This document shows positions 1 through 43,244 of a stretch of DNA of 43,244 nt, piece after piece (positions within the stretch are counted from its first letter, which is position 1; every line of letters begins with the position of its first letter). A program made the position numbers and the translations under genes. The DNA is from a virus. Location: IMG/VR virus record IMGVR_UViG_3300042197_003960, positions 1-43,244 of that record, one strand, 5' to 3'. The notes below the pieces were generated by a model that saw nothing but the letters and a program-made list of their open reading frames with translations, had not been told where the DNA came from and did not search any database.

Positions 1-640
1 ACATCGATGAGTCCGAGTTCCAGTGGATACGACGTTTCTTGCCGGAATCTAGCGCGGCTTTGAGTATGTTCAGCGCGATGTCGTCCAGCAGGATCGAGTC
101 ACAGTCGTCAAACACCAGGACGTTGCGAGCGTCTGAATGCTTGTACAGCGTGCAGTAGAGTCCAATGGGAGTCATGGCACCCTTGATCACTTCATACTTT
201 ACTTTGCGATTGCCCACGACATCAAACAAACCGGCTTTTTCCAGCTGGTACTCCACGCCGTATGATTTGCCCACTCCAGGAGGGCCGGTGACGATCATGG
301 CACGGATGTCACCAGCGATGGCAGCTTTGGTCATGTCATCTAGCACCGTAAACCGTTGCTCGATTCGGTCCATGATCTCTTCGTCGCTTTCCGACGGGGC
401 GATGGGGGCGAACTTTACAGTGTTGGGTTGGCTCACGGGCCTCTCTCCTTGGAATTGGATGTCATCGATGCTATTTACGCGGATGCGGATCTGATCCGCA
501 TAGCCGGGGAACTGTCCACTGTTCGACACCACCACGTTACCACCGCGCGCGTCGGTGACGAAGTCACGCACTAACTCAAAACTCATGCCAGTGACGTCTT
601 GATTGCGGTAAGTGCCGCTACGGAATGTTACTTGGGTCAT
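1..640 (-). CDS. AAA+ family ATPase, 3' end cut by window edge
   Basis: The visible 213 residues read from an ATG at 638-640. A Walker A motif (GPPGVGKS, residues 119-126) and a Walker B-like strand (VLVFDDCDS, about 174-182) show a P-loop ATPase of the AAA+ class. The first ~110 residues are an extra N-terminal region of unknown role. The start is supported by a strong SD (AGAAGGAGC) just upstream and by a near-ideal sigma70 promoter 30-60 bases further up. AAA+ ATPases of this kind in phages act as clamp loaders, helicase loaders or remodelling factors. The sensor and arginine-finger regions lie outside the window, so I cannot say which. It is the last gene of the leftmost minus-strand block and probably early-expressed. 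Confidence 0.85.
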   Translation of the reverse strand, partial: MTQVTFRSGTYRNQDVTGMSFELVRDFVTDARGGNVVVSNSGQFPGYADQIRIRVNSIDDIQFQGERPVSQPNTVKFAPIAPSESDEEIMDRIEQRFTVLDDMTKAAIAGDIRAMIVTGPPGVGKSYGVEYQLEKAGLFDVVGNRKVKYEVIKGAMTPIGLYCTLYKHSDARNVLVFDDCDSILLDDIALNILKAALDSGKKRRIHWNSDSSM

Positions 641-671
641 TGCTAGCTCCTTCTGCAATTGTTATGATGTT

Positions 672-700
672 ATTATAGCGTGGCGTAGATTTATTGTCAA
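672..700 (-). promoter_or_regulatory. Sigma70-type promoter upstream of the AAA+ ATPase gene
   Basis: On the minus strand a perfect -35 (TTGACA, 695-700) and a perfect -10 (TATAAT, 672-677) are separated by exactly 17 bases. Its spacer begins ATAAATCT, resembling the spacers of three other promoters here. It would transcribe the ATPase gene at 640 with a leader of about 25 bases that includes a good SD. This is likely an early promoter read by the unmodified host polymerase. Confidence 0.85.
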
Positions 701-718
701 CCGCACAAAAAACATAGG

Positions 719-940
719 TTAGTTGGCACTAACTAACCGTTGACGTTCTGCGTAGGCAGTGACCACTTCGCTGGGGAAATCTTCATCGTACCAAAAACTC
801 CACTGCGCGGACTTCACGCCACAATCTTGTACCACAAGGGGCCAAGCCGCGTCCAGCACAGCACCCGCGGCACCGGTGGCATCTAGTGTGGGATCAAGTT
901 CAAAAAGGCGCTGGGCCAAATGTTCTGAGTAGATCATCAT
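719..940 (-). CDS. Small hypothetical protein, likely early
   Basis: A 73-codon gene whose product I do not recognise. It is rich in acidic and aromatic residues, with no transmembrane segment and no cysteine pair, so probably a small soluble protein. Two adjacent ATG codons occur. The second (935-937) is better spaced from the SD AGGAG and is the more likely start. A strong promoter (963-991) lies immediately upstream and a second strong promoter lies just downstream of its stop, so it is probably a monocistronic early gene. Such small early proteins often target host functions, but nothing in the sequence shows which. Confidence 0.7.
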   Translation of the reverse strand: MMIYSEHLAQRLFELDPTLDATGAAGAVLDAAWPLVVQDCGVKSAQWSFWYDEDFPSEVVTAYAERQRLVSAN

Positions 941-962
941 TGCTCCTATGTATTATTCTACA

Positions 963-991
963 AATATACACGGAACGGAATTTCTGGTCAA
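963..991 (-). promoter_or_regulatory. Sigma70-type promoter upstream of the 73-aa gene
   Basis: On the minus strand, -35 TTGACC (986-991) and -10 TATATT (963-968) have a 17-base spacer ending in CGTG. It differs from consensus by one base in each hexamer. It shares the TTGACC form of the -35 with the promoter at 35947-35975. Confidence 0.75.
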
Positions 992-1049
992 CCAAAAAAG
1001 CCACGAAAATTACAAAGGATAGCTGGATTAGTTAATGCTTACTAACATG

Positions 1050-1775
1050 TCATGACCAGTGCTGTATTATCACGGAATCTGCGATTTCGTGGGGTTTTGG
1101 ATGGCCGTGGAACACTAAGATCCTGGCATCTGGGCTCAGGAGACCCCCAGATCCGGGTCGCCATGGCCGTCGGGTCACAGGGTCTATACCGCCATCGTGT
1201 ATCTCCCAGCGCCAGCTCTTGACTAGTCCTGGATCTATGAATCTTAGTCGATCCTGCGGTAACGAGCTGTAGATGTAGTCTTGATCGCCTTTGAATCGGC
1301 GCATGACATATGCGATATCTTGTGCGGCGAAACCCCGCCAGATCTCGGGAAATGCAGCATTGTCCCAGACCATGACGCTGCTGTTGATCTGCTGGCAAGA
1401 GGGACGCCAGAGGTACCGGAAATCCCGGGGAGCCCAGAAATATGCAGAATCCAAACCTGCCAGCCAGGAGCAATCTCCCACCAGCACAACGTCTAGATCC
1501 AGATAGATAACACGCCCCAATCCATGCCTGGGATCAAACATCTGCATCTTGTACCACCAGGCCTGTCGGGGTCCATGCACTTGGTCCCAGGGCCGGAGAT
1601 CATGCCGGCAGTAATCACTGGGCACAGTTCGTGTTGGTTCCGTGAACACATGCAGGGTGATATTGGGATCTGCGTGTCGCCTCAGCATTGACCTGAGCCG
1701 TTCTACGTAACGCCAGTCATAGTAATCCCCGTGTAAGACACAGGCGTAGATCGGATCAGCATGGTTTGTGTGCAT
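1050..1775 (-). CDS. Glycosyltransferase (GT-A type, DxD motif)
   Basis: A 241-residue protein with the layout of a small GT-A glycosyltransferase. An N-terminal strand (YACVLHGDYYDWRYV) is followed by VIYLDLDVVLVG at residues 89-100. Its DLD is the usual metal/nucleotide-sugar binding DxD. A later stretch HGHPKPHEI resembles the histidine near the active site of GT8-like enzymes. The overall plan matches the gene at 2856-3575, so the two are probable distant paralogues. No SD is visible before the ATG. The gene lies divergently from the cupin gene at 1823. It probably transfers a sugar to host or phage glycan or DNA; substrate unknown. Confidence 0.7.
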   Translation of the reverse strand: MHTNHADPIYACVLHGDYYDWRYVERLRSMLRRHADPNITLHVFTEPTRTVPSDYCRHDLRPWDQVHGPRQAWWYKMQMFDPRHGLGRVIYLDLDVVLVGDCSWLAGLDSAYFWAPRDFRYLWRPSCQQINSSVMVWDNAAFPEIWRGFAAQDIAYVMRRFKGDQDYIYSSLPQDRLRFIDPGLVKSWRWEIHDGGIDPVTRRPWRPGSGGLLSPDARILVFHGHPKPHEIADSVIIQHWS

Positions 1776-1791
1776 GTGTCATATGTATGTC

Positions 1792-1799
1792 TATAAATA
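1792..1799 (+). promoter_or_regulatory. T4-like late promoter octamer (TATAAATA)
   Basis: An exact match to the T4 late promoter octamer TATAAATA on the plus strand. In T4 this element is read by polymerase carrying the gp55 sigma factor and starts RNA a few bases downstream. It is placed to transcribe the cupin gene starting at 1823. Confidence 0.7.
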
Positions 1800-1822
1800 A
1801 TCCACGCCAACGGAATCATGTC

Positions 1823-2176
1823 ATGATATCAGGAAAAATCTGGGGTCAGACCCAATCTATAGAATCAAATCACTCGCTGGAACTACACCGGATCGAAGTC
1901 CTGGCCGGAGGTATCTGCAGCAAGCATCGGCATCAGCACAAGTTCAATGGATTTTTCGTGGAATCTGGACGTCTGTTGATACGAGTCTGGAAGAACGACT
2001 ATGATCTAGTGGATGTCACTGTGCTGACTGCGGGGCAGTATACTCGTGTGGCGCCGGGAGAATTCCATCAGTTCGAAGCCCAGGAAGATACCGTGGCGTT
2101 TGAGATCTACTGGTGTGAGTTCCCACACGATGATATCCAGCGCGAGACCGTGGGACGGCTTGACTGTGATGATTAG
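1823..2176 (+). CDS. Cupin-domain protein (mannose-6-phosphate isomerase type II-like)
   Basis: A 117-residue single-domain cupin. The first cupin motif appears as GGICSKHRHQHKFNGFFVESG, with histidines that could bind metal. The second appears as PGEFHQFEA. Small cupins of this type resemble the C-terminal domain of GDP-mannose pyrophosphorylase/mannose-6-phosphate isomerases, or sugar epimerases, which fits the surrounding glycosyltransferases. I chose the ATG at 1823 because the TATAAATA octamer at 1792-1799 would put the transcript start beyond the upstream candidate starts. It is the only plus-strand gene in this block, and its stop overlaps the convergent ParB-like gene by four bases. 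Confidence 0.7.
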   Translation: MISGKIWGQTQSIESNHSLELHRIEVLAGGICSKHRHQHKFNGFFVESGRLLIRVWKNDYDLVDVTVLTAGQYTRVAPGEFHQFEAQEDTVAFEIYWCEFPHDDIQRETVGRLDCDD

Positions 2177-2856
2177 TTTTGCTTGAATCCCTGCGCAGCC
2201 AGGGCTTGGACTACCACGTCTGGTAACCGATCGATGCGATAACCATAGCGATTCATGATGCCGATCCATATGGGCGATCTCTGTGGCATCAGGACGTCTT
2301 CGCGCCAGGTCTCGCCTAGGTGGTGTCCTACCTTGCGCTGATCAAACGATTCTACCAGGCCCAGGCGATGATCGAACGCTAGACCCTGGGGTGGATCTGT
2401 GTAACAGGCCCGTGCTTGCTGGATGGTGAGTATGGGATTGTTGCCCAAGAATCTACCAGTCCAGTCATTGACCAAGCATGGTATGGTCATGTCATGTTTC
2501 TGCGCTGCCCAGAGCCGGCTGCCTCCCGTGAGAGATTCCATGATCAAGATCTGGTTGGGGCTCTGTGACCGCAGTTCAGGAGGTAGTTGTTCCATGCTGC
2601 GGCGTCGCGGATATCCACAGGTCACGATGATGGGGCTACGGAAACCTTCCTGCAATATGCTCTGCTCCAGCAGCCGGTAATGACCGCAGAGGTCATCCAT
2701 GGCCTTTTCGTACTCGGCCATGATGAGTTCTCGGTTCTGTTGACCCTGTGGTGTCCAATCGCTCCACACCGAGTTGTAACCTCCACCGCTGCGACCCACT
2801 GACCCGAATATCTGCCGGGCTGGTAATTCCAGGAAATAAGTGGTGTACCTGGGCAT
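2173..2856 (-). CDS. ParB/sulfiredoxin-fold protein
   Basis: A 227-residue protein with features of the ParB-N/sulfiredoxin fold. These are a segment LLEQSILQEGFRSPIIVTCG, then LIMESLTGGSRLWAAQKHDM and IPCLVND, matching the family pattern of 'go to PI.V', 'G..R..A' and 'vP..v'. Phage proteins of this fold serve as DNA-binding, nuclease or nucleotide-hydrolysing modules; which applies is unknown. The start at 2856 has a strong SD (GGAGGGAT), and its ATG overlaps the stop of the upstream glycosyltransferase (TGATG), implying translational coupling. The longer reading frame back to 2904 is less likely. Its place inside the glycosyltransferase cluster is unexplained. Confidence 0.55.
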   Translation of the reverse strand: MPRYTTYFLELPARQIFGSVGRSGGGYNSVWSDWTPQGQQNRELIMAEYEKAMDDLCGHYRLLEQSILQEGFRSPIIVTCGYPRRRSMEQLPPELRSQSPNQILIMESLTGGSRLWAAQKHDMTIPCLVNDWTGRFLGNNPILTIQQARACYTDPPQGLAFDHRLGLVESFDQRKVGHHLGETWREDVLMPQRSPIWIGIMNRYGYRIDRLPDVVVQALAAQGFKQN

Positions 2857-3575
2857 CAATCCCTCCAGTGGTCTAAGATCCAGGGCTGGGCTGGTACATG
2901 CCAAGATCGTGTGGCCGTGCGGCAGTCATGACCCAACGTCGCGCTGTCGGGCACGGAAGGTTGGCCATGGTAACATATGACACTGGCCTTGGGCGGTAGT
3001 CCCTGGGCACAATGCACCTTGTAGCTGACCACGCGATCTGGTAGGACATCTTGCCACAGCGTTTTCTTGGCCACGTTCATGTCTATCCAGTGCTGATCTC
3101 CATGCGGGTACATGCGCTGTATCGCGGACTCGGGGTTGGCTATGAACTTCCGCCACACAAAGTCATAGTCACCGTGGTGCCATGACATCAGCCCCGATCC
3201 TATGTTGTTGGCGCTGCGGGCTATGTCATGATAGAAATCTCTCAGCACCAGGATGTCGGAGAATTTTATCGTGAGTAAATCTGTGATGTCTCTGGTGATC
3301 ACGGTGTCTAGGTCTATGTAAAAGATCCTATCACCACGAAACATGGGCATTTCATTGCTAAACAGCCATAGTTTGTTCCACCAGGATTTGATCTGTGATC
3401 CATGGGGCAGTGTGTTTCTTGTCACACCACGATCTATCCCATTTAAATCATCTGAGAAACACCAGAAATTATATTTGACATCGGCCCTGACGTTCCTTTT
3501 CACGGCACGATACAGTCGATTCACGTACTCGACCCCATACTTGTTGCCCCACTTGAGACATATGATGTGTATCAT
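2856..3575 (-). CDS. Glycosyltransferase (GT-A type, DxD motif)
   Basis: A 239-residue enzyme starting MIHIICLKWGNKYG. The DxD motif sits in RIFYIDLDTVITRD at residues 83-96, and SVICYHGQPS near the C terminus matches the histidine-containing segment of the paralogue at 1050-1775. The ATG overlaps the TGA of the upstream gene (ATGA), so a longer N-terminal extension is rejected. It probably acts in sequence with the neighbouring transferases on one glycan. The acceptor (cell-surface polysaccharide, phage protein or modified DNA) cannot be read from sequence. Confidence 0.75.
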   Translation of the reverse strand: MIHIICLKWGNKYGVEYVNRLYRAVKRNVRADVKYNFWCFSDDLNGIDRGVTRNTLPHGSQIKSWWNKLWLFSNEMPMFRGDRIFYIDLDTVITRDITDLLTIKFSDILVLRDFYHDIARSANNIGSGLMSWHHGDYDFVWRKFIANPESAIQRMYPHGDQHWIDMNVAKKTLWQDVLPDRVVSYKVHCAQGLPPKASVICYHGQPSVPDSATLGHDCRTATRSWHVPAQPWILDHWRD

Positions 3576-4429
3576 TGGAGGTTCTCCAGTATCCATTGCC
3601 AGTATTTCTTGGGAGTATAGTTTTTCTCGTAGAACGCTCGCGCGCCCTGACCGACCCTGTGACATCGCATGGGATTTTTTTCCAGTATTCGGATGATGTC
3701 TACTAGATCAGAGTAATCATCACGACATCGGATATACTGACGCCCGGGTACCAATTTTTTATTCTTGGGGAAAATCGTATACAATTCCGGACTTATAGTG
3801 CAGACACCGAGACCCAGTAATTCTAAATGCCCGCGGTCTACCATGTTGTTGGTGGCACCCGGCACACACACTGCCACCAGGCAATGCTCATGCGCTGTCC
3901 AGAAGTCTATCTGGTCGCAGTCTGAAGCGACATCGACTTCGGAAAAATTATCTTTCAGCAGCTGATGCACATGATTGCGACGTTCCACGGCCGCTCCGTT
4001 GGGTAGCTGTTTGCACAACACGGACGTACCGGGCTGATACTCATAGTTAGCCCTGAGGTGATTGTATTCACGCACGGTAGCACCTTTGGTACCTTTTCGT
4101 TTGACACCCACCATGGGTGGACCCAAGGGTATGAGATCTGTTGGATTGTTGGCTGTGGTCTGGAATTTAAAGTATGGTAAACTGGGATAAAAGCTTTTCC
4201 AGTTGCGCGTGCTGTGATCTGCGTAGTCAACGACGATCTGCTGGTCATTCACTACACAGGAAAAGATCAAGTGATCATCGGAGATGAAAACACGTTCATC
4301 GGAGTCCACCAGATCGACTTCTACACCAGCGATCTTGGCATATTGCACGAAAAAATGGAAGTGTATCAGTCCGTATTTGTGATCCAGATAGTCCTTGGGA
4401 AATCTCATTACATTCTTATCAGTCCCCAC
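3572..4429 (-). CDS. Glycosyltransferase, CgeB/group 1-like (GT-B type)
   Basis: A 285-residue protein whose C-terminal half looks like the CgeB/YkvP-type glycosyltransferase domain. It has RGHLELLGLGVCTISPEL, then QYIRCRDDYSDLVDIIRIL and the end motif ARAFYEKNYTPKKYWQWI, the usual nucleotide-sugar-binding end of GT-B enzymes. The start is a GTG at 4429 whose first base overlaps the TAG of a 38-codon upstream frame (TAGTG), with AGGGGG as SD. An ATG seven codons in is an alternative. It differs in fold from the two DxD enzymes nearby, so the cassette combines transferase types. Confidence 0.65.
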   Translation of the reverse strand: MGTDKNVMRFPKDYLDHKYGLIHFHFFVQYAKIAGVEVDLVDSDERVFISDDHLIFSCVVNDQQIVVDYADHSTRNWKSFYPSLPYFKFQTTANNPTDLIPLGPPMVGVKRKGTKGATVREYNHLRANYEYQPGTSVLCKQLPNGAAVERRNHVHQLLKDNFSEVDVASDCDQIDFWTAHEHCLVAVCVPGATNNMVDRGHLELLGLGVCTISPELYTIFPKNKKLVPGRQYIRCRDDYSDLVDIIRILEKNPMRCHRVGQGARAFYEKNYTPKKYWQWILENLQ

Positions 4430-4545
4430 TAAAAATCCCCCTGTTCTAGTATCAAATGGATCGTAGTATCATCAAAATCAACCACAGTAAAAATCGGATC
4501 GTCTAAAGAACTCAATCTAGCAGCAAGTCCCATGGCTTCATTCAT
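4429..4545 (-). CDS. Possible 38-aa leader/small ORF
   Basis: A short frame starting MNEAMGLAARLSSLDD and rich in aspartate and isoleucine. Its stop overlaps the GTG start of the following glycosyltransferase by one base, the coupling style used throughout this genome. It fills what would otherwise be an unusual 145-base gap. The SD is poor for either candidate ATG (4543-4545 or 4531-4533). It may be a real small protein or a translational leader that delivers ribosomes to the GTG start. Confidence 0.4.
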   Translation of the reverse strand: MNEAMGLAARLSSLDDPIFTVVDFDDTTIHLILEQGDF

Positions 4546-4574
4546 GGCGAGACAATGACCTCAATCACAAGATT

Positions 4575-5282
4575 TTATAGATTCTGTCGGAAATTTCTTA
4601 ATTTTTCTGCCCATTCGAGGCGCAGGCGTTTGCTTTCAGGGAGATAGTAATCTTTGCTACTTGAGCCATTTTCCATGTCTCGGCGCTTGTCCTCCCAGGT
4701 TTCATCGCGATTGTTGCCCGAATTTTCAAACCGATCATGGAATATTGTGACCGGTATCACTATCCTGGCTTCTGCTCTCCGGCATATCTCCGACATCCAG
4801 CTGTCCGCATGATTTACCGGACTTACACACCCAAAAAGATCTAACCAGGAACGATGGAACAACGGGAGTATGGAGCAGTCTACGGGTGCGTTGCTGGCTC
4901 CTATGTGCAATAATCCCACAAAATCTTCATTGGCACGCACATGATCGTCCCAGTTTTTAGTTTCCATGATAGGATCATCGCTCCAGAAAAATATCCATTT
5001 TCCCTTACTGGCTTGAGCCAACATGTTGATGTATTTGTGCAGTTCTCTATATCCCCATCTAGGTACGCACGATATTTGATGCTGCACTGGCCAATGACTG
5101 ATGAATTTCGACCATGCAAACCCAGAAAAATAATCTTTGCTATCCTGATCATCGTCATCGTAGGCGATCATAATCTCGATCTGATCAGGATGTCTAGAAT
5201 GATCTAGCAGGCTGGTCAGGCTTTTTTCCAACATGGCAACTCGTTTTCGAGTAGGCAGCAGAACTGATATCAAGGGATTCAT
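4575..5282 (-). CDS. Glycosyltransferase family 2-like
   Basis: A 235-residue protein beginning MNPLISVLLPTRKR, the classic first strand of GT2 enzymes. An acidic cluster (YDDDDQDS) follows where UDP-sugar aspartates are found, then GKWIFFWSDDPIM, a plausible DxD-type metal site. No membrane segments are seen, so it is probably a soluble transferase. The start lacks an SD and lies four bases after a late octamer (5287-5294), so its mRNA is predicted to be leaderless. The frame extending further upstream would run into the methyltransferase stop region and is rejected. Confidence 0.75.
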   Translation of the reverse strand: MNPLISVLLPTRKRVAMLEKSLTSLLDHSRHPDQIEIMIAYDDDDQDSKDYFSGFAWSKFISHWPVQHQISCVPRWGYRELHKYINMLAQASKGKWIFFWSDDPIMETKNWDDHVRANEDFVGLLHIGASNAPVDCSILPLFHRSWLDLFGCVSPVNHADSWMSEICRRAEARIVIPVTIFHDRFENSGNNRDETWEDKRRDMENGSSSKDYYLPESKRLRLEWAEKLRNFRQNL

Positions 5283-5286
5283 ATAG

Positions 5287-5294
5287 TATTTATT
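5287..5294 (-). promoter_or_regulatory. Late promoter octamer AATAAATA, 4 nt from start codon
   Basis: On the minus strand the octamer AATAAATA ends four bases before the ATG of the GT2 gene, and no SD is present. If read like a T4 late promoter, RNA would begin at or next to the ATG. Confidence 0.5.
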
Positions 5295-6057
5295 GTTCAG
5301 CCCAAGAGTAGAACATCTTGTCAAACCAAGGCAGCACTAGATCTCGCTGCCGCAGATACCCGTGCCGGTTGATGCTGGCCGACGCGCTGTCGGGCAACAG
5401 TCCCAGGGCGTCAAGATCATACCATCGAGTGGTCCGGGGATCTAATGGTGCCGTGGCGCTGCGATACACGGCCGCGTGCAGCCAAGGATCTGCGGGATCC
5501 TTGTAGAAAAATCCACCACGGCAATCAAATCCCGACGTGGCCATGACGTGTATGAGGCTCACCACGGTCCAGTTATAGTACACCCCATCTCTCTGATCGA
5601 AAGCCTGTTTGTTGAATTCTAAGTTAGTGGTCTGGGGCACAGAAATGATCAGCATGGCATCGGGATTCATGGCCTGCCACCAGTGCCGCAAGGTACCAAA
5701 CGGATCTATGACATACTGCCAGGCTGAGTGACACCATACGAGATCAAACTTTTGATCTCGCGGCAACGAGATCTCAGATTCGAAATCCTGGTGCTGATAC
5801 GTGATGTTGGGGTGCGATTTGATCACGCGATGATCAGACCGGAGATCATAGCCCACGCAGCGTATGTTGAGTGGTTGTGGCGAGTCATCGCGCGTGGTAC
5901 GCGTGGCCCACCATTCCAGATCAAGCCCGCTGCCATAGCCCATGTCGGCCATGGTGCTGATACTCAGCATGAAATCATCGTACTCATAGAGGCTCTGCAG
6001 TGTGCGCAGGCTGTGTGCATGGCTCTGTGCCGGGGTAGAAAATACCGGCGCGGTCAT
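5290..6057 (-). CDS. SAM-dependent methyltransferase (class I)
   Basis: A 255-residue protein with a motif I-like segment (STMADMGYGSGLDLEWW), an acidic end of strand 2 (VGYDLRSDH), and FDLVWCHSAWQYVIDPFGTLRHWW as motif IV and the following helix. This is the Rossmann methyltransferase pattern seen in sugar or small-molecule methyltransferases. The start at 6057 overlaps the upstream stop (ATGA). The longer frame to 6153 is an overlap artefact. In a cluster of glycosyltransferases its likely job is O-methylation of a sugar, but a DNA or protein substrate is not excluded. Confidence 0.7.
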   Translation of the reverse strand: MTAPVFSTPAQSHAHSLRTLQSLYEYDDFMLSISTMADMGYGSGLDLEWWATRTTRDDSPQPLNIRCVGYDLRSDHRVIKSHPNITYQHQDFESEISLPRDQKFDLVWCHSAWQYVIDPFGTLRHWWQAMNPDAMLIISVPQTTNLEFNKQAFDQRDGVYYNWTVVSLIHVMATSGFDCRGGFFYKDPADPWLHAAVYRSATAPLDPRTTRWYDLDALGLLPDSASASINRHGYLRQRDLVLPWFDKMFYSWAEQ

Positions 6058-6521
6058 GATACTTGGTAATCCTCCATGCCAGCTACCTTGAGGCGTATGA
6101 GATGCCCCAGCATGAAGTTTTTGCTTTCCAGGGACTTCATGATGCCCAACCATCGATTGCGCAACAGTGCCACTTCGTTGATGATGGTCTCAAAATCAAT
6201 GACTTCATCTTCACCGTCCACGTACTTCTCTGCGTCACGTGCTGTGAGCGATCGGGCGTAATTTTCCAGATACTTCTGGAAATGCCTCCGACGTATGCGC
6301 CGCAACTGGATGTTGAGATAGTTCAGCACCGCTTCGATCTCTTGCAGCTGATTGAACCGATGCTCAGTGACGCCGGGGAGATCCCGGATGTTTTTCTCTA
6401 CCACGCCACTGATCCGGCATTCTTGTTTGGCCTGTGCTAACTCCTGTTCATAGTGTGCTATGAAATCAGGTATGGCAGCGAGATTGGCTGTGATCCGGCT
6501 ATACCACATCTGCGAGGGCAT
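6054..6521 (-). CDS. Coiled-coil protein, possibly UvsY-like recombination mediator
   Basis: A 155-residue, charged, mostly helical protein. The C-terminal half carries KYVDGEDEVIDFETIINEV and then LGIMKSLESKNFMLGHLIRLKVAG. This resembles in pattern the end of T4-like UvsY proteins: an acidic turn, a long helix, then an 'I.N.I.W..F'-type segment. T4 UvsY is 137 residues. UvsY loads UvsX onto gp32-coated DNA, and both genes are close by on the same strand. The resemblance is by eye only. A structural or unknown coiled-coil protein is equally possible. It overlaps the end of the radical SAM gene by 23 bases. Confidence 0.35.
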   Translation of the reverse strand: MPSQMWYSRITANLAAIPDFIAHYEQELAQAKQECRISGVVEKNIRDLPGVTEHRFNQLQEIEAVLNYLNIQLRRIRRRHFQKYLENYARSLTARDAEKYVDGEDEVIDFETIINEVALLRNRWLGIMKSLESKNFMLGHLIRLKVAGMEDYQVS

Positions 6522-7743
6522 TTTCTAACCAAGGAAATGTTGATCGCCAGTTAAGATTGCGCCTGCGATCTATTTCGTTAAGATACATGATAAGATTTTG
6601 TTGGGCCAAATAGTCTGACTTCGAATCAAGCAACCTTGTCATGATGCCTTGGAGGGTGTTCTTGGTATTGCGATGATTAAAAGTGGTATCCGGTATACAA
6701 CTGAGAGTTTTATCCAGGTACGGGCGCCAAAGATCATAGGAGAACACATTAGGACTTAACACATGTTTGCCCATTGGTAACACAAAATGAAGATACCAAG
6801 AAATCTCTCTATCACTATTCCACTCTAAAAATTTTTCTGCAAGATCTGGGAGTTCATGTATGCTCAACGAATTTACTGTGCTCAAAAGACCTAAAGTTAT
6901 ATTTTTCTGTGCTATGATCTGCTGCAAATTTGATTCAAACACGTCTCGATCCAATCCCCAACGTACATACTCTTGTGCTGGTCCCCAACTGTCCACGCTG
7001 GCTAAGATGTCGACCTTACCTATCGACTGTTTTTTTATCAAAGTTTGTATGCGATCGATGTGATGTTTGAGATGCGCTGGCTTAACCATCAGATTCGTTA
7101 CGACGTAAAATTCCAATCGTGGATTTGGGTGCTCTTCAAAAAAATCTAGAATCTTTAGGAAATCAGATTGTATTAGTGGTTCTCCGCCTAGTATCCCCAG
7201 GCGAATGAGAGATTCCGAGTGCTGTTTTAACCACAACCATAATCTAGGAACTAAAGATTCATAATGGTTATGTGTATTGATACCTCGCGGTCCTAAGACA
7301 TCGATGTAACCAAACTTTTGATTTTCTTTCGCAATTGTTGAACTGTATTTTTCTGTGCAATACAAGCAACCTAGATTGCAGGTCTTATCAAAAAAAATCT
7401 CTAATATTACCGGCGATACTTCTTTAGCCGTAGGATCTATATCTAATTCTGAAGGGTAAACATCTGGCACAGTAAGTTGGAATTGTCGGTCGCTATATCC
7501 TCCAGAAAGTTCAATGTCTCTACAGTATTCACAACCCGAACCAGGCCATCGGCCTTCTAGCATTATGGCTCTATCACGTATTTTGTTTTCTAGATTATGA
7601 AAGTTATCAAAATTCTCAAGGGTTAAATTGGCACTACTGGCCCGATGACAACTGGCAGTTTTTGCTTCAGTCAGATAAATCGTGCTCCAGGCCCATTTGA
7701 GTCTGCAAGCAGTTTCAGACTGGATAGGAAAAAATCGTTTCAT
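6499..7743 (-). CDS. Radical SAM protein with N-terminal twitch-like cysteines
   Basis: A 414-residue radical SAM enzyme. The CxxxCxxC iron-sulfur motif (CNLGCLYC) is at C122, C126 and C129, and the GGEP SAM-binding motif is at 186-189. Upstream cysteines (C13, C32, and CEYC at 71-74) suggest an auxiliary 'twitch'-type cluster region placed before the radical SAM domain. Phage proteins of this architecture are known from aquatic T4-like phages but their substrates are not. The coding sequence is visibly A+T-richer than flanking core genes. It may act on a peptide, a sugar or another small molecule, and the nearby amidinotransferase and glycosyltransferases are candidate partners. Confidence 0.8.
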   Translation of the reverse strand: MKRFFPIQSETACRLKWAWSTIYLTEAKTASCHRASSANLTLENFDNFHNLENKIRDRAIMLEGRWPGSGCEYCRDIELSGGYSDRQFQLTVPDVYPSELDIDPTAKEVSPVILEIFFDKTCNLGCLYCTEKYSSTIAKENQKFGYIDVLGPRGINTHNHYESLVPRLWLWLKQHSESLIRLGILGGEPLIQSDFLKILDFFEEHPNPRLEFYVVTNLMVKPAHLKHHIDRIQTLIKKQSIGKVDILASVDSWGPAQEYVRWGLDRDVFESNLQQIIAQKNITLGLLSTVNSLSIHELPDLAEKFLEWNSDREISWYLHFVLPMGKHVLSPNVFSYDLWRPYLDKTLSCIPDTTFNHRNTKNTLQGIMTRLLDSKSDYLAQQNLIMYLNEIDRRRNLNWRSTFPWLENALADVV

Positions 7744-7745
7744 TG

Positions 7746-7985
7746 TTAGAAATCTTCATAATCGTCATTGTCTTCCTCGTCGAGATCCTCCTCGGCGTCG
7801 TCAAGAAAACTCTGCAGGGCACGTTTGACGTCGTTATCACCTTTAAAGGCATCGCGTATCTGATCAGCGTCGTAATCGTTGTCGATCAAGATATTGACCA
7901 AGCTGTCGGCTGCGTCTGCGCGATCTCCTGTGGAAATATGTCGTTTAAGTTCCTGCCAAACCTCGTGTACGATATCTACTGTCAT
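7746..7985 (-). CDS. Small acidic protein coupled to uvsX
   Basis: A 79-residue protein starting MTVDIVHEVWQELKRHI and ending in a strongly acidic tail (DDAEEDLDEEDNDDYEDF). It starts one base after the uvsX stop and has a GAGGAGGAG SD inside the end of uvsX. Small proteins with this beginning sit next to uvsX in many cyanophage-like genomes. The role is unknown. A regulatory or DNA-mimic partner of the recombination machinery is a reasonable guess from the acidic tail and the gene pairing. Confidence 0.75.
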   Translation of the reverse strand: MTVDIVHEVWQELKRHISTGDRADAADSLVNILIDNDYDADQIRDAFKGDNDVKRALQSFLDDAEEDLDEEDNDDYEDF

Positions 7986-7986
7986 T

Positions 7987-9042
7987 TCACTCCTCCTCTT
8001 GGGCGTCGGCAGTACTTACCTCGGTCTTCTGATTCTGGAAGTCTCGCATGACCCGGTCCAGGCAACCATCCTCGTTTGATTCCCATCCTTTGCGGAAATA
8101 CTTGATGATCTCGCCGTCTGACGTCACGAACATGAGCTTGTTGCCGTCCTTGTTGAGCATGCCTTTTTTCTCTGCCAAGTCTGTCAAGCCCGAATACGGG
8201 TTCATGCCCGTCTCGTACGGAATCTTGACTTGCACGCCCTCGAACGGTTTGGCATACCGAGTCTTCATGACTTTACAAGCACTACGTATACCCATGACGT
8301 CGGAGATCTTATTACCATCTTCGTCCTCTTTGAGCTTGAGCTTGCGCATGGCCACTACGATCGAGCTGGCATAGATGAACCCTTGGCCCCCCGAGATCTT
8401 GTCGTCGGGGTCAAACATGTCTTGGCTGGCGTATGTGTGGTTGGTACACACCATGCCCACACCATAGGCACCGAACATGTTGACACAGTTTCGCACCAGT
8501 GCGGTGAGTGATTTGGCTTTGCGGCCGAGGTCCCCTTTCATGTCTCCCGATTCAAACTGGTTCACGTCAGTGGGAGTGAGCAGCATGCCTAACGAATCTA
8601 TCACGAACAGCACCCGGGGGCGTTCACCCGCGGGCAGGGCCTTGTAGTCAGTCATGAACGTAGAGATGGTCTTGGCCACGTCATCGATCATGGCCATGGA
8701 AAGTTTGAGCAATTTTGACTCGTCGGTGCTGACACCCAGAGCTTTTAACCATTCTTCGTCAAGGGCGTTTTCTGTGTCGATCAACACTACGAAGATGCCT
8801 TGTTCTTGAGCGTGTCGGATGATGTTGCCCGAGCAGATATAGCTCTTGCCAGCACCCGACTCACCGGCGAACACTGTGACCTTGCCCAAGGGTATGCCTC
8901 GATGGAAGTCGCCGGAAATGAGATAATTGAGAGTATAGTTGCCAGTAGATACCCAGTCAGTGGGATCATTGAAACCGATGGAGAGACCATCGATAGATTT
9001 TGTAATTTCTTTGCGGAATTTTGTTACATCAAACGGTCTCAT
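7987..9042 (-). CDS. uvsX: UvsX RecA-like recombinase
   Basis: A 351-residue RecA-family strand-exchange protein. The Walker A motif GESGAGKS is at residues 60-67, the catalytic glutamate region (LIDTENALDEEW) at 88-99, and Walker B VLFVID at 144-149. UvsX forms filaments on gp32-covered single-stranded DNA for recombination-dependent replication and repair. It is shorter than T4 UvsX (about 390 residues). The ATG at 9042 overlaps the stop of the upstream GIY-YIG endonuclease (ATGA), which marks the start. The longer frame to 9087 is endonuclease coding sequence. The gene now depends on read-through or coupling from the inserted endonuclease and its late octamer. Confidence 0.95.
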   Translation of the reverse strand: MRPFDVTKFRKEITKSIDGLSIGFNDPTDWVSTGNYTLNYLISGDFHRGIPLGKVTVFAGESGAGKSYICSGNIIRHAQEQGIFVVLIDTENALDEEWLKALGVSTDESKLLKLSMAMIDDVAKTISTFMTDYKALPAGERPRVLFVIDSLGMLLTPTDVNQFESGDMKGDLGRKAKSLTALVRNCVNMFGAYGVGMVCTNHTYASQDMFDPDDKISGGQGFIYASSIVVAMRKLKLKEDEDGNKISDVMGIRSACKVMKTRYAKPFEGVQVKIPYETGMNPYSGLTDLAEKKGMLNKDGNKLMFVTSDGEIIKYFRKGWESNEDGCLDRVMRDFQNQKTEVSTADAQEEE

Positions 9043-9644
9043 TTTGATCTCCCATTTTCTCCATATTTTTCTCTGCGTTTTGTCCACCCTTGGGCTGCTT
9101 TTTGTTGATATATTTCTTTACGCCACTCGGGCATAGGACCTTTGGGCTTTCGCATTTTTCGTTTAGCTTCATCTGTGTGCTTCCAACCTTTCTGTTCGGC
9201 TATTTTTTTCTTGGTTTCTTCTGTGTGCTTTAATCCATAATGACCGTTTGAATTAAACCTACCTTTTTTATTCAACGCCATTTTTTCTATTCTAAGTTTT
9301 TTTTCTTCCTTGGTTTCGTTCCAGGTTGTTAAAACTTTTTTACCAGTGTCTGGATCTACCCAGGCTTTATTCAATCTATTAGGATGATCTTTGGATTCCT
9401 TGATCAATCGTTGTTCTTCCCAAAAACAATCCTCGTAAGAATCATGTTTAGATAGTATTTCAACATCAAAAGAATCAATGCCATACTCATCAATAAGATC
9501 TTTTACTTTCTTAGATGATGTAAAATAATGTTTCCATAGATCTTCCTCTGGTAATCGGTTTTTCCGTACATTTTCTGTTCTCGATCCATAGTAAAACTGG
9601 TTAGTGATTCTATTTGTTACTTTGTAAACATATGATTGATACAT
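9039..9644 (-). CDS. GIY-YIG homing endonuclease with NUMOD3 repeats
   Basis: A 201-residue protein. Its N-terminal GIY-YIG-type segment (SYVYKVTNRITNQFYYGSRT) lies at residues 4-23, and two NUMOD3-type DNA-binding repeats (HTEETKKKIAEQ, HTDEAKRKMRKP) lie toward the C terminus. Free-standing homing endonucleases of this type cut near their own insertion site in related phages and spread by repair. Here it sits directly upstream of uvsX and overlaps it by four bases. The sequence is clearly A+T-rich, consistent with a recent arrival. An SD (AAGGATAG) and a late octamer (9671-9678) precede it. Confidence 0.88.
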   Translation of the reverse strand: MYQSYVYKVTNRITNQFYYGSRTENVRKNRLPEEDLWKHYFTSSKKVKDLIDEYGIDSFDVEILSKHDSYEDCFWEEQRLIKESKDHPNRLNKAWVDPDTGKKVLTTWNETKEEKKLRIEKMALNKKGRFNSNGHYGLKHTEETKKKIAEQKGWKHTDEAKRKMRKPKGPMPEWRKEIYQQKAAQGWTKRREKYGENGRSK

Positions 9645-9670
9645 AAACTATCCTTATTGGGCATGTAGTT

Positions 9671-9678
9671 TATTTATC
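9671..9678 (-). promoter_or_regulatory. Late promoter octamer GATAAATA before the GIY-YIG gene
   Basis: Minus-strand GATAAATA lies 26 bases before the endonuclease ATG, leaving room for an SD. It would transcribe the endonuclease, uvsX and the genes downstream. Confidence 0.5.
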
Positions 9679-9700
9679 TAATCAAAAGGTTTTGCCATGT

Positions 9701-10606
9701 TTATATTCCTATTAGTTCATATAATTTTACATTACTATTAGACAACACACGAGTGTGTTCTTCCCAAAGTATATTTTTTGGATTCTTGTCAAGATCTTGG
9801 CAGATTTTTGCAATCAAAGTAGCTAGTTCCCAAGTTCTAAATGTTTTGTTCAACATATTTTTTTGTAGTGTCAGATGATAATTTTCTTTTATTATATCAA
9901 GCCAATCAAAGTAGATTCGATTAGCATTTAACATGGCAATGTGAAATCCGGAGCTCTTCAGTTCATCCCATGTCCATCCCATGTATGATGCTAGCTGTAC
10001 GCATTTAGAAATATCATAGTGCAAATATTGATCGATTAGAAGAATTGGAACATCAAATTTGTGTTGAACAGCCTGAGATAACTGATCATAATAGATTGTA
10101 GTCAAGAATTCTAATAGATTCAATTCTGTTTTGATATCAATTCTGGGATCGACAAAAGTTTGATCGATTTCTTCAATTATTAATTTTGGTAAATTATCAC
10201 GGTGATCAAAATCACATTGAGGCCAACAAGGATCGCGTATTTTTTGATAAAAATCCTCCCACAGATTTTTTAAGTCAAGGGTATGATGGTGCTCAAAAAA
10301 AATATGCCAATTTATTAAGTTGGGTTCATATTTCCACCATTTACTATAAGACATTTTCCACCGAAGAATCTCTGTCCAATCTTTAGAAATTATTTGCAAT
10401 ACACATTCAACAGATTCATCCGGGAATTCAATGAGATGACGAGCAGTCAAATTGGTCTGGTTGATGTGTGATATCCGATGAGCATTTCCCTCTGGAGAAA
10501 AGAAATCTGCCAGAGACAAATCAATTTGATTAGATGCATATAAGACATGGGCCAGAATCGTATTTCCCATGCCACCATTGCGATAATCGATACATTTTTT
10601 AGTCAT
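9701..10606 (-). CDS. Unknown protein, A+T-rich cargo gene
   Basis: A 301-residue protein that I do not recognise as a known enzyme. It starts MTKKCIDYRNGGMGNTILAHVLYA. The glycine-rich GGMGNT could bind a nucleotide or phosphate but is not a standard P-loop. It is rich in aromatic residues and histidine and has no signal or membrane segment. The start overlaps the stop of the amidinotransferase gene (ATGA), so the two are probably translated as a pair. Base composition is A+T-rich like its partner. Loose similarity of the first 30 residues to the unknown protein at 32532-33386 suggests one family. Confidence 0.75.
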   Translation of the reverse strand: MTKKCIDYRNGGMGNTILAHVLYASNQIDLSLADFFSPEGNAHRISHINQTNLTARHLIEFPDESVECVLQIISKDWTEILRWKMSYSKWWKYEPNLINWHIFFEHHHTLDLKNLWEDFYQKIRDPCWPQCDFDHRDNLPKLIIEEIDQTFVDPRIDIKTELNLLEFLTTIYYDQLSQAVQHKFDVPILLIDQYLHYDISKCVQLASYMGWTWDELKSSGFHIAMLNANRIYFDWLDIIKENYHLTLQKNMLNKTFRTWELATLIAKICQDLDKNPKNILWEEHTRVLSNSNVKLYELIGI

Positions 10607-11730
10607 GTAGTCTGCGAGAAAAAATCTTGCATAGCACCAGATCTATCTAAATCTGTGGTAACACAATGCACTCCCCCATCCCAAAAATACCTATGCCTAA
10701 AAGTAGCAACATGTGGTGTAATGTTATATCGACGAAATGCATCAAAGACCAAATCGTTTTCGTTGAACACTAAAACATTTTGAGGATCAAGTATCAGCAT
10801 ATTAACATCAAATACTGTTTCCTCGACATATCCTACCCAATGACTCAACCATGTTTCTACGGTCTCTAATACTTTTTGATCATACTCGAACCCTGGTATC
10901 CACCAACGACCTTGATTTTTTCCTTTAAGATATAAAAACGGTTTGACTTTATCCCAAGATTGATTTGGTAGATATATCACTTCCCACCCCGGGAATGTTT
11001 CTGCATAAGTTGGGATATCATGTAAACTTATAATCAAACCTGGACAGACCGGACAATACGTTGCATCACTGTGGCCGGCTGTGTTGATCAAATGATTTCG
11101 AGTTTCCCCGAATTCTCGATCTATTAGGATTTTACTTTTTTCAACATCTGCGTCACTCGAAGCAGTACCAAAAAAAAGATCTTTTCCAACTCTTGCCACC
11201 ATCGCTCCATCGATCCACAGATGTCCTGATTTGACTATGTTACCTTGCTTTTTAATATATTGAAAAATGTCGTTGTATTCATCTCGAAATATTTGCGTTA
11301 ACCCAAAATTGAAAATCTCTTTGCATTCATTTTGAATACCAATTGGAAGATTGTTGAACTCATTCCAACTATTACATTCCGGCCAGGCAGAATCTTTGAT
11401 ATTGTCATAAGTCGTTTTATCAAAGTTAGTAGAATATTTTTCATAAAAGGTATTTCCGATCATAACCATATGATCTCTAGGAGTCATAGGTGGACTGACA
11501 AATTGATTATTTTGGAAGGTATCAACTGGTAGGTTTGGACGTAGTATTTTAACAGAAAATTTTTCGCATATTGATATAATTTTTTGAAAATCTTCTTCGG
11601 TTTCTGTGGCTATCTGTTCAAACAATCTACGCACTCGTGGAACTTTGATCCAGCTATAAAATTCTGGGGGATAACTACGACCCACTACGCAAACTCGTAG
11701 TGGGTCCCAGTGTTGGTAAACCTGCAACAT
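10603..11730 (-). CDS. Amidinotransferase-superfamily enzyme
   Basis: A 375-residue protein of the guanidino-group-modifying (amidinotransferase/dimethylarginine hydrolase) superfamily. The catalytic elements can be placed: PRDHMVMIGN (84-93), a conserved acidic site WIDGAMVARVG (172-182, D174), the histidine in AGHSDATY (H220, D222), and the nucleophilic cysteine in GGVHCVTTDLDR (C356). Length and the late cysteine fit glycine- or inosamine-type amidinotransferases, which move an amidino group from arginine to an amine. The acceptor is unknown. It lies between gp32 and the unknown gene at 9701, overlapping each by a few bases, so it is co-expressed with gp32 despite its A+T-rich composition. 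Confidence 0.8.
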   Translation of the reverse strand: MLQVYQHWDPLRVCVVGRSYPPEFYSWIKVPRVRRLFEQIATETEEDFQKIISICEKFSVKILRPNLPVDTFQNNQFVSPPMTPRDHMVMIGNTFYEKYSTNFDKTTYDNIKDSAWPECNSWNEFNNLPIGIQNECKEIFNFGLTQIFRDEYNDIFQYIKKQGNIVKSGHLWIDGAMVARVGKDLFFGTASSDADVEKSKILIDREFGETRNHLINTAGHSDATYCPVCPGLIISLHDIPTYAETFPGWEVIYLPNQSWDKVKPFLYLKGKNQGRWWIPGFEYDQKVLETVETWLSHWVGYVEETVFDVNMLILDPQNVLVFNENDLVFDAFRRYNITPHVATFRHRYFWDGGVHCVTTDLDRSGAMQDFFSQTT

Positions 11731-12725
11731 TAGTTTTTGTTCTGCCGCGCCCGGATCATAGCCAAGATGTCCTCGGCTTTCTGTGTAGTGGCAGCAGGTT
11801 TAACGACCGATGCCGCGGCAGCCGCGGGTCCATCATCCTCGTCAAACTGGCTGACCGCAGGCTTCGCGGCCACCGCTGGACGTGCGACCGGAGTATCTTC
11901 AGCATCGCTTGTAGCAGCAGGCTGGGAACCCGTGAGTGCTACCATGCCAGCGGGGCGAAAATACTGACCCCAGCGCTCGGCATCAAACGGTTGTCCGTCC
12001 ACCGATGCTTCGAACATCTCTTTCATGACTTTCAGTTCAACATCAGTGGGCCGCTTGGGCAGGAAAGATGCTAAATCAAACAACCCATAATGTTCAATGG
12101 CCGCTTGTTCCGCTTCTGAGAGTGCGGATTCTTTGCGTGCCCATTTCGAAGTGCTGTAGTCAGCGTAGCCGCCCTTGGAGGTCTTGGTGATGCGGAAATC
12201 CAGGCCACGCTGGAGGTCCGTGGGCAGCTCCTCGAGATCGGGATCCATGAGGCTGGCCTTGATGATCTGGAAGATCTGCGGACCGATGATGAAACGCCGG
12301 ATGGGATTTTCTGGTGCCTTGTCATCTGTGAGCGGATTCTCGCGCACGAAGCCCTGCATGATGTAGCTGCGCTTTTTCCAGTACCGGCGACCCATGTCTT
12401 CCAGGTTCTTGTCCTTGAACCAGGTGCGCACTTCGGCCAGGATCGGACAAGCATCGCCCCACATCTCCACGCAGGGTACCTGTACCTGGGTCTGTTTGCT
12501 TTCCATTTCGCCTTTGATGCCAGCGAACGGCAGCTTGATCATGGCTCGTTCTACCCAGAAGAAGGTGTTCTTGTTGTTACTATCAGGTAAGAACCGCACC
12601 ACGGCTGAGTGCCCTTCTTCCATGTTCCAGTGGGGGTAGATCTGATTGTCGCCGCCAGTTGATTGTCCGCCTCGGTTGGACTCTGCGGCTGCGAGTCTCG
12701 CGCGGATTTCTGCTAGTGATGCCAT
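11730..12725 (-). CDS. gp32: gp32 single-stranded DNA-binding protein
   Basis: A 331-residue T4-like gp32. It has HWNMEEGHSAVVRFLPDSN (32-50) and NTFFWVERAMIKLPF (53-67), the OB-fold core, then a Cys pair (C85, C93). A third histidine/cysteine set is not obvious compared with T4's zinc site. The last ~70 residues are alanine-rich with acidic patches (FDEDDGP), the flexible tail that contacts UvsX, UvsY and polymerase. It binds single-stranded DNA in replication and recombination. An early promoter and a late octamer overlap upstream (12790-12819), so expression is probably maintained through infection. Confidence 0.93.
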   Translation of the reverse strand: MASLAEIRARLAAAESNRGGQSTGGDNQIYPHWNMEEGHSAVVRFLPDSNNKNTFFWVERAMIKLPFAGIKGEMESKQTQVQVPCVEMWGDACPILAEVRTWFKDKNLEDMGRRYWKKRSYIMQGFVRENPLTDDKAPENPIRRFIIGPQIFQIIKASLMDPDLEELPTDLQRGLDFRITKTSKGGYADYSTSKWARKESALSEAEQAAIEHYGLFDLASFLPKRPTDVELKVMKEMFEASVDGQPFDAERWGQYFRPAGMVALTGSQPAATSDAEDTPVARPAVAAKPAVSQFDEDDGPAAAAASVVKPAATTQKAEDILAMIRARQNKN

Positions 12726-12789
12726 AGTTGATTGTCCTTTCGTTGCCTATGTTAAGCCTAGTATGTGCCTTCAAACGCATACTACACTG

Positions 12790-12819
12790 AGTATACGTGC
12801 TGATATTTATGTCTGTCAA
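12790..12819 (-). promoter_or_regulatory. Sigma70-type promoter of gp32
   Basis: Minus-strand -35 TTGACA (12814-12819) and -10 TATACT (12790-12795) are separated by 18 bases. The leader to the gp32 ATG at 12725 is about 60 bases and carries an AAAGGA SD. A late octamer CATAAATA lies inside the spacer. Confidence 0.8.
12804..12811 (-). promoter_or_regulatory. Late octamer CATAAATA embedded in the gp32 promoter spacer
   Basis: Minus-strand CATAAATA falls between the -35 and -10 of the sigma70-type promoter. It could provide late transcription of gp32, or be a chance or spacer-specific match. Confidence 0.4.
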
Positions 12820-12826
12820 CGAAAAG

Positions 12827-13654
12827 TCAGAGATATTTCGCCAGAGGCAGTTGCGGCCAGATCCTTGGGTCAGGCTCGATGCCGTGAGATTGGAACCAAT
12901 CCAGGCCCAGTTCTCGATCACAGACCCATGTGGTATCGATGACATCACCAGATTCGCAATTCCAGGGCCGTGGCCGGCCCAGTATTTCCTGCTGGAAACA
13001 CTCCAAAAGATCCCATTCGCACATACTGTATCTAGGATCCTCGGCCATGGCTAGATGCAGGGTCAGGAAATCTTGTCCGTGATGCTGCTCCACATATCCA
13101 CGCAAGGACTCCAAGACCTCGGCGGACATCCAATGCACCGGCGGGTGGCTGGCTGTCATGAATCCACCGTGATCGTTCCAAAAACCACGGAAATCTATGC
13201 CCAGCATGTGTCGGATATAAAACAAGATCTGGCTACTTTTTTCCCCGGGTCCCGGATCTCTCGACGAGAGATCTTCTCCTTGATACTCAACGCAGCTGGC
13301 CAACGTCCCGGGAGGAACGGCTCTCCGTAGTCGTACATCTCCATCTAAAAAAATCCACTGAGACTCCGGAATCACACGATCTAAGTATAGTTTGACCGAT
13401 TGTTGTCTTACATATGGCCATTTTCTCAAGCGAGGCATGTCAGATATGCTGCTGGTAGGAATCAGATCTTTGATCCCATAATGCTGTTGGCAATCACTGA
13501 AGTAGCCAGGCCAAGCCAGATTACTGACATCATCCACTATCAAGTATATTTTCGTCTCGGGACCTATATGTAGCCGGATACTCTTGATTGTCAAATCAGT
13601 CTGGAAAAAATGCCCGGGATAAGTCAGCACCACTGCCGCGGTGCTGCTGTTCAT
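12827..13654 (-). CDS. Glycosyltransferase-like protein (DUF6492-type)
   Basis: A 275-residue protein with a GT-A look. It starts STAAVVLTYPGHFFQTDLTIKSI and contains QWIFLDGDVRLRR (about 98-110), where DGD is a likely metal/nucleotide-sugar DxD motif. HWMSAEVLESLRGYV and WDLLECFQQEI later in the protein match the pattern I recall from DUF6492-type proteins. The start overlaps the stop of the gene at 13651 (ATGA). It lies apart from the main glycosyltransferase cluster, next to gp32, and could act on the same glycan. Confidence 0.65.
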   Translation of the reverse strand: MNSSTAAVVLTYPGHFFQTDLTIKSIRLHIGPETKIYLIVDDVSNLAWPGYFSDCQQHYGIKDLIPTSSISDMPRLRKWPYVRQQSVKLYLDRVIPESQWIFLDGDVRLRRAVPPGTLASCVEYQGEDLSSRDPGPGEKSSQILFYIRHMLGIDFRGFWNDHGGFMTASHPPVHWMSAEVLESLRGYVEQHHGQDFLTLHLAMAEDPRYSMCEWDLLECFQQEILGRPRPWNCESGDVIDTTWVCDRELGLDWFQSHGIEPDPRIWPQLPLAKYL

Positions 13655-14988
13655 CGCTTGACGAGTTCTATCAACCTGGCCAGCGTGTGATCAGGCTCCG
13701 CGCTCTCGCTGCTCATGGTGCTGGACCTGGTCATCATCACCCCATCGGTGTCAAGGTCTTCCGACATGTCATCATCCTGATCTCCTGGCTCGATGTCCAT
13801 GCTCAGTTCTTCCATCCTCTGCTGTATCAGTGGTCTGGCGTCGGCCTCGGGATCCTGTGCTGCGAGATCTTCGAGACTGCGGAATAGCGCATCATCGGTG
13901 ATGATGTTATTGAGTTGTTCGATGGCATTGATGGCATCGGGGCCCACTGGTAGAGGTTGTGCCATGAGTTCTTCCAGCTGATTCGTCTCGCCCTTGGCGG
14001 TGGGGAGATCTATCCGATCCGTGACTTCTTGTGTCCAGGCATCAAACTCCTCTACTTCTTTCATGGCAGATCTGGACAGCGATGCCAGAACTGGCAGGGC
14101 TTCTTCGATGCGTGTGTCCAGAGTCTGTTCTATGAACATATCGCGTATCTCCGAGATCACATGATCCTGGGGTTGTTCTTGTGCCGGATCAAACTGTTCG
14201 CGCTCTTCTCGATAACCGCGCTGGCTGATCATACGCTTGGCTTTGGCTTTGAGATCACCGTAGTGTTTCACTGCTGCTTCTACCATGCCGGCTGCCGGGC
14301 CTTCGAATCTTCGATTACGACTCGCCCTGATAAATCTACCCAGAGTGTTGATCTCATTGACTATGTTGGTTATATGCTGTCCAAACGTATCATAGGGTCG
14401 ACCACCTTCGGCGACATGCCGAGCCAGCATGCGTCCATGAGCCAGGCTGCGGCTAGGCACGCGGAACCGCTCACCGTCAGCGGTCTCGACGAACAGGCTT
14501 TCGATGGCACGATATCGTGGTTCACCTTCGGCGAGATTGCGATCATGCCGTATCATCAATCGTGTTTGCTTGGGCTGATCGCTGTAGCTGATATTTTTCC
14601 GACCGTAATAACCCTCAAACAGACCTTCACGGATGGCAGCCATGCCCTGCATGGTGTATTTCAGCCGGTTGATGTTGTTGAGTTTAAAAGACAGCATGTT
14701 GCGCGTGGCAAAATTCTTCATCTGGGCCAGAAAATCATACCATGCACCACGATCTTCGCTGTCCATGCCGCGCCCTAGGTTGTCCCCGTAGTAGATCTCT
14801 AGGTCATTGCTGCTGCCCAGTAGTATCACCACGGTGCCATAGTTGCGACCATCGGTTTTCCAGTCAAAGCTAAACAGCTCGGCCTCGTTGGGGTCAGCGA
14901 CGCTCTTGCCCGAAGAGTCCAAGATCTCGGGTTCAAAATCCCGGGTCACCAGGATATCATATAGATTTTTGGGCGTGTTGTTTTTCAT
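13651..14988 (-). CDS. Conserved phage protein of unknown function, 445 aa
   Basis: The protein is long and mostly helical after a mixed N-terminal domain (residues 1-110, containing FSFDWKTDGRNYGTVVILLG). It has an acidic C terminus (DQDDDMSEDLDTDG) and no recognisable catalytic motif. It follows the terminase gene, separated only by the late octamer. Similar proteins occur near the terminase in uncultured aquatic T4-like phages. A structural or packaging-associated role is plausible but unproven. The start has no SD and lies five bases after a late octamer, predicting a leaderless mRNA. Confidence 0.75.
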   Translation of the reverse strand: MKNNTPKNLYDILVTRDFEPEILDSSGKSVADPNEAELFSFDWKTDGRNYGTVVILLGSSNDLEIYYGDNLGRGMDSEDRGAWYDFLAQMKNFATRNMLSFKLNNINRLKYTMQGMAAIREGLFEGYYGRKNISYSDQPKQTRLMIRHDRNLAEGEPRYRAIESLFVETADGERFRVPSRSLAHGRMLARHVAEGGRPYDTFGQHITNIVNEINTLGRFIRASRNRRFEGPAAGMVEAAVKHYGDLKAKAKRMISQRGYREEREQFDPAQEQPQDHVISEIRDMFIEQTLDTRIEEALPVLASLSRSAMKEVEEFDAWTQEVTDRIDLPTAKGETNQLEELMAQPLPVGPDAINAIEQLNNIITDDALFRSLEDLAAQDPEADARPLIQQRMEELSMDIEPGDQDDDMSEDLDTDGVMMTRSSTMSSESAEPDHTLARLIELVKR

Positions 14989-14993
14989 GACAG

Positions 14994-15001
14994 TATTTAG
15001 T
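14994..15001 (-). promoter_or_regulatory. Late promoter octamer ACTAAATA, 5 nt from start codon
   Basis: Minus-strand ACTAAATA occupies the gap between the terminase stop and the ATG at 14988, with five bases left before the start codon and no SD. Confidence 0.5.
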
Positions 15002-16566
15002 TACATCACCATGACAAACGGCAAGGGTTCTATCACTGTGTCCTGGTGATCACGCATCTGTGTGTCGAGCTCGCTGTGATAGCTCTGCAGCACCTGCAGC
15101 ATGCGCACCACTAACAGTGTGGACATCACGAGATCGTCATGCTCTCCGGTTTTGGCCGCGTAACTGGTGCCATGTGCCACGAAAGTTTTACACTCACTGA
15201 TCAAGCTGGCACTGTGTATCTCGAGCCTGCCGCTCTCTACTAGATGTTTGAATTTAGCGCAGGCCGCCAGTTTTGATTTGGGCGTGGTGTTGAAGCCTTT
15301 GCGCATCCTTTTATGTCCAGCCACACCAGGCTCACTGAGGAAATATCCTTGGATGTTTTCTTCGCCGTATTCAGCGATGCTGATAAGTGCAGCTTCTCCG
15401 ATGCTGTTGTTTTCCACTGAGTAGTATATGCTGCGTGGATCCTTTACGGTGTCATTGATGATCCGTATGATGTCGGCCAACGCTCGTATCTGCGTGGGTA
15501 TGTCACTGCGATTGTGCTTCCATTCCGCGACCTGGCAAGTGGTGTTGGCTTCAAATACTTCGATGGCGGCGGGATCGCCGCCAGTACCCAAGCTAGGATC
15601 CAGCCCTACTACATAGATCCTGCCGTGTTCGGGGCGCCGGAACCAGCGCACTTCGCCGGTCTTGAACAGAGGATCCTGTCCTTGCAGATCGAACAAGGCC
15701 ACGGGATTGATCAGGGTCTCATCATTAATAATGAATTCGCAATCGTGCTCGCGCCTGAAGCGCTCGGTGCCCAAGGCTGCGCGTTGCTGCTGTGCCCATG
15801 CTTCGTCGCGATCAGGATGTTCGTGCCAGTAGCTGCGATAGGCCCGGAAGCCATTCACGCCCACCTCGGTAGGATTGCCGAACTCGTCTTCGCACCGGTT
15901 GGCGCCTTTCCACAACAACGCGAACTGATCTTCGTCCGAATTGGGAGTAGACGTCACGATGGCTTTACCGCCCGTGGTCAGGGTGGGCGAAATCGAAGTC
16001 CAGAATTCCGCGGCTATGGTGGGGCGCACGAAAGCAAACTCATCCGCGTACAAGAGAGATATTGACATGCCCCGTCCGGTGTTTTCTGTGGTGGTGGCTG
16101 AGACTATGCGCGATCCGTTGTCAAAATCTATGTTTCCTTTGTTGTAGCTGGTGCATCCAGCACGTATGTGGTCAGGTACAGATTCGTAGGCATACCTAAC
16201 TCTCTGCATGATCTCTTGCGATCCTGTGTATTTGTGGGCAGCGATCAATATGGTGCTGTCAGGCACGAACATAGCATACCACAGCAAATAGCCTGCAGCC
16301 GAAGTAGTCTTACCGGTCTGTCTGGGCATCATGGAGATACTAAAGCGGTATCGGTGATAGGTATCTATGAGCCTGCGCTGATAGTCAAAGGGATGATACT
16401 GCATACGCCCTTTGACTGGATGCTGTATATAGAAAAAGTTGTCCATGAAATACATAGGCCCCGACACGGGATTAGCACAGGCCATGAACTCATCGATCTG
16501 CTGATCGTTGTAGACGGCCCTGGAATACGGGCTTTTGATCAGAGCTGGTTCGTCCGCGCGCGGCAT
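15001..16566 (-). CDS. gp17: gp17 terminase large subunit
   Basis: A 521-residue packaging motor/nuclease. The ATPase domain has an adenine-contact region (YHPFDYQRRL, 57-66), Walker A (MMPRQTGKTT, 79-88) and Walker B (LLYADEF, 171-177). The nuclease domain has the RNase H-like acidic residues D323 (VVGLDPSLG), E385 (YYSVENN) and D477/D478 (EHDDLVM). It cuts concatemeric DNA and pumps it into the prohead. It is somewhat shorter than T4 gp17 (610 residues), as in cyanophage relatives. The ATG shares one base with the stop of the upstream methyltransferase (TAATG). Confidence 0.95.
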   Translation of the reverse strand: MPRADEPALIKSPYSRAVYNDQQIDEFMACANPVSGPMYFMDNFFYIQHPVKGRMQYHPFDYQRRLIDTYHRYRFSISMMPRQTGKTTSAAGYLLWYAMFVPDSTILIAAHKYTGSQEIMQRVRYAYESVPDHIRAGCTSYNKGNIDFDNGSRIVSATTTENTGRGMSISLLYADEFAFVRPTIAAEFWTSISPTLTTGGKAIVTSTPNSDEDQFALLWKGANRCEDEFGNPTEVGVNGFRAYRSYWHEHPDRDEAWAQQQRAALGTERFRREHDCEFIINDETLINPVALFDLQGQDPLFKTGEVRWFRRPEHGRIYVVGLDPSLGTGGDPAAIEVFEANTTCQVAEWKHNRSDIPTQIRALADIIRIINDTVKDPRSIYYSVENNSIGEAALISIAEYGEENIQGYFLSEPGVAGHKRMRKGFNTTPKSKLAACAKFKHLVESGRLEIHSASLISECKTFVAHGTSYAAKTGEHDDLVMSTLLVVRMLQVLQSYHSELDTQMRDHQDTVIEPLPFVMVM

Positions 16567-17210
16567 TACTTTATGTCAGCTGATCGCTGCCTCCGGCACA
16601 TGAAAACATAGTAGATGTCTTGTATGGTGTCTTTGGAATCGGGCACGGCCAGGGGTATCTGGTACTCATACCACTCGCTGTCAAATCCCGCGCGGGTCAG
16701 TAGATCTGCCCACATCTGCTTGCCCATGACGCTGTAGTGGTTACGCATGCGTTCAAAAGATCTCGCGCAGTCAGGTGCGGGTACTTCGACATACATAAGA
16801 GCCCGGGATCGGAGCACGCGATTAAACTCCAAGAGAGAGAAAAACGGGAACGGACTATGCTCTAGATTCTGGCGGCAGAACAAGAAATCCAGGGATTCGT
16901 CTTTGTCTGGCAGGAAATTCATGTCACCATGCCGGACGTCAAGCCCTTTGGCCTGGCACGCACTGACATCTTCCCGGCTCAGGGTCAGGCCCCGGGCGTC
17001 GGTATATCCTCGCTGTTTCATCTCTTCCAAGAAGAATCCCTCACCGCAGGCGAGATCCAGCATCTTGGCAGACTTTGGCAGGCTCAAGGGATCAACGAAT
17101 CTCCGGACTACATCAGATGTCACTTGCTGATCAAGTTCGGCATTGGGATTGGGACATGTGCTGCTGATCACATGATCATAGTAAAATTTCATTTTAAGTT
17201 GTGCGTTCAA
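16566..17210 (-). CDS. SAM-dependent methyltransferase (Methyltransf_11-like)
   Basis: A 214-residue class I methyltransferase. Motif I is MLDLACGEGFFLEEM, the acidic position after strand 2 is less clear, DVRHGDMNFLPDKDESLDFLFCRQNLEHS gives motifs III-IV, and LLEFNRVLR is the usual following helix. I use the TTG at 17210 because AGGTGATC is well spaced as an SD. An ATG at 17192 with no SD is the alternative. It is coupled to the terminase gene by a TAATG overlap. It most resembles small-molecule or sugar methyltransferases, not DNA-base enzymes with a DPPY motif. Confidence 0.8.
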   Translation of the reverse strand: MNAQLKMKFYYDHVISSTCPNPNAELDQQVTSDVVRRFVDPLSLPKSAKMLDLACGEGFFLEEMKQRGYTDARGLTLSREDVSACQAKGLDVRHGDMNFLPDKDESLDFLFCRQNLEHSPFPFFSLLEFNRVLRSRALMYVEVPAPDCARSFERMRNHYSVMGKQMWADLLTRAGFDSEWYEYQIPLAVPDSKDTIQDIYYVFMCRRQRSADIK

Positions 17211-17225
17211 TCGATCACCTATGAG

Positions 17226-18377
17226 TTATTCTGAAAGAAAAGCCAGTTCGGGCCAGAGCTCTACAAAACGACCACGACTCGTGGGATGATATCGGAATTC
17301 GATATCATGAATGTGCTGTTTCATCTGCTGCGAATGGCCATCGGGGTCTGCTGCTGTTGAATCTAGATTCTTGACTGCGTGTTCAAAAAAGCTGATCTCC
17401 GCGGGATCCATGTAAGATCCACAAGTGTCCAACAGTCGCTGAGCTTCGGTCTTGGCCATGATCCTCAGTGTGGCATGATGTTGCAAAGGATCTAGGCAAG
17501 CGGGTTGGTACAGGGTCTGCCATACCACGGTGAGACCTCGTTGCTGCAGCCATTGCCGGAATTCCACTAACCTAGTACAGTTGTAGACGTTGTAGACCGC
17601 ATGCACCCCGCCCCAGTGTCCCTGGGTGTTCATGAGATCTTTAACTCGATCTATGTTGTCATTGAGCATGCTCCAGTATCCACCGTGCCGCACATACTCA
17701 AATCTATCATCGATATTGTCAAAGCTCATTGACCACCCTACCCGAGATCTATTTTTGAGTTTCTGGAAGATCTTGTTTTTATCAAAATCCACGTTCATGT
17801 TGGTTATCAGCGTGACTATGCAGTTTTTGGGTATGATGTCCAACAGAGTTTCGTTTTCGGGCAGCAACAAAGGTTCTCCACCTACCATGGCCACTTCGCG
17901 TATGTCTGTGGCATGATGCTGCAAGAACTCACAGACCTGCTCATAGTAAGGTCTCACGGCATTTTTTACCGGTATACCCTTTTTGATGCTCAACCATTTA
18001 GTGCTGCAGTATTCATGGCAGTAGTTGCAGGATAGATTACAGGTATTGTTCCATCTTATATCTATGATAGTGGGATCAAAACTGTTGACGTCGGCCGTGG
18101 CGACATCAAAATCCTGGTTGACATCGTTGTGCCAGTGTCTTTCGGATCGACCATATCGCTCGGCCTTGATGCAATTGGAACAATATTCTGGATGCAATCG
18201 TCCAGTTTTGACGGTCTCGCGTACTTCGCGCAGGCGTGACCCATAGATTATGTCTTGGATACTGTTCTTGTTGAGATCTCCCAGCAGGTTGGGATCTCCA
18301 GCACAGCAAGTCTTGACATCGCCGCGGAAGTTGATGTGCAGGCCTCGCCATGGGGCGGCGCAATATTGTTTTTCCAT
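17226..18377 (-). CDS. Radical SAM protein, twitch/SPASM-like
   Basis: A 383-residue radical SAM enzyme. CNLSCNYC (C113, C117, C120) binds the SAM-cleaving cluster and GGEP (166-169) contacts SAM. The N terminus YCAAPWRGLHINFRGDVKTCCAG, with CSNC at 66-69, is the half-SPASM ('twitch') arrangement placed before the core, with cysteines for an auxiliary cluster. It shares this plan with the gene at 6499-7743 but has diverged strongly. The substrate is unknown; peptides or sugars are typical. The ATG at 18377 has no SD and lies five bases after a late octamer. Confidence 0.8.
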   Translation of the reverse strand: MEKQYCAAPWRGLHINFRGDVKTCCAGDPNLLGDLNKNSIQDIIYGSRLREVRETVKTGRLHPEYCSNCIKAERYGRSERHWHNDVNQDFDVATADVNSFDPTIIDIRWNNTCNLSCNYCHEYCSTKWLSIKKGIPVKNAVRPYYEQVCEFLQHHATDIREVAMVGGEPLLLPENETLLDIIPKNCIVTLITNMNVDFDKNKIFQKLKNRSRVGWSMSFDNIDDRFEYVRHGGYWSMLNDNIDRVKDLMNTQGHWGGVHAVYNVYNCTRLVEFRQWLQQRGLTVVWQTLYQPACLDPLQHHATLRIMAKTEAQRLLDTCGSYMDPAEISFFEHAVKNLDSTAADPDGHSQQMKQHIHDIEFRYHPTSRGRFVELWPELAFLSE

Positions 18378-18382
18378 GCAGT

Positions 18383-18390
18383 TATTTAAC
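18383..18390 (-). promoter_or_regulatory. Late promoter octamer GTTAAATA, 5 nt from start codon
   Basis: Minus-strand GTTAAATA is five bases before the radical SAM ATG at 18377. No SD is visible in the preceding 20 bases. Confidence 0.5.
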
Positions 18391-18613
18391 GATGCTGAGT
18401 GGGGCCAGTAGGCTTCTCGCCAGTCAAAAATGGCAGGCTAAACCACAACTGGAACCACTCGGGATCGCCGGGCTTGATATCGTGTTTTTTCTGTAGCTGG
18501 GCTTTTTCTGCGGCGGTGATGGAGATGTTGCTGCCGTCAGTGGCTCGACGCAGGTTGTTGGCGTAACCTTGGGCGCGCACTCCTGCCAGGCGCTGCAGAT
18601 CCTCAAGGGTCAT
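18386..18613 (-). CDS. Small conserved phage protein, 75 aa
   Basis: A 75-residue protein starting MTLEDLQRLAGVRAQGY, with a second half ITAAEKAQLQKKHDIKPGDPEWFQLWFSLPFLTGEKP. The latter pattern (AEKAQLQKKH.IKPG.PEWF.LWF..P.LTGEKP) is one I recall from many aquatic T4-like phages, where it has no known function. The ATG at 18613 overlaps the thermonuclease stop (ATGA). A GTG two codons upstream is less likely. Probably translated with the thermonuclease. Confidence 0.7.
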   Translation of the reverse strand: MTLEDLQRLAGVRAQGYANNLRRATDGSNISITAAEKAQLQKKHDIKPGDPEWFQLWFSLPFLTGEKPTGPTQHR

Positions 18614-19053
18614 GGACACCAGCTCTGCTTGGCATCACCGTAGTATTCACGAGCAAAACCGCGGCTGATCAGTTCAGCCCTGTGGCTGCGTCCGTCCAGC
18701 AAGATGTCGCCCAGCACTCGACCACCAAACTTGTCCCAGCGGTATAGAATCACTTGCACGGTCCGGGCCGCGGCCACGGCTTTCTTACTGTATTCTGTGG
18801 CGGCCTGACCACGCTGGTTTTCGCTGTCGCACTGGGCGCGATGTCCTTTTTCCGGAGTGTCAACTCCAAATATCCTCACCGCCAGTTCAGGTTTCAGGGG
18901 AGCCGGCAAGTAAGGTGCCGAGATCACTATGGTATCACCGTCCGAGACGCGTATGATAGTGGCATCATGGGTTACACCCAGTGGCGTCTTCTGGGCCAGG
19001 GCCGAGCCCATCATCATGGCCCACACAGCAAATACCGATAATAATTTATGCAT
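18610..19053 (-). CDS. Staphylococcal-nuclease-like thermonuclease with signal peptide
   Basis: A 147-residue SNase-family nuclease. An N-terminal signal peptide (hydrophobic core LLSVFAVWAMMMGSALA, likely cleaved after ALA at residue 20) is followed by the catalytic set. This comprises DGDT (38-41), R60 and D65/T66/E68 in VRIFGVDTPE, and R112 in GGRVLGD. These match R35, D40, T41, E43 and R87 of the Staphylococcus enzyme. The signal peptide implies periplasmic or extracellular action: degrading competing or host DNA at the envelope, or acting as a virion-associated nuclease. A degenerate late octamer GATAAATC lies two bases before the ATG. Confidence 0.85.
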   Translation of the reverse strand: MHKLLSVFAVWAMMMGSALAQKTPLGVTHDATIIRVSDGDTIVISAPYLPAPLKPELAVRIFGVDTPEKGHRAQCDSENQRGQAATEYSKKAVAAARTVQVILYRWDKFGGRVLGDILLDGRSHRAELISRGFAREYYGDAKQSWCP

Positions 19054-19099
19054 GCGATTTATCTCGTGAGATCGTAAGTGAATCAGGTGTGGCCAGGGA

Positions 19100-19462
19100 T
19101 CAGTATCCTCGGAATGGTTTTATGGGACTCTGTTGGTTACCACCAGGCAGTTCTTGGCTGCACATGTCGCCGCGATTGAGATCCTGCGCGCGCACTCCCG
19201 CGGCACGATAGGCCTGGCGCAGCTTCTTAGCGTCCACTTCAGTGTAAGGATGCGTGGTGTTGGCCAGGCCCACCCAGCTCTCTGCGTCCACGTCGGGCAC
19301 GGTGTCACCATCGGTGGCGGCGGCGGCCATGCCTATGCGGTTCATGCTGTAGGTTCCGGCACCGCGATAGCTGTCGTCGTAGCGATGCAGGCCGCGAGTG
19401 CTCCACTGCTGCCGCTTGGTTATCTTGCCTTTTTGTTCGGTGATGAACTCACATGCTCGCAT
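19100..19462 (-). CDS. Conserved phage protein with capsid-targeting-like N terminus
   Basis: A 120-residue protein starting MRACEFITEQKGKITKR. It contains RIGMAAAATDGDTVPDVDAESWVGLANTTHPYT and ends DMCSQELPGGNQQSPIKPFRG. I recall close relatives across cyanophage-type genomes, without known function. The N-terminal M-R-A-x-E-F-I-T-E resembles the T4 internal-protein capsid-targeting sequence (MKTYQEFIAE), with a prohead-protease-type I-x-E site. The true start is the ATG at 19462, five bases after the stop of the next gene. A long frame that continues to 19885 crosses two other genes and is spurious upstream of this ATG. Confidence 0.75.
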   Translation of the reverse strand: MRACEFITEQKGKITKRQQWSTRGLHRYDDSYRGAGTYSMNRIGMAAAATDGDTVPDVDAESWVGLANTTHPYTEVDAKKLRQAYRAAGVRAQDLNRGDMCSQELPGGNQQSPIKPFRGY

Positions 19463-19467
19463 CGTGG

Positions 19468-19740
19468 CTACCGTACGGCTACCTGGCCCGAACTCGTGGT
19501 ACCCACTTCTTGTATGGTGCAGTTGCCAGTAACAGTGAGCTGGTTGCCCACTCCCACCCAGACGTCTTGTGTCCAGTTGGCTGGGATAGATGTAGGTTCT
19601 GAAAACAAGTTGCCGGTAGCGGGCGTGCCGTACAGCATGTTGACTTGATAAGTCACGGCCGCGTCGCCGGTGCTGATACGGGCTCGGTCGGTAAACCAGG
19701 CCTGTGCCGATGCTGATGTGTAAACGTTTGCTTGTGCCAT
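19468..19740 (-). CDS. Small putative virion protein, 90 aa
   Basis: A 90-residue protein rich in Thr, Val, Ala and Gly (MAQANVYTSASAQAWFTDRARISTGDAAVTYQVNMLYG...). This composition is typical of all-beta phage structural proteins such as head or tail decoration subunits. No motif identifies it. It has a good SD (AAGGAAAAA) and sits among head-core candidates. Confidence 0.7.
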   Translation of the reverse strand: MAQANVYTSASAQAWFTDRARISTGDAAVTYQVNMLYGTPATGNLFSEPTSIPANWTQDVWVGVGNQLTVTGNCTIQEVGTTSSGQVAVR

Positions 19741-19757
19741 TTATGTTTTTCCTTGAT

Positions 19758-20900
19758 TCACCACTTGCGACAGCTCCAGTATCGCGCCTTGGTCCGGGGG
19801 CCAGGATTGGCGCAGTTGTGGCGCGCGCGGAAACTTTTCCTACGTGCCGGATTGCTTTTCTTGATGCGCATGGTCTTGTCACCAAAGTTCACTTTTTTGA
19901 CGTTACCAGTTTTGGGGTCTTTGACATAAACCTTGAATTTCGCTACATCACCTTGCATGGGTTTGCCCAGGGCAACCTTGCGACCTTGGTATTCGGCTTC
20001 GCTGATGTCCTGGCCCGCGTAGATCTCCTGGATGCGATCCATCAGCATCCCAAGTTTCGTCTCCATGTCCACCGATCTCATTCCACGTCGATCCAGTTTG
20101 TTCTCTACTTGGTCCATCATGTCCTGGAGATACTGCTGTGTTTCAATACCAAACTCTCCGCGCATGGCGCCTACTAGAGCATCCATGCGTTGAGTCTTGG
20201 CTATGTGCCGGAGATCCATGTCTACGTCGCTCATGACACCTTCCGACATGGACAGATGCTGATCGGGATCCTGGGTCTCATCTACCGTGGCCACTGGTTC
20301 TTGTGCGCCATCTGCGCCCACAGGGGCTAGAGCAGCGGCTTTGTCTGCCAGTGGATCTGTGATATTGGCTTCGGTTCCTTTTACCTGCACTCCAGCTAGT
20401 TCCATCACGCGCCTGAAATCCTGTTCGCTGTCTTGCACGTATTGCCAGGGATCGTCGTATTTTCTAGGATCTTTCATTCTGGAATCGCGACCCACGCTGT
20501 CGGGTTCATCGCTTATTGCGTCCCAAGGATTGTCTAATCGCGTTTGCGGAGCACGTTTGACTTTGTCGGCATCATCACCGCGACCATAGTCTCGGGTCTG
20601 CGGATGTCGGTTGGGATCGATGTCGCCTTCGGCCATGGTGTAGCCTTGACCGGGACTGGATCCCACGGCCCCGTATCTGCGGATCTCTTCATCCACGGGC
20701 TCTTCGTCAAGCAGGCCATATTGTTCCAGCATGGCGATCATCTGATCATCGGCTTCGATCACTATGGCATCTTCCAACACTTCGACCACATGGCTCTCTA
20801 GGAGACATTCCTCGCGGATGTTGATGGCAAAATCATCACCGGCTGCGGGGCTATCGATCCATTGCTGGGCTTCAGTGATGTATTCACGCAGGTTTTTCAT
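19758..20900 (-). CDS. Head-core/internal protein candidate, 380 aa
   Basis: Starts MKNLREYITEAQQW, a capsid-targeting-like N terminus with a protease-type site YITE/A. The middle is acidic and helical (residues ~30-270). Before the C-terminal domain comes QDISE/AEYQGRK, a second I-x-E/A site. The last ~80 residues form a basic domain (KFKVYVKDPKTGN, MRIKKSNPARRKSFRARH, NPGPRTKARYWSC) that is strongly conserved in aquatic T4-like phages and looks DNA-binding. The ATG overlaps the stop of the 866-aa gene (ATGA). I infer a prohead core protein processed by the gp21-type protease, leaving a DNA-associated basic fragment. Confidence 0.75.
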   Translation of the reverse strand: MKNLREYITEAQQWIDSPAAGDDFAINIREECLLESHVVEVLEDAIVIEADDQMIAMLEQYGLLDEEPVDEEIRRYGAVGSSPGQGYTMAEGDIDPNRHPQTRDYGRGDDADKVKRAPQTRLDNPWDAISDEPDSVGRDSRMKDPRKYDDPWQYVQDSEQDFRRVMELAGVQVKGTEANITDPLADKAAALAPVGADGAQEPVATVDETQDPDQHLSMSEGVMSDVDMDLRHIAKTQRMDALVGAMRGEFGIETQQYLQDMMDQVENKLDRRGMRSVDMETKLGMLMDRIQEIYAGQDISEAEYQGRKVALGKPMQGDVAKFKVYVKDPKTGNVKKVNFGDKTMRIKKSNPARRKSFRARHNCANPGPRTKARYWSCRKW

Positions 20901-23497
20901 GATGCTATCTTCCGATAGAGATCCAACATACGCTGTTGGTCTTCCAGTTCTACTTGCTCGGCTATGGCACCGAGGTTGACCTGTCCCGACGGGCCTTTGC
21001 CCAAATCTTTCATGGCCAAGGGATTGTCGGCCATGTTGTTGGGGTTGACCTGCAGTTTGGGACCATTGAGTCCACCTGACAAGCCATTGACCATGTAATC
21101 TGTGCTCATGGTCTCGGTGTTGTCCGCGGAGTTGGCCAAGTCTTCTTCCATCACGCTGCACTCACCTTCGTGCATCTGACCGCATGTGGCACAGGAACTC
21201 TGATATCCCGATGCCGAAAACAGACCAGCCATCTTCAACAGTTGTCCCAGAGCCATGGCATCTTCACCGGTGCCGTTGATGCTGACACTGGCTTCGCCCG
21301 AATCAGGCGAGTTGATGGTTATGGTGGTGCCTTCTGCCACCACGCGATCCAGTTCAGCATCAAAACTCTCTGCTAACTTGGCTTCGTATACGCCTTTGCC
21401 GAACTGTATGCCGCCTTTGGATTTTTTCTCGCCTTCAGCAGGAGCAGTGGCCACTGAACCAGCAGTTGTGGTTTCTTTGACTGGCTTCTCTTTTTCGTGA
21501 TCTTGTTTTTCTTTCGCAGTACGCTCACGATGCTGGGCGAAAATTTTTTCTTGCTGATCTTTGCTGGCGGGCACGGTCTTGCGAGCATCGGCTTCACCGG
21601 TGTCGACTTCCTTTACTTTCTCAGGCAGGCCTTTTTCCTTGGTCTTGGCGAATTTCTCCAGCTCACCTGCGGGCATCTTGGCCATTTCTTTTGAAGCACC
21701 ACGCAGTTCCGACCGGGGAATCTCGCCTTTCTTGGCAGCATGGGCGATACCGGCAGCAGCACGCTGTGCTCGGCTCACGGCTTTTTCTTCCAGATCCTCT
21801 TCATCCAGCTTGTCGTGCTGAGCACGGATACGATCCATCTTGGCCTTGCTGGCGCCTTCTCGTCCTGCTTGTTGCAGCGCTGCCATGCCCTCTTTACCGT
21901 ATTTCTTTTTGCCGATGTGGGCTTGTAGGGCCGATTCATCCATGTCTTGTTCTTCGGGGCGGTTGCTCTTGAGGTAATCGCGCGCGGAGTCGATGTATTC
22001 CTGGGCCAGGGTGATCTTCTTCTGCACCCACTCTGGCAGGTTCTCGTCGGCAGTGAGCATGCTCTCCAGTTCTTCAGCAGCGTCGGCGATGACACGAGCC
22101 TGGCTCTTGGCCATCTCGCCTTCTTCGTCGTACTCGTCCCGATCGTAGTCTTCGCGCATGCCTCCTCTGCGGAGATCGTCATGATGACGGTCATCCCATT
22201 TTTCTCGATCCTGCTCTCGTTGTTTTTGAGACCTAGGATCATACATGGAACCATCATCGGGATCACCGTACTCATCCCTGGGTCCTTTGTAATTGGGAAA
22301 TGAATCTCTTTTATCACTGCCAGTTGAACCTTCCGAGGTGCCTTGCTCTTCACGCATGCCCTTCATCAGGCCACGACCACGGGCATCGACCACGTCATCT
22401 TGACCGGAGAAATGCTCGCGTGCCGCTTTGACCACTGCCCGCATGACACTGCCCCGCGCCCGGTCACTGAGACCATGATAATCATCCACGAACGCCTCAT
22501 CCGCATATTGATCACCCAAGAACTCTTCGAAGTCATATTGATCACCAGACCAGGAGAAGCCCTGGCCCGCGTAATCACGCTGGATGGCTTGGGATATGGC
22601 ATTGGCCACGACCCGGGCTGGGCTAGCGGTAGTCTGTTCGCTTATGTCTTGCTCTTTCACTTTCTTTTTCTTGCGATCCGGCGTCCAGGCCGTGCGATCC
22701 GCTTTGCGCGATTTGGCCGTCACGCGTTCCTGGCGCGGGCGATCCGCGGTATATTTCTTGGGGCGACCACGGCCGCGCTTCTCGCCCGCGGGTCGTGCTT
22801 TTTTATCGCCTTCTTCTTCGTCATCGCTGTCATCATCATCGCGGCCATAGCGTTTCTTGCCGGCTTCGTATTCGGTGTCCAGCTGGTCCAGCTCCGCGCG
22901 GCTCTCGGGATCTTTCATAATGCTGGGAGCGTGCTTTTTACGGAATGTTTCACGATCCTGCCCAAACTTTTCTTTGTATTCTGGTGATCCAGGCCAGGCG
23001 ATCTTCATGCCGCGTGCCTCAGAAATGATGCCGCGCACCAGCGCAGTGGCTTCTCGGCTGCTGCCAGCAAACTGACGACTCAACACCTGATCACCTTCGG
23101 CGATGCACACATGGTACTCTTGATATTCGCGATCATGATAGACTTGTATCATGCGATCACCTAGGCTGGCTTCTTTGATCAGCCTCAGAGATTCTTTCAC
23201 TGGTTTCTTGGATTTTTTCTTGTCTGAGACTGCTTTCTTGAAGGGTTCTTTCCGGTCACCATCTCGATCAACATCCAGGAAATCGGGCTTGGCTTTCTTG
23301 GCTTCCTTCACGGGTTCCATGTCACCGTCACCATCAAGGTCGGCTTCTTTTTTACCAGCGGCCCGGGCCTTGGCCAGCTCACCGGTGAATCGATTGCCTT
23401 CTTCTACATCGTCTTCTTTGACCGCGCGCCCTTCATTCAAGAGCTGGCTAGCGGCCACAGTGTTGAATCGTTGCAGTATGTCATACATGTTGTTCAT
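20897..23497 (-). CDS. Large low-complexity head-core candidate with AT-hook
   Basis: An 866-residue, extremely charged protein. Near the N terminus are two Asp-rich loops (DLDGDGD 53-59, DVDRDGD 75-81) like calcium-binding turns, each followed by basic runs. RGRGRPKK at 241-248 is a textbook AT-hook for minor-groove binding. Several (I/L)xE sites followed by small residues occur (LIKE/A 107-110, CIAE/G 131-134, IISE/A 157-160, KLAE/S later). GGIQFGKGVYEAKLAESFDAEL introduces a more ordered C-terminal part with a cysteine cluster SCATCGQMHEGEC. I recall similar large proteins beside structural genes in aquatic T4-like phages. A scaffold or DNA-organising core protein is the best inference. 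Confidence 0.75.
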   Translation of the reverse strand: MNNMYDILQRFNTVAASQLLNEGRAVKEDDVEEGNRFTGELAKARAAGKKEADLDGDGDMEPVKEAKKAKPDFLDVDRDGDRKEPFKKAVSDKKKSKKPVKESLRLIKEASLGDRMIQVYHDREYQEYHVCIAEGDQVLSRQFAGSSREATALVRGIISEARGMKIAWPGSPEYKEKFGQDRETFRKKHAPSIMKDPESRAELDQLDTEYEAGKKRYGRDDDDSDDEEEGDKKARPAGEKRGRGRPKKYTADRPRQERVTAKSRKADRTAWTPDRKKKKVKEQDISEQTTASPARVVANAISQAIQRDYAGQGFSWSGDQYDFEEFLGDQYADEAFVDDYHGLSDRARGSVMRAVVKAAREHFSGQDDVVDARGRGLMKGMREEQGTSEGSTGSDKRDSFPNYKGPRDEYGDPDDGSMYDPRSQKQREQDREKWDDRHHDDLRRGGMREDYDRDEYDEEGEMAKSQARVIADAAEELESMLTADENLPEWVQKKITLAQEYIDSARDYLKSNRPEEQDMDESALQAHIGKKKYGKEGMAALQQAGREGASKAKMDRIRAQHDKLDEEDLEEKAVSRAQRAAAGIAHAAKKGEIPRSELRGASKEMAKMPAGELEKFAKTKEKGLPEKVKEVDTGEADARKTVPASKDQQEKIFAQHRERTAKEKQDHEKEKPVKETTTAGSVATAPAEGEKKSKGGIQFGKGVYEAKLAESFDAELDRVVAEGTTITINSPDSGEASVSINGTGEDAMALGQLLKMAGLFSASGYQSSCATCGQMHEGECSVMEEDLANSADNTETMSTDYMVNGLSGGLNGPKLQVNPNNMADNPLAMKDLGKGPSGQVNLGAIAEQVELEDQQRMLDLYRKIAS

Positions 23498-24111
23498 GGT
23501 CTTTTTCCTTGGGTTCTGAAGCCTGTGGCTGGCAGTGGAGAGCGTTTCATTTTACTCATAGGGCTAGTGATGCCCTGTGGTAAATCATTGGTGGTCTCGG
23601 CTGGTTTTGTTTTGCCTCCTGCCACGGTCCATGTGGCATCTTTGGCGGAATTCCGAACCACGGCTTGGTCCCCACCCACTGCTGCATAGTCTCGCTTGAG
23701 GTCGCGTTGTTCTTTGGTGTCAGCGGGATATTCAGGGTTGATCAAGAGATCTTTCTGCTGCTCGATGCCCAGGAGCTCACGGTCCATGCCCGTGGCATAA
23801 TCTCTCTGCTGTATGCAGATGCGATCCGCATCAAGCCCCAGGAGTTCGGCGATCTGCTGTATCTGGGGCGGGGTAGCGGGATAACGGAACGTGACATCTA
23901 TCATGTTTACGCTCTCGTTGGGATAAGCTGGGAAATCTTCATGCCGGCTCATCACTGGTGTGCTCTTGACTTCACCCACAGACACTGGATCAAATTTCTT
24001 GAGCTGATCCTTCATGGCCGAGACGAAACCAGCTGGCACATCACCCACGATCTTGATGCGATAATCATGGGTCTTGGTGCTTTCGGTGAGATATTGTTGG
24101 AATGTCTTCAT
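23494..24111 (-). CDS. Conserved phage protein with capsid-targeting-like N terminus, 205 aa
   Basis: Starts MKTFQQYLTESTKTHDYRIKI. The first ten residues closely match the T4 capsid-targeting sequence MKTYQEFIAE and give a cleavage-type site YLTE/S. The rest begins with a predicted alpha/beta fold (IKIVGDVPAGFVSAMKDQLKKFDPVSVGEVKSTPV) followed by a disordered tail. Its relatives in cyanophage-type genomes are uncharacterised. An AGGATC SD and a late octamer (24131-24138) lie upstream. Its stop overlaps the start of the 866-aa core candidate (ATGA), supporting a shared role in the prohead. Confidence 0.8.
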   Translation of the reverse strand: MKTFQQYLTESTKTHDYRIKIVGDVPAGFVSAMKDQLKKFDPVSVGEVKSTPVMSRHEDFPAYPNESVNMIDVTFRYPATPPQIQQIAELLGLDADRICIQQRDYATGMDRELLGIEQQKDLLINPEYPADTKEQRDLKRDYAAVGGDQAVVRNSAKDATWTVAGGKTKPAETTNDLPQGITSPMSKMKRSPLPATGFRTQGKRP

Positions 24112-24129
24112 GTCGTTAGATCCTATGTG

Positions 24130-24645
24130 TTATTTACCTTTGCCAGGTGTTTCGTTGTCTCGGTTCAACAAGGTCCGCAACAGCTCATTCCGATCCAGCA
24201 CCCTGCCCTGACCACTGGGCGTGGTGTCTTCTTCTTGGGTCTGATCCAGGCGGGCTTTTTTCAGCTGGAGATCGATCATCCGGAGCTTCTTGTTCATCTT
24301 GGCGGTCTTTGCCGTGATGGCATGCCCCAGCATGGTTCCGGCCACGGCAAAGATCTCTGAAGCATAGCGGCTGTCGACTTGCATGCCAAGATCCATGAGA
24401 TTGTCAAAGCTCTCAGAAGCCTTGGCTGCTAGTTCGTCCATCTCTTGATCTGATGCTTCTAGTCCCCGGACCTGCGGCAAGGAGTTTTCTATCTTGTCAA
24501 GAGTCTTGAGAGTTTCAGGCAGCACTGGTAAATTATTGGCGATGTCATTGGCGGGTTCAGCTGGATCATCGCTGTCTGACTCAACATCGTCAGCGCGGGG
24601 TAAATCAAACAAGTCTTCGAGATTGTGGTTGGTGGCGAGGGGCAT
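24130..24645 (-). CDS. gp16: Putative terminase small subunit (gp16-like)
   Basis: A 171-residue protein with an acidic N terminus (DLPRADDVESDSDDP) and a long central helix pair. DSRYASEIFAVAGTMLGHAITAKTAKMNKKLRMIDLQLKKARLDQ parallels the 'R..EVFA.L...M...N..LL.L...MK.I' pattern of T4 gp16 (164 residues). gp16 forms rings that regulate gp17 and select DNA for packaging. The large subunit gene is 8 kb away on the same strand, and gp4 is adjacent. Similarity is by pattern only. The ATG has no SD and is four bases from a late octamer. Confidence 0.5.
   Translation of the reverse strand: MPLATNHNLEDLFDLPRADDVESDSDDPAEPANDIANNLPVLPETLKTLDKIENSLPQVRGLEASDQEMDELAAKASESFDNLMDLGMQVDSRYASEIFAVAGTMLGHAITAKTAKMNKKLRMIDLQLKKARLDQTQEEDTTPSGQGRVLDRNELLRTLLNRDNETPGKGK
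24131..24138 (-). promoter_or_regulatory. Late promoter octamer GGTAAATA before the 205-aa gene
   Basis: Minus-strand octamer 19 bases before the ATG at 24111, overlapping the end of the gp16-like gene. An SD lies between octamer and start. Confidence 0.45.
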
Positions 24646-24649
24646 GCGA

Positions 24650-24657
24650 TATTTATC
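24650..24657 (-). promoter_or_regulatory. Late promoter octamer GATAAATA, 4 nt from start codon
   Basis: Minus-strand octamer within the end of the gp4 gene, four bases before the ATG at 24645. It forms part of a near-palindrome (GCGATAAATATCGC). No SD is present. Confidence 0.5.
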
Positions 24658-25090
24658 GCTTGCGTTTTCCGTTATGGAACAATGAATCTTCGTTGAGCAC
24701 GCGGAACACTATGCCTGATCTCTGGCACCAGACCCGGGCCGCTTGCCATTTGGCATGATTTATGGCCACTATCATGCGATCTCGCTCGGTCATCCGGCCT
24801 TCAATGATGCTCTGTTTCCTGGGCTTGATCTCGATAAGTTCCGAGCATATCTTGTTGTTCCGGGTACGATATCGCATGAACACATCGGGCACATAGTTGG
24901 TTATCTTGCCAGTGAAGGGGTGTCGATATTTGATGGCTATGGCCTCGCTGGCCCATTCCAGTATGCTTTCGTTGTTGTCACAGAACTGGAAGAACGCGAA
25001 CTCCCAGCCCGATCTATATCGAGGTTGGCCTTTGCCTACGTATTTCTGGGGGTTCTTTGGGGTATAAGTGCCTTTTGCGAACGTAGTCAT
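24653..25090 (-). CDS. gp4: gp4-like head completion protein
   Basis: A 145-residue protein aligning well by eye with T4 gp4 (150 residues). It has FAKGTYTPKNPQKYVGKGQPRYRSGWEFAFFQFCDNN at the start, then ILEWASEAIAIKYRHPFTGKITNYVPDVFMRY, LIEIKPRKQ and INHAKWQAARVWCQRSGI. The PD...(E)xK core (PDVFMRY, ELIEIKP) is the restriction-endonuclease/TnsA-like fold. gp4 finishes DNA-filled heads before tail joining. The ATG overlaps the upstream stop (ATGA). Confidence 0.9.
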   Translation of the reverse strand: MTTFAKGTYTPKNPQKYVGKGQPRYRSGWEFAFFQFCDNNESILEWASEAIAIKYRHPFTGKITNYVPDVFMRYRTRNNKICSELIEIKPRKQSIIEGRMTERDRMIVAINHAKWQAARVWCQRSGIVFRVLNEDSLFHNGKRKR

Positions 25091-25446
25091 TGCAGCACAT
25101 CACGCGCGGCCCAGACGTTGGGCCGAGCCACGGACTTTATTCCCAGCAAAGTAGCGGGGCTGCGTATGCCATTGAGGTAATAACACATAGTGGCCGTGAG
25201 ACGGATGGAATCTTGACCCTGGAGATTTTCTAGCAGTGACAACACTGGTATGTCGCGATTTTGCGACACCAGGAACAGCGCCGAAGCAAAACTCTTGGCA
25301 GCGTCTTTGGCACCAAACACGCTTTCAAAGTAGCTCAGCACGACGTCATATTCTTCCGCGGGTACCTGGCGATCTATGGAGTTGAACTCGTCAAATATCC
25401 TTACCGTGAGATCTTTCCTGGGATTGGTAGTGTTGATTGATCCCAT
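25087..25446 (-). CDS. Conserved phage structural-region protein, 119 aa
   Basis: A compact, probably alpha-helical 119-residue protein (FNSIDRQVPAEEYDVVLSYFESVFG; ATMCYYLNGIRSPATLLG). I recall relatives in the same gene neighbourhood (between tail-tube and head-completion genes) of cyanophage-type phages, unassigned in function. A GGAG SD precedes the ATG at 25446. It is coupled to gp4 through an ATGA overlap, so a role in head-tail assembly is a fair guess. Confidence 0.7.
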   Translation of the reverse strand: MGSINTTNPRKDLTVRIFDEFNSIDRQVPAEEYDVVLSYFESVFGAKDAAKSFASALFLVSQNRDIPVLSLLENLQGQDSIRLTATMCYYLNGIRSPATLLGIKSVARPNVWAARDVLQ

Positions 25447-25450
25447 TTAT

Positions 25451-26575
25451 CTATGCTCCGCCAGTGCGGTTGTTTGTTTGGGTGTTATTGAGCGGCGGGG
25501 TCGGAAACCAATTGTTGGGGTTTCGTGGTCCTCCCTCGGGCCGTGTCACGGTCTTGGAAGCGATGTCCAGGACGTCTTGCTGCAAGATGGCTCGTAGATT
25601 CTGTCCTTTGAAAGTCTGGTAAGCAGCACCAGCTGATTGCACAGCACCCAAGACATCACCGTTGGCCAGGCTGCCGATTGCTCCAATACCAGTGTCTACC
25701 AACCCTCCTTTGCCCAACACGCTGCGAGTACCGCCGGGCCTGCTGAGAGCGCTGGGTTCGGTATCGTACAGAGCAGGATCAGCGAATCCAGTGGCGTTGG
25801 TGTCGGGCCGAGCAGCGCCTATGGCGCCCGAATAATATTTCACTGTCTCGTATTGCAGGGTCACGGTGTGCTCCATGACTCCATCGCCTTGGCTGTAATC
25901 ATAAGTGTCATGGCTCCAGTCTGATATCATGGGATTGATCAATGTATACACCGCATAGCTGTGTTGGTTAAAACCATATATCGTGATATCACGGAAAAAG
26001 ATAGGCTTACCACCGGCGCTGTTGGTGCCATCGCTGTAGCTCTCACCCACATACCCCCAGTCATTGACTGTGCGAGTACCAGCATAGATATCACGTGCGT
26101 TGTAATCAAATCCATTGCTGATGGTGGAGCTCACGCCCAGGGTACCATCAGTCTGATTCAAACCACGATATTTCTGGTTGGGATCTTTGTAGTAATAACT
26201 GTAGTAGTTGTACCACATCGTCCGTATGAGGTCATCACCATCGTCATGGAATTTGATGGTCACGGGCTGATACTCGATCTTTTTTTGGATCACGCGCTTG
26301 CGATTGTATTGGTTCAGGACTTCGGTATCAACACGGAATTTTGGTAAGTCTATGGTTTTTACCAAGACCCCAATAGTGTTGCTTTGTCCAGCAGCAAATA
26401 TGTTCCTCAGTGCTGGTATCCCATTGGTGTTGAGATTGAAGTACACGTGGAAGAGGAACTTGAAACGCGGAGAATTTCCGTACCCGTTGGTACGGAAAGT
26501 CTTGGAAGCATGACGATAATCTTTGAGATAATCGTTACCAAAAAACGCCTTGAGAAAATCCTGGCCAAAAGCCAT
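25451..26575 (-). CDS. Tail-tube-fold baseplate protein (gp54-like tube initiator)
   Basis: A 374-residue protein starting MAFGQDFLKAFFGNDYLKDY. The core has LVKTIDLPKFRVDTEVLNQYNRKRVIQKKIEYQPVTIKFHDDGDDLIRTMW and later the end strand MEHTVTLQYETVKYYSG. This repeats the pattern of T4 gp54 ('VKMPENRLSYET', 'DPLVISFRMD', 'FDVTFAYRV'), a tail-tube-fold protein that nucleates tube polymerisation on the baseplate. The flexible C terminus is Gly/Asn/Pro-rich. It lies directly after gp19, as expected for tube genes. gp48 or another tube-fold baseplate protein is the alternative. Confidence 0.55.
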   Translation of the reverse strand: MAFGQDFLKAFFGNDYLKDYRHASKTFRTNGYGNSPRFKFLFHVYFNLNTNGIPALRNIFAAGQSNTIGVLVKTIDLPKFRVDTEVLNQYNRKRVIQKKIEYQPVTIKFHDDGDDLIRTMWYNYYSYYYKDPNQKYRGLNQTDGTLGVSSTISNGFDYNARDIYAGTRTVNDWGYVGESYSDGTNSAGGKPIFFRDITIYGFNQHSYAVYTLINPMISDWSHDTYDYSQGDGVMEHTVTLQYETVKYYSGAIGAARPDTNATGFADPALYDTEPSALSRPGGTRSVLGKGGLVDTGIGAIGSLANGDVLGAVQSAGAAYQTFKGQNLRAILQQDVLDIASKTVTRPEGGPRNPNNWFPTPPLNNTQTNNRTGGA

Positions 26576-26588
26576 GGATTATCGCCTG

Positions 26589-27233
26589 TTAGCCGATGGT
26601 AGCAGCGCCGGATGCTAGGCCAGTAACAATTGAACCAGCAGCACGACCCACGTCAGTACCAATACCTGAACCCAAGGGGCTCTGTACAGCATTGTCAAAT
26701 CTGATGTTCATGGTTATGGTCACTGCTTCGCTGTTGGCATAATTCAGCTCGTTGTAGTTGACGCTGCGTAAGAAACAACCATAGATTTCCCAGGTCTCGA
26801 GTACTTCGGGCTCAAACGCTCCGTTACCACCGTCAAGTATCTCGCACACAGTCTTGAACTTGTAGTCGATACCAGCCGCGGCCGAAGCTTGCTCCATGAA
26901 GTCTAGCTGTTTCTGCAGTTGCTCGCCCACGAGCCTTGCTACTTCACCGCTGGCGTCATCTCTGAGATTGACAGTGAGCTCTTGCCAAGTGTGCTTTCCA
27001 GCCAGATACAAACGGCTGTTGTAGATGGGTATCTCGATCTCTTCAAACTCAACCTGGGGTCGGGTGAAATCTACCACTTGTTTGGTGAGTTCAGTACGAG
27101 GAGTACTGGTGCCAAAGTTTTCAAACAAAACGCGGAACCGATACTGGAGCTTGGGCATCAACAGACCTTGGGTGGGCGAGCTCTGATCGCTGGCCAAAGG
27201 TACTGTCATTCTTGATAGTGATGAAACTGGCAT
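26589..27233 (-). CDS. gp19: gp19 tail tube protein
   Basis: A 214-residue tail-tube monomer. It has LLMPKLQYRFRVLFENFG, KQVVDFTRPQVEFEEIEIPIYNSRLYLAGKHTWQELTVNLRDD and a C-terminal ETWEIYGCFLRSVNYNELNYANSEAVTITMNIRFDNA. This matches T4-like gp19, which stacks as hexamers inside the sheath. It has a strong SD (AGGAGAT) and a late octamer (27254-27261), and directly follows the sheath gene as in other T4-like phages. A small Gly/Ala C-terminal extension is present. Confidence 0.93.
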   Translation of the reverse strand: MPVSSLSRMTVPLASDQSSPTQGLLMPKLQYRFRVLFENFGTSTPRTELTKQVVDFTRPQVEFEEIEIPIYNSRLYLAGKHTWQELTVNLRDDASGEVARLVGEQLQKQLDFMEQASAAAGIDYKFKTVCEILDGGNGAFEPEVLETWEIYGCFLRSVNYNELNYANSEAVTITMNIRFDNAVQSPLGSGIGTDVGRAAGSIVTGLASGAATIG

Positions 27234-27253
27234 GTGTATCTCCTATATGCTGT

Positions 27254-27261
27254 TATTTATG
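27254..27261 (-). promoter_or_regulatory. Late promoter octamer CATAAATA before gp19
   Basis: Minus-strand CATAAATA lies 20 bases upstream of the gp19 ATG with an SD between them, the standard T4 late arrangement. It sits in the gp18-gp19 gap. Confidence 0.6.
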
Positions 27262-27275
27262 GTTCCTTACGACGC

Positions 27276-30200
27276 CTACGAAGTGGCGCCAGCGGCTATC
27301 TCACCAGTGTTCTTGATGCGTACCGGGATATAGATAAACTCAACTGCCTTGACTGGCTCTATGGCGATATCAACATACAGTTCGTTCCGATCAATACGTG
27401 CCGGAGTGTTGTTGCTGAGATCACACACCACGAGATAATCATAGATACCACGCTTGGCGACGAGATCTATCATGAGACCATCAATGGCATTGGTAATCTC
27501 ATTCCTGGTGATCTGATCATTGGGTTCAAACACGAATGTTTTGCCGATTTGCGTGAGTCTCGCGCGGATATAAGCCACTAATCTCGCTACGTTGATGCGA
27601 TCCAGTGCGCTGGTCACAGCAATTTCAGTTTTGTTACCATAGTTGGTGATTCCGACTCCGGGTATAAACGTGATGGGGTTGATCTTGTTTTCATACAAGG
27701 TGTCACGTAGGCCTTGTCCCGTGGCTATGGTAGTGAATTCACCGGTCTGACCATTGATGTAGCCGATCGCGGAAGCATTGTCAATGACTCCGCGACGCAC
27801 ACCTGCCGGAGCCAACCACGGAAACGCTACTTCGTCGCTGCGTACTATGGTCCTCAGCATCATGTGGCTGGGCGGTTGCACCACTGGGCTACCAGTTTGA
27901 TCGGTGGTCTGGCAGCTGGGGTAGAACACACCAAGGTAAGCATCTGATGTAGTGAGTCCATCTCCAGTGACGAAACCAAGTCCACCAGCATCGGTGGCCC
28001 AGGCCTGTATCTCTGTGCCCGAAGGAGCCAATCTCAGGGGAGTATCACCCACAATGAACGCGGTGTTGTTTCTCTCGTTGTTGAGGCGTACCATGTTTAT
28101 GATCAGTTCTGGATACTGGGGGCAAGCGATGAGATTGAACTCAAGCTGCTCTTCTCTCAGAGTGTCTGATGTATCTATGGCAGACTTCAGCGCTTGTATG
28201 ATCACCTGTCGCTGCGCCAATCTTCCCATGTAAGGGCTGCCGTCGGCGCGGTTGCCCACGGCAGTGACCCAAGCATTGGTCTCTAAGAGACTCCAGAATG
28301 ATGGATTAGTTGGTGCGTTGCCAGTGGTGTTGGCCTTGGCCACATAGACCAGACCATTGAACAATACCTTGTCGCCTGACACATAACTGGTGCTGGCATC
28401 ATAGGAATCTATCGCGAAATCTTGACCGTTGAAATAGTTCACCTGGAATGATTTAACATTGAATCCCGATCTGCGGGTGTTAAACAGCAACATACCAGTG
28501 GGATATAGTGTATAGTCGGGCGCATCAATATCCAGATAGTTGCTGGTCAGCAAACTGGTTATCGTGGGTATATTGTCAGTTATGGGATCTGTGGTACCGT
28601 TGGCGGCCCAGCGAGCATCTGCGAACAGAACACCATTGGTCGTGGTCTGATCAGTGTTGTCTATGGTGACCCATTGATCTACTCCCAGCACAGGTTCCCA
28701 TCGTTTGATCACAGGATACAGCTCCAGATTACTGATGTCGATCCAGAGATCACCATAAACTAATGCAGTCTCATCACTCTGCTGTGTTGGGGCTGTCGGC
28801 GACACGATAGGTCCATTGGGGTCAGTCAGCGTGAGATTGAATCCACGTATGTCTGTGGCCACGGTGCGATATCCTTGCCATCCGCTGCCACTTTGTATCA
28901 TGATGTCAGTTTGGTTGGTAACGCTGTAATACCACGGTGTTCCATCAACGGGATCTTGATCTGGTGCGCTCAATGAGGCTTGATAGTCAAAAGATTGCCA
29001 AGGACTTAATACCAGCACATTGTCTGGATCTATGTTGCTGGCTTTACACCCAGGTACGCTGGAATTAAACCCAGCATCAGCTATGGGCTCGCCACCACCA
29101 GGAGTTTTTACCAATAAAATAACACCACCAAATTCTTGTATCAGAGATATGCTACCATCACTGTTGATAATCGCAGCGACTCCTTCAACATTGGCTGCGG
29201 ATATGTCTGCAGCAAAATCAGCAGCAGTAGTACCAGTTATGTTTACGGTTACTGCAGTAGTAAAATCACCTGTACCTTTTTGACTGGTTCTCAGCAGGAA
29301 AAAATTCCCAGGAGTAAAAACTGGAGTGGTAGTGTCTCCGGTGATTATAGTGGGACCACTTGCTGTTTTTCGTTGGAATGCAAAAGATAGTGTGTTGTTT
29401 ATATTTCCAGATATTGAAACTTCTCGCACTGTGGCATATTGCAAATAGATAGTACCTGCCGGAATGTTTCTTCCTCCCCCAACGGGATCTAATGCTGCAT
29501 TGGCTGTCGAATCGTTGAAATAAACTGGAACCGACTGTGTTATGAACGCACCTATTGTTGCATCATAAACCTTGAGTACTGCTTTAAGTCCTTGGTTGAC
29601 CGCAGTCAACATATTCCATATTGAACCAGTGGGTCTAGGCACCGATGATCCTGCTCGCCAGACTGGCACCTGCGAGCTGTAAGATTGTTGTATCGCTGGA
29701 ATAAAATACGTACCAGCAGTGATACCCAGTGTGGTCAATAATCCTGCGGTGCTACCGGATCCAATCACCACATTTCCTTGATCGGTAGATGATCCATCAC
29801 CGTCAGCTGTGCTATCTGCATAGATCACTAATTTGTTGCTGACTATACCAGCCGTGACACCAGTGATGCTGGCTGCGTTGATGGCTGTCACTAACCCTGT
29901 CAGGTTATTATTAGGAGCTGCCGGGACGGCAATGTTGAATCCATTGATAGATATCACGTTCCCGGTCACGAGATTTGAACTGACCGAATTTGAACCACTC
30001 AGCGTGGGCCAGGAAGCTTGCCATGCATCAGATCCCGCTAGAACCCATGAGTTTGTGTAATTCTTGAAGTATATGGGGTTGTTGATATTGGTCGTGACCA
30101 CAGCATAGTCGCCGATATTGCCTATGCTGGCACTGGGCTCTCCACCAGTTAGTTGTGAAGCACTGGTCAGTGCCAGAGGAGTCTTGACCGTAAAAGCAGC

Positions 30201-30659
30201 AGTGGTGGCGTTCCATTCAAAAATACCCCAGTCAGTGTCACTAACATCAAACCAATAAGTCCCGTCTGGAGGACTACCAGTGGGGCGCACGAGGCTGGCA
30301 GTTAGAGAAGCGAGATCAACATCAGCGCGCATGACGTAGGCACGATTGGTTATACCCAAGACCGAATTCGCAGCCAGTAGACCATATTCATTGAGTTCAT
30401 AACCATTGATAGGCGTACCAGTGCTGGTCTTGTAGAAAAATGGATTACCAAAAGTAGCAGCAAGATCACGTTGACTGGTGACTAGATAGACTTTGTTGGC
30501 ATTGGCCGCCAGCGTGCCAGGGGCTACTCCAACACCAGCACCCGAAATCTTGTTCTGTGCGGTGGCCAACAATATAAAAGGCACCGAATTGGTAGCGGCG
30601 GGGACGAAAGTACTTTCGTCAATGATTGTGACTTCTACTCCGGGCGATACTAGTGCCAT
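27276..30659 (-). CDS. gp18: gp18 tail sheath protein (enlarged)
   Basis: A 1127-residue sheath subunit. The start MALVSPGVEVTIIDESTF and the C-terminal domain (GVRRGVIDNASAIGYINGQTGEF ... TLYENKINPITFIPGVGITNYGNKT ... INVARLVAYIRARLTQIGKTFVFEPND) are typical of contractile-tail sheaths. The final KAVEFIYIPVRIKNTGEIAAG supplies the C-terminal strand that interlocks subunits. T4 gp18 has 659 residues. The extra ~450 lie in the middle, are Thr/Ser/Gly-rich, and probably form surface domains. It has an SD (AAGGAAG) and an exact late octamer (30690-30697). Confidence 0.93.
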   Translation of the reverse strand: MALVSPGVEVTIIDESTFVPAATNSVPFILLATAQNKISGAGVGVAPGTLAANANKVYLVTSQRDLAATFGNPFFYKTSTGTPINGYELNEYGLLAANSVLGITNRAYVMRADVDLASLTASLVRPTGSPPDGTYWFDVSDTDWGIFEWNATTAAFTVKTPLALTSASQLTGGEPSASIGNIGDYAVVTTNINNPIYFKNYTNSWVLAGSDAWQASWPTLSGSNSVSSNLVTGNVISINGFNIAVPAAPNNNLTGLVTAINAASITGVTAGIVSNKLVIYADSTADGDGSSTDQGNVVIGSGSTAGLLTTLGITAGTYFIPAIQQSYSSQVPVWRAGSSVPRPTGSIWNMLTAVNQGLKAVLKVYDATIGAFITQSVPVYFNDSTANAALDPVGGGRNIPAGTIYLQYATVREVSISGNINNTLSFAFQRKTASGPTIITGDTTTPVFTPGNFFLLRTSQKGTGDFTTAVTVNITGTTAADFAADISAANVEGVAAIINSDGSISLIQEFGGVILLVKTPGGGEPIADAGFNSSVPGCKASNIDPDNVLVLSPWQSFDYQASLSAPDQDPVDGTPWYYSVTNQTDIMIQSGSGWQGYRTVATDIRGFNLTLTDPNGPIVSPTAPTQQSDETALVYGDLWIDISNLELYPVIKRWEPVLGVDQWVTIDNTDQTTTNGVLFADARWAANGTTDPITDNIPTITSLLTSNYLDIDAPDYTLYPTGMLLFNTRRSGFNVKSFQVNYFNGQDFAIDSYDASTSYVSGDKVLFNGLVYVAKANTTGNAPTNPSFWSLLETNAWVTAVGNRADGSPYMGRLAQRQVIIQALKSAIDTSDTLREEQLEFNLIACPQYPELIINMVRLNNERNNTAFIVGDTPLRLAPSGTEIQAWATDAGGLGFVTGDGLTTSDAYLGVFYPSCQTTDQTGSPVVQPPSHMMLRTIVRSDEVAFPWLAPAGVRRGVIDNASAIGYINGQTGEFTTIATGQGLRDTLYENKINPITFIPGVGITNYGNKTEIAVTSALDRINVARLVAYIRARLTQIGKTFVFEPNDQITRNEITNAIDGLMIDLVAKRGIYDYLVVCDLSNNTPARIDRNELYVDIAIEPVKAVEFIYIPVRIKNTGEIAAGATS

Positions 30660-30689
30660 GGTTTTCTTCCTTGTTAAAAGAGTTATTGA

Positions 30690-30697
30690 TATTTATA
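30690..30697 (-). promoter_or_regulatory. T4-like late promoter TATAAATA before gp18
   Basis: An exact TATAAATA on the minus strand 30 bases before the sheath ATG, with an SD between. This is the clearest late promoter in the window and supports use of a gp55-type late sigma. Confidence 0.75.
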
Positions 30698-30745
30698 ACA
30701 TCTGGCAAAAGTCGGCTCGTTTGCGTACCTATATATAGGTCTAGG

Positions 30746-30753
30746 ATTAAATA
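30746..30753 (+). promoter_or_regulatory. Late promoter octamer ATTAAATA, 5 nt from start codon
   Basis: Plus-strand octamer ending five bases before the ATG at 30759. The only purine-rich stretch (AGGA) overlaps the octamer, so it would not be in the mRNA. Confidence 0.5.
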
Positions 30754-30758
30754 CAGGC

Positions 30759-31112
30759 ATGACCAATGCTAGACCCATGTGCCAGGCCTGTGGACTAAGA
30801 GTCAGGGCCGTGGCTTATCACAAATATGGGAAGGTATATTACCGTAGCCGCTGCGATTCTTGCATAAGCCGCAAGAAATTTCCGGTGAAAAAAATAGCTA
30901 GATGGCAGACTGCGGGATATAAGAAGAAAAATTCATGCGACCGCTGTGGGTTCAAAGCCCGGCATGCTGCGCAGCTACTGGTATATCACGTGGATGGTGA
31001 TCTCAACAATGTGGATCTCAGAAACCTAAAAACCGTGTGCCTCAACTGCGTGGTAGAGATCACACGGCTAGATTTGCCGTGGCGTCGCGGTGATCTCGAA
31101 GAAGATCGTTAA
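30759..31112 (+). CDS. Zinc-binding HNH-like protein
   Basis: A 117-residue protein with four CxxC knuckles (C8/C11, C32/C35, C60/C63, C94/C97) and an HNH-like centre YHVDGDLNNVDLRNLKTVCLNC (H77, N84, N89). The pattern is that of small HNH/zinc-finger endonuclease-like proteins common in cyanophage-type genomes. It could nick DNA or serve as a DNA-binding regulator. It is alone on the plus strand and its last 53 bases overlap the convergent dNMP kinase gene. Confidence 0.7.
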   Translation: MTNARPMCQACGLRVRAVAYHKYGKVYYRSRCDSCISRKKFPVKKIARWQTAGYKKKNSCDRCGFKARHAAQLLVYHVDGDLNNVDLRNLKTVCLNCVVEITRLDLPWRRGDLEEDR

Positions 31113-31692
31113 GTTGATCGTAGAGATCGTCTAGGCTACCATTGTTGTCTAGTTGGCGATCGAAATCTGTGCCGGCCCAGGCCCATTCTGAGGCATGGGG
31201 AGTTGATGCATGCAACGTTGTTCCATCTCGTAGGTGTGACCTGGCTGCCGAAAACCATGTGGGATCCTCGCCCCTGACTACCCGTATCACCACGCCACCT
31301 TGCCGTCGGATGGATTCGATCTCATTGGGAAACCTACAGTCCGAGATCACTACATCATCCTGGGCGGATCTCAGCTTGTTTTCTAGGCTGGCTATCCAGA
31401 TGTCATCGTGAAAGCCCTGGCGGCATACCTCTGTTCCCCAGAGTTGCAACATGAGCCTGGGTGTGACGTCGCGACCCAGGCGTTGGCTCCACCACGGATC
31501 CGGCTGTTCTCGCCACTCTCGGCTGTGGCGGCTTCGCCCTTCCAGCTGGTCTCGATTCCACCCAAACACGGCCGCTACCGCATCTTTCAGCGTGGCCGCG
31601 AAGCTATCACGCCGGAAACCATGCACGTTTACCAGGTAGTCCGCGACGGTGTCTTTGCCCGCGCCTATCAATCCGCACACCCCTATGATCAT
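31060..31692 (-). CDS. Deoxynucleoside monophosphate kinase (gp1-like)
   Basis: A 210-residue P-loop kinase. GLIGAGKDT at residues 7-15 binds ATP phosphates. DSFAATLKDAVAAVFGW and LMLQLWGTEVCRQGFHDDIWI match the nucleotide-binding/lid pattern of T4 gp1-type dNMP kinases, and VVISDCRFPNEIESI carries the Walker B-like strand. It phosphorylates dNMPs released from host DNA, supplying precursors for phage replication. Its ATG overlaps the stop of the exonuclease gene (ATGA). Confidence 0.85.
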   Translation of the reverse strand: MIIGVCGLIGAGKDTVADYLVNVHGFRRDSFAATLKDAVAAVFGWNRDQLEGRSRHSREWREQPDPWWSQRLGRDVTPRLMLQLWGTEVCRQGFHDDIWIASLENKLRSAQDDVVISDCRFPNEIESIRRQGGVVIRVVRGEDPTWFSAARSHLRDGTTLHASTPHASEWAWAGTDFDRQLDNNGSLDDLYDQLNDLLRDHRDATANLAV

Positions 31693-32210
31693 GCTAACTC
31701 CCGTATTTTCAAGTATTCTAGGCTATCCCATAGCAATAATATCTGCCTGCGGCAATCTTCCAGAGCATGATGACTGGCGGGATATTTGTTTAGATTTGGC
31801 ACGAGACTGAAAACTGTGCGGCTGTCTCGCACCGAAAAGTATCGCCAAGGCAAAGCCATATTGTAGCTTTTGTAGGCGTCTTCTAGTATCGTCATATCAT
31901 AAGTAGGACCTTGGGCCCATATCCTCTTCGCATGCCAACAGATGCGATGCAGTCCCACGAGAGCTTGATCGAGAGGGATACGATTTGTTTCTCCAAACGC
32001 TTCTTCACGTACTATCTCGGGTTGCGTAGCCCACCACTCTATGGTACTTTGCTGGATGCTACGACGTTCCTGGCTTTCCAATGCAACGCGTACATAAAAC
32101 TCGCGACCAAATTTATCTCGCGTCAAAGGATCAAATTCCTGTGCGGCTATAGTGAGTATGGTAGTATCAGGGCCAGTGCCCAGACCTTCGATATCAAGCA
32201 TGACGTCCAT
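31689..32210 (-). CDS. DEDD-family 3'-5' exonuclease
   Basis: A 173-residue exonuclease of the Rv2179c/exodeoxyribonuclease VIII-like DEDDh group. MLDIEGLGTGP holds D6 and E8, GPTYDMTILEDAY holds D105, and ASHHALEDCRRQ holds H148 and D152. This resembles the role of T4 DexA (227 residues), though shorter. It is coupled to dNMP kinase (ATGA), suggesting a host-DNA or RNA degradation and nucleotide-salvage pair. RNA versus DNA preference cannot be told. Confidence 0.8.
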   Translation of the reverse strand: MDVMLDIEGLGTGPDTTILTIAAQEFDPLTRDKFGREFYVRVALESQERRSIQQSTIEWWATQPEIVREEAFGETNRIPLDQALVGLHRICWHAKRIWAQGPTYDMTILEDAYKSYNMALPWRYFSVRDSRTVFSLVPNLNKYPASHHALEDCRRQILLLWDSLEYLKIRELA

Positions 32211-32248
32211 GCTGATATTATAGCATGGATCAGGGAACGAATCAACAG

Positions 32249-32521
32249 TTATCGATTCAACAATCGGATGAGTTTGCTCTTTGGATTTACTCGTTTGGTA
32301 CGCCGAGTCTTGCGCGCCTGGCGTATCTTGGTACGAGCGCGTGTTTTTTTCATCCTCTGGGCTTGGGCGAAATCTGGTGCGGAAGAACAGTCACTTACGC
32401 GCGGTACTGTACGGTTGGCACGTGGACCAGATTCACAGCGCCAGTTCAAGGTCACTTTGCCAGTGCGCGGATTGCGCCGCCACACCATGCGGTGTTCGGT
32501 GATGAATTCGTGTGCTCGCAT
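32249..32521 (-). CDS. Basic internal-protein candidate with capsid-targeting-like N terminus
   Basis: A 90-residue, very basic protein starting MRAHEFITEHRMVW, which matches the T4 capsid-targeting pattern with a FITE protease-type site. It then has KVTLNWRCESGPRANRTVPRVSDC and a Lys/Arg-rich C terminus (RMKKTRARTKIRQARKTRRTKRVNP). T4 internal proteins IPI-IPIII are likewise small, basic, tagged at the N terminus and packaged with DNA. Relatives occur in cyanophage-type phages, unassigned. The ATG at 32521 has no SD and is four bases from a late octamer. An upstream in-frame start (32566) would lie inside the next gene. Confidence 0.75.
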   Translation of the reverse strand: MRAHEFITEHRMVWRRNPRTGKVTLNWRCESGPRANRTVPRVSDCSSAPDFAQAQRMKKTRARTKIRQARKTRRTKRVNPKSKLIRLLNR

Positions 32522-32525
32522 TTGG

Positions 32526-32533
32526 TATTTATC
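32526..32533 (-). promoter_or_regulatory. Late promoter octamer GATAAATA, 4 nt from start codon
   Basis: Minus-strand octamer four bases before the ATG at 32521, overlapping the stop of the upstream gene. No SD can lie within a transcript starting here. Confidence 0.5.
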
Positions 32534-33386
32534 AGGAGTTGTATTCGCAATAAACCCGTCGCGCAACTTGAAAATCTAAATTACGATCGTGACATTCGAA
32601 GATTAAATCCTCGACATCGTCAGGTGTCATCTGGAGTTGCAGCACACTGATCATACGATAGAACACAGCGAAATCATGGAAGGGAGTTGAAAAATGTCTG
32701 ATCACAGTGTCATTGGCGTGTGCTTTGAGCAGAACTCCGGATTCTTTCCATATGTTCATGCCATGATTTTTCTGCCAGTAATAATCATACATTTCATCAA
32801 ACATGCGTAGATTTTTTAACACCGAACCTTGTCCGTGTTGCATTGATATGTCTTGCATACATCGCTGGAATTTAGTTTTGTTCCACAACACAGAAAAAGG
32901 GAGATATTGCGATTTCCCAGGGGATTGTTTCCATTCTGGCACAGAAAAATTTATAAATTTAAACCATAACGTCTTTATCAACTCTCTATCGGATAATTCG
33001 CCACAAGAAGCGTAGGGGCGATCGCCAGCACGTAAAATCAAGTTTATCACGGAAATCAGCTGACCGATATGGCTGTCTGTTATGACATGTATGACGGTGC
33101 ATTTTTCTGGTACCGGTATTTCTAGATCTTGATCTGTCCAATGTGCTGCAAAACATTGCATTTTGTTGATGCAGTCATCACCAAATTGCCAGGTATGGAT
33201 AGTACCAATATCAGTAAATATGTTTTTTCCTGGATTGACATCAAAAACGCAGAGATTTATTGCATATGCCATGAAGTTACCACTCTGTCCTGGGAAAAAA
33301 TCTATCAGTATTGGCGTTTTGGCTCCATGTAAAAGCTTCCGGCCCTGGTGATTCCAGAAGTGATTCGAAATTGCTGTGAATGTCAC
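32532..33386 (-). CDS. Unknown protein, 284 aa
   Basis: I do not recognise this protein. It opens with TFTAISNHFWNHQGRKLLHGAKTPILIDFFPGQSGNFMAYAINLCVF. The PGQSGNF glycine turn after a hydrophobic strand suggests a phosphate- or nucleotide-binding fold, as in sulfotransferase- or kinase-like proteins, without a standard P-loop. The start is a GTG at 33386 overlapping the gp13 stop (TAGTG). The reading frame upstream of it is gp13 coding DNA. It is moderately A+T-rich relative to gp13 and shows loose N-terminal similarity to the protein at 9701-10606. Confidence 0.7.
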   Translation of the reverse strand: MTFTAISNHFWNHQGRKLLHGAKTPILIDFFPGQSGNFMAYAINLCVFDVNPGKNIFTDIGTIHTWQFGDDCINKMQCFAAHWTDQDLEIPVPEKCTVIHVITDSHIGQLISVINLILRAGDRPYASCGELSDRELIKTLWFKFINFSVPEWKQSPGKSQYLPFSVLWNKTKFQRCMQDISMQHGQGSVLKNLRMFDEMYDYYWQKNHGMNIWKESGVLLKAHANDTVIRHFSTPFHDFAVFYRMISVLQLQMTPDDVEDLIFECHDRNLDFQVARRVYCEYNS

Positions 33387-34147
33387 TAACCGATCACCCA
33401 GGTCAAGGGTTGTGAGCCATCTACGTAGAGCTTGAGATCTTCTACGCCTTTGTCCATGATAGCTTGTCCTTCGCTTTTCATGGCAGCACCGTTGAGAGCA
33501 GTTCCGCCCTGCGGTCCGGCGATGGAAGCGAATTTTTCCCGGGCTTCGCCGATGATGTATTTGGTGGCTCCCACCATGTAGTCCCGGAACCACTGCGCGA
33601 TCTGGTGATCGGCCAGCAGCGTGATCTCGGGTTTGAGGTTGTAAGTCCACAGCAGCACCACTTCTCCGGTGCCACGCGGATCACGGATCAGCTGTAGTTT
33701 TTTCGTCACAGGATTCCAAGTGTAGTTGATGTAACCACCAAACATCCGGGCGGCCAGCTCTACGTATTGCTGATAGAAATCATAAGTGGCCATGCCACCC
33801 TGTTGGTCATAGGCCAAGAGATACACATTGAGCATGGCCTGTCCAAACGGATCAAAACTACCGCCAAATCCTGCTGTGCCCAGACCTATGGTACGACGGA
33901 AGATCTGCCGAACCGTTGATACTTCTTGTGGCAATGTATAGACGTTGACGTTGTCTTCGAGTTCTAGGAAACTGTAGCTCTCTTCGTAGGCGTTCTGTGC
34001 GCGCTGGCGATATGTTCCCAGGGTGCGCTGGTACGCTGATTCGAAATGTGCGGGATCGGGCTCGATGTCAATGATTCCATCGCCCAGCTGCAGGCGCACA
34101 TATTCTATCAGTTGTTTTTTAAGGGGGTCTAGGGTATCATTGCTCAT
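33386..34147 (-). CDS. gp13: gp13-like neck protein
   Basis: A 253-residue neck protein. KKQLIEYVRLQLGDGIIDIEPDPAHFESAYQRTLGTYRQRAQNAYEESYSFLELEDNVNVYTLP and later INYTWNPVTKKLQLIRDPRGTGEVVLLWTYNL and GEAREKFASIAGPQGGTALNG match my recall of cyanophage gp13. gp13 joins gp14 at the portal to form the tail-docking site. The ATG at 34147 has an SD (CGGAG) and a late octamer. It is on the opposite strand from gp14 and gp15, separated by homing endonucleases and an unknown gene. Confidence 0.85.
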   Translation of the reverse strand: MSNDTLDPLKKQLIEYVRLQLGDGIIDIEPDPAHFESAYQRTLGTYRQRAQNAYEESYSFLELEDNVNVYTLPQEVSTVRQIFRRTIGLGTAGFGGSFDPFGQAMLNVYLLAYDQQGGMATYDFYQQYVELAARMFGGYINYTWNPVTKKLQLIRDPRGTGEVVLLWTYNLKPEITLLADHQIAQWFRDYMVGATKYIIGEAREKFASIAGPQGGTALNGAAMKSEGQAIMDKGVEDLKLYVDGSQPLTWVIG

Positions 34148-34163
34148 GGGAGGCTCCGTGCAA

Positions 34164-34171
34164 TATTTAGC
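34164..34171 (-). promoter_or_regulatory. Late promoter octamer GCTAAATA before gp13
   Basis: Minus-strand octamer 16 bases before the gp13 ATG, with an SD between them. It shares its last base with the plus-strand octamer at 34171-34178, forming a back-to-back late promoter pair. Confidence 0.55.
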
Positions 34172-34178
34172 ATAAATA
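34171..34178 (+). promoter_or_regulatory. Late promoter octamer CATAAATA before the split GIY-YIG gene
   Basis: Plus-strand CATAAATA about 50 bases before the endonuclease ATG at 34232, back to back with the gp13 promoter. Confidence 0.5.
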
Positions 34179-34231
34179 CTTGACACATATCACACACACT
34201 TCTATGTCCAATTAACGAACAAGGAGGGTGT

Positions 34232-34765
34232 ATGGACTTTTCATATATGCTGTACTGGATCCATAGTGACCAGGAAACTGACATCTATACCCAAGGGTAT
34301 ATTGGAATCACAAAAGATCTTACTAGACGGCTCAAAGAGCATAGACGCCGTCCTAATTTTTTAGAACAACGATCTGTTGACATAATATTGCATGGCGACA
34401 AAAACTTTTGCAAAGATCTTGAAAACAGCTTGCGTCCAAAAAGAAATATTGGTTTGAATATAGCCGAAGGTGGCGGTTTACCTCCTAATGTACGCGGTAT
34501 CAAGCGCAGCCCAGAAACCCGACAAAAGCAATCTGCTAATAATGTTGGATTCAAGGGCAGACAGCATTCTGAGGAAACAAAACTGTAGATGAAATTATCC
34601 CGGCAGGGACGACCGGGCAAACCTCACACTGAAGAAACCAAACAGAAATTTAAACAGATTGCAAAAGCTAGAACTTACCCAAATGGAATGCTTGGTCGGA
34701 GGCACTCAGAAGAGACTAAACGAATTATAAGTGAAAAATCAAGATTACGGGTTAAAAAATCGTAA
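34232..34765 (+). pseudogene. GIY-YIG homing endonuclease interrupted by an in-frame TAG
   Basis: The first 118 codons encode a GIY-YIG-type domain (TQGYIGITKDLTRRLKEH) and the start of NUMOD3 repeats (RGIKRSPETRQKQS, FKGRQHSEETK). A TAG at 34586-34588 stops the frame. Directly after it the same frame continues from an ATG for another 58 codons to TAA at 34763-34765, with two more NUMOD3 repeats (GKPHTEETKQKF, GRRHSEETKRII). So one base change has split a 177-residue endonuclease, or the amber codon is read through, or the halves are made separately. A very strong SD (AAGGAGGG) precedes the start. Confidence 0.8.
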
Positions 34766-34766
34766 T

Positions 34767-35921
34767 TCACTTCACTCTCAGTATCACGAGATTTTCACTG
34801 CCACGACCGTTGTATTTGACATCTGTGGTTTTTAGATCTCGGAACCACTTGCGTGCGTTGGGCACCGATTGGGCGAGGAATTCTTTCAGCTGTTCGGCAG
34901 GTTTGCGCAGAGTCTTTTGCACGGTCTGCACCGAATCAAACCCAATGATGGCAGTGCCTTTCACAGTGAACGATCCCACATGGCTGTCGGCCATGACATG
35001 TATGAGCTTGCGTTTCTTGGTGTCGTATAGCCAGGCTTCAGTGGCTTCCGCCAGCTTGATCACAGGCTCGCTTTTGAGCTTCAATTCAGCAAACTCACGC
35101 AGGTACTGGAAACGCTGTGTGACACGCTCGGGACTCACGGGCTTTTTCTTGCGTGGGGCACGCTCGGTTTTCTTGACCTGCACATAGCTGTCGCAATCTG
35201 CCACCACGAGATCCACGAATTTTACGAGATTCCGGATTTGAGTCCGAGAGAAATTACCATAGCCCTCTACCAGCTGCCCATCATCCCCAGCTGCCACTGC
35301 GGCCAGCTCTGTCCGGCGATTAATCCAGACATCACGGATCTCTCGCACCAGCGCCGGAGCCACATTGTGACCACGCAACACAGCCATGGGCTTGTAGTCT
35401 GCTGTGAGTTTGGAGTCGGCCGCGATCAATTCATCGTACATGCCTTCAAGATCTCCCGCGGCTGTGATCATGATGTCTCGCAGTCGATCCTGGATGTTGG
35501 GTTTCTTCACTTCTTCCACTGCCTGTTCTACCACCCGCTTGACAGATCGCTGCGCTGTTATGTGCTGTTCTATGGTGTCAGTGATGTGGCGCAGTTCGCG
35601 CTCGTTGATGTCTAGGCCTTTCATGTGCATACGGGCCAGCCAACCTGCTGTGAGCATGTTGAGATGCTCACTGACACGTGCGAAATTTTTTGCGAGTTCT
35701 GTGTGCCCACGCCACGCCAACCATTCTGTCAGTAATTCTCGAGCATCTCGCTTGCCGTAGTGATAATTGTACCAGCTGAAACCACCAATCAGTGCGCTGT
35801 TGCGTGTTTCTGGTGTGGGCTGAACCGGCCATTCGGGTTCTGAACCGGTGTACTTGACATCCGGTGTGCGCGGGTTCATGGGTTTTAGGGGTTTGGGTGC
35901 AGCGGCACGAGTCTTGACCAT
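34767..35921 (-). CDS. Conserved phage protein of unknown function, 384 aa
   Basis: A 384-residue protein with a proline-rich N terminus (AAPKPLKPMNPRTPDVKYTG), a long helical centre and a C-terminal domain containing EAWLYDTKKRKLIHVMADSHVGSFTVKGTAIIGFD. I recall relatives in aquatic T4-like phages, all uncharacterised. No catalytic motif is visible. It has its own sigma70-type promoter (35947-35975), so it is probably made early, unlike the structural genes on either side. The SD is TGGAG, eight bases before the ATG. Confidence 0.75.
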   Translation of the reverse strand: MVKTRAAAPKPLKPMNPRTPDVKYTGSEPEWPVQPTPETRNSALIGGFSWYNYHYGKRDARELLTEWLAWRGHTELAKNFARVSEHLNMLTAGWLARMHMKGLDINERELRHITDTIEQHITAQRSVKRVVEQAVEEVKKPNIQDRLRDIMITAAGDLEGMYDELIAADSKLTADYKPMAVLRGHNVAPALVREIRDVWINRRTELAAVAAGDDGQLVEGYGNFSRTQIRNLVKFVDLVVADCDSYVQVKKTERAPRKKKPVSPERVTQRFQYLREFAELKLKSEPVIKLAEATEAWLYDTKKRKLIHVMADSHVGSFTVKGTAIIGFDSVQTVQKTLRKPAEQLKEFLAQSVPNARKWFRDLKTTDVKYNGRGSENLVILRVK

Positions 35922-35946
35922 GATTATCTCCAGAACAGGATCATGT

Positions 35947-35975
35947 ATTGTAGCACGATGCTATTTAAGGGTCAA
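35947..35975 (-). promoter_or_regulatory. Sigma70-type promoter upstream of the 384-aa gene
   Basis: Minus-strand -35 TTGACC (35970-35975) and -10 TACAAT (35947-35952) with a 17-base spacer ending TGC, an extended -10. A late-type octamer CTTAAATA (35962-35969) fills the start of the spacer, as in the gp32 promoter. Confidence 0.75.
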
Positions 35976-35982
35976 CTAAATA
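35975..35982 (+). promoter_or_regulatory. Late promoter octamer ACTAAATA before the HNH gene
   Basis: Plus-strand octamer seven bases before the first ATG of the HNH endonuclease and adjoining the -35 of the divergent promoter. It probably also transcribes gp14, gp15 and the Nudix gene. Confidence 0.5.
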
Positions 35983-35989
35983 CTGGATC

Positions 35990-36694
35990 ATGATGTTTAA
36001 TAAGTTCAAATATACCAAGTGGTACAACGAGATCATCTTGCGAGCTCAAGCCAGAACGCTGTCATCTGACCTTTATCGAGAAAAACATCACATTGTGCCA
36101 AGGAGTTTGGGCGGCAGCAATCAAGCATCAAATCTGGTGATATTGACTGCCAGAGAACATTTCTTATGCCATTGGCTTCTAACCAAGATGACCAGTGGAC
36201 AAGATCAACAGAAAATGGCCTACGCTTGTAAGCGGATGATGCACAGTGCTGGGGAGAAACAATATCGATATAAAGTCAACAGCAAGCTGTATGAACAATT
36301 AAAAATCAGTTTGAACCAAATCTTGAAGAATCGAGAATTTACCGATTTATGGATAACTCCCCTCAAAAAATCAGCCAAACGAAGGGCCGACGCTGAAGGT
36401 GCAGAGGAAAAAGCCATACGAAGAGATAATATGATTCGTGTCAATAAAAGTCGCAAAGGTGAAAAAAGGCCTTGGCAAAGTGGCGCCAATAATCATTTTT
36501 TCGGTGTTCGGATGTGCGGAGCTGATAATCCTTTTTTTAACAAAAAACATTCAGAAACTACATTGTCCAAACTTCGCAAGCCCAAAGACAAATTGACATG
36601 TCCGCACTGTCAAAAAATTATTGGCGGACAAGCCAATTTCTATCGGTGGCATGGATCTAATTGCAAAATGTTCGAGGAGAATATAAATTCCTAG
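35990..36694 (+). CDS. HNH homing endonuclease
   Basis: A 234-residue endonuclease. The HNH core is EKHHIVPRSLGGSNQASNLVILTAREHFLCHWLL (H33, H34, N48, H57). A NUMOD3-like repeat (NPFFNKKHSETTLSKLRKP) and a C-terminal zinc finger (CPHCQKIIGGQANFYRWHGSNC) serve DNA recognition. It is A+T-rich compared with gp14 downstream. Its last codons overlap the apparent AUU start of gp14 and contain the gp14 SD, so the element has inserted exactly at the 5' end of the neck gene. Two adjacent ATG starts exist (35990, 35993). Confidence 0.88.
   Translation: MMFNKFKYTKWYNEIILRAQARTLSSDLYREKHHIVPRSLGGSNQASNLVILTAREHFLCHWLLTKMTSGQDQQKMAYACKRMMHSAGEKQYRYKVNSKLYEQLKISLNQILKNREFTDLWITPLKKSAKRRADAEGAEEKAIRRDNMIRVNKSRKGEKRPWQSGANNHFFGVRMCGADNPFFNKKHSETTLSKLRKPKDKLTCPHCQKIIGGQANFYRWHGSNCKMFEENINS
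36674..36679 (+). promoter_or_regulatory. Shine-Dalgarno (GAGGAG) for gp14 inside the HNH gene
   Basis: GAGGAG lies seven bases before ATT at 36687, the only position upstream of the conserved gp14 N terminus where a ribosome could be set in frame. The frame is closed by TAA at 36684-36686 just upstream and has no ATG, GTG or TTG until 36885. Confidence 0.55.
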
Positions 36695-38081
36695 GCTAAG
36701 TCTATGGCGTCCTAATCGAACCAACGACTATCAGTTCATCGATAAGATTATCAGTGAACAATACACCGTTGGTGGCCTGGATCTCTATATCCACAAATAT
36801 CTGGGCCCGCGTACTGGCACCGGAGATTCGGCCGAGTCTGGCAATTACGACCCCACACAACCCAACTACACCTCCGAAGATCCGTTGTTCATCCAAGACC
36901 TGCTGCTGGGCGAGAACCGTGACCGGGCCTATGATCCCGACATATATCGATTGCGCGGGGTTTACAACGTACAGGACATAGATTTTGATCTCACTCAGTT
37001 TGGCTTGTTCCTGCAGAATGATACCCTGTTCATAACGTTCCACTACAATGACATGATCGACACCGTTGGTCGCAAGCTGATGTCAGGTGACGTTCTGGAA
37101 GTACCAAATCTACGAGACATGAACCCTTTGGACCCTGCTATACCCCGGGCCCTGCCGCGCTATTACGTCATACAAGACACCAATTTCGCTTCAGAGGGAT
37201 TCTCCCAGACTTGGCTGCCGCACCTCTGGCGAGTCAAGGCCACTCCCTTGGTCAACAGCCAAGAATACAAGGAGATATTGGATCGTCCGTTCATGCCCGA
37301 GCAGATCTGGGACGACGGCAACTTCTACCCCCAGGGCAGCATAGTTAATTCCGGCGATCAGTATTACCAGGCAGTGCAGGACGTACCCCCGGGCACTGAT
37401 ATCACTGACCACGACTACTGGATCGAGATCGAGAATCCCAGCACCGTGGCGCAGGAATCCAGCACCCGACCGCGTGATCTCGAGATCAACGATGCCATCC
37501 TGGCCGCGGCCGAGCTTGAAGTACCACTCAGTGGCTACGACACAGTGCGGTTCTATATCTTTCCCACTAACCCCGATGGTACACCAGCGGATCCCGCAGG
37601 AGTCACCGTGGATCAACTGCTGCCCACAGCAGACCAGTCGGGCGTCAGCGTCAGCGGCGCGTCACAGACTCCACGGGCCGATGGATGGACCATGGGCTAT
37701 CTCACTGGCGATGGCATAGCGCCCAATGGGCTGCCAGTGACCCCGGGCGTGAGCTTCCCCGCCAATCCCCAAGAAGGAGACTATGCTCTCCGGCTTGATT
37801 ATTTCCCAAATCGCCTGTTCCGCTACAACGGACGGCGCTGGCTCAAGATCGAAGAAAACGTACGCACTGACCTCTCAAATGGCCCTGCCAACAACACGCT
37901 GCGCAGCAGCTTCGTCAACAATCAATACACGGTGCAGACCACCGATCAGGGCGACATACCCAGCCGCCAGAGCCTGAGCCAATTGCTGAAACCGCGTGCT
38001 GACAACGGCAACGACGGTGGCAACAAGCCCGCACGGCGCAGGCCCGGTACGCAACCCGGACAACCAAATCTGGAGGATTGA
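36687..38081 (+). CDS. gp14: gp14-like neck protein, apparent AUU start
   Basis: A 464-codon reading frame. The middle (DIDFDLTQFGLFLQNDTLFITFHYNDMIDTVGRKLMSGDVLEVPNL, then YYVIQDTNFASEGFSQTWLPHLWRVKATPLVNSQEYKEIL) follows the gp14 plan: 'FGL..NDTL', 'GD.I..P', 'E.K...'. Its position directly before gp15 fits. Conserved-looking protein (LSLWRPNRTNDYQFIDKIISEQY) extends up to 36687, where the only start option with an SD is AUU. The first normal start is a TTG at 36885, which would delete about 66 residues. The C terminus is Gly/Asn-rich and longer than T4 gp14 (256 residues). Confidence 0.65.
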   Translation: MPRLSLWRPNRTNDYQFIDKIISEQYTVGGLDLYIHKYLGPRTGTGDSAESGNYDPTQPNYTSEDPLFIQDLLLGENRDRAYDPDIYRLRGVYNVQDIDFDLTQFGLFLQNDTLFITFHYNDMIDTVGRKLMSGDVLEVPNLRDMNPLDPAIPRALPRYYVIQDTNFASEGFSQTWLPHLWRVKATPLVNSQEYKEILDRPFMPEQIWDDGNFYPQGSIVNSGDQYYQAVQDVPPGTDITDHDYWIEIENPSTVAQESSTRPRDLEINDAILAAAELEVPLSGYDTVRFYIFPTNPDGTPADPAGVTVDQLLPTADQSGVSVSGASQTPRADGWTMGYLTGDGIAPNGLPVTPGVSFPANPQEGDYALRLDYFPNRLFRYNGRRWLKIEENVRTDLSNGPANNTLRSSFVNNQYTVQTTDQGDIPSRQSLSQLLKPRADNGNDGGNKPARRRPGTQPGQPNLED

Positions 38082-39451
38082 TGACACAACAATATTTCTA
38101 TGACAACCAGATAAGACGTTTCTTGCTGCAGTTCACCCGTATATTTTCAAACTTCCAGATCATGTATGGTGCGCAGGGTTCCGAGAACGAGACCTTGGTG
38201 CGGGTGCCAGTGAGATATGGAGACTGGAGCCGGCAAGCACAGACCGTGGCACAAGACAACTCTGCCAGCTCAATGCCGTCAGCACCACTGATAACTTTCT
38301 ACATCACTGCCATGGAGTATGATCGTCCGCGCATGCAGGAACCTTACTTCGTGAGCCGCACGCAGGTGCGGCAACGTACCTGGGACCAAGACACCGAGAC
38401 CTATGAGACCACGCAGGGCAACGCTTTTACCATCGAACGCTTGATGCCGGTGCCTTACAAGATGACCATCAGCTGTGACATCTGGACATCAAACACCAAT
38501 CAGAAATTCCAGCTGTTTGAGCAGATCTCTACCTTGTTCAATCCCGCGCTGGAGATACAGAGCACTGACAACTATCTAGATTGGACCAGTCTCAGCGTGG
38601 TCAATCTAGACGATGTGCAGTGGACCAGCCGCAGCATACCCGTAGGCACTGAAAACCCCATAGACATCATGACCATGCGCTTTTCGTTGCCTATATGGAT
38701 ATCATCACCGGCCAAGGTACGCAAACTGGGAGTCATAGAACGCATCGTGGCTTCGGTATTTGATTCACAGGGTGATGCCAACGAAGCCATCGCTGACAGT
38801 GATCTCTTGCTGGGTACGCGCCAGAAGATCACCCCATATGGGTATCAGGTGCTGCTGATTGGCAACAAACTACAGGTGTTGCGCCCCAGTGCCGTGGTAA
38901 ATCCCATGAACGGCAACACTGATCCGCAACAATTTCCTGCCAGCAACGAGTATTGGCCCGCGGTGATAGGCATGTATGGTGCTTTTAGGCCTGGTATCAG
39001 CCAGATACGCCTAGACAGCGCTGGTGGTGATGAGGTCATTGGTACCGTGGTAATCGATCCCACTGACGAGAGATTCTTGCTGTTTGATGTTGATGCTGAC
39101 ACAGTACCAGCCAACACCATGCAACCAGTGCTGGCAGTGATCAATCCTTTGCTGAGCGGTCCCGGTGCGGGACTGGCCGTGGCCACAGCAGGGCAGAGAT
39201 ACCTCATACTGGAAGACATGGGCGATGCTGGTTCCAGTACCCTGGCCTGGGGCGATGTTGTAGCCCAGGCCAACGACATCATAGAGTATGATGGCGCCCA
39301 GTGGAACGTGAGTTTTGACAGCCACGCCATCAGCAACGCGCAGTTCATCACCAACATCACCACGGGGTTGCAATACCGCTGGACTGGTCGTGAGTGGGTC
39401 AAGAGCTACGAAGGTTTGTATCCGGGAGGCGAATGGAGCCTGGTACTCTAG
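38081..39451 (+). CDS. gp15: gp15-like tail sheath stabiliser/terminator
   Basis: A 456-residue protein. The N-terminal half matches T4 gp15 (272 residues): QYFYDNQIRRFLLQFTRIFSNFQIMYG, LVRVPVRYGDWSRQAQTVAQDN, and RLMPVPYKMTISCDIWTSNTNQKFQLFEQISTLFNPALEI. gp15 caps the finished tail and connects it to the neck. The additional ~180 C-terminal residues are a beta-rich extension. The ATG at 38081 overlaps the gp14 stop (TGATG) with a GGAGG SD. Confidence 0.85.
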   Translation: MTQQYFYDNQIRRFLLQFTRIFSNFQIMYGAQGSENETLVRVPVRYGDWSRQAQTVAQDNSASSMPSAPLITFYITAMEYDRPRMQEPYFVSRTQVRQRTWDQDTETYETTQGNAFTIERLMPVPYKMTISCDIWTSNTNQKFQLFEQISTLFNPALEIQSTDNYLDWTSLSVVNLDDVQWTSRSIPVGTENPIDIMTMRFSLPIWISSPAKVRKLGVIERIVASVFDSQGDANEAIADSDLLLGTRQKITPYGYQVLLIGNKLQVLRPSAVVNPMNGNTDPQQFPASNEYWPAVIGMYGAFRPGISQIRLDSAGGDEVIGTVVIDPTDERFLLFDVDADTVPANTMQPVLAVINPLLSGPGAGLAVATAGQRYLILEDMGDAGSSTLAWGDVVAQANDIIEYDGAQWNVSFDSHAISNAQFITNITTGLQYRWTGREWVKSYEGLYPGGEWSLVL

Positions 39452-39864
39452 CCGCGGTGGGCGTGTGGTTTCATGCCCAAGACACTGATCGATGTCTCTA
39501 TCTCATGCGCAGCGATGTGCGCAATCCCGGTTGCTGGGCGCTGCCAGGCGGCAAGATACAGCGCAATGAAAATATCTTGCAGGCCATCACGCGCGAATGC
39601 CACGAAGAACTTGGCGTGATACCCAACATACAGTATCTCGTGCCGTTGGAACAGTTTACCAGCGCCGATGATAGGTTCGTATACCACACATTTTTCGCTG
39701 GCATAGATCGCGAGTTCCGGCCGCGGCTCAATAACGAACATCGTGGATATGCTTGGTTAGACCCAGACGTGTATCCCAGACCGTTGCATCCGGGCCTGTG
39801 GAACACCGTGAATTTTGATGTGGTACAGGAAAAACTACGCTTGATCAGATATCGCAGTAACTGA
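39433..39864 (+). CDS. Nudix hydrolase
   Basis: A 143-residue Nudix enzyme with a perfect Nudix box at residues 40-62 (GKIQRNENILQAITRECHEELGV, pattern GX5EX7REUXEEXGU). It hydrolyses a nucleoside diphosphate linked to another moiety (nucleotide sugar, cofactor, damaged nucleotide or RNA cap). The start at 39433 has a strong SD (GGGAGG) within the end of gp15. ADDRFVYHTFFAGID and HRGYAWLD fit GDP-mannose-type Nudix proteins, but this is weak. It closes the plus-strand operon and overlaps the convergent next gene by 20 bases. Confidence 0.88.
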   Translation: MEPGTLAAVGVWFHAQDTDRCLYLMRSDVRNPGCWALPGGKIQRNENILQAITRECHEELGVIPNIQYLVPLEQFTSADDRFVYHTFFAGIDREFRPRLNNEHRGYAWLDPDVYPRPLHPGLWNTVNFDVVQEKLRLIRYRSN

Positions 39865-40507
39865 TCCACTCACGGAACTGCTGGCACCGGACGTTTGGAT
39901 GTTGCCGCCATGAATCAGGCATGTTGCTTTCTACTCCCACGAGATAGAACGTGGTACTGTCATACACCGACATCACTGTGTCAACGTCTCGTATCCACTG
40001 TGGGTCGCTGATCTTGGTCTCGCGATCAAGCCCCAGGACGAAGATCTCTCGGTGCCCATCAAACGCAGCGAGATACAAGGGCAGCGCTATCTGATGCAGT
40101 CGCGGCGAATGCGGTACCAAGAAAAAATCACCGGGAAACAACAGCACATTGGAAAGATTGGTATACACCGTGGTATTGTCACCGTAGTCAGTACCGCGTA
40201 TGGCCTCCAGCGTGGGCACGTGGGTGGTGACGTAAAAATCTAATCGCATGTGTTGCCAGACCTCGCCCGTGGCATAAGTCTGCAATCGCCGGCTGCCGCG
40301 CAGGCCTCCGCGATGATACTGTAGCCGGGCATGATCAAATCTCTCTCGATCGTCAGCGGTGGCTATCACCGCGGCGCGTCCTGATATGTGCTGGTTTACT
40401 ATGGGGTTGTCGATCCACTCTCGCTCTTGTATCTTGCGACCATCACGGAACGTGGTTCGCGTTATGATGAACTCACCGGGATAATCCTGTCGGTAACGTT
40501 GTTGCAT
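39845..40507 (-). CDS. Conserved phage protein of unknown function, 220 aa
   Basis: A 220-residue protein starting MQQRYRQDYPGEFIITRTTFRDGRKIQEREWIDNPIVNQHISGRAAVIA. It ends with DSTTFYLVGVESNMPDSWRQHPNVRCQQFREWISYCDI. The alternation of short strands and helices (HREIFVLGLD, DTVMSVYDSTTFYLVG) suggests a Rossmann-like fold. I recall relatives next to tail-fibre genes in aquatic T4-like phages without function. Its ATG overlaps the stop of the 33-codon frame upstream (TGATG). Confidence 0.75.
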   Translation of the reverse strand: MQQRYRQDYPGEFIITRTTFRDGRKIQEREWIDNPIVNQHISGRAAVIATADDRERFDHARLQYHRGGLRGSRRLQTYATGEVWQHMRLDFYVTTHVPTLEAIRGTDYGDNTTVYTNLSNVLLFPGDFFLVPHSPRLHQIALPLYLAAFDGHREIFVLGLDRETKISDPQWIRDVDTVMSVYDSTTFYLVGVESNMPDSWRQHPNVRCQQFREWISYCDI

Positions 40508-40608
40508 CAGACGGCATCCATCAAAAATTCACCGTTCCAGATCCAGGTCTTGCCGCCGAATGAGTAGGTGTTGTTGACGCTGGGGTTTGTTGGAAAGTTT
40601 AAGGGCAT
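40507..40608 (-). CDS. 33-aa fibre-like mini ORF
   Basis: A 33-residue frame starting MPLNFPTNPSVNNTYSFGGKTWIWNG. This opening is the stereotyped N terminus of many phage tail-fibre proteins ('LNFP.NP..N..Y.F....W.WNG'). The frame ends almost at once with TGA overlapping the next gene's ATG. It may be a truncated fibre relic or a real micro-domain protein. No clear SD. Confidence 0.5.
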   Translation of the reverse strand: MPLNFPTNPSVNNTYSFGGKTWIWNGEFLMDAV

Positions 40609-40622
40609 GCTATCAATCAGAT

Positions 40623-41003
40623 CTAGTCAGCAGGGTCAGTGACCTCGTGCCAAGACTGGCTGGACTCGTGCCAGGTGTAGCGCGCACCATCATCGGGCAT
40701 GGGAGAGGGAGCTGACCAAAGGCAGGTGTCTTCTACCAAGACCCAAGATGGGTATGGTTGCGGCGGCACAAAGGCGTCGCGATCAGCATCATAGGTGTAG
40801 CCGATGCCGGCGTAGTTCTTGCGGAAAGGGGTGCGGCCACCAGAGTGAACCCCACCAATGGTATTGTATGAGGTGCGCCGGCAAGTCTGACCTCGGAATC
40901 GACCATAGTGTGTTTCCCAATCAATACCATCTTCGCCTTCGTTTTTGCCAACGATCACTTCAGTGACCGTGTTGTTTTCATCTAAAAATGCGTAGTGTGC
41001 CAT
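40623..41003 (-). CDS. Fibre-associated protein, copy 1
   Basis: A 126-residue protein starting MAHYAFLDENNTVTEVIVGKNEGEDGIDWETHYG. It contains TPFRKNYAGIGYTYDADRDAFVPPQPYPSW and a Trp-rich end (YTWHESSQSWHEV). This type of small protein is common beside tail fibres of aquatic phages and may be a fibre tip, chaperone or assembly partner. It is a clear paralogue of the gene at 42825-43217, with a long identical run of DNA at and upstream of the start codon, showing recent duplication or recombination of the cassette. Confidence 0.75.
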   Translation of the reverse strand: MAHYAFLDENNTVTEVIVGKNEGEDGIDWETHYGRFRGQTCRRTSYNTIGGVHSGGRTPFRKNYAGIGYTYDADRDAFVPPQPYPSWVLVEDTCLWSAPSPMPDDGARYTWHESSQSWHEVTDPAD

Positions 41004-41030
41004 GTTTGTCTCTTATTCAAATTGTATGTT
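40978..41030. repeat. Direct repeat, copy 1 (at least 53 bp)
   Basis: Identical to 43192-43244, which is cut by the window end, so the repeat may be longer. It covers the first codons of the fibre-associated gene, the intergenic spacer and the last codons (NIQFE, stop) of the glycine-rich adhesin gene. Copies are 2214 bp apart. Confidence 0.9.
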
Positions 41031-42815
41031 GCCGGTACCAGCGGTGAAGGTTGTTATCTTATATCCTGCTACTGCGGTTGAGGTGGTGAACGTTAGGCCG
41101 CCACCGGGGTTGGAGATGGTGCGGGAGGCGGGGTATTTCAAGATGACTACACCTGATCCACCGTTCCTTCCCACGGCAAAGGTACCGCCGTTGCCGCCAC
41201 CGCCACCGCCGCCTCCTCGGTTGATCGCTCCTTCAGTTTGAGTATTTAGCCCGTCACCATTGCCACCGTTACCTCCACCATCCCTACCCTGTCCGATCTG
41301 TCCACCACCTCCACCGCCAGCATAAGCTACTGCTGTTCCAGAAATAGATGATGTGAAACCATAGCCTCCGGTGCCGCCTAAGCTAGGAGCGTTCCCTCCG
41401 ACACTGCCAGCGCCGCCACCTCCGCCGCCTCCCCAGGCGCCGCCGACTATTCCGTTGCCGCCGTTGTTTCCCTGCCCTGCCGTGCCGTCGCCACCGGTTA
41501 AATTATATCCATAACCGCCACCACCACCTGAACCGCCGGAATTTGGTGTGCCACCACCAGGACCACCACCGATAGCGGTTTGATCATGGAAAACAGAATT
41601 ATTACCTTTGGTGGCTCCGGTAGGATTGTTGAGAGGACCACCTGCGCCGCCTGTTCCTACGGTCACTGTATAATTTGTCACAGTTGTTGAGGTCGTCGTT
41701 CCTGTGAGGAGACCACCAGCTCCTCCTCCGCCCCCACCAGCTCCTCCTCCGCCCCCACCAGCTACAACTAGATATTCAACCTCAACCTCATTAAACTCGT
41801 CTATTAACATGTCAAAGCTGCGAGGACTGGCCTGTGATTCAGCATCCGTGGCTGCCACGGTGAAATTATAGGTGGTAGGACTCACGGCCTGCGAGGTCAC
41901 GTTGCCGCTGATAAGACCCGCGCTGCTGAGACTGAGATTGCCAGGCAATGAATTGCCCGCGGCCAAGGCATATGTCACAGCACTGTCGCTGGTGGCTTCT
42001 AGCTGTATGCTGATGTTTCCAAACACTTGGTTTGGCAGGGTGGACGCCGTGACCCAGGTGGGCAGGCCAGAATAGGTGATGCCGTTGGGTCGCAGGCCCA
42101 CTCCCCCGTCGGGGTTCACTACATACACGATGTAGCTGCCTGCGCTCTGGGCGGGCACCTGCACATCCAAGATCTCGCTGGACTGGAACCCAGTGGCCGT
42201 GGCTGACGTAGAACCGATCAGAGCCTGGCATCCGCTCTGGAATCCGTTGCCCACGATCTGCACGAAACCGCCCGCGAGAGCCACTGCTGTGGCACCTGTG
42301 GGGTTATATGAACCGTCGGTAACTATTATCTGGGTGATCCTGGGCGCTCCGGGTGGTGATGCCGTGGCCGCCGCGTTGGCCATAGCGTTGCCTGAGATCT
42401 CACCACCGGTGGTTTCCACTACATTGATGCCACCGCTGGTGGATATGACCAGGGCCGAGGGGTTGGCCACATTGGCTGTTGGTGCGGGCACCAGGGCTAT
42501 GGCACCGGATTGCGCGTCGGATTTGATGTGCGCACCGCCGAGATCGATGGTGTTGCCCGCGAGATAGAGGTCGCGCCAGCGCAGGTTGGCAGTGCCCAGA
42601 TCGTAAGTGATGTTGGCCGAGGGCAGGATGTTGCCGCCCCAGCCGGATTCGCCCAGGGCGATGACGTTGGCATTGCCGTATCCTTGGGGTAGCCCTGTCA
42701 GCTGCGAGCCATTGCCCAGGAAATAATTGGCGGTGACGTTGCCAGTGACCGTGAGCTCGGCCAGCTCGGGAGTGGCTGTGTTGGCGATGTTGAACTGATT
42801 TATCCGCGTGGTCAT
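41013..42815 (-). CDS. Tail-fibre adhesin: TIG-like, putative-Ig and glycine-rich domains
   Basis: A 600-residue fibre protein. Residues 1-100 hold fibre-type repeats (NVTANYFLGNGSQLTGL, TYDLGTANLRWRDLYLAG). About 154-240 resembles an IPT/TIG domain (PRITQIIVTDGSYNPTG ... NGFQSGCQALIGS ... GSYIVYVVNPDGG). About 250-325 matches a putative-Ig (He_PIG) domain (TYALAAGNSLPGNLSLSSAGLISGNV). From about 348 (EVEYLVVAGGGGGG) to 575 is a polyglycine domain ending SGVVILKYPASR, similar in style to glycine-rich phage adhesins that pack polyglycine helices around receptor loops. It probably decides host receptor binding. The end (NIQFE) is duplicated at the window edge. Confidence 0.85.
   Translation of the reverse strand: MTTRINQFNIANTATPELAELTVTGNVTANYFLGNGSQLTGLPQGYGNANVIALGESGWGGNILPSANITYDLGTANLRWRDLYLAGNTIDLGGAHIKSDAQSGAIALVPAPTANVANPSALVISTSGGINVVETTGGEISGNAMANAAATASPPGAPRITQIIVTDGSYNPTGATAVALAGGFVQIVGNGFQSGCQALIGSTSATATGFQSSEILDVQVPAQSAGSYIVYVVNPDGGVGLRPNGITYSGLPTWVTASTLPNQVFGNISIQLEATSDSAVTYALAAGNSLPGNLSLSSAGLISGNVTSQAVSPTTYNFTVAATDAESQASPRSFDMLIDEFNEVEVEYLVVAGGGGGGAGGGGGGAGGLLTGTTTSTTVTNYTVTVGTGGAGGPLNNPTGATKGNNSVFHDQTAIGGGPGGGTPNSGGSGGGGGYGYNLTGGDGTAGQGNNGGNGIVGGAWGGGGGGGAGSVGGNAPSLGGTGGYGFTSSISGTAVAYAGGGGGGQIGQGRDGGGNGGNGDGLNTQTEGAINRGGGGGGGGNGGTFAVGRNGGSGVVILKYPASRTISNPGGGLTFTTSTAVAGYKITTFTAGTGNIQFE
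41713..41763. repeat. 21-bp tandem repeat in the adhesin glycine region
   Basis: Two identical 21-bp units (41713-41733, 41734-41754) plus 9 bp of a third encode repeats of GGGGGAG on the minus strand. Slippage here would change glycine-helix length in frame. Confidence 0.8.
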
Positions 42816-42824
42816 CGTGTGTAA

Positions 42825-43217
42825 TTACTCGTTTGCATCCGGCGTGATCTCAGTGACCTCGTGCCAGGTCTGGGTGATCTCGTCCCACGCATATCGCTGT
42901 CCATCTCTAGGCATGGCCACTGGTGATTGCCACTGGCAGGTATCTTCGTCTAATGTCCAACTAGGATATGGTTGAGGTGGGATGAAAGCATCTCTCGCCA
43001 CATCGTAGGTGTAGCCAATGCCCGCATAGTTCTTGCGGAACGGTGTGCCACCGTTGGAGTGCTCACCAGCGCACGTATTATAGCTCGTCCTCTTGCAGAC
43101 TTGCCCACGGAAGTTGCCGTAATGTGCTTCCCAGTCAACACCTTGTTCGCCCTCGTGCTTGCCCACGATGACCTCGGTCACGATATTGTTCTCATCTAAA
43201 AATGCGTAGTGTGCCAT
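42825..43217 (-). CDS. Fibre-associated protein, copy 2
   Basis: A 130-residue paralogue of the protein at 40623-41003, with the same order of motifs (MAHYAFLDENNIVTEVIVG, TPFRKNYAGIGYTYD, DAFIPPQPYPSW). The middle differs in composition and codons (for example AHYGNFRGQVCKRTSYNT versus THYGRFRGQTCRRTSYNT), so the pair is not brand-new, yet the 5' ends are identical at DNA level. It lies between the adhesin at 41013 and a second adhesin whose last codons are visible at the window edge. Confidence 0.75.
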   Translation of the reverse strand: MAHYAFLDENNIVTEVIVGKHEGEQGVDWEAHYGNFRGQVCKRTSYNTCAGEHSNGGTPFRKNYAGIGYTYDVARDAFIPPQPYPSWTLDEDTCQWQSPVAMPRDGQRYAWDEITQTWHEVTEITPDANE

Positions 43218-43244
43218 GTTTGTCTCTTATTCAAATTGTATGTT
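43192..43244. repeat. Direct repeat, copy 2 (runs off the window)
   Basis: Same 53 bases as 40978-41030, in the same orientation, ending only because the window ends. Confidence 0.9.
43227..43244 (-). CDS. C-terminal end of a second adhesin gene (partial)
   Basis: The six visible codons (NIQFE and TAA) are identical to the end of the adhesin at 41013-42815. With the repeat this implies that another glycine-rich fibre gene ends here. Confidence 0.6.
   Translation of the reverse strand, partial: NIQFE

Follow-up and report, generated by a model that had tools for sequence, protein, structure and literature searches.

The closest described systems are the internal proteins of phage T4 and the processed head proteins of SPN3US and phiKZ. 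In the T4 capsid-targeting sequence (CTS), residues 4 and 7 serve targeting, and residues 8 and 10 serve processing (PMC9026906). T4 ipII and ipIII both start with MKTYQEFIAE/A (a slash marks a cut here and below), just as an initial annotation of the DNA studied here had stated, and ipI starts with MKTFKEFTSTTT. That annotation also counted Alt among the proteins with such a tag, but the start of T4 Alt is not known to be of the MKTYQEFIAE type. In SPN3US and phiKZ, several ejection and inner-head proteins are matured by a cut after a short xxE motif, and their propeptides have been proposed to be prohead targeting (PMC5694885). A further protein relevant to this study is Tlr6F, which earlier work describes from phages, PLVs, virophages, and giant viruses and to which no function has been ascribed (PMC4642659, PMC12220804).

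The window analyzed here is a stretch of 43,244 nt (positions 1 to 43,244) of the IMG/VR virus record IMGVR_UViG_3300042197_003960. Its source is a T4 superfamily myovirus; T4-type terminase, sheath, tube, neck, UvsX, and gp32 were all matched (PHROG), and a head-closure protein was also identified. Our comparisons suggest, with a probability of about 0.8, that this phage has a modular head-cargo system in which leaders would target unrelated proteins, an S77 protease would trim them, and basic domains would stay packaged. The context genes are as follows.

15001..16566, minus strand, large terminase, T4-type (PHROG match)
24653..25090, minus strand, head-closure protein, gp4-like, with a TnsA-like fold (profile matches)
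26589..27233, minus strand, tail tube protein, T4-type (PHROG match)
27276..30659, minus strand, tail sheath protein, T4-type (PHROG match)

RESULTS

Capsid-targeting-like leaders on unrelated proteins

The initial annotation had placed four N-terminal tags at positions 19462, 20900, 24111, and 32521, and all four are found there, on the minus strand, with predicted cuts MRACEFITE/Q, MKNLREYITE/A, MKTFQQYLTE/S, and MRAHEFITE/H, respectively. The proteins and their leaders are the following.

19436..19462, minus strand, 120-aa protein, capsid-targeting-like leader MRACEFITE, with the cut predicted behind E9 (motif, conservation)
19100..19462, minus strand, 120-aa tagged protein (tag; homologues in relatives)
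20871..20900, minus strand, 380-aa protein, capsid-targeting-like leader MKNLREYITE, with the cut predicted at ITE/A (motif, relatives)
19758..20900, minus strand, 380-aa precursor with tag, acidic pro-region, site ISE/A (residues 299-301), and basic C-terminal domain
24082..24111, minus strand, 205-aa protein, capsid-targeting-like leader MKTFQQYLTE, with the cut predicted at LTE/S (10-residue register of T4 IPIII)
23494..24111, minus strand, 205-aa tagged protein (homologue of PA5oct gp282)
32495..32521, minus strand, 90-aa protein, capsid-targeting-like leader MRAHEFITE, with the cut predicted at ITE/H (motif, conservation)
32249..32521, minus strand, 90-aa tagged basic protein, predicted mature charge +23 (tag; homologues)

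When all six frames of the window were considered, the pattern M[KR]x{2,5}[FY][ILV]xE occurred at the start of these four ORFs only. The internal rate of the same pattern (2 in 13,139 positions) gives an expectation of 0.007 tag-type N termini among the 48 window proteins, against the 4 observed (P about 1e-10, for a motif defined after the data were seen). The tags of the 205-aa and 380-aa proteins fit the T4 CTS register at every position (aromatic/hydrophobic residues at 4 and 7, [LI] at 8, and E at 10), and the 9-residue MRAxEFIxE tags fit it minus one residue.

Comparison of homologue N termini located the tag on non-homologous proteins in relatives as well, and where its register is shifted, [LI]xE usually returns directly ahead of the conserved mature sequence. 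In the 120-aa family, MRAREF[IVL]xE is kept in most relatives, a tandem paralogue bearing the same tag is frequent, and where E9 has been lost an LxE lies four residues further (LGE/A in L017 and LSE/T in L238). The 205-aa family carries the tag on 21 of 25 distinct homologue N termini. Boundary variants of the 90-aa family include ILDE/HRMVW, LAE/HKMIW, LDE/HELVW, INE/HRMVW, and ITE/GRMVW, and the homologue in Salicola phage SCTP-2 is without the leader. N-terminal conservation within one family is in part common descent, as seen in the untagged 171-aa family; Fisher tests run family by family for an N-terminal [LI]xE were set aside because that family also came out as "significant" by descent.

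Searches of Pfam, PHROG, and NCBIfam returned no named family for any tagged protein, only DUF3008 and weak virion-protein PHROGs, with no match for the 120-aa protein. The 205-aa protein matched PHROG 2667, "internal head protein," weakly and over its first 39 residues only (E=0.025). No isolate phage was matched by the 120-aa protein in tblastn, and the AF2 model of its family is of low confidence (pLDDT 67.5, pTM 0.40). Predicted mature charges are +23 for the 90-aa protein and +19 for the 79-aa domain of the 380-aa protein, but only +4 and +1 for the 120-aa and 205-aa proteins, respectively; the last two, in their predicted mature forms, are not basic, unlike the classic internal proteins.

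Internal sites in two long acidic proteins

The initial annotation had also pointed to a DISE/A site ahead of a basic C-terminal domain in the 380-aa protein. The site (E301/A302) directly adjoins the start of that domain, and the charge changes across it from -36 in the pro-region to +19. The second long protein has 866 aa. The features concerned are given below.

19761..19997, minus strand, 79-aa basic domain of the 380-aa protein, residues 302-380, predicted mature product, charge +19 (boundary conservation, AF2)
23432..23497, minus strand, longer leader of the 866-aa protein, MNNMYDILQRFNTVAASQLLNE/G (leaders of relatives vary in length)
20897..23497, minus strand, 866-aa acidic protein with DUF3008 and conserved LEE/K (571) and LAE/S (710)
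21614..21781, minus strand, DUF3008 domain, covering residues 573-628 in the 866-aa protein (profile E=4.7e-16)

For the 866-aa protein, the picture drawn earlier must be revised in part: of the internal sites proposed, LAE/S (710) is conserved in relatives, but IKE109, IAE134, and ISE160 are not conserved and look accidental. Two better sites had gone unlisted, LEE/K at 571 and LNE/G at 22, and the latter ends a fifth leader, of a longer type, that the initial annotation did not include. Leaders of this family vary in length in relatives, and most end in [LI]xE/G or [LI]xE/R. The site at the DUF3008 boundary is conserved in relatives, and the same site pattern lies ahead of another cargo domain, DUF5824. 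Total counts of [LI]xE were rejected as evidence because the total in the 866-aa protein is near the shuffled level and not above expectation (11 versus 7.3, P=0.10); positional conservation was used instead.

Protease and virion evidence in relatives

No Peptidase_S77 (gp21-type) gene was seen in the 43-kb window, which is a fragment, and the gene is present in the near relatives G001 and G002, whose capsid-protein N termini include LKE/N and ISE/A. All four isolates with the fused, site-bearing form of the 79-aa domain encode S77. The fused form occurs in Pelagibacter phage HTVC008M (LEE followed by AEFQGKK), phage C48C1 (LTE followed by AEYQGKK), Methylophilales phage Melnitz, and Flavobacterium phage immuto, and the bare form in small phages such as HTVC111P and CRP-901. 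Among contigs, S77 was found on 11 of 50 with the fused domain versus 0 of 44 with the bare domain, a weak association on fragments, the 44 bare contigs amounting to only about 1 Mb.

The proteins could instead be T4-type core or scaffold components comparable to gp22, gp67, and gp68. They would then be brought to the core and degraded by the protease, so that little or nothing would be left in the virion. Both the 380-aa and the 866-aa protein are indeed long, are acidic, and contain several [LI]xE sites, and a scaffold-like protein beside S77 in G001 has 23 such sites, which indicates that site-rich proteins are typical of cores. We nevertheless regard this explanation as unlikely: the sites coincide with domain boundaries and leave well-folded basic domains whole, small phages retain the basic domain on its own, and in PA5oct the counterpart of the 205-aa protein, gp282, has been annotated as a structural protein of the virion detected by ESI-MS/MS.

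The domain-boundary site of the 380-aa family

The boundary site was compared across 51 unrelated upstream contexts: 49 have [LIVM] at P3, 50 have E at P1, and P2 and P4 are variable. Such strong conservation beside a folded domain could also be structural, with [LIVM]xE/A capping the basic domain and the precursor working uncut. This is very unlikely, for several reasons. In small phages that do not have S77, the bare domain (79-94 aa) begins M/AKYQGR or M/ATYKGK at the predicted cut, where the window protein would continue with AEYQGR; these orthologues are without the P3-P1 residues and start at the A. The 79-aa domain modeled without P3-P1 yields a confident AF2 fold (pLDDT 87; input sequences from IMG/VR and the window only). 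P2 and P4 are free to vary, the pattern is that of the gp21 consensus (PMC9026906), and it is also found ahead of DUF3008, DUF5824, and the 90-aa domain. A point against the cleavage reading is that LEE also lies a few residues upstream of the domain in CRP-6, where the protease is of the XkdF type and S77 is absent.

That the leaders are family-specific inherited N termini without a targeting role, or chance, is scarcely credible: inheritance of the tag within a family does make its homologues nonindependent, but the tag recurs, within a single genome, on four or five families that are not homologous, MLRFKQFSE is joined straight to the domain in L138, and SCTP-2 and small phages have cargo and no tag.

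Relationship of the 79-aa domain to Tlr6F/DUF5754

The 79-aa domain is probably a relative of Tlr6F/DUF5754 (PF19058). No domain match exceeded the Pfam gathering score of the PF19058 profile; at E<=0.1, the profile matched 22 of 52 domain members (best E=1.9e-4; window protein E=0.61, below the gathering score), and it was the best sub-threshold match of the domain protein in several genomes. Foldseek with the domain model gave weak matches to Tunisvirus V9SE36 (prob 0.91, TM 0.55, E 0.099) and to A0A0N9R3E1 of Chrysochromulina ericina virus (CeV) (prob 0.75). Against the PDB, Foldseek gave nothing significant and sequence search gave only chance-level matches.

DISCUSSION

The proposal that these proteins form a capsid-targeted, prohead-protease-matured set is supported by tags on unrelated proteins, S77 in relatives, P3/P1 conservation, bare orthologues, and PA5oct gp282. 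In the modular head-cargo system that we favor, the short leaders (MKTFQQYLTE, MKNLREYITE, MRACEFITE, MRAHEFITE, and the longer MNNMYDIL...LNE) would bring unrelated proteins to the prohead core, and an S77 (gp21-type) prohead protease would cleave after [LI]xE so that the leader is lost. The 380-aa precursor would also be cut at ISE/A, which would free the 79-aa, +19, Tlr6F-like domain from the acidic pro-region, and the 866-aa protein would probably be trimmed at LNE/G, LEE/K, and LAE/S. The freed basic domains would most likely remain on the packaged DNA in the capsid, like T4 internal proteins, and might, more speculatively, reach the host with the DNA.

This system resembles T4 IPI, IPII, and IPIII in having leaders of about 10 residues in the same register (MKTYQEFIAE versus MKTFQQYLTE) with an [LI]xE end, in its S77 protease system (here in relatives), in a leader common to several unrelated proteins, and in cargo that is in part basic. 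It differs in a second, 9-residue leader type (MRAxEFIxE) and in a long acidic pro-region with an internal site that is predicted to release a C-terminal domain. The mature parts have no detectable sequence homology to T4 IPI/II/III. The tagged proteins would be internal-protein-like in their working, and membership of the IP families is not supported. Like SPN3US and phiKZ, the window phage would have multiple head proteins with prohead-protease sites ending in E; several propeptides there exceed 100 residues, whereas the leaders in the window have 9 to 30 residues and T4-like sequence, and the window phage also has the internal domain-boundary site. Pseudomonas phage PA5oct shares the gene order sheath, tube, second tube, structural protein, head closure, X, and 205-aa homologue, with terminase further on. 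The gp282 leader, MKSFRDYYDAS, differs in having no [LI]xE cut site, and leader removal is therefore not universal.

Both Tlr6F/DUF5754 and the 79-aa domain occur as small stand-alone proteins (the latter in small phages), but in T4-like phages the domain is fused downstream of a protease site. One possibility, to which we give about even odds, is that Tlr6F/DUF5754 is a virion-internal DNA-associated protein, released by protease as cargo in T4-like phages and directly mature in small phages. It would then be part of a pool of exchangeable packaged cargo domains to which DUF3008, DUF5824, and the 90-aa family also belong.

Because the tags and cut sites can be read from sequence, many "hypothetical proteins" of environmental T4-like phages become predicted head cargo, and their predicted mature N termini are exact and hence checkable by proteomics. 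T4 IPI brings anti-restriction activity into the host (PMC3012670), and head cargo is therefore a natural place to seek injected counter-defense proteins. A first concrete function hypothesis for Tlr6F of phages and giant viruses is provided by the predicted cut site that adjoins the Tlr6F-like domain in the 380-aa precursor.

N-terminal leaders

The positions of the four tagged N termini in the initial annotation, MRACEFITE (120-aa protein), MKNLREYITE (380 aa), MKTFQQYLTE (205 aa) and MRAHEFITE (90 aa), proved exact, and among all six-frame open reading frames of at least 50 residues in the window, only those four match M[KR]x{2,5}[FY][ILV]xE. The 48 proteins of the window total 13,667 residues, and the pattern occurs at 2 of 13,139 internal positions, a rate that predicts 0.007 matches among the 48 N termini versus the 4 observed; the motif was formulated post hoc, but the gap is nonetheless very large. 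In T4, our positive control, MKTYQEFIAEA begins ipII and ipIII and MKTFKEFTSTTTPVSTITEA begins ipI; the ipII/ipIII leader aligns with MKTFQQYLTE residue by residue. In IPIII, residues 4 and 7 serve targeting and residues 8 and 10 processing, and the site of gp21, the prohead protease, is [L/I]-x-E (PMC9026906).

The same families are tagged in related IMG/VR contigs. Among distinct homologue N termini, the strict tag is present in 21 of 25 for the 205-aa protein, 13 of 18 for the 120-aa protein and only 9 of 24 for the 90-aa family, whose leaders span 9 to ~20 residues with [LIV]xE usually directly before a conserved mature start, HRMVW or similar (FITE/HRMVW, ILDE/HRMVW, ELEE/HRMIW, QLAE/HKMIW, ELDE/HELVW, GINE/HRMVW and TITE/GRMVW; slashes mark predicted cuts). 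Relatives of the 120-aa protein without E9 carry LGE/A or LSE/T a few residues downstream. Tandem paralogues of this protein occur in relatives (L002, 10001-10755; L004, 10001-10773; L011, 13567-14321; L012, 13844-14598; L014, 14517-15220); both copies have MRAREF-like tags, and many copies share a C-terminal S.E....N..S(P)...F.GYPR.

A fifth leader, absent from the initial list, begins the 866-aa family: M(N/D/S)(N/F)(M/F)Y(D/E/N)(I/L)..., ~15-27 residues, ending in most relatives in [LI]xE followed by G or R (LLE/G, INE/G, LTE/G, LNE/R; LNE/G in the window). A DUF6267 protein of phage Melnitz (L166, 8703-9950) has a leader resembling a capsid-targeting sequence (CTS), MINFSKYITED, and its HTVC008M homologue starts MYNDLLVED.

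Domain-boundary site of the 380-aa protein

The DISE/A site noted earlier before a basic C-terminal domain falls at the boundary of residues 302-380:

19761-19997, minus strand, 79-aa C-terminal domain of the 380-aa protein, probable Tlr6F/DUF5754 relative

With these residues 240 loci were gathered, from which an HMM was made; the 168 fused cases form 51 clusters with <35% identity over 17 upstream residues. One of L, I, V or M occupies P3 in 49 clusters (background, 21%), Glu occupies P1 in 50 (background, 13%) and Ala follows at P1' in 48. The P1 count is less independent than that of P3 because the search query took in P1 but not P3, and one cluster is the bare Aegir copy with Met preceding Ala. 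Common descent as the sole cause would have kept P2 too, but both P2 and P4 are free to vary. Such a pattern matches gp21-type cleavage sites, and a cut is predicted here. The minimal design is MLRFKQFSE/AEYQGRK (L138); C48C1 has the full design in 105 residues (an MKKFKQYIDE tag, a short spacer and LTE/AEYQGKK). The domain has a median charge of +19 in 133 fused forms and +21 in bare forms, and 84% of pro-regions are negative.

A confident AlphaFold2 model of the domain (pLDDT 87, pTM 0.70) has two main strands, then two helices. Foldseek against viral models returned phage relatives, some of them fused to XkdF- or ChaB-named proteins, followed by proteins of Tunisvirus (probability 0.91) and Chrysochromulina ericina virus (0.75). 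PF19058 (DUF5754), which is Tlr6F (PMC12220804), matched 22 of 52 domain members in Pfam scans (best E=1.9e-4) and stayed below the gathering score in genome searches. A 2015 description has Tlr6F conserved across almost all polinton-like viruses, as well as in several virophages, many giant viruses and some phages, and resembling nothing whose function is known (PMC4642659). Together, these matches and this literature make kinship with Tlr6F probable, not proven.

Prohead protease and bare forms of the domain

The window covers part of a T4-superfamily myovirus genome, with UvsX and gp32 genes and the following:

15001-16566, T4-type large terminase
24653-25090, head-closure protein
26589-27233, minus strand, tail tube
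27276-30659, tail sheath
33386-34186, neck protein

Genes for a portal, a major capsid protein, a scaffold or a protease were not seen within the 43,244 bases. Two near-relative contigs, G001 (222,775 bases) and G002 (91,666 bases), encode Peptidase_S77 of the gp21 family (E ~1e-26), with the expected His (GEVDHPD) and Ser (GVSSRG) blocks in G001. The protease gene lies in a T4-like head cluster with what we read as acidic core-like, scaffold-like and gp23-like capsid proteins; in the two capsid proteins, LKE/N and ISE/A precede a region resembling mature gp23 and are probably maturation sites.

Phages without S77 encode the bare domain, starting at the predicted cut position: M/AKYQGR in Aegir (79 aa), M/AKYKGR in HTVC202P and HTVC111P (90 and 93 aa) and M/ATYKGK in CRP-901 (85 aa), with 79-aa forms in CRP-235, CRP-738 and HTVC106P. 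Several of these genes have terminase, portal, head-morphogenesis or DUF2213 genes close by. Of 50 fused-form contigs, 11 carry S77, versus none of 44 bare-form records (8 of them isolates). Among isolates, S77 is present in HTVC008M, C48C1, Melnitz-3 and immuto, the four with the fused form, and in 0 of 10 small phages. In Roseobacter phage CRP-6, gp55 (L174, 2435-3124) carries the same domain before a fused XkdF-type protease (PF14550, E=7e-18), which links the domain to head maturation where S77 is absent.

Other candidate cargo and gene context

Among the sites initially proposed in the 866-aa protein, LAE/S (710) is conserved, as [LI]xE followed by S, G, A or Q in 13 of 19 relatives, the segment being missing entirely in several others; IKE109, IAE134 and ISE160 are not, in a region that few relatives cover. 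LEE/K precedes its DUF3008 domain (VAE/K, MAE/K, VSE/K or IAE/K in relatives), and stand-alone DUF3008 proteins start MPAQSKAQ. DUF5824 proteins are candidates for further packaged cargo: in four T4-like phages [LI]xE lies ~10 residues upstream of the core, and in L138 directly behind a tag, MKFLDYIAE. Those with a tag and/or [LI]xE before the core are as follows:

L164, 11695-11967
L138
L163, 18079-19869
L166, 10336-12288

Elsewhere in the window, 25451-26575 and 26589-27233 (minus strand) encode adjoining tail-tube proteins, likewise paired in Pseudomonas phage PA5oct. An untagged 445-aa protein (13651-14988, minus strand) matches a PHROG "virion structural protein"; PA5oct gp278, which is listed as a virion structural protein and bears an ESI-MS/MS note, is similarly placed. 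An untagged 90-aa protein without a family match (19468-19740, minus strand) lies between the 380-aa and 120-aa genes. By eye, parts of 1050-18377 (minus strand) hold, amid replication and packaging genes, several small-molecule enzymes (glycosyltransferase-like, radical-SAM-like and methyltransferase-like) and homing-endonuclease-like reading frames.

Proposed packaging and maturation

We consider capsid targeting and prohead-protease maturation of the tagged proteins likely (probability, about 0.8). The leaders would target the proteins to the capsid, the protease would then mature them, and the basic products may associate with DNA, as their charge and the T4 internal proteins suggest; injection of at least one protein into the host is possible, though somewhat less likely than not. 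The mechanism is of the same kind as known for the T4 CTS and internal proteins and for SPN3US propeptides (PMC5694885). To these the present analysis adds new cargo families, another short leader type, an internal site predicted to release a domain, a natural experiment in which that domain occurs both bare and fused, and the probable Tlr6F link; in an incomplete coverage of the literature, we found no published description of any of these.

PA5oct gp282, a homologue of the 205-aa protein with its neighboring genes in matching order, carries an annotation as structural on the basis of ESI-MS/MS. Because its leader, MKSFRDYYDAS, has no cut site, targeting without cutting may occur in such cases; IPIII variants with Asp at position 10 are reported to behave in this way (PMC9026906). 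At the domain boundary, Asp replaces Glu at P1 in one clade (L158, L160 and L162; ELFD/AEYQGRK). If the T4 rule holds, the precursors of this clade would be targeted yet poorly cut.
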